Under the pieces are notes generated by a model, which searched no databases, was not told the DNA's origin, and saw only the letters and a program-made list of their open reading frames with translations. Source: Candidatus Aminicenantes bacterium (GTDB taxonomy: Bacteria > Acidobacteriota > Aminicenantia > Aminicenantales > UBA4085). From it: a stretch of 44,085 bases of DNA. This document shows, piece by piece, positions 1-44,085 of this stretch; the first letter of the stretch is position 1; each line of letters begins with the position of its first letter. The DNA lies in assembly GCA_026393855.1 (NCBI GenBank), contig JAPKZJ010000093.1:1-44085 (forward strand), written 5' to 3'. A program made the translations under genes and the position numbers.

Positions 1-250
1 AACCGAAGCCGCAGCGGTCATTCGGGTCCGGGATCGGGGCATCGGCATCCCGGCCGCCGAGCAGAAGCGCGTTTTTGAGAAGTTTCATCGCGTTCCCGAT
101 CCGAGAAACGACGGCATCGTGGGCGCGGGCTTGGGGCTGGCCCTGGCGGCCCACATCGTCGAGGCCCACGGCGGCCGGATCGAGCTGCGGAGCCGTCCCG
201 GCGAAGGCAGCGATTTTTCCATCGTCCTGCCAATGGCGGACCGCGGATGA
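1..250 (+). CDS. Sensor histidine kinase, C-terminal ATPase fragment (partial)
   Basis: Only the last ~82 residues are in the window, read from base 2 to the TGA at 248-250. They form the end of a HATPase_c domain. The ATP-lid/G1 motif DRGIGIP is followed by the phenylalanine-rich stretch VFEKFHR, the G2 box GAGLGLALAAHIVEAHGG, and the closing strand GSDFSIVLP. This is the usual end of a membrane-bound histidine kinase that autophosphorylates and passes phosphate to its partner regulator. The stop overlaps the start of the response regulator by ATGA (247-250), so the two are translationally coupled and almost certainly a cognate pair. The sensor domain lies outside the window, so the signal cannot be told. 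Confidence 0.9.
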   Translation, partial: TEAAAVIRVRDRGIGIPAAEQKRVFEKFHRVPDPRNDGIVGAGLGLALAAHIVEAHGGRIELRSRPGEGSDFSIVLPMADRG

Positions 251-939
251 AACGGATCCTGATCGTCGAAGACGAGGCCGCCCTCCTCAATGGCCTCCGA
301 GACAATCTCGAATATGAGGGCTATGAAGTCATCTCGGCTTCGAACGGGGAGACCGGGCTCCTCGCTATGCGCGAGAAACGGCCCGATCTGGCGCTTCTCG
401 ACATCATTCTGCCGAAAATGAACGGCTTCGAAGTCTGCCGCCGGGCTCGCCGCGAAGGCATCCGGGTGCCCATCCTGATGCTCACCGCGAGGGGGGAAGA
501 AGGGGACAGGGTCCGAGGATTTGACTGCGGGGCCGATGACTACCTGACGAAGCCGTTTTCGGTACTCGAGCTCCTTGGTCGAATCAAAGCTATTTTGCGA
601 CGGACGGAGAACGGGCCGGCGCAGAATCCGCCGGAGCGGATTACCATCGGCGGGGTGGACATCGATTTCAAGCGATTTGAAGCCAGGAAAAACGGCGTCC
701 GGTTGGAAATGTCGCGCAAGGAATTCGGGATATTGCGCCATCTGGCCGGCCGGCCAAACGAAGTCGTCGGGAGGGATGAATTGCTGAATCGAGTCTGGGG
801 GTACGACCGTTATCCCACGACCCGAACCGTGGACAATCATATTGCCCTCTTGCGGGCCAAGATCGAGCCCGATCCCGCCCATCCCCGTTACTTGCTGACT
901 TTTCGCGGCGTCGGGTACAAGCTGGCGCTTGAGGATTGA
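247..939 (+). CDS. OmpR/PhoB-family response regulator
   Basis: A 230-residue two-domain transcription factor. The N-terminal receiver domain has the acidic pocket E8/D9, the phosphoacceptor D52 in LALLDIILP, the switch Thr T80 in MLTAR and the invariant K102 in YLTKPF. A winged-helix Trans_reg_C domain occupies roughly residues 130-228, with the recognition-helix motif TRTVDNHIALLRAKIE and the terminal hairpin FRGVGYKL. Length and architecture are complete for the family. It starts inside the stop of the upstream kinase (ATGA). A Pho-box-like direct repeat lies 38 bp after its stop, in front of the next gene, and is a candidate target. The regulated process cannot be named from sequence. Confidence 0.96.
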   Translation: MKRILIVEDEAALLNGLRDNLEYEGYEVISASNGETGLLAMREKRPDLALLDIILPKMNGFEVCRRARREGIRVPILMLTARGEEGDRVRGFDCGADDYLTKPFSVLELLGRIKAILRRTENGPAQNPPERITIGGVDIDFKRFEARKNGVRLEMSRKEFGILRHLAGRPNEVVGRDELLNRVWGYDRYPTTRTVDNHIALLRAKIEPDPAHPRYLLTFRGVGYKLALED

Positions 940-977
940 CGCTTGTTTTCGGGCGAAGGTTTTGCGTTCCCTGGACA

Positions 978-1014
978 CTGTCGTGACAATGTCGACGGGG
1001 GCCGGAGCTATATT
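978..1014 (+). promoter_or_regulatory. Pho-box-like direct repeat plus -10 element
   Basis: CTGTCGT-GACA-ATGTCGA (978-995) is a 7-4-7 direct repeat with 11-bp period, the arrangement bound by PhoB/OmpR-type dimers. It lies 13 bp upstream of TATATT (1009-1014), with no good -35 box. The same bases also form the near-palindrome GACAnTGTC-N2-GACAnTGTC (974-993). The upstream gene encodes an OmpR-family regulator. The site assignment is inference. Confidence 0.4.
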
Positions 1015-1046
1015 GCGGGCGTGATTCGATATCGAAGGAGAAAGCC

Positions 1047-3025
1047 ATGAAACCCCGAACGATGATCGGTCTCGCGCTCGTTTGTGCCCTCGGCTTCGCC
1101 GGATCGACGCTTCACGAGACGAAGCGCTGGGGGCCAAGGCTCAGCTTCAAATCGGGATCTGCTACGAAAAGCTGGGACTGCGGGAAGCCGAGAAGGCGTT
1201 CCGGCTCGTCGTCGAGAAGTACCCCCGTCAAAACCAAACCGTCGAACAAGCCAAGGACCGCTTGAACCGCTTGGCCGCGCTGGCGGCCGGGCCGGCGTCG
1301 GCTACGTCAGGCGGGCTTAGCCTACGCAAGCTCGATATGCCCGTCGGCGCGCCCTCTCCGGACGGGAAATATCTCGCCGTGCACGACGATGGAGACGATC
1401 TTTATCTCTACGAGATAGAGACCAAGCGGAAGACGCTTATCAAGTCTTCGTCGGTTGAGACGGGATTCTTAATGTATACCGTATCGTGGGCTCCGGACGG
1501 CCGGCAATTGGCTTACATTTGGAGAGCCCCCAAGCACTTCAACGAGCTTTGGATATGGATCATGGGTGCGGCCGAGCCCCGACTCGTCTGCCAAGACCTT
1601 CAGGCCGATCTCGGCAATATCGCGGGGTGGTCGCCCGATCAAAGCTGGATTTATGTCCAGTACTATGAAAAGCAGCGGAGCGCGGGCTTTCCCAAAGCCT
1701 TAGGACGGATATCCGCCGCCTCGGGCCGGCTTGAAAAGATCTGCGCCCTCGACAAGAGCCAGTTCAATATGCGGCTGTCTCCCGACGGCAAGTATCTGGC
1801 TTTCAACGTTGATCCGACGCCGCAGGATCATGAGATCCGGATCGTGACCGCGGACGGGCAAAAGCAGAGCGTGCTTTGGAAGCATCAAGGCAACGATATC
1901 TTTCTCACTTGGACCCCCGACGGGAAGTCCATTATCTATGCCAGCGTCAACATCGGTCAAAAAGAGCTTTGGCGGCTCGGCTTGGAAAACGGCCTGCCGG
2001 CGGGGCCTCCCAAGTCCATCCATTTGTTCGGTGCGAACGTTGAGTCCGTATGGCCGACCCGGACGGGGGCGCTCTTTATCAAAACGGCGCTCTCGGGCCA
2101 GGATGCCTGCACGGCCCAGATCGATCTGAATTCCGGGGAGTTGATCCGTCCCGTTCAAGTCATCGAGCCTGAAACATTGGGTTGGACCTCTTCGCCGTTT
2201 TGGTCGGCGGACGGAGGGGCGCTCGCCTATTTCTACCAGAAGGATGACGATTTGACGACTCGATTCCGGTTCGATCATCTCAAAATCAAATCCATCGCTA
2301 CCGGAAGGGTCGACGAATACCGGCTCGATTTTTTGGCCGATCCCGCCAGCGGGCCGTTGCCTCGCTGGTCGGCCGACGGGAAAACGATTTTCGTTCTGGG
2401 AAAAAAGAACGACGCTCTCGGGCTTGTAGCCTACGATCTAGGAAAAAAAATGAGCCGGATTCTTCTTGAGGATCGAGACATCGCCGCGTTCGCGGCCGAT
2501 GGGAAGGTCGTTTACTTGGATCGAACGACCGGGAAGAAGCCCACGGAGGCTTTCGATACTCTACTCCGTAAAGACCTCTTGACGGGGACGGAATCCGTCA
2601 TTTACTCCTGTTCGGTCGGCGAGGGTATCGGACGAGTCCGGCTTTCCGGCGACGCGTCGATGATCGGTTTCTACTCAGTGGCCTTCATGGATATGGAATC
2701 CGCAGGTGTCTTCGTCATCCCGGCCGCTCCCGAAAGGACGCTGACAAAGAAGGACGCTCGTTTCTTCCGGGGCACGGTCTTCTTTGATTGGGGCCCCGCC
2801 GGAAAGGGAATACTCGTTCGCCGGCAAGTGACGGTCGAAAATCGATTGACTCTCCAGCTCGCTTATTTTCCGGAGGTTGACCCGGCCCTGAATCCCATTC
2901 CTATCGATCTAGCGGCGTTCTGGTCCACGTTGGCTTTTCACCCGGACGGAAAAACCATCGCTTTCACCCAAGCCACGAAGCGGGGCGAGTTCTGGAGCTT
3001 AACGAATTACCTGCCCCGCAAGTAA
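1047..3025 (+). CDS. TPR-PD40 (TolB-like) propeller protein, 5' end frame-disrupted
   Basis: An ATG at 1047, preceded by GAAGGAGA, opens a clear signal peptide (GLALVCALGFAGS), but that frame dies at 1265. The adjacent frame, open from about 1082 to 3025, carries the rest. It has a TPR-like helix pair (AKAQLQIGICYEKLGLREAE, then FRLVVEKYP) followed by a long PD40/WD40-type beta-propeller with repeated SPDGKYLA, APDGRQLAYI and TPDGKSIIYA motifs. The second frame has no credible start (only TTG at 1082), so the natural protein probably joins both frames. Relatives usually have ~30-40 more residues of TPR between signal peptide and this helix, so a short deletion or a sequence error near 1095-1130 is likely. 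It would be a periplasmic binding/scaffold protein with unknown ligand. The next gene follows after 19 bp. Confidence 0.8.
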
Positions 3026-3044
3026 TTCGGTTTAGGGGGTTATC

Positions 3045-4211
3045 ATGAAGCTTAAACGAGACAGGGCTGGAAGTGTTTCCGGTCGAGTTTTTGCCTTGGC
3101 GGCGTTGCTTGTGATCGTCGCGTCGATTATGGCTCCAGCTGATCAAGCGGTGAACCCTAATCGGGTGAAGCCGCGGCACGCAGACGCTTACCGAACCAGA
3201 GCCCTGACTCCGGTCCTGACGATCTCCGACGACGGAGGCGGCTACTATTTTAAACGGCCATTCCTGATCGCTATAGGTCCAGACGAGTCTCTCTATGTCG
3301 CGGACGAGAATCAGCTTCTCGGCTTCGACGCCCAAGGACGATTCGTCCGGAACTATTTCCGCCGGGGACAAGGACCGGGCGAATTGAGCCGGGTCTCCGG
3401 ATTCGCCGCAATCGGCGGGATGCTTGTCGTTCACAACATGTATCCCAGCAAAATCGTCCGGTTCGGACTCGACGGCAAGATCTTAGCCGATTTTCCCGTG
3501 CCCGCGAGCGGCCGATCCTATCGCTTTCGGGGAGCGTCCGGACGAACGGGGTGTCTTATCGGCTGGGGCATGCCGGATCTGCAGACCGTTCAGGGATCCG
3601 AAGCCATTCTGGATCAGCCGAATCCCATTGCGGCCGTCGATTTGGAAGGGGGTGGGCTGAAAACTTGGTCCTCTTTCCCGACCCGCGTCTTCGTGCAAAA
3701 GGCGGAAAAGGGGGGCGGCGCCATGATCCCCATGGGGAAAATCTATACCGCCATGGATGGGAAATATTTGGCCGTCTCTCATACGGACGAATACGCCATT
3801 AAAATCTTGGACCTGGAAACCGGCTCCTTGATCCGGACGATCACGCGGGACTATGCCCGAGTCAAGATCTCCCCCGAGGATCGGCGGGCGATGGAAGGCG
3901 GGCCGATGATCGGCAACAAGGTCGTTCAGCCCCCGATCCCGAAATTTGCGGCGGATATCACCGGCCTTTTTTTCCACGGCCACGAAATCTGGGCCGCCAC
4001 GTCAACGAGGGTGGCGGGGAAAGGCGCACTTATCGACGTCTTCAGCCTTGATGGCACATACCTGGATTGCTTCTACCTGCAGCTTCCCGCGCCGCCCGAC
4101 CGGAACGTCGAACAACCTGACCCGCAAGTCATTCAAGGGGACATTCTGGCGTCAATCGAGAGGAGCGCGGACGACGCTTATGTCGTACGAAAATACCGAA
4201 TCGGGAAATAG
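3045..4211 (+). CDS. Secreted 6-bladed beta-propeller protein
   Basis: 388 residues. It begins with a basic N-terminus and a hydrophobic segment (VFALAALLVIVASIMA, ~residues 15-30) consistent with a signal peptide or membrane anchor. The body has NHL/6-bladed-propeller blades: IGPDESLYVADENQLLGFD, RNYFRRGQGPGELSR (a very typical blade edge of this family), MLVVHNMYPSKIVRFGLDG and IWAATSTRV. A GGGGG tract sits 6 bp before the ATG. It lies 19 bp after the TPR-PD40 gene and is probably co-transcribed with it. No enzymatic residues are recognisable. The role is presumably protein or ligand binding in the periplasm. Confidence 0.85.
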   Translation: MKLKRDRAGSVSGRVFALAALLVIVASIMAPADQAVNPNRVKPRHADAYRTRALTPVLTISDDGGGYYFKRPFLIAIGPDESLYVADENQLLGFDAQGRFVRNYFRRGQGPGELSRVSGFAAIGGMLVVHNMYPSKIVRFGLDGKILADFPVPASGRSYRFRGASGRTGCLIGWGMPDLQTVQGSEAILDQPNPIAAVDLEGGGLKTWSSFPTRVFVQKAEKGGGAMIPMGKIYTAMDGKYLAVSHTDEYAIKILDLETGSLIRTITRDYARVKISPEDRRAMEGGPMIGNKVVQPPIPKFAADITGLFFHGHEIWAATSTRVAGKGALIDVFSLDGTYLDCFYLQLPAPPDRNVEQPDPQVIQGDILASIERSADDAYVVRKYRIGK

Positions 4212-4283
4212 GCGAAGGGCTACGGGCAAGGAAAAGCGGCCTTCCATCTCGCGCGCCTGATCGGGAAATCGGACGCGATGTTA

Positions 4284-4313
4284 TTGACGGCGCGGCCGGG
4301 CCTCCGGTAGTAT
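4284..4313 (+). promoter_or_regulatory. Sigma70-like promoter of the GH97 gene
   Basis: TTGACG (4284-4289), 18-bp spacer, TAGTAT (4308-4313). The expected start site near 4320 gives a leader of about 30 nt to the ATG at 4352. It is the only such match in the 140-bp gap after the propeller gene. Confidence 0.6.
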
Positions 4314-4351
4314 CCCTGCTTGACCGGGAATTTCGAAAGGACATACTTCTT

Positions 4352-6385
4352 ATGACTTCAAGCCGCCGTCTGATCACGCTCTGCATTTTTGCCGCTCTGG
4401 CCCTCTCGATCGCGCCGAGGCCGGCCTCGGCGTCCCAGCCGCTGACCGTCTCCTCTCCCGACGGCCGCCTGACCGTCTCGCTGGCCCTAAAGGCCCTGCC
4501 CCAGCCTTATCTGCAGGGCGAGCGCGTCTACTACGCGGTCAGCTTTCAGGGCCGCCCGGTACTCGCCGATTCGCCGCTCGGGCTCGATTTCTACGGGGCC
4601 CGCCCCATGGAGACGGAATTCGAGGTGATCGCGACGGATCGGCAAGCGGCGGATTCAACTTGGGAGAACGAATTCGGCGCGCGGCGTAACGTTCGAGATC
4701 ATTACAATCAGCTGACCGTATCGCTGCGCGAAACCAAGGCGCCCGGGCGCCGCGTCGACCTGATCTTTCGCGTCTTCGACGAAGGCGTCGCCTTTCGGTA
4801 TTTCCTTCCCAAGCAACCGGCCCTCGATCGATTCGCCTTGTCGGCCGAGAACACCGGATTTCAATTCCTTCCCGGCGCAACCGCCTGGGCCTTGAATATG
4901 GGGCGCTTCAACACCCATAACGAAAGCGAGTACCTGCCCATCCGGCTGGATGAGATCAAGCCTTCCGAAGTCATCAACCTGCCTCTGCTCGTGCAAGCCC
5001 CCGGCGGGCCGTGGATCGCGCTCCTGGAAGCGGACTTGAACGATTACGCCAACATGTACGTGGGCGGCATCCCGGGGGCCGCCGGCGCCCTGATCAGCAA
5101 GCTTTGCCTTCCGCCGCGCAAGGAAAGCGTGGCCCGCAACATCGCCTGGACGCAGTATCACGCCATTGAACAGCCCGTCGTCGCCACGACGCCGAAATCG
5201 ACCCCCTGGCGCGTGCTGATGATCGCTCCGACGCCCGGCCGGCTGATCGAGACCAGCGACATCGTCCTGAACCTTAACCCGCCTTGCGCCATCCCCGACA
5301 CCTCCTGGATCAAGCCGGGACTGTCCGCCTGGGACTGGTGGACCGAAAGCTTCGCCAAGAACGTGCCCTTCAAACCCGGCATGAACACGGCGACGATGAA
5401 GCACTACATCGAGTTCGCCGGCGCCCACGGCTTTCCCTACATGCTGATCGACGGCGGTTGGCACTCGGAGAGCGTCTGCAAGCCCGTCCCCGAGATCGAC
5501 ATGCCCGCGCTCCTGGCACATGCCAAGCTCCATAACGTCCGGCTGGTGCTGTGGGTCGAGTGGGCCGCGCTCAACCGCGAACTCGACGCGGCCCTGGCCC
5601 TCTACGAGAAATGGGGGGTGGCCGGCATCAAGATTGACGGCCAGAACCGCGACGACCAGGAGATGGTCCGTTTCACGGCCAATTGGGTCCGGCGGGCAGC
5701 CGAGCATCATCTGCTGGTCGACCTGCACGGCGCGTACAAGGAAACCGGCCTCCGGCGGACGTATCCCAACCTGGTGGGGATCGAGGCCGTCATGGGCATG
5801 GAATACAATCTGTGGAGCGAGCGGGTCACTCCCGAGTATGACGTGACCATCCCCTTTACTCGGATGCTGGCCGGGCCGATGGATTTCACCCCCGGCGCGT
5901 TCCGCAACGCCGCCCGGGGCAAGTTCGTCGCTCGCGGGGCCGAGCCCATGTCCCAGGGGACGCGGGCCCATCAACTGGCCGCGTATGTCGTCTATGAAGC
6001 GCCGCTGGGAATGCTGGCGGACTACCCGGAAGCCTACGAAGGCCAGCCGGGGCTGGAGTTCATCGAAAAGGTGCCGACCGTCTGGGACGAGACGAAGGTT
6101 TTAAGCGGGTTCCCCGGGCAATCCATCGTCATGGCCCGGCGCAAGGGCGATCTTTGGTATCTGGGAGCTATGACCAATTGGGATGCGCGCGAGATCGCTG
6201 TCCCGCTGGCCTTTCTGGGTGCGGGCGCGTATGAAGCCCGCATCTTCGCCGACGGGCCGGACGCGGCCAGCGAAGGCACGAGCTTGAAAATTGAGATTAA
6301 AAGCGTCAAAGCGGGAGACAACTTCGGCGCGCATCTAGCGCCGGGCGGCGGACTGGCCGTCATCCTGACGCCGGCCAAGCGATAG
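4352..6385 (+). CDS. GH97 family alpha-glycosidase (SusB-like)
   Basis: 677 residues with a Sec signal peptide ending at PRPASASQ. The order is that of GH97: an N-terminal beta-supersandwich (~30-290), a TIM-barrel (~300-560) and a C-terminal beta domain. Family landmarks are LTVSSPDGRLTVSL, LPAWDWW-like SAWDWWTESF, YMLIDGGWH, GIKIDGQNRDDQ (D429) and GIEAVMGMEYN. An Asp at the barrel strand where retaining GH97 alpha-galactosidases carry their nucleophile (here D429) suggests the retaining branch over the inverting alpha-glucosidase branch, but this is a judgement from memory of the family. It probably acts in the periplasm on terminal alpha-galactose or alpha-glucose. Convergent with the GH78 gene, 15 bp between stops. 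Confidence 0.93.
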   Translation: MTSSRRLITLCIFAALALSIAPRPASASQPLTVSSPDGRLTVSLALKALPQPYLQGERVYYAVSFQGRPVLADSPLGLDFYGARPMETEFEVIATDRQAADSTWENEFGARRNVRDHYNQLTVSLRETKAPGRRVDLIFRVFDEGVAFRYFLPKQPALDRFALSAENTGFQFLPGATAWALNMGRFNTHNESEYLPIRLDEIKPSEVINLPLLVQAPGGPWIALLEADLNDYANMYVGGIPGAAGALISKLCLPPRKESVARNIAWTQYHAIEQPVVATTPKSTPWRVLMIAPTPGRLIETSDIVLNLNPPCAIPDTSWIKPGLSAWDWWTESFAKNVPFKPGMNTATMKHYIEFAGAHGFPYMLIDGGWHSESVCKPVPEIDMPALLAHAKLHNVRLVLWVEWAALNRELDAALALYEKWGVAGIKIDGQNRDDQEMVRFTANWVRRAAEHHLLVDLHGAYKETGLRRTYPNLVGIEAVMGMEYNLWSERVTPEYDVTIPFTRMLAGPMDFTPGAFRNAARGKFVARGAEPMSQGTRAHQLAAYVVYEAPLGMLADYPEAYEGQPGLEFIEKVPTVWDETKVLSGFPGQSIVMARRKGDLWYLGAMTNWDAREIAVPLAFLGAGAYEARIFADGPDAASEGTSLKIEIKSVKAGDNFGAHLAPGGGLAVILTPAKR

Positions 6386-6400
6386 ATTCGCCGGCTCGGC

Positions 6401-9034
6401 TTAAGCGCGCTTCAGCCGGAGCTCGGTCGTGACACCCGCCGGCAGGCGATAGCGAACGCACCCTTCCGGGGTCGTTCCGCGGAGCGCCTCGAGGTGGACG
6501 GTTTCCTCGTGGGGCAGGACGATCTCTCCCCGGGCGTCCGGCGGCGTCGATATCGAGATCTCGCGGGCGCCGAGCTTGCCCAAAGCCTTGAACTCGACGG
6601 GGCCGCGGACGGTCCAGGCCGTGAGATCGAGATCCGCGAGATCGGCCAATTGCGGCCGGAGCTCGAAGCGGGCGAATCCGGGCTCGAGGGGCCGCAGGCC
6701 CAGAATGCTCATGTAGAGAACATAGAGCGGAGCCACGGCGCAGTGGCTCCACTGCTGGCCGGAATCGGGCACGGCCTTCCAATCCTCCTGCAGGGTGTTG
6801 TTCAGCCGGACCGAGTCCATGACCGCCCAGCGGCGGCGGAAATCATCCACGATTACGTCGGCCCGCCCGCCGGCGCCCAGGGCCCACAGCCGCCAGCCCG
6901 CGTTGGCCGGATAGGAGAATCCCATTTCCGGGGGGCATTCGGCCAGGGCCTTGAGGGCGGCCCGGGTCTGTCCGCCGGGGCATTGATCGAAGAGGACGGA
7001 CGTAGCCAGGGAACGGTCGCAGAGCCGGATGCCCCTCTCTTCGGCCAGCCAAGGCTGGTTGACGACGAAGAGGCCGAGATCCGCCCGCCAGAAGGCCTTG
7101 ACCGCCGCTTCCCGCAGTCCGCGGCCGAGCTTGACCGCCTCGTCCGCCCGGTTACTCTCGCCGCAGGCCCGGGCTAGGGGCGCCAGCGCGTGCTCCATGG
7201 CGGCGGCCGTGAATAGATTGAAGGCGCACTTTTTGTGTTTCTGTTTTTGATAGGCGACGTGGTCCATCCAGACCGAAGGGATGCCTAGGGACTCCACGGG
7301 CAACAGGCCGTCGGGGCCGCGCAGGCTTTCTAGATAGCGGGCGAACCGCAGGAGCCGCGGGTAGGCTTCGCGCACCGCCTCCAAGTCGCCGCTGTATAGA
7401 TAGTGGTGCCAAGCGTCGAAAGCAAACTCGACGCCGTGATCGAGGATCGGCCCCCACCCGGTCAGATCGAGCTGGCGCTCCATCAGGCGGGCCAGGCGGT
7501 CGTAGGCCGGCCAACAATCCAGGAAAAATCCGTCTTTGGTTAAGCCTTGGCTGAAGGTGGCCAGGAAGCGGGCCGGAAGCCGCGTTTCGCCGAAGGCCAG
7601 AAAGACGCCCTTCAGTTGATGGGCCCCGTCGCCGCTGTACTGCTGGCGCTCGCGGGCCATGCCGTCTACACAGGTCTCCTGGGCGCTGTTGCGGAGGGTG
7701 TTGATGTTGGCGTCCATCAGCCGCTGCAGGGCTGGCTCGCCGATCAGAATCCGGGGCTCATGGGGCCAGGGGAACTCCCGCCGCCGGACGCCGATGTCCT
7801 TGACGCGAACTGTCCCTTTGGCGCCATGGATGTGAAGCTGCAGCCAGCGCAGGCTCTCGAAATCGAACGTTTCGAAGGCGTTGACCCCTTCCGCGCAGAT
7901 GAATCGGGTCCAGGAATCGAAGTGGGAATTGATGAGGGCCGGGCCGCCCAACTGGTGAGCTTCATGGACGAGAAGCTCGACCACCGTGCCGGTGGGCGCC
8001 TCGATCGTGAAGCGGGGCCATCCGACAACCTGCTCCTCGAATTCGAAGGTCAGGACTTGGCCGCGGACGCCGTCAAGGACGGCAGCCCATTGGCCGGGCG
8101 CAGACTCCGTGACGTCGCCGCCCGGCTCGGCTTTAAATGCGTCCGGCACCCGGCATTCGAAGTATTCCTCTACCGGGCGCTTCCATTCCAACCGGTAGGT
8201 TTCGGCCAGCCCCTTAATAGGCACGAAGGATTCGCGCATCATGGGAATGGACCGAGGGCGAAGCTCCGCGCGCGCCGGGTCGGCGGCGATGTCCGTCTGG
8301 TATTCGTAGAAGTCGGTGCAGACGCTGGGTTTATTGGGCGATCCCGCCAGCGGCATGGCCGGCAGCCAGTCCGGACCCGGCTGGAATCCGGCTTCGGCCC
8401 AGCCGCGGGGATAGAGCCGGGCATCGAACTCCTCCTGCAGAGCGCGCAGATACCAGCGCTTGTAATGTCCGGGGCGCCAAGCCCGGCACAGATGGGCCTG
8501 CCAGGATGGATCCGAAACAATCGTTTCCATCCGGCCGTCGGCGGACTCGATCTCCAGCCGGAAAAGAAAGCCCGGCTTGCCGCACGGCCAGGTTCCGTCG
8601 CCCTGGCCGTAATAGAGAACCGTCGCGCCGAGGACGTTTTCCCCCGGCTTGAGGAGGGCGGTCAGGTCGAGCGGGTCGGCTTCCATCCAGCGTGGATCGG
8701 AAGGCGGGGGGCCCCATTGGACGCGTTCGCCGTTAACTTGCAGATGGTAGCGGCTGTCGGCGCAGATCCAGCCGGCGGCGCGCCGTGGGGCGGCGTCCAG
8801 GCGCAAACCGCGCCGGAACAAAACGAACGTGTTCTGCAGACAGCGTCCGCTCGGGTACCAGATCCAACGGGCCGGCTCGAGGTCCGGCAGCTTGAGCGCT
8901 GCCTCGGGAATAACGGGCGGGTCGGAGAATGCTCCCGGGAGCGGCCCGGTCGGGCCCGGTGTCGAGGGCGATCGCCAATGGGCGGCGGCGCCTCCGGCCA
9001 GTGCGGAATCACGAATGAATTGGCGTCGGTTCAT
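6401..9034 (-). CDS. Alpha-L-rhamnosidase, GH78
   Basis: 877 residues. A twin-arginine signal (MNRRQFIRDSALAGGAA) predicts Tat export. Beta domains with a galactose-binding-like fold (~50-230) and Bac_rhamnosid_N-type sandwich (~230-420) precede the (alpha/alpha)6 barrel (~425-780) and a C-terminal beta domain. The general-acid motif is CVDGMARERQQYSGDG with E462 in the position of the classic RDER Glu; the base is probably E750 in NNTLQEDW. It should release terminal alpha-L-rhamnose. ATG at 9034 is preceded by GAGGA, which overlaps the stop of the GH106-GH36 fusion gene (9 bp apart), so it is the second gene of that operon and is translationally coupled to it. Confidence 0.93.
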   Translation of the reverse strand: MNRRQFIRDSALAGGAAAHWRSPSTPGPTGPLPGAFSDPPVIPEAALKLPDLEPARWIWYPSGRCLQNTFVLFRRGLRLDAAPRRAAGWICADSRYHLQVNGERVQWGPPPSDPRWMEADPLDLTALLKPGENVLGATVLYYGQGDGTWPCGKPGFLFRLEIESADGRMETIVSDPSWQAHLCRAWRPGHYKRWYLRALQEEFDARLYPRGWAEAGFQPGPDWLPAMPLAGSPNKPSVCTDFYEYQTDIAADPARAELRPRSIPMMRESFVPIKGLAETYRLEWKRPVEEYFECRVPDAFKAEPGGDVTESAPGQWAAVLDGVRGQVLTFEFEEQVVGWPRFTIEAPTGTVVELLVHEAHQLGGPALINSHFDSWTRFICAEGVNAFETFDFESLRWLQLHIHGAKGTVRVKDIGVRRREFPWPHEPRILIGEPALQRLMDANINTLRNSAQETCVDGMARERQQYSGDGAHQLKGVFLAFGETRLPARFLATFSQGLTKDGFFLDCWPAYDRLARLMERQLDLTGWGPILDHGVEFAFDAWHHYLYSGDLEAVREAYPRLLRFARYLESLRGPDGLLPVESLGIPSVWMDHVAYQKQKHKKCAFNLFTAAAMEHALAPLARACGESNRADEAVKLGRGLREAAVKAFWRADLGLFVVNQPWLAEERGIRLCDRSLATSVLFDQCPGGQTRAALKALAECPPEMGFSYPANAGWRLWALGAGGRADVIVDDFRRRWAVMDSVRLNNTLQEDWKAVPDSGQQWSHCAVAPLYVLYMSILGLRPLEPGFARFELRPQLADLADLDLTAWTVRGPVEFKALGKLGAREISISTPPDARGEIVLPHEETVHLEALRGTTPEGCVRYRLPAGVTTELRLKRA

Positions 9035-9043
9035 GATTTTTCC

Positions 9044-12000
9044 TCAATGCGTGCTACGCCGGTACGACAGCCAGATGGCCCCCGGCTTGGACGGAATCCG
9101 GACGGGAACTCCCTCCTCCATCAGTTCAGCCCCGGTATGGCTCGCGGTCGTGCCGGCGTCGGGATCGGTCACTTCGTAGGCCGCCGCGCGATCCAATCCA
9201 TGCAGCTTGAAGCGCCGCTCGTCGTCCGGACAGTCTTTGCGCCGGAAGGCAGCGACGGTACCGCCGCCTTTCTCCGGGCTGTCGAACTGGAAGGCCATCC
9301 AGGCCGATTCCGCGTGAGTATAGGGGGTGAGCGGGTAATAATCGCCGAGCAGATAGTCCTGGATCGTGCGGAAGTTCGCGACTTCGCGGCGGATGCGATC
9401 GTAATCGTCGCCCGTCTTCCGCATGTCGTGGCCGATTCTCCAGGCCGGGCAGATGGTGCTGCGCAGGAGGTAGATGTCGTCCGTTCCCGCCCCGGAGCCG
9501 TACCAGGGAAGCCAAAATGAGAGCCCGTAGGTGTGGGCCTGGTGGGCGACGGCGCTGGCCGTGAAATCGCTGCGCAGGAGCGGTGCCGCCCGCCGCAGGG
9601 TCTCCAAATCGTTGCGCCGTCCTCCCGAGGCGCAGGTATCGATCCAGCGGTCCGGATCGCGTCGCAGCAGCTCGTCCCAGTAGGCCAGCAGGCCGGTGAC
9701 GTAGTGATTCTCGGTCAGGCCCTGCCGGTCCGGCGGATCGCTGGCCCGCCAGTAGGCCAGCGGGCTGATGTTGAAGTCCGTCCGCAGGACGTCGATGCCG
9801 CCGGACTTGAACATCGCGTCGAGGTAGTCGACGAGCCAGGCCCGGGCTGCGGGATCGCCCAGGTTCAGAATCCGGCTGTCGTCGGGGCCGAGCTTCAGCG
9901 GCGTTTTGGTCGCGACGGGGCGGGGGAGGAGCCACTCGGCGTGATGCGTCGCCAGCCACGAGCCCATGGCCACCCGCTCGGGCTCGAACCAGAGCACGAA
10001 CTTCATCCCGGCGGCGTGGGCCTTGTCGGCGACCTCGCGCATGCCTCGCGGGAAGCGGACCGGGTCGGGCGTCCAGGTGCCGACGCCGTCCCACCAATCC
10101 TTGTTGGGATACCAGCCCGCGTCCAGGATCCAGGCGTCTAGCCGGATGCGCTCCCGGACGAAGCCGTCGATCATGGCCGTCTCCTCCGCGGCCAGCGGTT
10201 TCAAGTTGCCGTAGCAGGCGTCGAAGCGGGCCGGGAGGGGCTTGCCGCCGGGGCGGGGCAGGTTGTGGGCGATCATCCAGCGCCGCCAGATGTTCTGCGA
10301 TCGGAGCCGATCCCCGCCGCTCCAGAACTGCAGGACGATGAGCGGGGTGCGCGCCTCCTCGCCCGGTTCGAGAGAGAAACGGGTCTGCTCCTGCCCGGCC
10401 CGAAACCGCAGGCCGTTCGTCTGATCGCGCTGAAACAGGGACGTCCATTGCCCCGGCCAGCCGACCGCCGCGATGACCCCGCCGCCCGGCCACTCGATGT
10501 TGAAATAGGACATGTCGCTGTTGGTGGGGCGACCGCCGGCGGCGCCGATGCGCTTTTCCTCGCCCGGCCCGAGCACGGTTTGGAGCGGCTCGAAATCATT
10601 GGCCTGGTTGGGACTGCCGACGGCATGATGCAGAAGATACTCTCTGCCGGAGACGTTGAGGAAAGCGAAATCGGCGGCCTGCAGATCTTCGATGAGCGGG
10701 CTTTTGGCCGAGCCGCCGTTGCGAAGATAGACCGTCCATTCCACGGTCGGGAAGTCCGCATATTCCACGCCGACACAGCGAACCTCCAGCCCCGTTTTCG
10801 GATCGGTATAGCGGAGCGTCCGCTCCAGCCGCTCGCGGTCGATCGTCCGCGAGGATCGTTCCAACTTCCAGGACGGCAATAATTTTGCTGAACGCTTGCC
10901 GCCGAAGACGAAGGAAAACGGCGGCGCCGGCTCGGGCACCGGGCCGGAAGAGGGCGTCGTTTGGGCTTGCTTTTCGCCCCAGAATCGGGCGGCCGCCCAA
11001 GCATGCGCCGCAATCTTTTCGACGTCATTGGGACGGGTCTGCTCCAGGGCGGGGAAGGAATCGCTCGGGCCCGCCTCCCCTAGGATGGAGACCGGGCCGA
11101 GCAGGCCCGATTCCAGGAGCGAGGTCGTCTTGGTGATCATGTCGAAGCGGAAGGCGTCGTGGGTGACGGTGACGCGCTTGTCTTTGGGCAGGCTGAGGTC
11201 GCCGATGACCCGGTTGGCCCAGAGGTTGACGACGTCGATCTCCAGGGCGTTGCCGGTCGGGCGGACCGCGTCGGTGACGTCGACGCGCCAGGGGGGCGTC
11301 CATAGGACGCCCAGCGAACGGCCGTTCAAGCGGATATCGGCCACGTCCTTGACCGCGCCGAGATCGAGATAGAGGCGCTTCTTGGCCGCCGTCGCCGCCG
11401 CAGGCTCCAGATCGAACGTCTTGCGATAAGTCGCCTTGCCGGAGTAGTGCTTGATGCCCTCCTCCGGGCGCCGCGTCCAGCTGACGAGCTCCGGGAATTC
11501 GGCCGACTCCGGTCCGCCCCAGCGCGGGTCGAATCCGACTTTCCATGCGCCTGCGATTTCCTGCGCCGGGACGAGCGCGGGGAAATTGCCCGACGCTTTT
11601 CCCGATTTCCCTGCCGCGACCGGCTTGCGGAAGACGACGAACAGCGACTGCATGGGAGCGAATTCAAGAGGGACGACGGTCCGGCCGCCGTCCGGACGGA
11701 AGGCCGCGGCGTCCCGGATGCTTCCGCTGACCGGATCCCAAATTTCCGGCTGCTTGCCTTCCACGCGGAAGGCGCATTCCCGGGACATCGGGCGCCCGCT
11801 TCGGCTGGAGACGAAGTAGATATCGGCGTCTTTGGACGTGCGATGGATGAAATCAAGATTAGATGCCCCGGACTGTGTCCGGGGAGAGATGTCGAAATCC
11901 GGCTCCACTCCGTCCTTCTCCAATATCTCGCGCGGCGTCCTGCCCCAAATCACCCGGCCGAGGCCGTATTTGTGTTCGGTAACGACCTTCCCGTCGCAGT

Positions 12001-13996
12001 CGCCCCAGACCTCGTCGGCGATGGCCCGGATTTCCTCATCGGCGCGCGGGTAGTCCTTGAGGCCGGAGGCCTTCTCCGGCTTGGACCCGACGACGGTTGC
12101 CCCGGCCCGGACGAGATCGCGGATCTTTCGCGCCGCTTCGATCGGCATCGAGCGGGAGGGAATGGGCGAGACGGGCAGAGACAGCGCATCGCCGATCGTT
12201 TTGGAGATTTCGGGGGACGGCGAGGTGCAGTTCCGCAGGACGAGAAGCCGGTAGCTCAATCCGTCGGGAAGGACGATGCGGCCGTTGGCGACCGACATCC
12301 GGGTCAGAAGGGCTTCGGTGTTGAGGTAATCGTAGTCATAACCCGGGCCGAGGTCCGGATCCTCGGCCTTGGGCGGGGCGATGAGGGGAGGCCGGTCGCC
12401 CAGGTAATAGGCGACGTCGCCGGCGAACACGCCCTGTTGGAGTATGAATTGGCAGCGCGCGAGATAAGTGAAGAAGGCCGGGGACTGCTCCCACCAGGTG
12501 CTGTTGGGGTTCCAATGCTGGCCGGCGCAAAACTCGTAGCCGGGCTTGCCGTCCGAGGGCGGCTGGCAGGTGGCCTGGTGGAGCATGACGGAGTTGATCC
12601 CCTCGCCGAAGGCGGTGTCGATGTAAGGCTTGAGGTCGGCCGGCGACAGCGACCAGTGGGTCCGGTCGCGCTCCTGCTGGGTGAACGACTCGGCCATGGC
12701 CTGGGGCTTACCGTAAATGTGAGCGGCGGAAGCGGTCTGCTTGAGGTTGAGCCGCATATAGGGATCCGCGTTGTAGCCGCCGGGATAATCGAAATGGCCG
12801 TTGACCCAGAACTCGCCGGTCGGCAGGTCACAGCGACCGCCGTTTTTCAGCGAGTCCATGGGCGGGAGGTTGCCCGGGCCGGCCGCCTCGCTGCCCATGC
12901 GGACACCACGTTGATGGCACAGCTCGGCGAAATGGCCGTAGAAGTTCTCGGCCAGGCAGTCTTCGATGGTCCGGTCGAAATCCTCCTTGAACCGGGCCGT
13001 GATGTCGGCGCTGCCGACGATGCGCCCGGCCAGGGCCGGGAGATACGGCTTCAGATCGTAGCCGCGAAACCGGAGAAATTGAGCCGGAAAATCCTGCGTC
13101 CAGGTCAGCTTGCCGCACTCCCAGCTGTCCGACCAGAGATAGTCCAGCTTGCCGCCCGCCTTGGCCGCCTCGTCCAGGACAACTTGGCCGAGATGCTCGA
13201 AATGATCGTCGAGCGAAGCGGGATTGAGATAGTCGATCTGATAACCGGCTCCCTCGGCGAATGTGTCGCCTTTGGGATAAGGATCCCAACGGCTGCCGGT
13301 CAGCGTATAGCCCGTCCGCAGGATGGTCCACGTCCCGGCCGGGACGTCCCATTCGAATCGGCCGCCCGCGCCCATGCGAGCGGTCACGTCGACGATCGAA
13401 CCAGGATCTATCGCCTGGGAAGCGCTGTCAGGAAAGGCCTGGACCCAGACGTCCACATAATAGCCGTCAACGGTCGGCGGCGCTGGCAAAACGCTTTGGA
13501 ATTTCTTCGGGCCGCGGACCTTGATCTCGGACTGGACGACCTTCTTCATGGCGTTGTCCGGTGTCACCCAGGGCCCGATCATCACCCAGCCTCCGGCCAG
13601 GTTGAAGCCCATCTCCAGCTTCAGGCGCTTGGCTTCCTTGACGGCGTGGCGAAAAAGCTCGCGCCACTCGGGCCCGAGGAATTTGACGCCCGGCAATGGT
13701 TCTTTCCCCGCGTAGCCGCCGGTGCAAATCAGGTTGACGCCCTGGAAACCTTTGGCTTTGAACTCCTCGAGGTCGCGGGTGATGCCGGCTTTGTCGACCC
13801 GGTTGAACAGCCACCACCAATAGACGCGGGGCTTGGCCGAATCGGGAGGGTTCAGAAAACCCTTTTCGAGCCCGGGCGCGGCGGGCTTGCAGGCCGCCAA
13901 GCAGGAGATCAAAGCGAGGGCAGCGAGAGCCGCCGCCCACGGCCGCCGGATGCGGATGAGATGGCGAAGGCGGCGTTGGTTTGTCGAAGGGGCCAT
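9044..13996 (-). CDS. GH106-GH36 fusion: alpha-L-rhamnosidase / alpha-galactosidase lipoprotein
   Basis: 1650 residues from ATG 13996, chosen because AGGAGAG lies 7 bp upstream and a promoter lies just beyond. The reading frame stays open upstream to 15583 but there it only shadows the GH51 gene. A type II signal with lipobox LAAC makes it a lipoprotein. Residues ~40-975 are GH106 (NPPDSAKPRVYWWW, FNLAGGWVMIGPWVTPDNAM, a C-terminal sandwich with LYLDLGAVKDVADIRLNG). A ~50-residue Pro-rich linker follows. Residues ~1025-1650 are GH36: PFSFVFGGKRSA, DAWILDAGWYPNKDWW, WFEPERVA, nucleophile D1407 in LRTDFN, ICASGG-like DTCASGGRRND and acid/base D1477 in RSDFTAS. Both modules look complete, so two activities on one substrate are likely. 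GH78 lies directly downstream. Confidence 0.92.
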   Translation of the reverse strand: MAPSTNQRRLRHLIRIRRPWAAALAALALISCLAACKPAAPGLEKGFLNPPDSAKPRVYWWWLFNRVDKAGITRDLEEFKAKGFQGVNLICTGGYAGKEPLPGVKFLGPEWRELFRHAVKEAKRLKLEMGFNLAGGWVMIGPWVTPDNAMKKVVQSEIKVRGPKKFQSVLPAPPTVDGYYVDVWVQAFPDSASQAIDPGSIVDVTARMGAGGRFEWDVPAGTWTILRTGYTLTGSRWDPYPKGDTFAEGAGYQIDYLNPASLDDHFEHLGQVVLDEAAKAGGKLDYLWSDSWECGKLTWTQDFPAQFLRFRGYDLKPYLPALAGRIVGSADITARFKEDFDRTIEDCLAENFYGHFAELCHQRGVRMGSEAAGPGNLPPMDSLKNGGRCDLPTGEFWVNGHFDYPGGYNADPYMRLNLKQTASAAHIYGKPQAMAESFTQQERDRTHWSLSPADLKPYIDTAFGEGINSVMLHQATCQPPSDGKPGYEFCAGQHWNPNSTWWEQSPAFFTYLARCQFILQQGVFAGDVAYYLGDRPPLIAPPKAEDPDLGPGYDYDYLNTEALLTRMSVANGRIVLPDGLSYRLLVLRNCTSPSPEISKTIGDALSLPVSPIPSRSMPIEAARKIRDLVRAGATVVGSKPEKASGLKDYPRADEEIRAIADEVWGDCDGKVVTEHKYGLGRVIWGRTPREILEKDGVEPDFDISPRTQSGASNLDFIHRTSKDADIYFVSSRSGRPMSRECAFRVEGKQPEIWDPVSGSIRDAAAFRPDGGRTVVPLEFAPMQSLFVVFRKPVAAGKSGKASGNFPALVPAQEIAGAWKVGFDPRWGGPESAEFPELVSWTRRPEEGIKHYSGKATYRKTFDLEPAAATAAKKRLYLDLGAVKDVADIRLNGRSLGVLWTPPWRVDVTDAVRPTGNALEIDVVNLWANRVIGDLSLPKDKRVTVTHDAFRFDMITKTTSLLESGLLGPVSILGEAGPSDSFPALEQTRPNDVEKIAAHAWAAARFWGEKQAQTTPSSGPVPEPAPPFSFVFGGKRSAKLLPSWKLERSSRTIDRERLERTLRYTDPKTGLEVRCVGVEYADFPTVEWTVYLRNGGSAKSPLIEDLQAADFAFLNVSGREYLLHHAVGSPNQANDFEPLQTVLGPGEEKRIGAAGGRPTNSDMSYFNIEWPGGGVIAAVGWPGQWTSLFQRDQTNGLRFRAGQEQTRFSLEPGEEARTPLIVLQFWSGGDRLRSQNIWRRWMIAHNLPRPGGKPLPARFDACYGNLKPLAAEETAMIDGFVRERIRLDAWILDAGWYPNKDWWDGVGTWTPDPVRFPRGMREVADKAHAAGMKFVLWFEPERVAMGSWLATHHAEWLLPRPVATKTPLKLGPDDSRILNLGDPAARAWLVDYLDAMFKSGGIDVLRTDFNISPLAYWRASDPPDRQGLTENHYVTGLLAYWDELLRRDPDRWIDTCASGGRRNDLETLRRAAPLLRSDFTASAVAHQAHTYGLSFWLPWYGSGAGTDDIYLLRSTICPAWRIGHDMRKTGDDYDRIRREVANFRTIQDYLLGDYYPLTPYTHAESAWMAFQFDSPEKGGGTVAAFRRKDCPDDERRFKLHGLDRAAAYEVTDPDAGTTASHTGAELMEEGVPVRIPSKPGAIWLSYRRSTH

Positions 13997-14029
13997 GGCG
14001 GACTCTCCTGTGCGGGCCGGATTGACCGG

Positions 14030-14059
14030 ACTATATCTCCCCGGTCGGAATCGCGTCAA
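14030..14059 (-). promoter_or_regulatory. Promoter of the GH106-GH36/GH78 operon
   Basis: Read on the minus strand: TTGACG (14059-14054), 18-bp spacer, TATAGT (14035-14030). The start site near 14023 gives a ~27-nt leader containing AGGAGAG before ATG 13996. Its -35 box lies back to back with that of the GH51 gene, 11 bp apart. Confidence 0.65.
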
Positions 14060-14070
14060 GGCGCGGATCC

Positions 14071-14100
14071 TTGACACAAATCCGCGGCTGGGCATAACAT
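14071..14100 (+). promoter_or_regulatory. Promoter of the first GH51 gene
   Basis: TTGACA (14071-14076), 18-bp spacer, TAACAT (14095-14100), giving a leader of about 60 nt to ATG 14168. Together with the divergent promoter it forms the inverted repeat TCAAGG-N7-CCTTGA (14056-14074), which overlaps both -35 boxes. Confidence 0.65.
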
Positions 14101-14167
14101 CTTCCCGCATTCCCGGCCGCACTTTCCAGACGCGACGATCGCGAAGCCGGAGCCCTGAAGGAGAGAC

Positions 14168-16048
14168 ATGAAACGCTCGATGCCCCGTTGGCCGTTGGTT
14201 GTTCTTCCCCTGGCCCTGATGATGACCGTTGCGTCCGGGCCTGCCGGCGCCGGTGAGGACGCGGTCAGGGTCAAGGTCTATGCCGATCCGCTCCACGGCG
14301 GCCGTATCAGCCCGATGCTCTATGGCGGCTTCGTCGAGCTGCTCGACGATCTCGTGCCCGGGATGTGGGCCGAGATGCTCGGCGACCGCGGCTTCGAAGG
14401 CCTGCTCCCGACATCCAATTGGGATTACTTCCGGGGCGAGCCCAACCTCTGCGACCGCGATTGGGACAAGAGCCCCGACTGGACTTTTGACGCCGACCGG
14501 CCGTTCAACGACAAGCAGTCCTGCCGGCTGACCGTTCCCCCAAGCCGCGCCGCCCTGCTGTCGCAGGGCCAGATGGCCGTCCGCAAGGGCCGGGCGTATT
14601 TGTTCGCCGGATATATCCGCAGCGATGCGCCTCCCGCCGGGATACGCATTGCGTTCAAGGCCCTGCTTCCGGACGAAACCTGGACCGTGCTCGCGTCCTC
14701 CATTCTCCCTCTGGCCGAAAAGGGATGGCGCAGGGTCACCGCCCGTCTGATTTCGGCCGGCACGACCGACCGGGCGGTTTTCGAAATCGAAGCCCGCGGC
14801 GCCGGGCAAGTCTGGCTGGACCAGCTCTCGCTCATGCCCGAGGACAACATCGACGGCTGGCGGCGGGATGTCGTCGAGGCCATGAAGGAGATGGCGCCGC
14901 CCATCGTCCGCTGGGGCGGCTCGACGATCGATCCGGGGCCGTACCGCTGGAGCGACGCCGTCGGTGACCGCGACCACCGGGCGTCCTTCATTAACCGGGT
15001 CTGGGGCCGCCGCGACACGAACGACGTCGGAGTCGAGGAATTCGTGCGCCTTTGCCGGGCTGCCGGAACGGAGCCCCTCGTCTGCGTCAGCCTCGGCGAC
15101 GGAGTGGCCAGCGCCCGCCGCATGGTTGAATACCTTAACGGTCCGGCCGATTCCGAGGGAGGCCGGCAGCGGGCGGCGAACGGACGCCCCGAGCCGTATG
15201 GGGTCAAGTACTGGCAGGTCGGAAACGAGATCGATGCCCCCGGATATATCGGCAGCCTCGTGGAATTCGCCCGCGCCGTCCGGGCCGCCGACCCGAACGC
15301 CGTCGTCCTGTCGTCTTTCCCGACTAAGGAGATCATCGAGACCGCGGGCCCGGATCTCCAGATCGTCGCCCCCCACTACTACCAGGCCGACCTGGACGGC
15401 GTGGACGCCGACCTCAGCAAGATCGAAGGCTGGATCAGGGAATCCGCCGGCCGCGATCGGATCCGGATCGGGGTTACGGAGTGGAACATCGATGCCGGGA
15501 ACTGGGGCCTTGGCCGGGGCAAGCTGAACAGCCTCGGCTGCGCCATCTTCGAAGCCCGGTTTCTCAACGTCCTCCACCGCCACAGCGAGTCCGTAGCCCT
15601 GGCCTGCCGGTCAAACATGACCAATAGCTTCTCCGGCGGTACCATCCAGACGAACGCGGCCGGCCTCTACCGGACGCCGGGCTTCCTGGTCATGTCGCTC
15701 TTCCGGGCCCATACTCGGCCGATCCCGTTGCGACTGGCGGCCGACCTGCCGGCCGCCCTGGACGTCACGGCCTGCGCCTCGGAGGACAAGGCCGGCGTCA
15801 CGATCTTCGCCGTGAATCCCAAGAAAGAGCCCGTTCGTCTCGTCCTCGACTTGACGGATCTCGGGCCTGGCTTCGGCATCCGGGGAGGGGAGGTCGTCAA
15901 GGACGCCCAAGACAGGCGCCAAATCGACATCATCAACGGCTTCGCCGACCCCCGCAGGGTAGTCAAGGTGAAGCTCGAACGGGATTCCGGAAACGTCGTC
16001 ACGATCCCGGCCCTCTCGATCGCCGCGATCGATTGCGGCAAAAATTAA
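14168..16048 (+). CDS. Alpha-L-arabinofuranosidase, GH51 (with carbohydrate-binding-like insert)
   Basis: 626 residues, Sec signal ending near GPAGAG, AAGGAGA 5 bp before the ATG. The start of the barrel module (ISPMLYGGFVELLDDL) is followed by a ~150-residue beta domain (PDWTFDADRPFNDKQSCRL to GQVWLDQLSLMP) resembling a CBM4-like module. The GH51 barrel then resumes: PPIVRWGGS, YGVKYWQVGNEID with acid/base E354, HYYQADLDG and IGVTEWNID with nucleophile E438. A C-terminal beta sandwich ends at ALSIAAIDCG. It should remove terminal alpha-L-arabinofuranose outside the cytoplasm. It is monocistronic, transcribed divergently from the GH106-GH36 operon, and its stop lies 5 bp before the inverted-repeat element. 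Confidence 0.92.
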   Translation: MKRSMPRWPLVVLPLALMMTVASGPAGAGEDAVRVKVYADPLHGGRISPMLYGGFVELLDDLVPGMWAEMLGDRGFEGLLPTSNWDYFRGEPNLCDRDWDKSPDWTFDADRPFNDKQSCRLTVPPSRAALLSQGQMAVRKGRAYLFAGYIRSDAPPAGIRIAFKALLPDETWTVLASSILPLAEKGWRRVTARLISAGTTDRAVFEIEARGAGQVWLDQLSLMPEDNIDGWRRDVVEAMKEMAPPIVRWGGSTIDPGPYRWSDAVGDRDHRASFINRVWGRRDTNDVGVEEFVRLCRAAGTEPLVCVSLGDGVASARRMVEYLNGPADSEGGRQRAANGRPEPYGVKYWQVGNEIDAPGYIGSLVEFARAVRAADPNAVVLSSFPTKEIIETAGPDLQIVAPHYYQADLDGVDADLSKIEGWIRESAGRDRIRIGVTEWNIDAGNWGLGRGKLNSLGCAIFEARFLNVLHRHSESVALACRSNMTNSFSGGTIQTNAAGLYRTPGFLVMSLFRAHTRPIPLRLAADLPAALDVTACASEDKAGVTIFAVNPKKEPVRLVLDLTDLGPGFGIRGGEVVKDAQDRRQIDIINGFADPRRVVKVKLERDSGNVVTIPALSIAAIDCGKN

Positions 16049-16052
16049 GGAT

Positions 16053-16344
16053 CATTTCCCAATTCCGGGAAGTCAACGCGGTTCGGGGTATCGGCCAACG
16101 GCGAAATTGCAAGGCCGGCGCCTTTTTCCATAGTTCTCTGAGGGAACCTGGCTCTAGCCAGGCGCCGAGGGCTGTTTGAGCACGCGATGATCCAACGAAA
16201 TCGAAAGAGAGTGGGTGGTCAAGAAGACCGGGTGATCTGGAATGCGCAGTTCCGAGGCGCCGAAGAGAACTGTGGGAAAAGGCGAGAAGAGGCCGAAGCC
16301 GCCGGGACGATACTCCGAACCGCATTTCCCGGGATTGGGAAATG
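16053..16344. repeat. 292-bp inverted-repeat (fold-back) element, unclassified
   Basis: Fills the only gap over 300 bp (16049-16358). Its left arm (16053-16139) matches the reverse complement of its right arm (16264-16344). The outer ~35 bp are almost identical: CATTTCCCAAT(T/C)CCGGGAA, a 2-6 nt spacer, then GCGGTTCGG(G/A)GTATCG. The inner block CGCCTTTTTCCATAGTTCTCT (16119-16139) pairs with 16264-16284 at 19 of 21 positions. The central 124 bp contain a perfect hairpin CCTGGC-TCTA-GCCAGG (16147-16162). There is no convincing ORF, transposase or target-site duplication. It may be a MITE-like relic, an inverted pair of REP-like units or a structured bidirectional terminator; the sequence alone does not decide. 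Confidence 0.75.
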
Positions 16345-16353
16345 GACTTTTTT
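16323..16353 (+). terminator. Possible intrinsic terminator after GH51
   Basis: Perfect 8-bp stem CATTTCCC (16323-16330), 6-nt loop, GGGAAATG (16337-16344), then GAC and six Ts (16348-16353) on the plus strand. The T tract is a few bases further from the stem than usual and the stem is AT-rich at its base, so this is tentative. It is also the right end of the inverted-repeat element. Confidence 0.35.
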
Positions 16354-16358
16354 GCTAG

Positions 16359-17486
16359 CTATTTCATCTTCGGGTCTTGGCCGGGCCCGCCGGTAGCCTT
16401 GAATTTCGGGATGCGCTCCTCTGCCGGCGGAAGAGCCGGGAATTTCCCGTGCGGGTCTTTCTGGTACCAATAAGCCACCGAATAGAAGTTGTCGGAGCGC
16501 AGGTTGGCGTGGCCGTCCTCGATCGTGACCTTGATCGATCGGCGGAAGCGCACCGGCGCCTCCAGGTGGAAACGATAGTGTGAAAACCTGGACCCGGGCT
16601 CCCACTGGTGGAATTCCGTCAGGCCGATGAGGGGAAACGAGTAGAGCGACGAGAATCCCCAAGCCCCGTTGAAATAATCCTCGCCGCCGGTGCCGTGGAT
16701 GCGCGGCTCGGCCTCGTCGTCGATCCAGATCATCTCGTCGCCCTCGTTCCAGCCTCCCCATTGGTTTTGGAACACGGAAAGCGTCAGGCCGACGAATTGG
16801 CCGTCGCCGCGCGTCTCGAGAAAGACATAGTTGCCCGCCCCCGACGGATTGAGCCAGCGGGGGTCGCGACGCGCTTCGCTGAAATCGTTGCCGTAAAAGT
16901 TGCCCTGGTACCAGCCCCGGTTCGGCGCCGCTTGGCGGTACTGGGCGTGGAAATAGGCCGTCTCGGGCGGAAGCGCGGGCAGCTTGACCCAATCGATGTT
17001 CCAGTAGAAATCCGTGATCTCCTGATGTCCTTCGTTGCTGACCGTGATGCGGCCGCGGCGGGCGAACGGCATCGGGAAGTAGGCGTTGAGAGCCTTGTCC
17101 GGGGCCACGGTCAGGAGAGCCGAATGGAAGACGGTGTACGTGCCCAATCCCAGGCCGAAGAAATCCCCAATGGGCGCTTCGACGCTGGGCTCCGCCTCGC
17201 CGTCCCAATACATCCGCAGTACGACCTTCTTCAGGTGATAGGCCTCTCCCGTGGCCATCGTGATCCAAAGGTGCCGGATCTCGCCCGGCCCGGCCTCGTC
17301 GTAAAGCTCCAGGGTTTGGCCGGCTTTCAAAGACCGGTAATCTCCGTTAGAGCCCGTTCGGTCGAAGCTCGAGGCGCGCCGCGATTCGTAGTCGCCGAGC
17401 TTCGTCAGCGAGCCGACTGGGAATTGGGCCGTGAGGCCCTTGGCCAAGAATAGGACGGCGATAAAAAGAGGCCGCGCTTTGAGCAT
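16359..17486 (-). CDS. GH172 (DUF2961) family glycoside hydrolase
   Basis: 375 residues from ATG 17486, preferred over the upstream ATG at 17534 because AGGAGA lies 5 bp before it and a clean signal peptide follows (FIAVLFLAKGLTAQ). DUF2961 is now GH172, whose characterised members cleave difructose dianhydride I/alpha-D-fructofuranosides or the D-arabinan of mycobacteria. Landmarks are GPGEIRHLWITMA, PIGDFFGLGLG, YFPMPFARRGRITVSNEG, EGDEMIW and HGTGGEDYFNGAW. E248 and E269 are 21 residues apart, the same spacing I recall for the catalytic pair of the Bifidobacterium enzyme (E270/E291). Substrate is likely a furanoside, but which one is unknown. It is divergent from the GH2 gene. Confidence 0.88.
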   Translation of the reverse strand: MLKARPLFIAVLFLAKGLTAQFPVGSLTKLGDYESRRASSFDRTGSNGDYRSLKAGQTLELYDEAGPGEIRHLWITMATGEAYHLKKVVLRMYWDGEAEPSVEAPIGDFFGLGLGTYTVFHSALLTVAPDKALNAYFPMPFARRGRITVSNEGHQEITDFYWNIDWVKLPALPPETAYFHAQYRQAAPNRGWYQGNFYGNDFSEARRDPRWLNPSGAGNYVFLETRGDGQFVGLTLSVFQNQWGGWNEGDEMIWIDDEAEPRIHGTGGEDYFNGAWGFSSLYSFPLIGLTEFHQWEPGSRFSHYRFHLEAPVRFRRSIKVTIEDGHANLRSDNFYSVAYWYQKDPHGKFPALPPAEERIPKFKATGGPGQDPKMK

Positions 17487-17504
17487 GGTTTTCTCCTGCG
17501 GCGA

Positions 17505-17534
17505 ATGGTATGTCCGAGACGGCCTCTGAATCAA
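17505..17534 (-). promoter_or_regulatory. Candidate promoter of the GH172 gene
   Basis: Minus strand: TTGATT (17534-17529), 18-bp spacer, TACCAT (17510-17505). The leader would be only ~12 nt, just enough to hold AGGAGA. It is weaker than the facing GH2 promoter. Confidence 0.4.
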
Positions 17535-17549
17535 GGCTTGCGCCGCGCC

Positions 17550-17577
17550 TTGACTCCCGCCTTTCGCCCCTTATAAT
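17550..17577 (+). promoter_or_regulatory. Promoter of the GH2 gene, leaderless arrangement
   Basis: TTGACT (17550-17555), 16-bp spacer, consensus TATAAT (17572-17577). Only six bases separate the -10 box from ATG 17584, so transcription should begin at or next to the start codon. The inverted repeat TCAAGGC-N9-GCCTTGA (17531-17553) spans both divergent -35 boxes. Confidence 0.75.
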
Positions 17578-17583
17578 TCGTTC

Positions 17584-20500
17584 ATGAGAGAAGAAAAAGC
17601 CCCGCTTGCCGCGTTCGGTTTCTTGGCCGTACTCGGGCTATTCTCGCTTGCCCAAGACCGCGCGGTCTTGGAGCGGGCAGCGAAGGAAGTCGATATTGCG
17701 CTTTCGGGCGATTCCCTGGGCCATATCGTTGGAACGGTCTCGAAGGACCTCGGCCGCACCGGGCTTGCGGGCGAGACCGTGACTCTGTCCGGGAACGGCT
17801 GGACCCGCACCGCCGTGACGGGCGAGAACGGCTTCTTCGCGGTCGAGACGCCGCTCAATGCCAGGGGCCGCCTTACGGCCGCGGTCCGGGATCATCGAGC
17901 TTCGATTGATGTCTCCGACATCCCGCTCCGCCTCACCGCTCGTCCCAAATCCACCCGCCTTTCCCTGGAAGGGCCATGGCGGATTCTCCTTGATCCGCCC
18001 GCCGATTGGCGGACCGCGACGGGATGGCGGCCCCTCAACGTGCCCTCGAATTGGGAAATGAAGGGCCTCCGGGCCAAGAGCGAAACGGCGGTGATGCGCA
18101 AGGACTTCACGGTTCCCGCGGACTGGCGCGGCAAGCGGATCAAGCTTCGGGCCGACGGCATCTACAGCCGGTGCGAAGCCTGGCTCAACGGCGTCCGGGT
18201 CGGAAGCCACGACGGCGGCGCGACCCCCGTGGAGCTGGATTTGACCGAGGCCGCCCGGTTCGGCGGCGATAACACCCTCGACTTGTTTATCAAGGGCCGT
18301 TCGCCCGCCGCGCTCATCGACAACATGAGCGTTTACGCGTACTTCGAGCTGGCCGGGATCTGGCGGCCGATCGAGGTGTTCGCCGTCGAGCCGGCCCACG
18401 TCGCGCGCGTCCATTGGGCCGTGGATTATGACGGCGCTTATCGGACCGCGGCACTCACGATCAACGCTACGGTGGCCAACGCCCAGGGTCGTGCGGTCGG
18501 GGACGGGAAGCTGAGCCTGCGCTTGTCGGACCCGGCCGGCCGAGTCGTCAAGACCGAAACGCGGGCCGTTTCCCTTTCGCCTTGGGAGGAGAAGACGGTT
18601 CCGATCGTTTTATCGGTCGAGCATCCGGAGCCGTGGACTGCCGAACGCCCCCGCCTTTATGCCCTGGAAGTTGCCTGGAACGGCGCCGCGGTCGAATCGC
18701 CCGTCGGGTTCCGGGAGACGGAAGTCGCGGGCAAGCGCTTGACCCTCAACGGCAAGCCGGTCAAGCTCTTCGGCGTCTGCCTGCACAGCGCCGATCCGAC
18801 CGCCGGGCGGGCCATATCATCGGCACTTGTCGAGAAGGACCTCGGCCTGATCAAGGGCTGCAACCTCAACGCCATCCGGACCTCGCATTACCCGCCGCAC
18901 CCGCATACCCCCGAAGTCGCCGACCGGATCGGGCTCTACATCGAAGACGAGGGCCCGGCCTGCTGGGCCGACTCGGACGATCTTCGTGTCGTCCCGCTTT
19001 ACCTCGGGATCTACGCCTCCTTTGTCGAGCGCGACCGCAACCATCCCTCCGTGGTCTATTGGTCGATGTGCAACGAAAGCCGCTACACCCGGATCTTCCA
19101 GATGACCAGGGATTACATCAAAAAGATCGATCCGACGCGGCCCTCCAGCGGCACCTACGCGCCTGCCGAAGACAAGGCGGATATGGCCGTCTACCATCAT
19201 CCGACGAACCTGCATGAATTCATCCGCAAGATGGCCGATATCCCCAAGCCGGTCTTCATGGACGAGTGCCAGACCGTGTTCCACGGCTGGGGCGACCTGG
19301 CGACGAGCCTCGAGATCGACCCCGGGATGCACGACTACTGGGTGACGAACGTCCCCGAGGTCATCCGGGCCTCGTTCGAGACCGAGAACCAGGTCGGGAC
19401 GATGATCTGGGCCTGGGCCGACGACGCCTTTCTCGTCCCCGGCCGCGGCATCGAGAACGGCCGCCGCGACGCCCCGCTCATCCGCTACGCGGAGTCTCTC
19501 TATAGCGGACCGGGGCACGGATACGTCGGCGACACCGTCTGGGGGATGGTGGACGCCTGGCGGCGGCCGCGGCCCGAATGGGAGCTGTCGCGGCAGGCCT
19601 ATTCGCCCGTCCAGATTCCGACGGAGCCTCTCCCCCCCGGCCCCGTGCGGGTGCCCGTGTTCAATCAAAACGTCTTCGAAAACCTCTCCCTCTATGAATG
19701 CCGTTGGGCGGTGGCCGGAAAACAGGGGACGGTCCGGGCGGACGTGCCGCCGCAGTCCCGGGGGACGATCGCCCTTCCGGTCGAGGCCGGCCCGAATGAC
19801 ACGCTGGAGCTGCGGTTCTTCGATGAAGATCGGCTCTTGAACAGCTTTCGCCTGCCGTTCAGGCCGCGCCCGGTCGAAGCCTGGACGCTCGGGCGGCCGG
19901 CCGACATCGCCGAGGAAAAAGACCGCTACCTCTCGGGCGCGTCCGTCGTCTACCTGCGCGGCGACGCTTGTGAGCTGGCCTTCGAGCGCAAGAGCGGCGA
20001 ACTGATGTGGGGCTTGGCCGCGGATACGCAGGTGCTGCTCAAAGGTCCCCGGCTCCACGTGCTGAAGAGCGAGGCGCCCGCGGGCGATGATCCGTCCGGG
20101 TGGAAGTTCACCGGCGAGACTCACGGCGCCGGCTCGATCCGCTGGAGCGGCCGCTTCGGCGACGATTGGATCGGCGGATACGATGTCCATATGGATCGGG
20201 ACGGAAACGCCGAGTTCGGGTACGCCTTCACTTATAGCGGGCCGGACCTCTGGGTGCGCGAGCTTGGCCTGGAGTTCGATCTGCCGCTCTCCTTCGCCAC
20301 GCTGGCCTGGGAGCGGCGGGCCGAATACACCGTCTATCCCGACGATTATATCGGCCGTCCGTCCGGCACGGCGTCGGCCCATCCGGCGGCCGCCCAGACG
20401 GTTCCCCCCGGAGAAAGACCCTTCGCGCTCGACGATCACGCCTGGGGCTCGAACGACTTCCGAAGCTCCAAGCGGGGGATCTATTGGGCCTCGCTCGCCG

Positions 20501-20715
20501 GCCCGGGCGGGGCCGTGAAAGTGGTCTCGGACGGGACGCAGACCGTGCGCTGTTCGCTTACGCCGCATGAAGCGGCGCTCAAAGTCCTGGATTATTACGG
20601 CGGCTCGGGAGGGCCCAAGGAGTGGTCCGTGCTCGGGTTTCAATATGGCGCGGGCCGCCTGATCAAGACAGGGGAGACGGTCAAAGGCGCGGTCCGGATG
20701 AAATTGAAAAGCTGA
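17584..20715 (+). CDS. GH2 family beta-glycosidase (beta-galactosidase-like)
   Basis: 1043 residues. A signal peptide (FGFLAVLGLFSLAQ) follows directly on the first Met, so this start is firm although no Shine-Dalgarno exists and the -10 box ends six bases upstream. An N-terminal carboxypeptidase-regulatory-like beta domain (~45-115) precedes the GH2 sugar-binding (~120-265), sandwich (~270-375) and TIM-barrel (~380-680) domains. The acid/base is E498 in YWSMCNESRY and the nucleophile E561 in VFMDECQTVF. The rest is a large C-terminal beta region. GH2 includes beta-galactosidases, beta-glucuronidases and arabinofuranosidases; beta-galactosidase is the default guess given the surrounding galactosidases. 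Its divergent neighbour is GH172. Confidence 0.9.
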   Translation: MREEKAPLAAFGFLAVLGLFSLAQDRAVLERAAKEVDIALSGDSLGHIVGTVSKDLGRTGLAGETVTLSGNGWTRTAVTGENGFFAVETPLNARGRLTAAVRDHRASIDVSDIPLRLTARPKSTRLSLEGPWRILLDPPADWRTATGWRPLNVPSNWEMKGLRAKSETAVMRKDFTVPADWRGKRIKLRADGIYSRCEAWLNGVRVGSHDGGATPVELDLTEAARFGGDNTLDLFIKGRSPAALIDNMSVYAYFELAGIWRPIEVFAVEPAHVARVHWAVDYDGAYRTAALTINATVANAQGRAVGDGKLSLRLSDPAGRVVKTETRAVSLSPWEEKTVPIVLSVEHPEPWTAERPRLYALEVAWNGAAVESPVGFRETEVAGKRLTLNGKPVKLFGVCLHSADPTAGRAISSALVEKDLGLIKGCNLNAIRTSHYPPHPHTPEVADRIGLYIEDEGPACWADSDDLRVVPLYLGIYASFVERDRNHPSVVYWSMCNESRYTRIFQMTRDYIKKIDPTRPSSGTYAPAEDKADMAVYHHPTNLHEFIRKMADIPKPVFMDECQTVFHGWGDLATSLEIDPGMHDYWVTNVPEVIRASFETENQVGTMIWAWADDAFLVPGRGIENGRRDAPLIRYAESLYSGPGHGYVGDTVWGMVDAWRRPRPEWELSRQAYSPVQIPTEPLPPGPVRVPVFNQNVFENLSLYECRWAVAGKQGTVRADVPPQSRGTIALPVEAGPNDTLELRFFDEDRLLNSFRLPFRPRPVEAWTLGRPADIAEEKDRYLSGASVVYLRGDACELAFERKSGELMWGLAADTQVLLKGPRLHVLKSEAPAGDDPSGWKFTGETHGAGSIRWSGRFGDDWIGGYDVHMDRDGNAEFGYAFTYSGPDLWVRELGLEFDLPLSFATLAWERRAEYTVYPDDYIGRPSGTASAHPAAAQTVPPGERPFALDDHAWGSNDFRSSKRGIYWASLAGPGGAVKVVSDGTQTVRCSLTPHEAALKVLDYYGGSGGPKEWSVLGFQYGAGRLIKTGETVKGAVRMKLKS

Positions 20716-20743
20716 GGCCGAGCGGTCCCGCCCGCGGCAATCA

Positions 20744-20772
20744 TTGACTCGGCCGGCGGCCGGGGCTATGAT
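20744..20772 (+). promoter_or_regulatory. Promoter of the M28-GNAT-phosphoketolase operon
   Basis: TTGACT (20744-20749), 17-bp spacer, TATGAT (20767-20772). It gives a ~40-nt leader to ATG 20820, in which I see no clear Shine-Dalgarno. Confidence 0.6.
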
Positions 20773-20819
20773 CATCTCACTCGGAAATAAAACATTCCCG
20801 TCCTTCCCATTCAAACAGC

Positions 20820-23729
20820 ATGACCGAAAACGACCCTCGCGGCTGGCCCGAGCTTTTGGCGGGCTATCCCTGGTTCGAGGGCAAGGGACGATTCCCCCTG
20901 GCGGCCTATTCGGAATACATGCCGGGCCCGTTCCTGGGGCGCAAGCCGCTCGGGAGGATGGATCACGGCTTTTTCCCCGAGGCGGATCCTTGCGGCTGGC
21001 CGATCTCGGAGCTGGAGGAAGAGGTCGAGCTGAAGCCCGGAATCCGGCACATCGGTCATCAGATCATGAGCGGCCTGATCAACCTAGGGCAGGCGCGACC
21101 CGCTCCTTTCATCCACGGACACGGGGGCCAAAACCTGAAAGGCAATCCTTACTGGCCTCCGGAGCTGGCCGGCCGGGCGGGGACCCTGGCCCATGAACGG
21201 TATGTCGCCTTGCTGCCCCTGATGCTCTCGCGTACCCAGGATGATAAAGGCCGCCTCAGCTGGACCTTTTTTGGGAACAGCCTTCATGAGCCGGAGCGGA
21301 CCTTCTGGAAAGGCTTTTTTACGGCACCCGGCAAACCAATCCCCGGCCGCGAAGGGTTGGCCTTCTTCCGCCGTCTGATCAACGCCGCCTATGGGGCGAA
21401 GATCGACGACGAAAAAGCCTTGTTCCGAGCCGGCTTCCGAATCCTTCCCGGAAAGGGCGATTTCCCGGGGCCGGGCTGGGCTCGACCTTTCCTGGTGAAG
21501 GACGCGGTTCCCTGGACCGGGATTCGCTACCTGCTGACGTTCAGGCCCTTCCGCTTTTTGCCCGCTCCCGTCAAAGACCTCTATTTAGCCGGCCGGATCG
21601 CCCTCCTTCCGTTCCCGGGCAGCCTCGTCTTCTGGGGGATGCCGAATTATCTGAAGCTTCAGAAGGCTTGGCCGATCGCCGGCCAGATTCCGTTGCTGAC
21701 GATGGTGTCGCGCCGTCGGGGTCCGGGAGGCGTCCGGGTGGCCCAGTCGGGATGGCTTCACGAGCCCCATCCCAAAGGCCTGAAGCATGAACTGAACAAG
21801 GAGCTTGTTTTAAGCTCTTTCGGCCGGACCCATCGCTGGCAAAGAGTGCACCGCCATCAGGATGAGCTGAACACGCTTGTCCGGAACGTCAAAATCGCCA
21901 AAGCCCTGTTCAGCACCGAGGCCAAGGCCATGGGCTTGTACGACAAGCCTTTGGCCCGCAACTGCCAGCTTTGGAATCATCAATTTGAGCGGCTGCTCGA
22001 CGGCCCGAAGGCGGACCGGGAGGCCATTCGGGCCGTGGAAAAGACCATGCTTAAGGGAGGGCTCTTCGGCTACCGCTTCTTCTATCCCCCGATGAGAGTC
22101 GGGGCCTACCAGGTTTACCTGCACCGCCCTCTAGTCGCGTTCCTCTCGGGTCCCTCCGGCGAGGTGGAGGTCCAAACGGACGGCCCGGGCGGCTATCTCG
22201 CCGCTTACCACGACGACGACGCGAAAATGTCCCAGCCCGTGGAGCTTTGGCCGAGAGTCCTGGACCGTCCTCTTCATCGATCCGCCCTTGCCGAATTCTC
22301 GGACGGACGGGACCAGTATGCCTACCAGACCGCCCGGAACATCCTGTCCCTTCTCGAGAGCCGGTCGATGCTGGGCGGGAGGCCTTTAGCCCGATCGTTC
22401 GCCCTGCGGCTGCTGGACGTCTCGCCGCGCCAAAGCCTCGAACCATGGCTGGAGGGGCTGGGCCGCCGCGGCCGGACCGCCGCCGCCGGACGGAGGATGA
22501 AGTCGGCTTTGAATAAAACCATCTCCTCCCGGCGGCCGCCGGATCCGGCCGGATCGCTCACTTTTGCCGAGACCGCGACCCGGGCTTTCGAGGAAGCCTG
22601 GTGGGACGATGTCCGCCTCCTGTCGCAGGGCCGCTTCGTGTACAAAGACAATGCGGACATCCCGAAGGATCGGGCGACCCGACGCGTCGTCGACCGGAAG
22701 AGCCGGGATTTGGAAAACTTGGGGGATTATCTTCTGGAGCGCCATCGGAAGGCGATCGCGGCTGCCGGATTGGCCGGAACGGCCCTGTGCGGGGAGCTGC
22801 CGTTCCCCTGGCGGACCGATTTTGATTATCCGATTTTCGGCGGATGGACGGGCAACCAGAAAGGCCGCCTCCACGAGCGCAATATCTTGGTCGTCATTCC
22901 CGGAAGGGACAGAAGCCAGGCGGTGGTTTTGGCCGATCACTACGACACGGCTTACATGGAGGATGTCTACGCGAAGGGCCGGGGCGGTTGTGGGCCGCGC
23001 TTGGCCGCCCGGGGAGCCGACGACAACTCCTCGGCGGGCGCGACCCTGCTGCAAGCCGCCCCGATCCTATTGAGGCTGTCGAAAGCGGGGAAGCTCAAGA
23101 GGGACGTCTGGCTGCTGCATTTGACGGGGGAGGAGTTTCCGGCTGATTGCATGGGGTCCCGGAATTTTTGCCGAACCCTGATCGAAAAGACGATCCGGCT
23201 GAAGACAGGCTGCGGCCGGGACGTCGACCTGTCCAAGGTCGAAGTCGTGGGCGCCTTCGTGATGGATATGATCGGCCATAATCGGGACGATGAGCGGGAC
23301 GTCTTCCAAATCTCTCCGGGGACCGGCGCCGCTTCGCTTCGTCTGGCCCGGCAGGCCCACGAGGCGAATCGAATCTGGAACGCCCTCACCCTTCGTTGGA
23401 ACAAGAGCCCGGCCCGGCGGAACTTGGGACGGGGTCGACGGATTTCGGGAAAGGGCGACCGGCCTATCCCGGCCAGGCATCTGGCCCTTCAAGGCCAGGT
23501 CCGAACCCCGCTCAATCCGCGCAACTCGCTCTTCAACACCGACGGCCAGATATTCTCCGATGTCGGCGTTCCGGTCGTGTTGTTGATGGAGAACTATGAT
23601 ATAAACCGCACCGGGTATCATGATTCCCGGGACACCATGGAAGGCATCGATCTCGACTACGGCTCCGCCTTGGCCGCCATCGCCATCGAGACGACGGCCC
23701 GGGTCGCCGGCCTGACGAGGCTTAAATAA
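20820..23729 (+). CDS. Large M28-family metallopeptidase with unknown N-terminal region
   Basis: 969 residues without a signal peptide, so probably cytoplasmic. The C-terminal third (~690-965) is an M28 aminopeptidase domain with all five two-zinc ligands readable: H707 (ADHYDT), D734 (GADDNSSA), E772 (TGEEF; E771 would be the general base), D816 (MDMIGHN) and H934 (GYHDSRDT). The first ~650 residues match nothing I recognise. They are basic and rich in Trp, Pro and Phe (GYPWFEGKGRFPLAAYSEYM, IHGHGGQNLKGNPYWPPEL, SSFGRTHRWQRVHRHQDEL). Standalone M28 peptidases are usually 300-500 residues, so this is a long fusion. GNAT and phosphoketolase genes follow in the same operon. Substrate unknown; the fold of the N-terminal part should be predicted. 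Confidence 0.85.
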   Translation: MTENDPRGWPELLAGYPWFEGKGRFPLAAYSEYMPGPFLGRKPLGRMDHGFFPEADPCGWPISELEEEVELKPGIRHIGHQIMSGLINLGQARPAPFIHGHGGQNLKGNPYWPPELAGRAGTLAHERYVALLPLMLSRTQDDKGRLSWTFFGNSLHEPERTFWKGFFTAPGKPIPGREGLAFFRRLINAAYGAKIDDEKALFRAGFRILPGKGDFPGPGWARPFLVKDAVPWTGIRYLLTFRPFRFLPAPVKDLYLAGRIALLPFPGSLVFWGMPNYLKLQKAWPIAGQIPLLTMVSRRRGPGGVRVAQSGWLHEPHPKGLKHELNKELVLSSFGRTHRWQRVHRHQDELNTLVRNVKIAKALFSTEAKAMGLYDKPLARNCQLWNHQFERLLDGPKADREAIRAVEKTMLKGGLFGYRFFYPPMRVGAYQVYLHRPLVAFLSGPSGEVEVQTDGPGGYLAAYHDDDAKMSQPVELWPRVLDRPLHRSALAEFSDGRDQYAYQTARNILSLLESRSMLGGRPLARSFALRLLDVSPRQSLEPWLEGLGRRGRTAAAGRRMKSALNKTISSRRPPDPAGSLTFAETATRAFEEAWWDDVRLLSQGRFVYKDNADIPKDRATRRVVDRKSRDLENLGDYLLERHRKAIAAAGLAGTALCGELPFPWRTDFDYPIFGGWTGNQKGRLHERNILVVIPGRDRSQAVVLADHYDTAYMEDVYAKGRGGCGPRLAARGADDNSSAGATLLQAAPILLRLSKAGKLKRDVWLLHLTGEEFPADCMGSRNFCRTLIEKTIRLKTGCGRDVDLSKVEVVGAFVMDMIGHNRDDERDVFQISPGTGAASLRLARQAHEANRIWNALTLRWNKSPARRNLGRGRRISGKGDRPIPARHLALQGQVRTPLNPRNSLFNTDGQIFSDVGVPVVLLMENYDINRTGYHDSRDTMEGIDLDYGSALAAIAIETTARVAGLTRLK

Positions 23730-23754
23730 CCCAGGCGAGGGAAAAGGAATGGCC

Positions 23755-24237
23755 ATGAACATCACGTTCCGGACAACGCCCGAGAAGGAAGACGTCGAAC
23801 GGATCCGGCAGATCGTCGTCTCCACCAAGTTCTTTTACGATCACGAGGTGGAGGTTGCCGTCGAGCTGATCGAGGAGCGCCTGAATGAAGGGGAATCGAC
23901 CGGCTATCATTTCGTGTTTGCCGAAGTCGACGGCGTGACCGCCGCCTACTCCTGTTACGGGCCGATCCCGATGACCAAATCGAGCTTCGACCTGTACTGG
24001 ATCGTCACCCATGCCGATTACCGCGGCCAGGGCATCGGGAGGAGGCTGCTGGAGGAGACCTATCGTCATGCCCGGGCCCTGGGCTGCACCCTCATCATCG
24101 CCGAGACGTCCGGCCTCGAACACTACGCCCCGACCCGGGGTTTCTATGACAAAAACGATTTCACCCTGGAAGCCAGGCTTAGGGACTTTTACGACGAGGG
24201 CGACGACAAGTTCATCTATGTGAAAAGACTGGTATGA
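23755..24237 (+). CDS. GNAT family N-acetyltransferase
   Basis: 160 residues from ATG 23755. That start is preferred over ATG 23749 because AAAAGGA sits 6 bp before it, against none for the first. A single Gcn5-type acetyltransferase domain shows the acetyl-CoA pyrophosphate-binding loop [16 protein letters not shown] at ~88-103, with beta4 (DLYWIVT) before it and LIIAETSG after. The acceptor (amino acid, polyamine, protein or antibiotic) cannot be told. It lies 25 bp after the M28 gene and its TGA overlaps the phosphoketolase ATG (ATGA, 24234-24237), so the two are translationally coupled. A link between acetyl-phosphate production and acetylation is possible but not shown. Confidence 0.9.
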
Positions 24238-26678
24238 AAAGCCCAGGGGAAGCCGCTCCCGAGCGGCGGCCGAGAGGCGTTATCCTTGTCCCCCTCAGGA
24301 GGACAAAGGCGAAGGCTCCGGACCCGGACGAGCTGAGGAAGATCGACGCCTATTGGCGCGCGGCGAACTACCTCTCCGTGGGGCAGATCTATCTCTACGA
24401 CAATCCGCTGCTGAAGACGCCGCTCACCCTGGCCCACGTCAAGCCGCGCCTGCTCGGCCATTGGGGGACGACGCCGGGGCTGAACTTTATCTATGTCCAT
24501 CTGAACCGTGTCATCAGGCAAAACGATCTGAACGTCCTTTTCATCACCGGGCCGGGCCACGGCGGCCCCGGAATCGTGGCGAACGCCTACCTGGAGGGGA
24601 CCTATAGCGAGGTCTATCCCGCCGTCGGGCCGAACGAGGCGGGGCTGAAGCGGCTGTTCAAGCAGTTCTCCTTCCCCGGAGGCATTCCCAGCCATGTGGC
24701 TCCGGAAACGCCCGGCTCGATCCACGAAGGCGGGGAGCTGGGCTACAGCCTGTCCCACGCGTTCGGGGCGGTCTTCGACAATCCCGACCTGCTGGCGGCG
24801 TGCGTCGTGGGCGACGGCGAAGCGGAGACGGGCCCGCTGGCCACCAGCTGGCACTCGAACAAATTTCTCAACCCGGTCCGCGACGGGGCCGTGCTGCCGA
24901 TTCTGCACCTGAACGGCTACAAGATCGCCGGCCCCACCGTGTTGGCCCGTATTCCGCGCGGCGAGCTGGAAGCGCTCTTCCGGGGCTACGGGTATGCGCC
25001 GGTGTTCGTCGAAGGCCGCGACCCGGTCCGGATGCACCGCCTCATGGCCGCCGCGCTCGACGGGGCCGTGGCCGATATCCGGCGCATCCAGCGCCGCGCC
25101 CGGGCCCGCGGCTTCAAGAAACGGCCGCGCTGGCCCATGATCATCCTGCGCTCGCCGAAAGGGTGGACCGGCCCCAAGGTCGTGGACGGCCTGCCGACCG
25201 AAGGCACGTTCCGCTCGCATCAGGTGCCGATGGGCGACATGAAGCGCCCGGGCCACCTTCGGATTCTGGAGCGATGGCTGAAAAGCTACCGGCCCCGGGA
25301 GCTGTTCGACTCGACCGGTCGGCTGCGTCCCGAGTTGGCGGCGCTGGCCCCGAAAGGCGAGCGGCGCATGAGCGCCAATCCGCACGCCAACGGCGGCCTT
25401 CTGCTGCGCGACCTGCGCTTGCCGGATTTCCGCGACTATGCGGTGGCGGTGCCCCGGCCCGGCGCCGGAAGCGCCGAAGCGACGAGCGTGCAGGGCGGGT
25501 TCATCCGCGACGTGATCAGGCGAAATCCGGACAATTTTCGCGTCTTCTGTCCGGACGAGACGTCCTCGAACCGCTGGGGCGCCGTCTTCCAGGCGACGAA
25601 CCGCTGTTCGACCGCCGAGATCGTCCCCGGCGACGATCATGTCGCCCCCGACGGACGGGTCCTGGAGATGCTGAGCGAGCATCAATGCGAAGGCTGGCTT
25701 GAAGGCTACCTGCTGACCGGCCGCCACGGCTTTTTCTCCTGTTACGAAGCCTTCATCCACATCGTGGATTCGATGTTTTCCCAGCACGCCAAGTGGCTCA
25801 AGGTGGCGAATCGCATCCCGTGGCGCCGGCCGATCGCGTCCCTGAACTACCTGCTCTCCTCGCACGTCTGGCGGCAGGACCACAACGGGTTCAGCCATCA
25901 GGATCCCGGCTTCATCGACCATGTCGTGAATAAAAAGGCCGAGATCATCCGTGTTTATCTGCCTCCCGACGCGAATACGCTGCTCTCGGTGACGGATCAC
26001 TGCCTGCGCAGCCGCAACTATGTGAACGTGATCGTCGCCGGCAAGCAGATCGAGCCTCAGTGGCTCGATATGGACGCCGCCGTCAAGCATTGCGCGGCCG
26101 GAATCGGCGTTTGGACCTGGGCCGGCAGCCCCCGGGGCGGTGAACCGGATGTGGTCATGGCCTGCGCCGGAGACGTTCCGACGCTCGAAACCCTGGCCGC
26201 CGTCGAGCTGCTGCGGCGGGATTTCCCGCGGCTGAATGTCCGGGTCGTCAACGTGGTCGATTTGATGAAGCTCCAACCGCCGAGCGAGCACCCGCATGGT
26301 CTAAGCGACCGGGAATTCGATGCGCTTTTTACAGCCGATAAGCCGATTATCTTCGCCTATCACGGCTATCCGTCGCTCGTTCATCGGCTCGCCTATCGCC
26401 GCACGAATCATGGGAACCTGCACGTGCGCGGCTACAAGGAAGAGGGGACGACTTCGACGCCGTTCGATATGGTGGTGATGAACGATATGGACCGCTTTCA
26501 TCTCGTCATCGACGTGATCGAGCGCGTGCCCGGCCTGGGCCCGCGGGCGGCTGTCGTCAAGCAGGAGCACCTCGCCAAGCTGGCCGAACACAAGCGGTAT
26601 ATCGCCCGGTATGGCCAGGATCTGCCGGAAATTAGGAATTGGGCGTGGACGGGCCGAGGCTCGCGCTCCTCAGGCTAA
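24234..26678 (+). CDS. xfp: Xylulose-5-P/fructose-6-P phosphoketolase
   Basis: 814 residues, full length for the thiamine-diphosphate-dependent phosphoketolases that split xylulose 5-phosphate (and often fructose 6-phosphate) with phosphate into acetyl phosphate and an aldose phosphate. Conserved active-site motifs are [11 protein letters not shown] (H76), GPGHGGPG (H109), [13 protein letters not shown] (H154), the cofactor motif [51 protein letters not shown] and [15 protein letters not shown]. The spacing of the three N-terminal His matches the bifidobacterial enzyme. It is cytosolic. It is the last gene of the M28-GNAT-xfp operon, and its TAA overlaps the stop of the convergent GH51 gene (26670-26678). 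It would channel pentose phosphates, such as those from arabinose, to acetyl phosphate. No acetate kinase or phosphotransacetylase gene is nearby. Confidence 0.97.
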
Positions 26679-28298
26679 TTGAAGCGAGAGCTTCGTCACC
26701 GAGGCGGCCGGGAAGCGATGCCCGATCGTCCGTCCGCCTCCGGGGAGCGCCGATTCCATGGGCTCGACGGCCCGCGGCGCCTCGAGAGTGTTGCGGCCGT
26801 GGATGTCGTCCGAACGCAAAACCCGAAGCCGGCCGGACTTGATGGTCGCGCCGCGGACCGCGATTTCGGCTTCGCGGGGTTCCCGAGCGTGGGCATTGAC
26901 GACCGTCAGAATCAGCTCCTTGTCCTTCAACGATGCCGACCCGGCCAAGCCGGGCAGGCTCGCTTCGCGGCCGGCGCGAGCGCCCACCGCCGCCGCGGTG
27001 AAGATCGTGCGCAGGGATCGGCCGCCCTGATGGGCGGCGTACATCTCGAAAACGTGGAAATTGGGCGTCGCCGCGAACTTGTCGCCGCGGGCCAGGAAGA
27101 GCGAGTGGAGGTTGTTGACGAGCTGGGCCACGTTGGCCATGGCCACCTTGTCGGCGTGCCGGTTGAAGATGTCGAGGGTCAGGGCGGCGATCAGCGCGTC
27201 GCGCATCGTCGAGGTCTGCCCGAAGAGGTAGGTCGGGTCGACCTCGGTCCCGGCCCGGTGCCAGGCACCCCATTCGTCCACGACCAGCCGGACCTTGTGG
27301 GCGGGATCGATCTCGCCCATGGCCGCCCAGTTCTTCAGGATGATCGGCTCCATCCGAACGGCCTTCTCCAGCAGCTCGTACCAGTCGTCCTCGGTGAAGT
27401 CGACGGCCTGGCCCTTGCCGGCCGTGCCGCAGTAGTAGTGCATGCCCCAGCCGTAAAGAAGGCCGAGGAGGCCCTTGTCGCGCTCGGCCAGGCGGGCGAA
27501 GAAGCGGCGCGTCCAGTCGGCGTCGTCGCCGCTCGGGCCGGAGCCGATGAAGGAGAGCGGCAGGCCGTAATCGGGCACCCAGGCCGTGAAGCGGCGAAAT
27601 TCCGCGGCGTATTCTTCGGGCGTGAAGTTGCCGCCGCAGCCCCAGGATTCATTGCCGACGCCCCAGTAGCGGACGCCGAAAGGCTCGGGATCGCCCGCCG
27701 CGGCTCGCTGGTCGGACAGGGTCGTTCGCCCGGCCGGGGCGTTGCAGTATTCGACCCATTCGTAAAAATCCCGGGAGGTTGCACTCCGCAGGTTCGCCGC
27801 CAGGTAGGGCTGGGCGCCGATCAGGCGGCAGAAGTGGGCGAACTCGTTCGTTCCGAAGCTGTTGGGCTCGTACTTTTGGGGGCCGTCGGGGGCGTTGCGC
27901 AAGCCCTTGTCGACGATCCAGAAATTGGTCCGGCGGGGGCGTTGGGCGCGCGGTCCGATGCCGTCGCGCCAGTTGTAGCTGTCGGCGAAACACCCCCCCG
28001 GCCAGCGGACCACGGGCGGCTTCAGCCGGCGCATATGGTCGACCAGCGACCGACGGATGCCGCCGATATTCGGGATCGGCGAATCCTCGCCCACCCAGAT
28101 CCCGTCGTAAACCACGCCGCCGATGTGCTCGGTGAAGTGGCCGTAGATCTCCGGCGCGATCGTGCCGATCGGCTCGTCCGGCAGGATCTCGATGCGGGCT
28201 TCCGGCCCGGCGGAGGCGAGCCGAGGCCGGGCGGCGAGCAGCGCGGCACCGCCGGCGAGCGTGTTCAGGAGAAACGTCCGGCGCGGAATCGGGTTCAT
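26670..28298 (-). CDS. Alpha-L-arabinofuranosidase, GH51 (Tat-exported)
   Basis: 542 residues with a twin-arginine-type signal ([19 protein letters not shown]). The barrel follows classic Abf[44 protein letters not shown] with acid/base E217, [10 protein letters not shown] and VVDEWGAWH with nucleophile E342. A C-terminal beta sandwich ends at SLQLA. Length is typical. Unlike the other GH51 in this window it has no inserted beta module, so the two probably differ in substrate or chain-length preference. AGGAG lies upstream of the ATG. It is the last gene of the GH106-CocE-kinase-GH51 run, 19 bp after the kinase. It overlaps the phosphoketolase stop by 9 bp from the opposite strand. Confidence 0.95.
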
Positions 28299-28317
28299 GG
28301 CAGCGCTCCTTGTCGGC

Positions 28318-31044
28318 TTACTTCTTCGGCGTCAGCAGGACGATGTTCCCCGAAGCTTCGTCGACCGTGAAAATGATCTTGTCCGCCGCCACGTCGATGA
28401 ATCCGTTGCCCATCGGATAGTTCAGGTTGATCCGCTCCCCCGGCGAAGTGAAGACGGCTTGGGCTTCGCCCTGCGGCTTCTTGGACCGGGGATCGAGCTT
28501 TTGGGCGTAGAGCCGGCAGCGTCCGTCTCGCTCCGATAAAAAATAAACATACCCCCCGTTCGGGGACCATCGCGGATTGCTCACATAACGATCGCTGACG
28601 GCAACGGGGATGATACCCGAAGGGGACGCCGGCGCCGGGCCCACCGGGGTGATTGCGATCGAGACCCGCCCGTCGGGCAGGCCGGCGCGATAAACCGCCC
28701 AGCGATCGTCGGGTGACAGGCTTCCGTCACCGAAGAAGCCGTCCTGGAGGGCGAGGACGACGGATTGTTCGCCGGAGCTCAAGCGCCGCTTGACCAGATG
28801 CTTCGCGTCGGCTTGGACGAGGGCGAAGTCGGGATAGGAGAAGAAGTCCAGCAGCTTTCCGACGGCGCCGACGTCGCGGCCGGCGGCCGCCCCGGCCGGC
28901 ACCACGAACGTGTGGAGTTTCCCAGCGAAGCTGTCCCGGTAGGCGAGGAGCGACCCGCCGGGGCTGAACCGGGGATAATGGTTGAAGGACATGCCTAAGG
29001 TCAGGCAAGGGAAGACCGTTTCCCGCCCGCTCGCGAAGTCCATCCGGCGGACCTCCAGCTTGGCCCCCTTCACGCCGCCGAAGGCGATGAAGGCGATCTG
29101 CTTCCCGTCCCGGCTGACGGCGGGAGAGTATTTCTGCATCAGGTCATGGGTGACCTTGCGCAGATCCGTCGAGACAACGCCCTGGTCGGATCGGGCGGAG
29201 ACGCTCCAGGCGTCAATTCCGGCCGTGACGGCAGAGTAGGCGAGAAGGCCGTCTCCGGCCACGGTCACGCCGATCTTCATGCCGGGGCCGGAGGTCAGCG
29301 GCACGGCCGGCCCGGAGACGACCCGCGTTTTGGCGTCGATCGGCGCGCGGAAGATGTTGACGCCTTCGATCGTCGTGCCGCTGATGTAATAAACGCCCTC
29401 CTTCCGCCAGGCCTCGGGATAATGGACGAGGAGCTCCAGCCCCAGGTTGGCAACCGCCCCGGTCCTGATTGGAGCCCCGCCGTCGATCGGCAAAACCCAC
29501 CAGTCGACCGAGGCGGGATCGTTGTCCCGTGCGCCGTGGACGAGCAGGGCGCTGCCGTCCGGGGCCCAGACCGTCCCCGCCCCCATCTGGGCGCGGGAGA
29601 ACCTGAATTCCGGGTGGAAGGGCCGCGGCGTTCCGCCAGCGGCCGGGACCAGAAAGATGTCGAACAGCCCTGACTCCAGGGATCCCGGGACGGAGATGAA
29701 CGAGATGAGCGATCCGTCGGGGGAAAAGCGGGGCACGGATCCACGGTCCGCGATCCGCCGGGCGACGCCCCCCAAGGCGTCGATGACGAAAATGCCTCCG
29801 CCGTCGCGCTCGGATCGGAAAGCGATCTTGGTCCCGTCGGGCGAGAAGCACGGATACCAATCGTTGGCCGGATCGTCGGTCAGGCGGAGCGGCTTGCCTC
29901 CCGAGATCTGCTGCATCCAAAGATCCATGGTCCCCGTGCCTTCCCGATCGGAGGTATAGACGACGAACTTGCCGTCCGGCGAGATCGTCGGGGTCATGGT
30001 CAGGCCGGTGTCGAAAGTCAGGCGTGTGGTCTCATATGCGATCGCCCGGACCGGCTTGAAGACGGCCAGGCGCAGGACGGCGGCCGCGGCGGCCAGAATG
30101 AGCACCAATCCGGCCAGCCGGACGGCCGACGGCCGCTTGCCGGCGCGGGCGGGGCGGACGGCGGCGGGGAGCTTGCCCGACTCGGAATCCTCCTTCAAAT
30201 CCACCAGGGCGACCTTGAGGTCGGAGGCTGTCTGCCAGCGGCGGGCCGGGTCCTTGCGCAGGCATCGGGTCAGAATCCGCTCCGCGTCGGGAGGGAGGGT
30301 CTCGTTGACGGACGAGGCAGGACGCGGCTCCTCGTTCAGCACGGCGGCCAGGGTCTTGATCCGGCTGTCGCGCTGGAACGCCTTCTGCCCCGTCAGCATC
30401 TCGTAGAGGAGGACGCCGAAGGAGAAGATGTCCGAACGGGCGTCGATCGTCCCGCCCTCGGCCTGCTCGGGGGACATATAGGCGGCCGTGCCGACGATGA
30501 AGCCCTCCTCGGTGCGCGGCTTGTCGTCGGGGGTGAGGGTCATGGTCCGCCCCTGTTCGGCATCGGAAGCGGGCTCGGCCAGCTTGGCCAGACCGAAGTC
30601 GAGGATCTTGACCAGCCCTCCTGCGGCGACCATGACGTTGGTCGGCTTGAGATCTCGGTGTACGATCCCCGCGGCATGGGCCCGAGCCAGCCCGTCCGCT
30701 ATCTGGACCGCGTAGCCGAGGGCCGGGCCGAGCTTCAGCCCGCGCCTGCCGATCAGGGTGTCGAGCGAGGCGCCGTCCACATATTCCATAACGATAAAGT
30801 CCTGGCCTTGGTCCGAGGCGATGTCGTGGATGACGACGATGTTCGGGTGGTGGAGGGCGGATGCGGCCTTGGCCTCGAGGACGAAGCGGCGCTTGCGCTC
30901 CGGGTCCGCCAGCTTGTCGGGGGGCAGGACTTTGATGGCCACCGGGCGGTCGAGGTGGGTGTCGATGGCCTTGTAGACGACTCCCATCCCGCCGCGGCCG
31001 ATTTCCTCCACGATGCGATAATGCAACAGAGTCCGGCCGATCAT
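28318..31044 (-). CDS. Transmembrane Ser/Thr protein kinase with PD40 propeller sensor domain
   Basis: 908 residues. The cytoplasmic Hanks-type kinase domain (~9-275) is complete: glycine loop GRGGMGVVYKA, K38 in VAIKV, HRDLKPTN with D131, DFGLA with D149, GTAAYMSPEQ and SDIFSFGVLLYEML. A basic juxtamembrane stretch leads to one membrane helix (~308-330). The remaining ~570 residues are a TolB/PD40 beta-propeller with repeated SPDGKFVVYTSDREG, SPDGTKIAFRSERDG and SPDGSLISF blades, presumably outside the membrane and acting as sensor or protein-binding surface. It has its own promoter inside the end of the upstream hydrolase gene. It sits between a CocE-type hydrolase and a GH51 gene, so it may monitor glycan availability; this is inference. 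Confidence 0.95.
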   Translation of the reverse strand: MIGRTLLHYRIVEEIGRGGMGVVYKAIDTHLDRPVAIKVLPPDKLADPERKRRFVLEAKAASALHHPNIVVIHDIASDQGQDFIVMEYVDGASLDTLIGRRGLKLGPALGYAVQIADGLARAHAAGIVHRDLKPTNVMVAAGGLVKILDFGLAKLAEPASDAEQGRTMTLTPDDKPRTEEGFIVGTAAYMSPEQAEGGTIDARSDIFSFGVLLYEMLTGQKAFQRDSRIKTLAAVLNEEPRPASSVNETLPPDAERILTRCLRKDPARRWQTASDLKVALVDLKEDSESGKLPAAVRPARAGKRPSAVRLAGLVLILAAAAAVLRLAVFKPVRAIAYETTRLTFDTGLTMTPTISPDGKFVVYTSDREGTGTMDLWMQQISGGKPLRLTDDPANDWYPCFSPDGTKIAFRSERDGGGIFVIDALGGVARRIADRGSVPRFSPDGSLISFISVPGSLESGLFDIFLVPAAGGTPRPFHPEFRFSRAQMGAGTVWAPDGSALLVHGARDNDPASVDWWVLPIDGGAPIRTGAVANLGLELLVHYPEAWRKEGVYYISGTTIEGVNIFRAPIDAKTRVVSGPAVPLTSGPGMKIGVTVAGDGLLAYSAVTAGIDAWSVSARSDQGVVSTDLRKVTHDLMQKYSPAVSRDGKQIAFIAFGGVKGAKLEVRRMDFASGRETVFPCLTLGMSFNHYPRFSPGGSLLAYRDSFAGKLHTFVVPAGAAAGRDVGAVGKLLDFFSYPDFALVQADAKHLVKRRLSSGEQSVVLALQDGFFGDGSLSPDDRWAVYRAGLPDGRVSIAITPVGPAPASPSGIIPVAVSDRYVSNPRWSPNGGYVYFLSERDGRCRLYAQKLDPRSKKPQGEAQAVFTSPGERINLNYPMGNGFIDVAADKIIFTVDEASGNIVLLTPKK

Positions 31045-31072
31045 GTTCCTCGTCCCCCTGGTCGGGATAGGC

Positions 31073-33010
31073 TTATCTTAATCCGCCCTTGGAGGATGTC
31101 AAGGCGACGGGTAAGACGATCCGCGAGGGCCGGCTTTTGGCCCGGTAGACGCTCTGCCGGGCCGCGACGTAGTCGGAGGCCTTGGCGGCGAATATGCTGT
31201 CGACGTAGGTCTGGGGATTGCGGTCATAGAGGGGGAACCAGGTGCTTTGGATCTGGACCATGATCCGGTGGCCTTTAAGGAACGTGTGGTCGGCCCAGCG
31301 TAAATCGACCGTGACGTCCTCGACCGCGTCGGGCTTGACGGGCTCGGGCTTGGCAAAGCTCTTGCGATAGCGGGCCCGCAGAATGTCCGAGGCGATCATC
31401 AGCTGGTAGCCCCCCATTCGGGGCTCGTCGGGCCAGATCTCGGGATAGACGTCGATCAGCTTGACGATCCAATCGGCGTCGCTGCCGGTCGTGGAGACGA
31501 AGAGCTTGGCCAGAATGGCCCCCGACACCGTCAGGTCCTCGGACAGAACCTCGGTCTCCCAGCTTAAAACGTCGGGCCGGCCCTGGACGAACCGCTGGTC
31601 CATGGTCAGCCAGATGCCCCAATCCGAGCCCGAGGGATGATAAGTTTCTTGAATGGGGCGAGGGCGGTAGGGGACCGGCCGGGCGGGGTCCGAGACGTAT
31701 GTGTCGCGGGCGGCTGCGTCATCTCCGGTCGGCGGTTCGAAGGACAGCCGCCCTCCTTCGCGAAGATAAAGCGCTCGATCGGTGTAGCCTTGGCGGGGAG
31801 GCCATGTGTTGTAGGTCGTCCAGACGTTGCTGCCCGTCCGGAACGTCGTCGCTTCCGGCAGGGCCGCCGTCTCCCGGCCCTTGAGATGGCGGGCGAAGAA
31901 CGGCGCCTGAATCTTTTCGCGATAATACGCTCCGGTCTCGCTGCCGAAGGCGATGCGGCCGAGCTTGTCGCCCGGGCCGAACGTCCAGCCGCCGTGGTTC
32001 CAGGGCCCGACGACGAGAGAGCTTAGGCCGTTGCGGTCGCTCTTTTCGGAGGCCAGATAGGTCGAGAGGGGTCCGTAGAAATCCTCCTGGTCCCACCAGC
32101 CGGCGACGGTCAGCGTCGGCACTTGGGGCGGCCCGACCAGCCGGTCAAGAGCTTTGCCCTGCCAGAAGGAGTCCCAGGCGGGATGGGCGAGGAAGTTATT
32201 CCAGGTGGGAATGAGGCCCTTGAAGCAGGCGGCGTTGACGTTGGCCAGCGGGCCAAGCGCCAGGTACCAGTCATAGGTGTCGTATCGATCGAATTTGAAG
32301 CGCGGTTCGCTCGCGGGCCACTCCATCCGGGCCGCGTATTCGAACCCGTAGGTCAGGCGGAAGGCGCCGTTGTGGAAGAAGTCGTCCCCCATCCACATGT
32401 CCCCGGCCGGGGCCTGCGGCGAGACGGCCTTCAAAGCCGGATGCGGCTCGAGGGCGGCCATGATCGCTGTCCAGCCGTCGTAGGAAACGCCGAAAACGCC
32501 GACCCGGCCGTTGTTGCCGGGGACGTTCTTAATCAGCCAGTCGATCGTGTCGTAGGTGTCGGTCGTCTCGTCCGTCGCCTTGGGATCGGAGCGGTCGATC
32601 CGCAGCGGCCGGATCATGACGAATTGGCCCTCGGACTTGTAGCGGCCCCGAATGTCCTGGAAGACGAAAATGTAGCCGTCGCGGGCGAGCTCCTGATAGA
32701 CCCGCTGGATTGAAGCGGCGTTACGGCTACCAGCGTTGTAGGGCGTCCGGTCCATGAGAAGGGGGAGCGGGCCGGGGACGCCGACGGGGGTCCAGACCGC
32801 GGTGTAGAGCTTGACGCCGTCCCGCATCGGGATCATCGCCTCGGTCAGGGTGAATGGCGCGGTCGAGACGACCGCGGCAGCCGCCGGGGCCGGTTGCGCC
32901 TGCGCGGTCTGGTTTGCGGCCGCCGGGCCGGCCGACCACATGCCGAAGCCGAGGAGAATTCCGGCCGTGGCGATCACGGCCGGAACGAACCTGAGGAGGC
33001 GATGAGACAT
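31073..33010 (-). CDS. CocE/NonD-type alpha/beta hydrolase (X-Pro dipeptidyl peptidase S15-like)
   Basis: 645 residues with a Sec signal peptide ending near PAAANQ. The alpha/beta-hydrolase core carries MIPMRDGVKLYTAVWTP, the oxyanion motif LMDRTPYN, DIRGRYKSEG and the nucleophile elbow GVSYDGW with S176. A C-terminal jelly-roll (PepX_C) domain follows, with DADWIVKLIDVYPE and KGHRIMVQIQSTWFP. The family covers cocaine esterase, alpha-amino-acid ester hydrolases, cephalosporin/glutaryl acylases and S15 peptidases, so the likely role is an exported esterase or amidase acting on small acyl compounds. AAGGAGA lies 7 bp before the ATG. It is 36 bp downstream of the GH106 gene and 28 bp upstream of the kinase. 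A glycan deacylase role is conceivable but unproven. Confidence 0.9.
   Translation of the reverse strand: MSHRLLRFVPAVIATAGILLGFGMWSAGPAAANQTAQAQPAPAAAAVVSTAPFTLTEAMIPMRDGVKLYTAVWTPVGVPGPLPLLMDRTPYNAGSRNAASIQRVYQELARDGYIFVFQDIRGRYKSEGQFVMIRPLRIDRSDPKATDETTDTYDTIDWLIKNVPGNNGRVGVFGVSYDGWTAIMAALEPHPALKAVSPQAPAGDMWMGDDFFHNGAFRLTYGFEYAARMEWPASEPRFKFDRYDTYDWYLALGPLANVNAACFKGLIPTWNNFLAHPAWDSFWQGKALDRLVGPPQVPTLTVAGWWDQEDFYGPLSTYLASEKSDRNGLSSLVVGPWNHGGWTFGPGDKLGRIAFGSETGAYYREKIQAPFFARHLKGRETAALPEATTFRTGSNVWTTYNTWPPRQGYTDRALYLREGGRLSFEPPTGDDAAARDTYVSDPARPVPYRPRPIQETYHPSGSDWGIWLTMDQRFVQGRPDVLSWETEVLSEDLTVSGAILAKLFVSTTGSDADWIVKLIDVYPEIWPDEPRMGGYQLMIASDILRARYRKSFAKPEPVKPDAVEDVTVDLRWADHTFLKGHRIMVQIQSTWFPLYDRNPQTYVDSIFAAKASDYVAARQSVYRAKSRPSRIVLPVALTSSKGGLR
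31075..31102 (-). promoter_or_regulatory. Internal promoter for the kinase-GH51 pair
   Basis: Minus strand: TTGACA (31102-31097), 16-bp spacer, TAAGAT (31080-31075). It lies in the last codons of the CocE-type gene and touches its stop. The predicted leader to ATG 31044 is ~24 nt. Confidence 0.55.
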
Positions 33011-33046
33011 GAGATTTCTCCTTTCGACCTTTTACGGCGTCTCTTT

Positions 33047-36000
33047 CTATTCCGCCGCGCTCCGCAGAATCCGCACAGGCCCCAGAAGCCCCGACGGCAG
33101 CAGCGGCGAATCGGCGCGATAGAACGGCTGGGTCGTGTAGGTATATTTCTTAGTCGTGCCGGGCTGCGTGTCGCCGATCAGCCTGTTGACCCACAGATTC
33201 GTCACTTTGATCTTCAGCTCGTTCGGGCCCGGCTTGATCGCCTCCGTCACATCGACCCGGAACGGCGCTTTCCAGAGGACGCCCAGCGGCCGGCCGTTGA
33301 TCGACACCTCGGCCAGGTTCTTCACGTTGCCGAGGTCGAGCCAAAGCCGAGCGCCGCGCTTCATCCAATCCGCCGGCGCCTGGATCGTCCTGGTGTAGGT
33401 GGCGGAGCCGGAGAAGTACTTGATGCCCGGATCGGCGCTCTCGCTCCATGACTTCAAGCCTTCGAGCATGACCCGGGCAGGTGCCCCGCGCTCGGCCTGG
33501 AAATCGACCGACCATGGCCCCTCCAGCGTACCGAGCGACATCTCGCTCGCCCCGGGCAGCGCCCGGGCCGAAGCGGCGGCCGGCTTCAGGAACACGACGA
33601 ACACGGCGTCGTAAGGGTCGAGCCGCAGGGGGACGATGGTGCGCCCGTTGGCGATGAGATAGGACGCCGGCTCCATTTCGCCGGTATCCGGGTGCCAAAG
33701 CTCCGCCTCCTTGCCCTGAACACGGAAGCTCGTTTCCAGCGTTTCGGCGCGTTTGTTGCGGTTGTTGACCCAGAAAATTTCGCCGTCGGCCAGCTTGCGA
33801 TGCACGAAGCGGAGGTTCGTGTCGGTCCGCGGCTTCGCATATTGGAAGTCGGGTTCGATTCCCCCTGCGGCCAGGACTTGGGCCAGCGTTCGCCCCGCGA
33901 AGATGCGGCCTTTGCCGAAGGCGTGTTCGCCGTCGCCAGATTCCCAGAGCTCGTCAGCGATGGCGCGAAATGCCGCCGGATCGTCGTTCAGGCTTGGGGC
34001 ATCGACGGGCTTGGATCCCACGACGACGGCGCCCGCGCCGACCAGATCGCGGATCTTGCGCAGGACGGGCAGGGACATGTGCCGGCTGTTGGCGTCCAGT
34101 GCCAGTACGGCGTAGCTCATGCCGCTCGGCGTCGTGATCCGCCCGCCTTCCGCGGCCAGACGGTGCAGGATCGCGTCGGCGTTGACGAAATCGAAATCGT
34201 AGCCGGCCGGGATGTCCGGCGGCTTGGCCCCGAAGAGGGCCGTGATGTTGGAGTCCTCGCCATAGAAATAGAGAATGTCGGCGACGAACCGGCCCTGCTG
34301 AAGCAGATAGGAGCTGCGGGCCAGATAGCCGGTCCAGGGCTTGGCCAGCTCGGCCCAGGTCTCGTGGCGCGTGAACCACTGACCGAACGGACCGAGCGAA
34401 AGGCCGGGGATCTTGTCGGACACGGGCTGATGGACGGAGGTGTGGAGGACGAAGCGGTTCAGGCCCATGGCCAGCTCCGTGTCCGCGGTGGGCTTCAGGG
34501 TTTCGGGCGACCAGCTCCAGGCGCCCCGGTTGCCGCCGTAGGCCGTCAGGGATTCCGCGGCCACGAGGTTCTGGCCGTAGATATGAGCCACGGAGGCCGA
34601 CTCGCGGATGTCTACTCCGTACCCGGGCGGCTCGTCGCCGGAGGACTCCGGCGTCCACAGCGCACTCATGGGGATCTCGGCGTTTTTCTTCACTTCCATG
34701 CCGTCGCCGATGAACGCGCGCCCGCCTTCGTGCGATTCGGTGTAGCGTCCCATCCCCATCTTGTGCAGGGAGGCCGAGATCTGGTCGTAGTGATATTCCG
34801 TCGTCAGGTCGCCGATCGTCTTGCGGAAGTCCCAGAGGAAGCGGTCGCTTGATTCCGCGCTTTCCACGACCCGGCCGGTCAGGACCGGCAGCCAGGGCCG
34901 CGGATCATAGCCGCGGCGTTTGGCGAATTCCGCGATCATATCATCGGTCCAGTTCTGGACGCCGGCTTCCCAGCTGTCTGTGATTATGTACTGCAAGCCG
35001 CGCTTGCCCATCAAAGGGCCCAGCGTCTCTTTATACAGGCCCAAATAGTGATTGAGATAGGCCTCGACGTGGCCGCGGTTGAGCTTGTCCACTTCCAATC
35101 CGGTGGCTTCGGGCGAAGCCGGGGAGTTGCGTGCGCCGGTCAACGAGTAGCCCAGCCGGAGCACCATCCAGCGGCCGGCCGGCGGCGTCCAGTCCAACCG
35201 GCCGTTCGGGCGCATTTTTGAGGTCAAATCGACGACGTCGGCTTTGCGCACGGCGTCCTGGACCGGCACGGGAAGCGTCGCCAGGGCGTAGAGATCGGAA
35301 GCCGCCGAAAAGCCCGCCTTGTCTTCGAACCGGTTCACTCGAGCCCCGGTATACAGGACGATTTCGGCGATCTTTGTCCCCGTTGCCGCCGCGGGGGCGC
35401 CGCCGCCGCCCGCCGGAGGCGCGGGTGTCTTGAACGTCAGGCGGAAGAACTTGGCCGTGACGGGGGGAAACGCAATCGTTCCGATGTCGGGAATCGGCTG
35501 GATCAACCGGAATTGCAGGCCGTCGTCGCTGCTTTCCACGACCTGATCGCCTTCGCTTCCGCGGCGCTGGAATTCCGCCGCGACGCTGAGGCCCCGAACG
35601 GCAAGAGGTTTTTCGAATTCGAACTGGATCCAGGCCTTCTGCTCGGCGGGAGCGGCCGGCAAGATGATCATTTTGGCCAGGTCGCCGTCGATGAGGGAGG
35701 CCAAGCTGAAGGAGCCGCCGCTGGAGGTCACCTTTGGCTGCAGCTCGGCCATCGGGATATCGCCGTCCGGAAGACGATAGGCGATCACGGCGCTGTCGCC
35801 GTAGTATTCGGGGTTTGGCGTCGATTTTCCTCCCCCGGATCCTTCCCGAGGCATGTTCTGGAACGGCCCCGTAGTCGATGGGGGTTTGGGCAGAAGACCC
35901 GAGAACGGCTTCCCACCCTCAAGACGGGTCTCGCTCCAGACCAGCTTCTTCATCGCCTGCGCCGGCGTCACCCACGGGCCTCCGGTCTCGCTCCAGCCGG

Positions 36001-36376
36001 GCGAGCCCGCGATGGCCATCTCCAGGCCCAGCTGATCGGCCAGAGTTGCCGCGAACTTAAACGCGTCCTTCCAATCCGGCGTCATGTAAACGAGGCGTTT
36101 GGCGACGACCTGGGGTGTGGCGAGCGCCGCGTCGAAGTTCTGGAAGCCGCCGATGCCGACGCGCTTCATCCATTCCAGGTCGGCTTTGATCCCGTCCTTG
36201 GTAATGTTGCCGTTCATCCAATGCCACCAGACGCGCGGCTTGGCGCTGTCCGGAGGGTTCTTGAAGCCCGGTGCGAGGGCGGCGCCGGGGTCCTGGGCTC
36301 CCGTGGCCCATGCGCCCAGAAGCGCTATGAGGCAGACGGCCCATACGATCCGGATTGTATTGTTTCTTGTTCTCAT
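33047..36376 (-). CDS. GH106 alpha-L-rhamnosidase
   Basis: 1109 residues with a Sec signal (AVCLIALLGAWATGAQ), AGGAG 9 bp before the ATG. The GH106 hallmarks are all present: GFKNPPDSAKPRVWWHWMNG, IGGFQNFDAA, LGLEMAIAGSPGWSETGGPW and TPAQAMKKLVWSE. An inserted beta-sandwich region (~205-345) has a Gly/Ala/Pro-rich loop (PPAGGGGAPAAATG). The catalytic barrel runs on through LQYIITDSWEAGVQNW, GMGRYTESHEGGRAF and GAWSWSPETLKPTADTELA. A C-terminal galactose-binding-like sandwich has LWLDLGNVKNLAEVSINGRP. GH106 enzymes are inverting, calcium-dependent exo-rhamnosidases. It is a paralogue of the GH106 half of the fusion protein (shared NPPDSAKPRV and the C-terminal sandwich) but has no GH36 module. 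First gene of a four-gene run. Confidence 0.93.
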   Translation of the reverse strand: MRTRNNTIRIVWAVCLIALLGAWATGAQDPGAALAPGFKNPPDSAKPRVWWHWMNGNITKDGIKADLEWMKRVGIGGFQNFDAALATPQVVAKRLVYMTPDWKDAFKFAATLADQLGLEMAIAGSPGWSETGGPWVTPAQAMKKLVWSETRLEGGKPFSGLLPKPPSTTGPFQNMPREGSGGGKSTPNPEYYGDSAVIAYRLPDGDIPMAELQPKVTSSGGSFSLASLIDGDLAKMIILPAAPAEQKAWIQFEFEKPLAVRGLSVAAEFQRRGSEGDQVVESSDDGLQFRLIQPIPDIGTIAFPPVTAKFFRLTFKTPAPPAGGGGAPAAATGTKIAEIVLYTGARVNRFEDKAGFSAASDLYALATLPVPVQDAVRKADVVDLTSKMRPNGRLDWTPPAGRWMVLRLGYSLTGARNSPASPEATGLEVDKLNRGHVEAYLNHYLGLYKETLGPLMGKRGLQYIITDSWEAGVQNWTDDMIAEFAKRRGYDPRPWLPVLTGRVVESAESSDRFLWDFRKTIGDLTTEYHYDQISASLHKMGMGRYTESHEGGRAFIGDGMEVKKNAEIPMSALWTPESSGDEPPGYGVDIRESASVAHIYGQNLVAAESLTAYGGNRGAWSWSPETLKPTADTELAMGLNRFVLHTSVHQPVSDKIPGLSLGPFGQWFTRHETWAELAKPWTGYLARSSYLLQQGRFVADILYFYGEDSNITALFGAKPPDIPAGYDFDFVNADAILHRLAAEGGRITTPSGMSYAVLALDANSRHMSLPVLRKIRDLVGAGAVVVGSKPVDAPSLNDDPAAFRAIADELWESGDGEHAFGKGRIFAGRTLAQVLAAGGIEPDFQYAKPRTDTNLRFVHRKLADGEIFWVNNRNKRAETLETSFRVQGKEAELWHPDTGEMEPASYLIANGRTIVPLRLDPYDAVFVVFLKPAAASARALPGASEMSLGTLEGPWSVDFQAERGAPARVMLEGLKSWSESADPGIKYFSGSATYTRTIQAPADWMKRGARLWLDLGNVKNLAEVSINGRPLGVLWKAPFRVDVTEAIKPGPNELKIKVTNLWVNRLIGDTQPGTTKKYTYTTQPFYRADSPLLPSGLLGPVRILRSAAE

Positions 36377-36490
36377 CGACGCGGCTCCTTTCGTCTCGGA
36401 ATGAACTTGACCGGCTCCGTCTGATCCCGGGAGTGGCGCCGGCCAGGCGGGTCGGCCCTTGGGCGGGATTCAGAGGAGGTTCTTGAGGCA

Positions 36491-36520
36491 TGATAGGGCC
36501 GAGCATGGAGCCGTGTCAAT
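36491..36520 (-). promoter_or_regulatory. Promoter of the GH106-CocE-kinase-GH51 run
   Basis: Minus strand: TTGACA (36520-36515), 18-bp spacer, TATCAT (36496-36491). The leader to ATG 36376 would be ~108 nt, the longest here; I see no recognisable riboswitch in it. It faces away from the GH27 promoter with 18 bp between the -35 boxes. Confidence 0.6.
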
Positions 36521-36538
36521 GAACCCGGAGGCCGGCTT

Positions 36539-36566
36539 TGACGTGTCGGCCGGAAATGGAATAATC
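36539..36566 (+). promoter_or_regulatory. Promoter of the GH27 gene
   Basis: TTGACG (36539-36544), 16-bp spacer, AATAAT (36561-36566). The leader to ATG 36619 is ~46 nt and contains GAGGAGG. Confidence 0.55.
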
Positions 36567-36618
36567 TGAGCCTGATCTTGACGACGTTCCGTCCGAAGCT
36601 GCGACGAGGAGGACCTCG

Positions 36619-38229
36619 ATGACCCCGAACAAGAGCCCGTTTTTCCGATTTCTGGCTTTGGCCATCGCCCTGACGGCTGCCGCCGCGCTCCTTCTCGCGG
36701 CCTGCGCTTCGCCGGCCAAGCCGCCGGAAGAGCCGGCCCAGGCATCGCAAGCCCCAGCCAAGTTCCATGCCGATGTGGATGGGCTGGCTCTGACTCCGCC
36801 CATGGGCTGGTACCCCTGGAACATCTTCGGCCAAGAGCCCCAAAACGAGAAGCTTATCCGGGAGATCGCCGACGCGCTTGTCTCGAGCGGGATGAAAGAC
36901 GCCGGCTATGCCTATGTCGGCCCCGACGAGGGCATCTGCTTCTCGCGCGGTGCGGATGGTCGGCTCACGCCCAACCTCCAGCGCTATCCGAGCGGCCTGC
37001 GCGGCTTGGGCGATTCCATCCACGGCCTGGGGCTTAAATATGCCCTCTACACCGACGCCGGATCGAAGACCTGCAGCACGGCCATGCCGGGCACCAAGGG
37101 GAACGAGTTCGAGGACATGAAATCGTTCGCCGATTGGCGGGCCGATTACATCAAGATCGATTGGTGCAATTCCGAAGGCCAGGACATCGTCAAGACCTAC
37201 TCGCTCCTCGGGCAGGCCCAACGCGCCGCGGGCCGCCCGGTCGTCCACAGCCTGTGCTCCTGGGGCGACGGGTATCCCTGGCAGTGGGCCGGCGCCATCG
37301 GCCATATGTGGCGGACGACCTCCGACATCTGCGCCCCGGCCGCGGCCGACTGGGCCCGGGCCCTGCGGATCGCTTTCGCCAACGAGAAGCTGGCGGACTA
37401 CGCCGGCCCCGGCCGCTGGAACGACCCGGACATGATGATCGTCGGTATGCCCGGCTTGACCGACGCCCGGAACCGGACTTTGTTCAGCCTCTGGTGCATG
37501 ATGGCCTCGCCGCTCATCGCCGGAAACGACTTGCGCGGCATGTCGGCCGCGACAATCGAGATCCTGACCAATCTGGAGGCGATCGCGGTCAATCAGGACC
37601 CGCTGGGCAAGCAGGGCCACGTGGTCTGGAACGACGGCAATTTCAGCCTCTGGGCTGGCAAGCCCCTGTTCGATGGCAGCCGGGCCGCGCTGCTGCTGTA
37701 TCAGGGCAAGCACAAGGCCGAGAAGAAGATCCTTTGGGAGGAGATCGGGTTCGCGGCGAGCGACGCGCTCTACGTCCGGAACCTCTGGACGCACGAGACA
37801 AGCGGGCCATTGACCGGAGGAGTGACGGTCAGCGCCGGCCCCGACGAGGCTGCGTTCGTCAGAGTTTCAAAGACGAACGATTTTCCGATCCCCCCGATCA
37901 TCGTGGCCGACACTTATCGGGTCGCGCTCCGGGCGCCCGGCCCTGATCCCCAAACCCTGACCGGGGCGATCACCGTGACGAACAAAGGGAGTGCGGACTT
38001 GTCAGCCTGGAGAATCGACCCGAAGTCGCTTCCTGCCTGGCTTTCGGTATCCGTCGAGGGAAGCGGCAAGCGCCAAAAGCTCGTCAATAAGGCGTCTACG
38101 GCGGGCTTGAAGAAAGGGGCCTATCACGCCCTCGTCCGGGCGGACAATATCGAGCCCGTATCAGGCAAGCCGATGTCGGCCCTTTATTACGACGTCGATC
38201 TGGAGGTCGCGGCCGACGTTCGTCGATAA
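36619..38229 (+). CDS. GH27 alpha-galactosidase lipoprotein with BACON-like C-terminal domain
   Basis: 536 residues with a type II signal (lipobox LAAC), so a lipid-anchored envelope enzyme. GH27/melibiase barrel motifs are LALTPPMGWYPWN, YALYTDAGSKTC, DYIKIDWCNSEG with nucleophile D181, HMWRTTSDIC with acid/base D236 and GRWNDPDMMIVGMPG. The beta domain follows (AVNQDPLGKQGHVVW). The last ~95 residues (ITVTNKGSADLSAW, LPAWLSVSVEGSGK, LKKGAYHALVRA) look like a BACON/Ig-like module of the kind that anchors or binds carbohydrate. It should cleave terminal alpha-D-galactose; some GH27 members are beta-L-arabinopyranosidases, which would also fit an arabinogalactan substrate. Divergent from the GH106 operon; convergent with the next gene. 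Confidence 0.94.
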   Translation: MTPNKSPFFRFLALAIALTAAAALLLAACASPAKPPEEPAQASQAPAKFHADVDGLALTPPMGWYPWNIFGQEPQNEKLIREIADALVSSGMKDAGYAYVGPDEGICFSRGADGRLTPNLQRYPSGLRGLGDSIHGLGLKYALYTDAGSKTCSTAMPGTKGNEFEDMKSFADWRADYIKIDWCNSEGQDIVKTYSLLGQAQRAAGRPVVHSLCSWGDGYPWQWAGAIGHMWRTTSDICAPAAADWARALRIAFANEKLADYAGPGRWNDPDMMIVGMPGLTDARNRTLFSLWCMMASPLIAGNDLRGMSAATIEILTNLEAIAVNQDPLGKQGHVVWNDGNFSLWAGKPLFDGSRAALLLYQGKHKAEKKILWEEIGFAASDALYVRNLWTHETSGPLTGGVTVSAGPDEAAFVRVSKTNDFPIPPIIVADTYRVALRAPGPDPQTLTGAITVTNKGSADLSAWRIDPKSLPAWLSVSVEGSGKRQKLVNKASTAGLKKGAYHALVRADNIEPVSGKPMSALYYDVDLEVAADVRR

Positions 38230-38255
38230 GACGAACGCTTGGCGGGGATCCACGT

Positions 38256-38915
38256 CTACCTGTTGTCCGTCCAGTGTGAGAGGTTCCAGGCCGAGAAGGG
38301 GGCGTTGGCATAGGTTAAAATGCCGAACTTGCCCTTGCTGAAGGACGCGTCCTTGGCCGACAGGATTTTATCTTTGTCGAGATAGACGTCGATCTGGCCG
38401 CCGAAGGCTTTAATCCGAATCGTATACACTTGGCCCAGAACAAATCCCTCTTTCTTCTCGTCGAGGACGATCCTCTTCCCGGCGACGAATTTTTCGAGCC
38501 GGCGGAAGGGGCCGCCGTTGCCGGGGTCCTGGACGGTGATGAAGCGGTAATAGTTGTCCGCATCCTGGTAACGGATAATGGCGCCCCAGCCGTCGTTGTC
38601 GTCTGAACGGCAGTCGAAGCCCCAGCCGTAATCGCTCATCCCGCTCCCATAGCCGGCGATGATGTGGCTGCCCTGCCAGAATTCGTATTCCCGGTCGGTC
38701 CGGAAGATGTTCGTCAATTGTCGAACCGCCTGGACATTGTTTTTATCGTCAAGCTGGACCACCCAGTTCGAGGGCTCGCTGGGCGAGGGATCGTCGACGA
38801 TGGTGTAGTCGAGGTTCCCGTAATGGATCGTCTTGGCCGGCGCTTGCGCTGTCAGCCCCGCTTGGAGCATCAAACAGGCCAGGAAAATCAACCCGCCGAT
38901 CGCCGTTTTCTTCAC
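38256..38915 (-). CDS. Secreted DUF1080/LamG-like beta-sandwich protein
   Basis: I read the start as GTG 38915 (219 residues), not the in-frame ATG at 39023. The GTG has GGAGG 6 bp upstream, a signal peptide follows at once (IGGLIFLACLMLQAGLTAQ), and a strong promoter lies at 38949-38978, downstream of the ATG. The mature part is one concanavalin-like beta sandwich with WGAIIRYQDADNYYRF, the tract VYTIRIKAFGGQIDVYLDKD and GKFGILTYANAPFSAWNLSH. This is the pattern of 3-keto-disaccharide-hydrolase-domain (DUF1080, family-16-like) proteins. They bind or cleave modified sugars; catalytic residues are not evident here, so a glycan-binding role is equally possible. It is convergent with GH27 (26 bp apart). 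Confidence 0.8.
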   Translation of the reverse strand: MKKTAIGGLIFLACLMLQAGLTAQAPAKTIHYGNLDYTIVDDPSPSEPSNWVVQLDDKNNVQAVRQLTNIFRTDREYEFWQGSHIIAGYGSGMSDYGWGFDCRSDDNDGWGAIIRYQDADNYYRFITVQDPGNGGPFRRLEKFVAGKRIVLDEKKEGFVLGQVYTIRIKAFGGQIDVYLDKDKILSAKDASFSKGKFGILTYANAPFSAWNLSHWTDNR

Positions 38916-38948
38916 GATGGCCTCCAGTCTTTTGCGCTTCTCGACCGC

Positions 38949-38978
38949 AATATAAAACCGCTCCCATAGCGGAGTCAA
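38949..38978 (-). promoter_or_regulatory. Promoter of the DUF1080-like gene
   Basis: Minus strand: TTGACT (38978-38973), 18-bp spacer, TATATT (38954-38949). The predicted leader to GTG 38915 is ~27 nt. It decides the start codon, because the upstream in-frame ATG (39023) would not be transcribed. Confidence 0.7.
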
Positions 38979-39070
38979 GGAGAAGTGATGGGCGCGAATG
39001 GCGGCTGGATTGAATCGCTTCAATCATGGATAATAACAGTTGAGGTCGCCGCTCGACCAAAGGAATGAGG

Positions 39071-39828
39071 ATGTATCACTTTACGCTGGACGCTTTCCGC
39101 GGCTTCCGCTCGCGGCTCGACGACATCCACCTCGTCCACGAGGTGCTGGACGAGATCCCGCTCCGGCTGGGGCTGAAAGCCCTCATGCCGCCTTTCGTCC
39201 TGCCGTATTACAACGGGGTCATTCCCGAAGATTGCGGCATCAGCGCCTTCGTCTTCCTGGCCGGCGGCCACTTCACGATCCATACCTTCTCGTTCCGCCG
39301 GCCGAGCGGCGGACCCGCCACCTGGCCCTGCGGGGCGGCCGCGTCCGCGCCTTCCCGCGCTCCGGCATCGATCAGCAAAACGATTTCGGCCCCCACCTGA
39401 TGCTGGATTTCGCGCGGCTAAGGACGATCCCGACCCTGGACTCGCTGGTCGAGCTCTTCGACCATCTGCCGCACAAGATCGGGATGACGCCGATCATGAG
39501 GCCGTACGCGGTCCGGACGGATGTCGCGGGGGAGAGTGTGGTCTCCATCATGACCATGATCGCCGAGAGCCATATCAGCCTGCACGTCTTTCCCAAGCAG
39601 AAGCGGGCCTACCTGGATCTCTTCTCCTGCACTTTCTTCGAGACGGACGGGGTCGTCGAGGAGCTCCGCAACAGCATCGACGGGAGCCTGGCGGCCATCC
39701 AGCTCGTTTCCCGCGGCCATCAGTACAAGAAGCTGCGGACCAATACGGACCAGAAGACGACCGAATCAAGAGCCTGGCTCGAGAACGTTTTCTCTCCCAA
39801 GCGCGCCGGTAAAGGAAAAAAGCGATAA
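39071..39828 (+). pseudogene. Tandem-domain S-adenosylmethionine decarboxylase homologue, frameshifted
   Basis: Two overlapping frames make one recognisable protein. ATG 39071 (AAAGGA 6 bp upstream) opens an N-terminal domain reading ISAFVFLAGGHFTIHTFSFR, then loses similarity. From about 39345 the other frame reads FGPHLMLDF through to TAA 39828. The C-terminal domain is a complete class I AdoMet decarboxylase unit. It has IAESHISLHVFP, whose Ser (codon 39568-39570) would become the pyruvoyl group after self-cleavage, and DLFSC with the catalytic Cys (39628-39630). The N-terminal copy has GGH where ESH is needed, so it would be a non-processing partner, as in eukaryotic-type fused enzymes. 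The frame changes between ~39297 and 39345 by a net one missing or two extra bases. Whether it is a true mutation or a sequence error is open. Expected role: decarboxylated AdoMet for spermidine or a related amine. Confidence 0.75.
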
Positions 39829-39843
39829 GCTTCCGGGTCGCGG

Positions 39844-41670
39844 TCAACGCTTCTCTTTCAGCTTCGCGAGCTTCTCCGCCCCGGCGACGTTCTTGGGGTT
39901 CAGGGCGATCGATTTCTCGTAGTTCTTGATCGCCCCCGCAACATCGCCCTTGGCCGCCAGGCCCTCGGCCAGGCTGTCGTAGGCGTTCCAGGACTCCGGA
40001 TAAAACTCGACGGCGAGTTCGAAGATCTTGACGGCAGGCGCATAGAGCTTCCGGGCCATGATCTGGTAGCCCATGGTATTCAGCCGCCCCTCTGCGATCG
40101 CCGCGTCCTTGGGATTCGCGGTGTGGACTTTCCGATAAAGATCGACGGCCTCGTCGAAGCGTCCCATCATGAGGCGCTCCAGGGGGACCGCTTCGCCGGT
40201 TGCGAGCCGCTCGACCTTGAAGTCCCCGCTCCCGCGCCGGATGGCGAGCCCTCCCGACGCATCGAAGGCATAGCGGACAGGCTGATCCCGGCGCACGAAT
40301 TCGGTCGGCGAAACGGGCAGTAGATCGAAGGCCGGCGCGCCCGTCTCCTGTCCCGTCAGGGCGCTCCCGCTGACCTTGATGGTCAGGACATTGTCCGAAT
40401 CCAGCCGGAAACGCCCCTCAAACGGTTTCAATTGATCTGCGCCGAGGGAAATGACTTCGACCGGCTCTGGAACGTAGCCCTTCCAGCCGTATTCCTGGGC
40501 GACGGCCCTCGTGATCTCGCCGATCAGCTCGCCCGCGCGGCCCTCCGAGTTCGTCATCACCACGACGCCGTTGCCGCCCTCCACACCGGCGACCAGGCTG
40601 CAGATGTAGCCGACGTCCTGCCCGCCGTGGCCGAAATACGCGCCGTTCTTCTCCAGGAAAAAGCCCAGGGCCATGTCCTGGTCCGCCGCGACCTTGATCC
40701 GGGGCGTCACCATGAGCCGGGCCGTCTCCCGGTTCAGGACTTTGTTGGACTTGCCCTGGATCGAGAGCTGCAGCTCGATGGCCGCTTTGGCCAGGTCGGT
40801 GGGTGTGGTCCAGAGCCCCGCGGCGGCCATCTCCGGATAAATAAATCGCTTGCCCTCAATGACCTTGCCGTCGGCGGTATGGCCGGAGGAGGCGAAAGGC
40901 AGCCGTTCGGGCGAGAACGACTGCTCATAGGAGCTGGAGGTCATGCCGATCGGGGCCAGGACCTTCTCCCGCAGGATTTCGGGGAAGGGCTTCTTTTCGA
41001 CGTCGATCAGGGCCTGCTGCATGATCGTCACCCCGCCGCCCGAATAGCGCCACAGCTTGCCCGGCTCCAGATCCACCCGGATCGGCGCGGAATTGGCCGG
41101 GGGCTCGCCGTCGAGAATCTGCCGCAGAGTCGGAACGGGCTCCCCCGCGGCGTAGCCGCGGAAGCCATGCACGGTGGTCCCGGCGTTATGGCTCATGAGA
41201 AGGCGCGGCGTGGCCTTCTTCGTCTTGGTGAACGCGTTGTCCGGAAGCTTCCACGACCGCAGGGCGTCGTTGATGTCGGCGTCGAGCCGCAGCTTTCCTT
41301 CCTGGACCAGCCGCAGGGCGCCCATGGCCGCGATGGGCTTGCTGACCGAGCCCGCCACGAACAGGGTCTTCTCGGTCACCGGCTGCTTGGTCTCGGCGTC
41401 CATGACGCCGTAGCCCTTGGCCCAGGCGACCTTGTAATCCGAGATCACCGCGACGCCGACGCCGGGGATGGCGAGCGCCTTCATCCGCTCCAGGATGTTC
41501 CGGCCGGGTTCCCCCTTGATAGGGACGACCGAGCGGAGGCCGTTTTCGACCCGCTCGATGCGGGCCTGTGTCGCGTCCTGTGCGGCCCATCCCGCTCCGG
41601 TCGCGGCGACGATGAGTGCGAGCGCGGCTACGAGCGCGGTGCCGATAAGGCGGTGGGGTCTGCGATTCAT
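39844..41670 (-). CDS. Serine beta-lactamase-like hydrolase (class C/penicillin-binding type) with C-terminal TPRs
   Basis: 608 residues with a Sec signal (LVAALALIVAATGAGWAAQ). The beta-lactamase/transpeptidase-like domain (~55-390) has nucleophile S108 in SVSK, LLMSHNAG, WRYSGGGVTIMQQ in the Y-x-N position and the HGGQDVG triad in the KTG position. A short beta domain follows (~405-495). Two to three TPRs close it (RFDEAVDLYRKVHTANPKD, APAVKIFELAVEFYPES, GDVAGAIKNYEKSIALNPKN). Such proteins are mostly esterases or D-amino-acid/peptidoglycan hydrolases, not antibiotic-resistance enzymes. The combination with TPRs is typical of Acidobacteriota-like genomes. GGGAGG precedes the ATG. The Tricorn-like gene lies 16 bp upstream in the same direction, so the two form an operon. 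Confidence 0.93.
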   Translation of the reverse strand: MNRRPHRLIGTALVAALALIVAATGAGWAAQDATQARIERVENGLRSVVPIKGEPGRNILERMKALAIPGVGVAVISDYKVAWAKGYGVMDAETKQPVTEKTLFVAGSVSKPIAAMGALRLVQEGKLRLDADINDALRSWKLPDNAFTKTKKATPRLLMSHNAGTTVHGFRGYAAGEPVPTLRQILDGEPPANSAPIRVDLEPGKLWRYSGGGVTIMQQALIDVEKKPFPEILREKVLAPIGMTSSSYEQSFSPERLPFASSGHTADGKVIEGKRFIYPEMAAAGLWTTPTDLAKAAIELQLSIQGKSNKVLNRETARLMVTPRIKVAADQDMALGFFLEKNGAYFGHGGQDVGYICSLVAGVEGGNGVVVMTNSEGRAGELIGEITRAVAQEYGWKGYVPEPVEVISLGADQLKPFEGRFRLDSDNVLTIKVSGSALTGQETGAPAFDLLPVSPTEFVRRDQPVRYAFDASGGLAIRRGSGDFKVERLATGEAVPLERLMMGRFDEAVDLYRKVHTANPKDAAIAEGRLNTMGYQIMARKLYAPAVKIFELAVEFYPESWNAYDSLAEGLAAKGDVAGAIKNYEKSIALNPKNVAGAEKLAKLKEKR

Positions 41671-41686
41671 GGCCGTTGCCTCCCGT

Positions 41687-44085
41687 TCACTTCTTCTTCA
41701 GCAGCTCTTTGACCGCCGCCTCGATCTGCTGATCGCGGCCGGCGGCCATGATATCCGGGTCGTTCTTGATCCGGATATCGGGCTCGAGCTGGTTGTTCTC
41801 ACAGAGCTTGCCGTCGGGGGTCCGCCAGCCGCCCTGGGGGATGCCGAAGCGGATGGTGGGGTCGATCTGGTTTTCCCACCACACAAACGTCCCCGTGCCC
41901 GGCACGGGCATGCCCAGCGTTTGGCCGATGCCCCGGACCTTGTACTCGACGGGGAACAGGTGGGCGTCCGAGTAGTTGCATTCGCCCATTACGACGATCG
42001 AGGGCTTGATCCACTTGCCGTAGGGCTCGATGCCGACGAGCTGGCCGCGAGGGACGATGTCAAAGACTTTTTTCCCGTTTAGGAAGTCGGCCAATTGATC
42101 GTGCAGGCTGCCGCCGCCGTTGAATCGCGTGTCCACGATCAGGGCCTCCTTGTCGGGGCTCAAGCCGAGGACTTCCTCGATGACCGTCCGGTAGCTGGCG
42201 TCGTTCATGCTCTGGACGTGGACGTAGCCGATGCGGCCGCCGGACAGCTTGTCCACCTCGTCCCGGCGGGCCTTGACCCAGCGCCGGTAGAGCAGCCCGT
42301 TCTCCTCGCCCGTCGAGATCGGCTTGATCGACTCCTCCCAGCGCGCCTTCGTCGCGGGATCGTAGACCGACAGCAACGTCGGCTTGCCGGCCTTGCGGTT
42401 GAGGAGTTTGTAATGGTCGAACGAGCCGTCCAGGACCTGGCCGTCGATCTTCTCGATGACGTGGCCGGCCCGGATCTTGAGCGCGGCCTTGTCCAGCGGT
42501 CCGCCGCTCAGGATCTCCGCGACCCGCAGGCCGGGGCCGGAGAAATCGTAATCCATGTACAGGCCGAGGGCGGCCGTCGCATCCGATAGGGCCGTGCGAG
42601 CCCCCGAGTAATAGCAGCCGGTGTGGGAGACGTTCATCTCGCCCAGCATCTCGCTGACCATCTCGGCGTAGTCGTAGTTGTTGTTGATGTGCGGCAGGAA
42701 CTTCCGGTAGATCGGGTAGTAGGCGTCCCAATCGGCGCCGTAGAGGTCCTCCACAAGAAGCTTCTGCTTCATCTGGCGCCACATGTGATCGAACATGTAG
42801 GCCTTCTCCGCAGTTTGATCGAGGACCATTTCGCCGCCGATCGCGACCGGCTCCGACTTGCCGCTTTCGGGGTCGATCTTCATGGCCCGCCCGTCGGCGA
42901 CCACGAGGAGGAACTTGCCGTCGGCCGACATCTCCAGGCCCGCCTGGTTCGCTCCCAGCTTGGCGAAGAGCTTGGTGTCCCGTGTCCGCAGCTCGGTCAT
43001 CCACAGGTCATAGCCCTTCTCGAAGCGGGCCAGGTAGAAGAGCTTCTCGCCGTTCTTGGACAGGGCCTGGTCGGCGATGTCGGCGGAGTGGATGGTGAAG
43101 CGGATCTTGCGCCGCTCGATGCCGTCGAGCTCGAAGACGAGATCCTTCTTGGCCTCGTCCGGCTTGATGGCCGGGGCCTTGGGGTCCTTGACCTTGTCCT
43201 TGTCTTCCTTGGCCTTCTCCTCCTTGGCCTTGTCGTCCTGCTCCTTCCAGAGGGCGTAGTCCTCCTTGGACAGGCGGAACTTGTCGTAGGCGGCCCGGGT
43301 GAAGAACATTCCGTAGACGTCGTACTGGACGGCCGATTGGTCGGTGTTGACCGCGCCTTCGCGATCACAGTCATAGTACATCATCGTCCCGTCCATGCCC
43401 CAGCGCATGTTGGCGCTGTCGAAGCCGCTTTTCGTCAGGTTGATCACCTGGCCCTTGCCGTCGCTCGAGACCAGGCCGACCTGGGGGGTGAACAGCCGGA
43501 CGAAGCCGAACTGGACGAGGAACCATTTGCCGTCGGGGCTCCACTTGTAGTTCTGGTCGCCGTCGGAATAGGAATAGTTGTGCACGGCCGGCAGGATCGT
43601 CCGGACCTCTTTGGAGGCCAAGTTGACGACCCTCAGGACGACGCGGTTTTCGAGGTAGGCGATCTCCTTGCCGTCGGGCGAGTATTCCGGCTGGAACTCC
43701 TCGGCCGCGGTGGCGACGACCGGCTCCTCCTTGAGGAGGGTCGAGGCGTAGAAATAGGGCTCTTCCTTGCGCACGATCGAAGTCGTGCAGATGTTCCAGT
43801 TGTTGTCCCGTTCCGCGGCGTAGACTAGCGACCGCCCGTCGGGACTGAAGCTGACGCTGCGCTCCTGCCCGGGCGTGTCGGTGATGCGTTTGGTGACGCC
43901 GCCTTCGATGCTGCCGACGAAGATTTCGCCGCGGAAGACGTAGGCGACTTCCTTGCCGTTGGGCGAGAGGCGCCCCTCGGTGATGCCGCCGCCGATGGGC
44001 ACGGTGCGTTCCAGCACCTGGCGCCCGTCCGCGGCGATGCGGATGTCGACCTTCTTCGGCGCCGCCGCGCCGGCCTTGGTGTAGA
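41687..44085 (-). CDS. Tricorn-like S41 family peptidase with PD40 propeller (5' end outside window)
   Basis: About 799 residues of the C-terminal part; the frame stays open to the window edge, and the GTG at 44017 is internal. PD40 propeller blades come first (RLSPNGKEVAYVFRGEI, SFSPDGRSLVYAAERD, SPDGKEIAYLENRV). They are interrupted by a ~35-residue Lys/Asp/Glu-rich insert at ~43150-43260, then continue (ADGKFLLVVADGRAMKI). The Tricorn core follows: VSHTG (Ser and His codons 42628-42623, as in Tricorn S745/H746), a PDZ domain (LRVAEILSGGPLDKA, HVIEKIDGQ) and the S41 domain with VDTRFNGGGSLHDQL. ECNYSDAHLF carries the nucleophile Ser and adjacent Asp (41971-41966). A secreted or periplasmic oligopeptide-degrading protease is expected. 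Operon with the serine hydrolase downstream. Confidence 0.92.
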   Translation of the reverse strand, partial: YTKAGAAAPKKVDIRIAADGRQVLERTVPIGGGITEGRLSPNGKEVAYVFRGEIFVGSIEGGVTKRITDTPGQERSVSFSPDGRSLVYAAERDNNWNICTTSIVRKEEPYFYASTLLKEEPVVATAAEEFQPEYSPDGKEIAYLENRVVLRVVNLASKEVRTILPAVHNYSYSDGDQNYKWSPDGKWFLVQFGFVRLFTPQVGLVSSDGKGQVINLTKSGFDSANMRWGMDGTMMYYDCDREGAVNTDQSAVQYDVYGMFFTRAAYDKFRLSKEDYALWKEQDDKAKEEKAKEDKDKVKDPKAPAIKPDEAKKDLVFELDGIERRKIRFTIHSADIADQALSKNGEKLFYLARFEKGYDLWMTELRTRDTKLFAKLGANQAGLEMSADGKFLLVVADGRAMKIDPESGKSEPVAIGGEMVLDQTAEKAYMFDHMWRQMKQKLLVEDLYGADWDAYYPIYRKFLPHINNNYDYAEMVSEMLGEMNVSHTGCYYSGARTALSDATAALGLYMDYDFSGPGLRVAEILSGGPLDKAALKIRAGHVIEKIDGQVLDGSFDHYKLLNRKAGKPTLLSVYDPATKARWEESIKPISTGEENGLLYRRWVKARRDEVDKLSGGRIGYVHVQSMNDASYRTVIEEVLGLSPDKEALIVDTRFNGGGSLHDQLADFLNGKKVFDIVPRGQLVGIEPYGKWIKPSIVVMGECNYSDAHLFPVEYKVRGIGQTLGMPVPGTGTFVWWENQIDPTIRFGIPQGGWRTPDGKLCENNQLEPDIRIKNDPDIMAAGRDQQIEAAVKELLKKK

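Follow-up and report, generated by a model that had tools for sequence, protein, structure and literature searches.

The window, by which we mean the whole stretch of 44,085 nucleotides that was analysed, carries a gene in which a GH106 and a GH36 glycoside hydrolase are joined in one chain, and further genes of carbohydrate-active enzymes lie around it. The features are given below by position and strand, with the basis of each in brackets.

9044–13996, minus strand: fusion gene, 1650-aa lipoprotein with GH106, linker and GH36 (open reading frame, Pfam, NCBIfam, full-length ortholog)
14003–14009, minus strand: Shine-Dalgarno-like AGGAGAG, six bases 5' of the fusion ATG (sequence)
13889–13996, minus strand: putative lipoprotein signal peptide, residues 1–36, lipobox LAAC at 33–36 (sequence reading)
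11069–13882, minus strand: GH106 module, residues 39–976, including a closing jelly-roll at about 814–934 (profiles, model)
13118–13120, minus strand: GH106 general acid E293, equivalent to E461 of BT0986 (alignment)
12689–12691, minus strand: GH106 E436, equivalent to E593 of BT0986, putative base (alignment, invariant in the rows)
10928–11068, minus strand: interdomain linker, residues 977–1023 (47 residues), in frame (sequence, model)
9047–10927, minus strand: GH36 module, residues 1024–1650 (profiles, alignment, model)
9776–9778, minus strand: GH36 nucleophile D1407, in LRTDFN (alignment to solved alpha-galactosidases)
9566–9568, minus strand: GH36 acid/base D1477, in LLRSDFT (alignment to solved alpha-galactosidases)
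4352–6385, plus strand: GH97, closest NCBIfam model a retaining alpha-galactosidase, below cut-off (profiles)
6401–9034, minus strand: GH78-like alpha-L-rhamnosidase, directly 3' of the fusion gene on the same strand (Pfam, synteny with fen_333)
14168–16048, plus strand: GH51-like arabinofuranosidase, divergent from the fusion gene (profiles)
16359–17534, minus strand: DUF2961, GH172-like (profile)
17584–20715, plus strand: GH2 of LacZ type (profiles)
33047–36376, minus strand: a second GH106, of the long form (profiles)
36619–38229, plus strand: GH27 in divergent orientation to the second GH106; its pocket motif is DEG, as in a beta-L-arabinopyranosidase (profiles, alignment)

The reading frame of the fusion gene runs from an ATG at 13996 to a stop at 9044–9046, 1650 codons with no internal stop. 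An upstream start (the frame is open to 15583) was rejected, since the ortholog described below starts at the equivalent ATG and the added codons would be antisense to the gene at 14168–16048 and have a different codon-position GC pattern. Pfam finds Glyco_hydro_106 (E=1.3e-177), then Melibiase (1.5e-24) and Glyco_hydro_36C (9.3e-7); in the GH36 half PF02065 scores 87 bits and PF16874 29.6 bits, both above the cut-off. PF17132 covers the GH106 barrel and the NCBIfam rhamnosidase jelly-roll NF045579 matches residues 814–934, the closing sandwich of the family, so that this half is already closed ahead of the linker. The frame, the lipobox and the profile matches agree with a preliminary description of the locus, which had seen a single 1650-residue lipoprotein with a full GH106 and a full GH36 and had noted that the GH106 half retains its closing sandwich. 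The protein would be located in the cell as an anchored lipoprotein.

It is very likely that the GH106 half is an alpha-L-rhamnosidase. We take E593 of BT0986 to be the catalytic base of that enzyme. In BT0986, a solved GH106, the general acid is E461 and the calcium ligands are D458, S459, E538 and E561 (PMC6828813); these ligands align with D290, S291, E370 and E395 of the fusion, and the catalytic and calcium residues (these four with E293 and E436) are invariant across 29 aligned GH106 rows. The AlphaFold model of this half has a pLDDT of 87 and a pTM of 0.90, and its best match in the PDB is 6q2f (TM 0.84), with 5mqm/5mwk next and a large gap after them. The NCBIfam model AlphaRhamBT4145 also matches, far below its equivalog cut-off.

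The GH36 half was modelled mostly at pLDDT >90, and the N-terminal super-sandwich, barrel and C-terminal sheet of the GH36 fold are found in the model. Its best 22 matches in the PDB are GH36 alpha-galactosidases, with E down to 2.6e-38. D1407 and D1477, which the preliminary description had placed at exactly these positions, are invariant across 27 aligned GH36 sequences. Judged from sequence and models, both halves look catalytically competent.

The motifs DDGW and KWD of the solved alpha-galactosidases are absent from the GH36 half, which has LDAGW and LRTDFN instead, and DAGW replaces DDGW also in 24 of the 26 other aligned GH36 rows. The second Asp of DDGW is thus missing in this clade, and Arg stands for the Lys of KWD (R-x-D); almost all of the sequences L103, L105–L113, L127–L130 and L146–L165 have DAGW for DDGW and R-x-DFN for KWDMN. 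No characterised or solved member of the DAGW clade was found. Because of DAGW and the Arg for Lys, solved relatives are no guide to the sugar specificity, while GH36 membership is unaffected. The earlier naming as a GH36 alpha-galactosidase therefore stands for the family, on profiles, catalytic Asp residues and fold, but the activity name alpha-galactosidase is insecure, with beta-L-arabinopyranosidase as a reasonable alternative. The half would be a retaining enzyme for alpha-galactose-configured ends.

That the fusion is real and its GH36 half a beta-L-arabinopyranosidase, or of some other specificity than alpha-galactosidase, is a substantial possibility, falling somewhat short of an even chance. 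The DAGW pocket, here and in its relatives, speaks for it, as does the only GH36-type NCBIfam match, which is to the model of the beta-L-arabinopyranosidase BAD_1528 and scores far under the cut-off. The same window also holds the GH27, whose pocket PDEG aligns with DEG of Streptomyces avermitilis SaArap27A (3a21), as opposed to DDC of the rice alpha-galactosidase 1uas, and which is probably a beta-L-arabinopyranosidase, judging by this motif. The GH27 beta-L-arabinopyranosidases are marked by replacement of this pocket Asp (PMC5853685), but the residues known at this place in GH27 (Glu, Ile, Tyr) are larger than the Ala here, and the GH27 and GH36 positions are only presumed to be equivalent. 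Whichever sugar is released, the analysis now highlights a clade of GH36 enzymes that is frequent in Armatimonadota, Planctomycetota and Verrucomicrobiota and has a pocket unlike that of the solved GH36 alpha-galactosidases.

The same fusion is present in Candidatus Aminicenantes fen_333, a MAG of a second species of the genus, in one frame and with 80% protein identity. This ortholog is 1650 aa long from its own ATG and lies on an independently assembled contig with 79% DNA identity; it crosses the junction in frame without a stop, the linker being where the preliminary description had said that a stop or frameshift would count against a fusion. The divergence between the two genes has a third-position excess across both halves and the linker. 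The dN/dS values (NG86) are about 0.13 for GH106 (0.106/0.798), about 0.17 for GH36 (0.147/0.876) and about 0.33 for the linker (0.450/1.377), the last a rough value from 47 codons only. Both halves and the linker are under purifying selection. The linker is the fastest-evolving region besides the signal peptide, which argues that no specific geometry is kept between the GH106 and GH36 halves. The fusion gene neighbours the same GH78 gene in both species, with about 4 kb between them in fen_333. This stretch (L107, 620–4840, about 4.2 kb), absent from the window, holds a 574-aa ORF without a Pfam match.

In the AlphaFold model the confidence of the linker is low to middling, with a predicted helix at about 991–1006. 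This helix, AAHAWAAARFWGE, looks like the mature N-terminus of GH36 relatives that are secreted in Planctomycetota (AERWAAAKFSG, SRRWIAAKFEG), a likeness to secreted standalone GH36 enzymes that had been pointed out before. The Planctomycetota proteins have an NPCBM binding module between this helix and GH36; in the fusion protein the helix comes straight after GH106 and NPCBM is absent. The fused partner may thus replace a targeting role, and it is conceivable that one half alone is catalytically important and the other mainly a targeting or binding module. We find this improbable, as the catalytic residues are intact in both halves and purifying selection is similar on both. An assembly or frameshift artefact merging two adjacent genes for independent lipoproteins, for which one could point to the draft state of the genome (144 contigs) and the leader-like helix that opens the GH36 part, is ruled out for practical purposes by the second species, since junction and length recur on an independently assembled contig, the linker keeps the frame and diverges with a bias to third positions, and the sequence at the GH36 boundary has no signal peptide. 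The equal-length ortholog, the synonymous-biased divergence and the leader-like helix instead bear out the earlier view of a true gene fusion with no missed stop.

The GH106–GH36 pairing was found in only two species of one genus in a whole-protein search of about 1,450 genomes of five phyla. The survey covered the phylum of the window and phyla centred on Planctomycetota, Bacteroidia, Verrucomicrobia and Armatimonadota genomes; in the broad searches, scoring was limited to the two or three top candidates of each genome, among which a full-length fusion should still come out ahead. One more genome of the genus, 95% complete, does not have the fusion. A literature search, with most subscription journals outside its coverage, found no published GH106–GH36 protein. 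For the genomes surveyed and the papers searched, rarity and literature agree with the first impression that this is not a described architecture. A 'Rosetta stone', separate GH106 and GH36 genes side by side, was sought up to 6 kb from the GH106 loci that came out of a scan of 84,980 species genomes by short exact peptide patterns, which is not exhaustive, and in longer stretches surrounding the closest Armatimonadota GH36 genes; there was none in either. The long ORFs in G1117, G1290, G325, G1454, G1378 and G003 turned out to have other domain combinations.

Trees were built quickly from a biased sample and carry SH-aLRT support only. In the GH106 tree the fused copies are sister at 100% to Bacteroidia and two Armatimonadota-type sequences and lie far from the remaining Aminicenantes GH106, and in the GH36 tree they fall within an Armatimonadota/Planctomycetota/Verrucomicrobiota clade, split from Aminicenantes paralogues at 99%. 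For both halves the nearest kin lie outside the genome's own paralogues and differ between the halves, which suggests a fusion specific to this lineage and made from two genes that were probably acquired. Two acquired genes joined once is the simplest account. The fusion would have arisen once, in one Aminicenantes genus, from a Bacteroidia-like GH106 gene and a PVC/Armatimonadota-like GH36 gene; we infer the direction of transfer. The protein seems to represent known parts rearranged, rarely and locally, and not a new kind of system.

The compact Bacteroidia GH106 (L012–L026, L039) share clade and length with the fused GH106 at 59–66% identity, and both are without the insert of about 200 aa of BT0986 and RHA-P. 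The Bacteroidia enzymes differ in being stand-alone, with no GH36 in the flanks read. In L012, L016, L018, L020, L021, L022 and L028 the compact GH106 is often beside a second GH106, about 31–33% identical, and some of these loci also hold a fucosidase or a BT_1020-like propeller gene.

Multicatalytic CAZymes are ordinary; what appears to be new is the GH106–GH36 pairing. OtCE15C of Opitutus terrae likewise joins GH106 to another catalytic domain in a single chain, but there the partner is a glucuronoyl esterase and not GH36. This CE15-GH106 fusion is already published (PMC10807430). Two Verrucomicrobiota genes (L163, 2300–7036, and L164, 2504–7159, both plus strand) encode GH106 and then a CE15-like domain in one chain, as in OtCE15C; their GH106 belongs to a different clade from the fused one. 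On the GH36 side, AgaSK of Ruminococcus gnavus, a GH36 alpha-galactosidase-sucrose kinase (PMC7688924), also has GH36 sharing a chain with a second catalytic domain, but its partner is a kinase and its GH36 is canonical, distant from the fused one. The Planctomycetota NPCBM-GH36 (L103/L106) and NPCBM-GH36-GH2 (L105) proteins are closer, being multimodular members of the fused GH36's clade, about 47–53% identical, with a mature N-terminal helix similar to the linker helix; they differ in that the N-terminal partner is a binding module and that the second enzyme, in L105, is a C-terminal GH2. L105 (1356–6794, minus strand; 1813 aa) is thus a two-enzyme fusion with the same GH36 clade. Another long ORF, of 1905 aa (L162, 1540–7254, minus strand), has its GH36 at the C-terminus and also contains three carboxypeptidase-regulatory-like repeats. 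BlArafE of Bifidobacterium longum (GH43_22-GH43_34; PMC8939339) combines two exo-glycosidase domains in one surface protein, cooperative on arabinogalactan protein side chains, and the same is proposed for the fusion; the GH families differ, and the activity is experimental in BlArafE, whereas the fusion is known from sequence and models.

We propose a lipoprotein-anchored exo-glycosidase with two active sites in one chain. Its GH106 half, at the N-terminus, would take off terminal alpha-L-rhamnose in an inverting, calcium-assisted reaction with E293 as acid and E436 as base, and the C-terminal GH36 half would take off an alpha-galactose-configured end, retaining, with D1407 as nucleophile and D1477 as acid/base, releasing alpha-D-galactose or beta-L-arabinopyranose. 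The short linker would tether the halves so that different non-reducing ends of one branched plant side chain are trimmed together, and the adjacent GH78, GH51, GH2, GH97 and GH27 genes may complete the breakdown of the side chain. As a whole, a tethered two-enzyme lipoprotein of single origin that trims plant side chains is the explanation we consider likely.

The best guess at a substrate, resting on the gene neighbourhood, is type II arabinogalactan or pectic side chains, because GH97, GH78, GH51, GH172-like, GH2, GH106 and GH27 genes are gathered at the locus. The terminal galactose of gum arabic AGP carries both alpha-Rha-(1,4)-GlcA and either alpha-Gal-(1,3)-Ara or beta-Arap-(1,3)-Ara (PMC8939339), a double end of the kind that the preliminary description had proposed as substrate. 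It is plausible that neighbouring Rha and Gal/Arap ends occur on one substrate, and tethering may be of benefit, in a pairing seen in two species only. The most far-reaching version, an undescribed architecture built in one genus from two laterally acquired genes, with halves that attack neighbouring ends of a single side chain, arabinogalactan or pectic, and, through the DAGW pocket, a GH36 specificity unlike that of any characterised GH36 clade, we advance tentatively, the case for it being a little weaker than the case against. A natural fusion is evidence of joint use of two activities and points to a substrate with both ends; it also offers a single-protein tool for trimming arabinogalactan or pectin.

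GH106 and a clan GH-D enzyme are paired twice in the window, once fused and once as neighbours. Amid the CAZyme genes there is also a complete phosphoketolase gene (XFP, 24234–26678, plus strand), possibly for pentose use.
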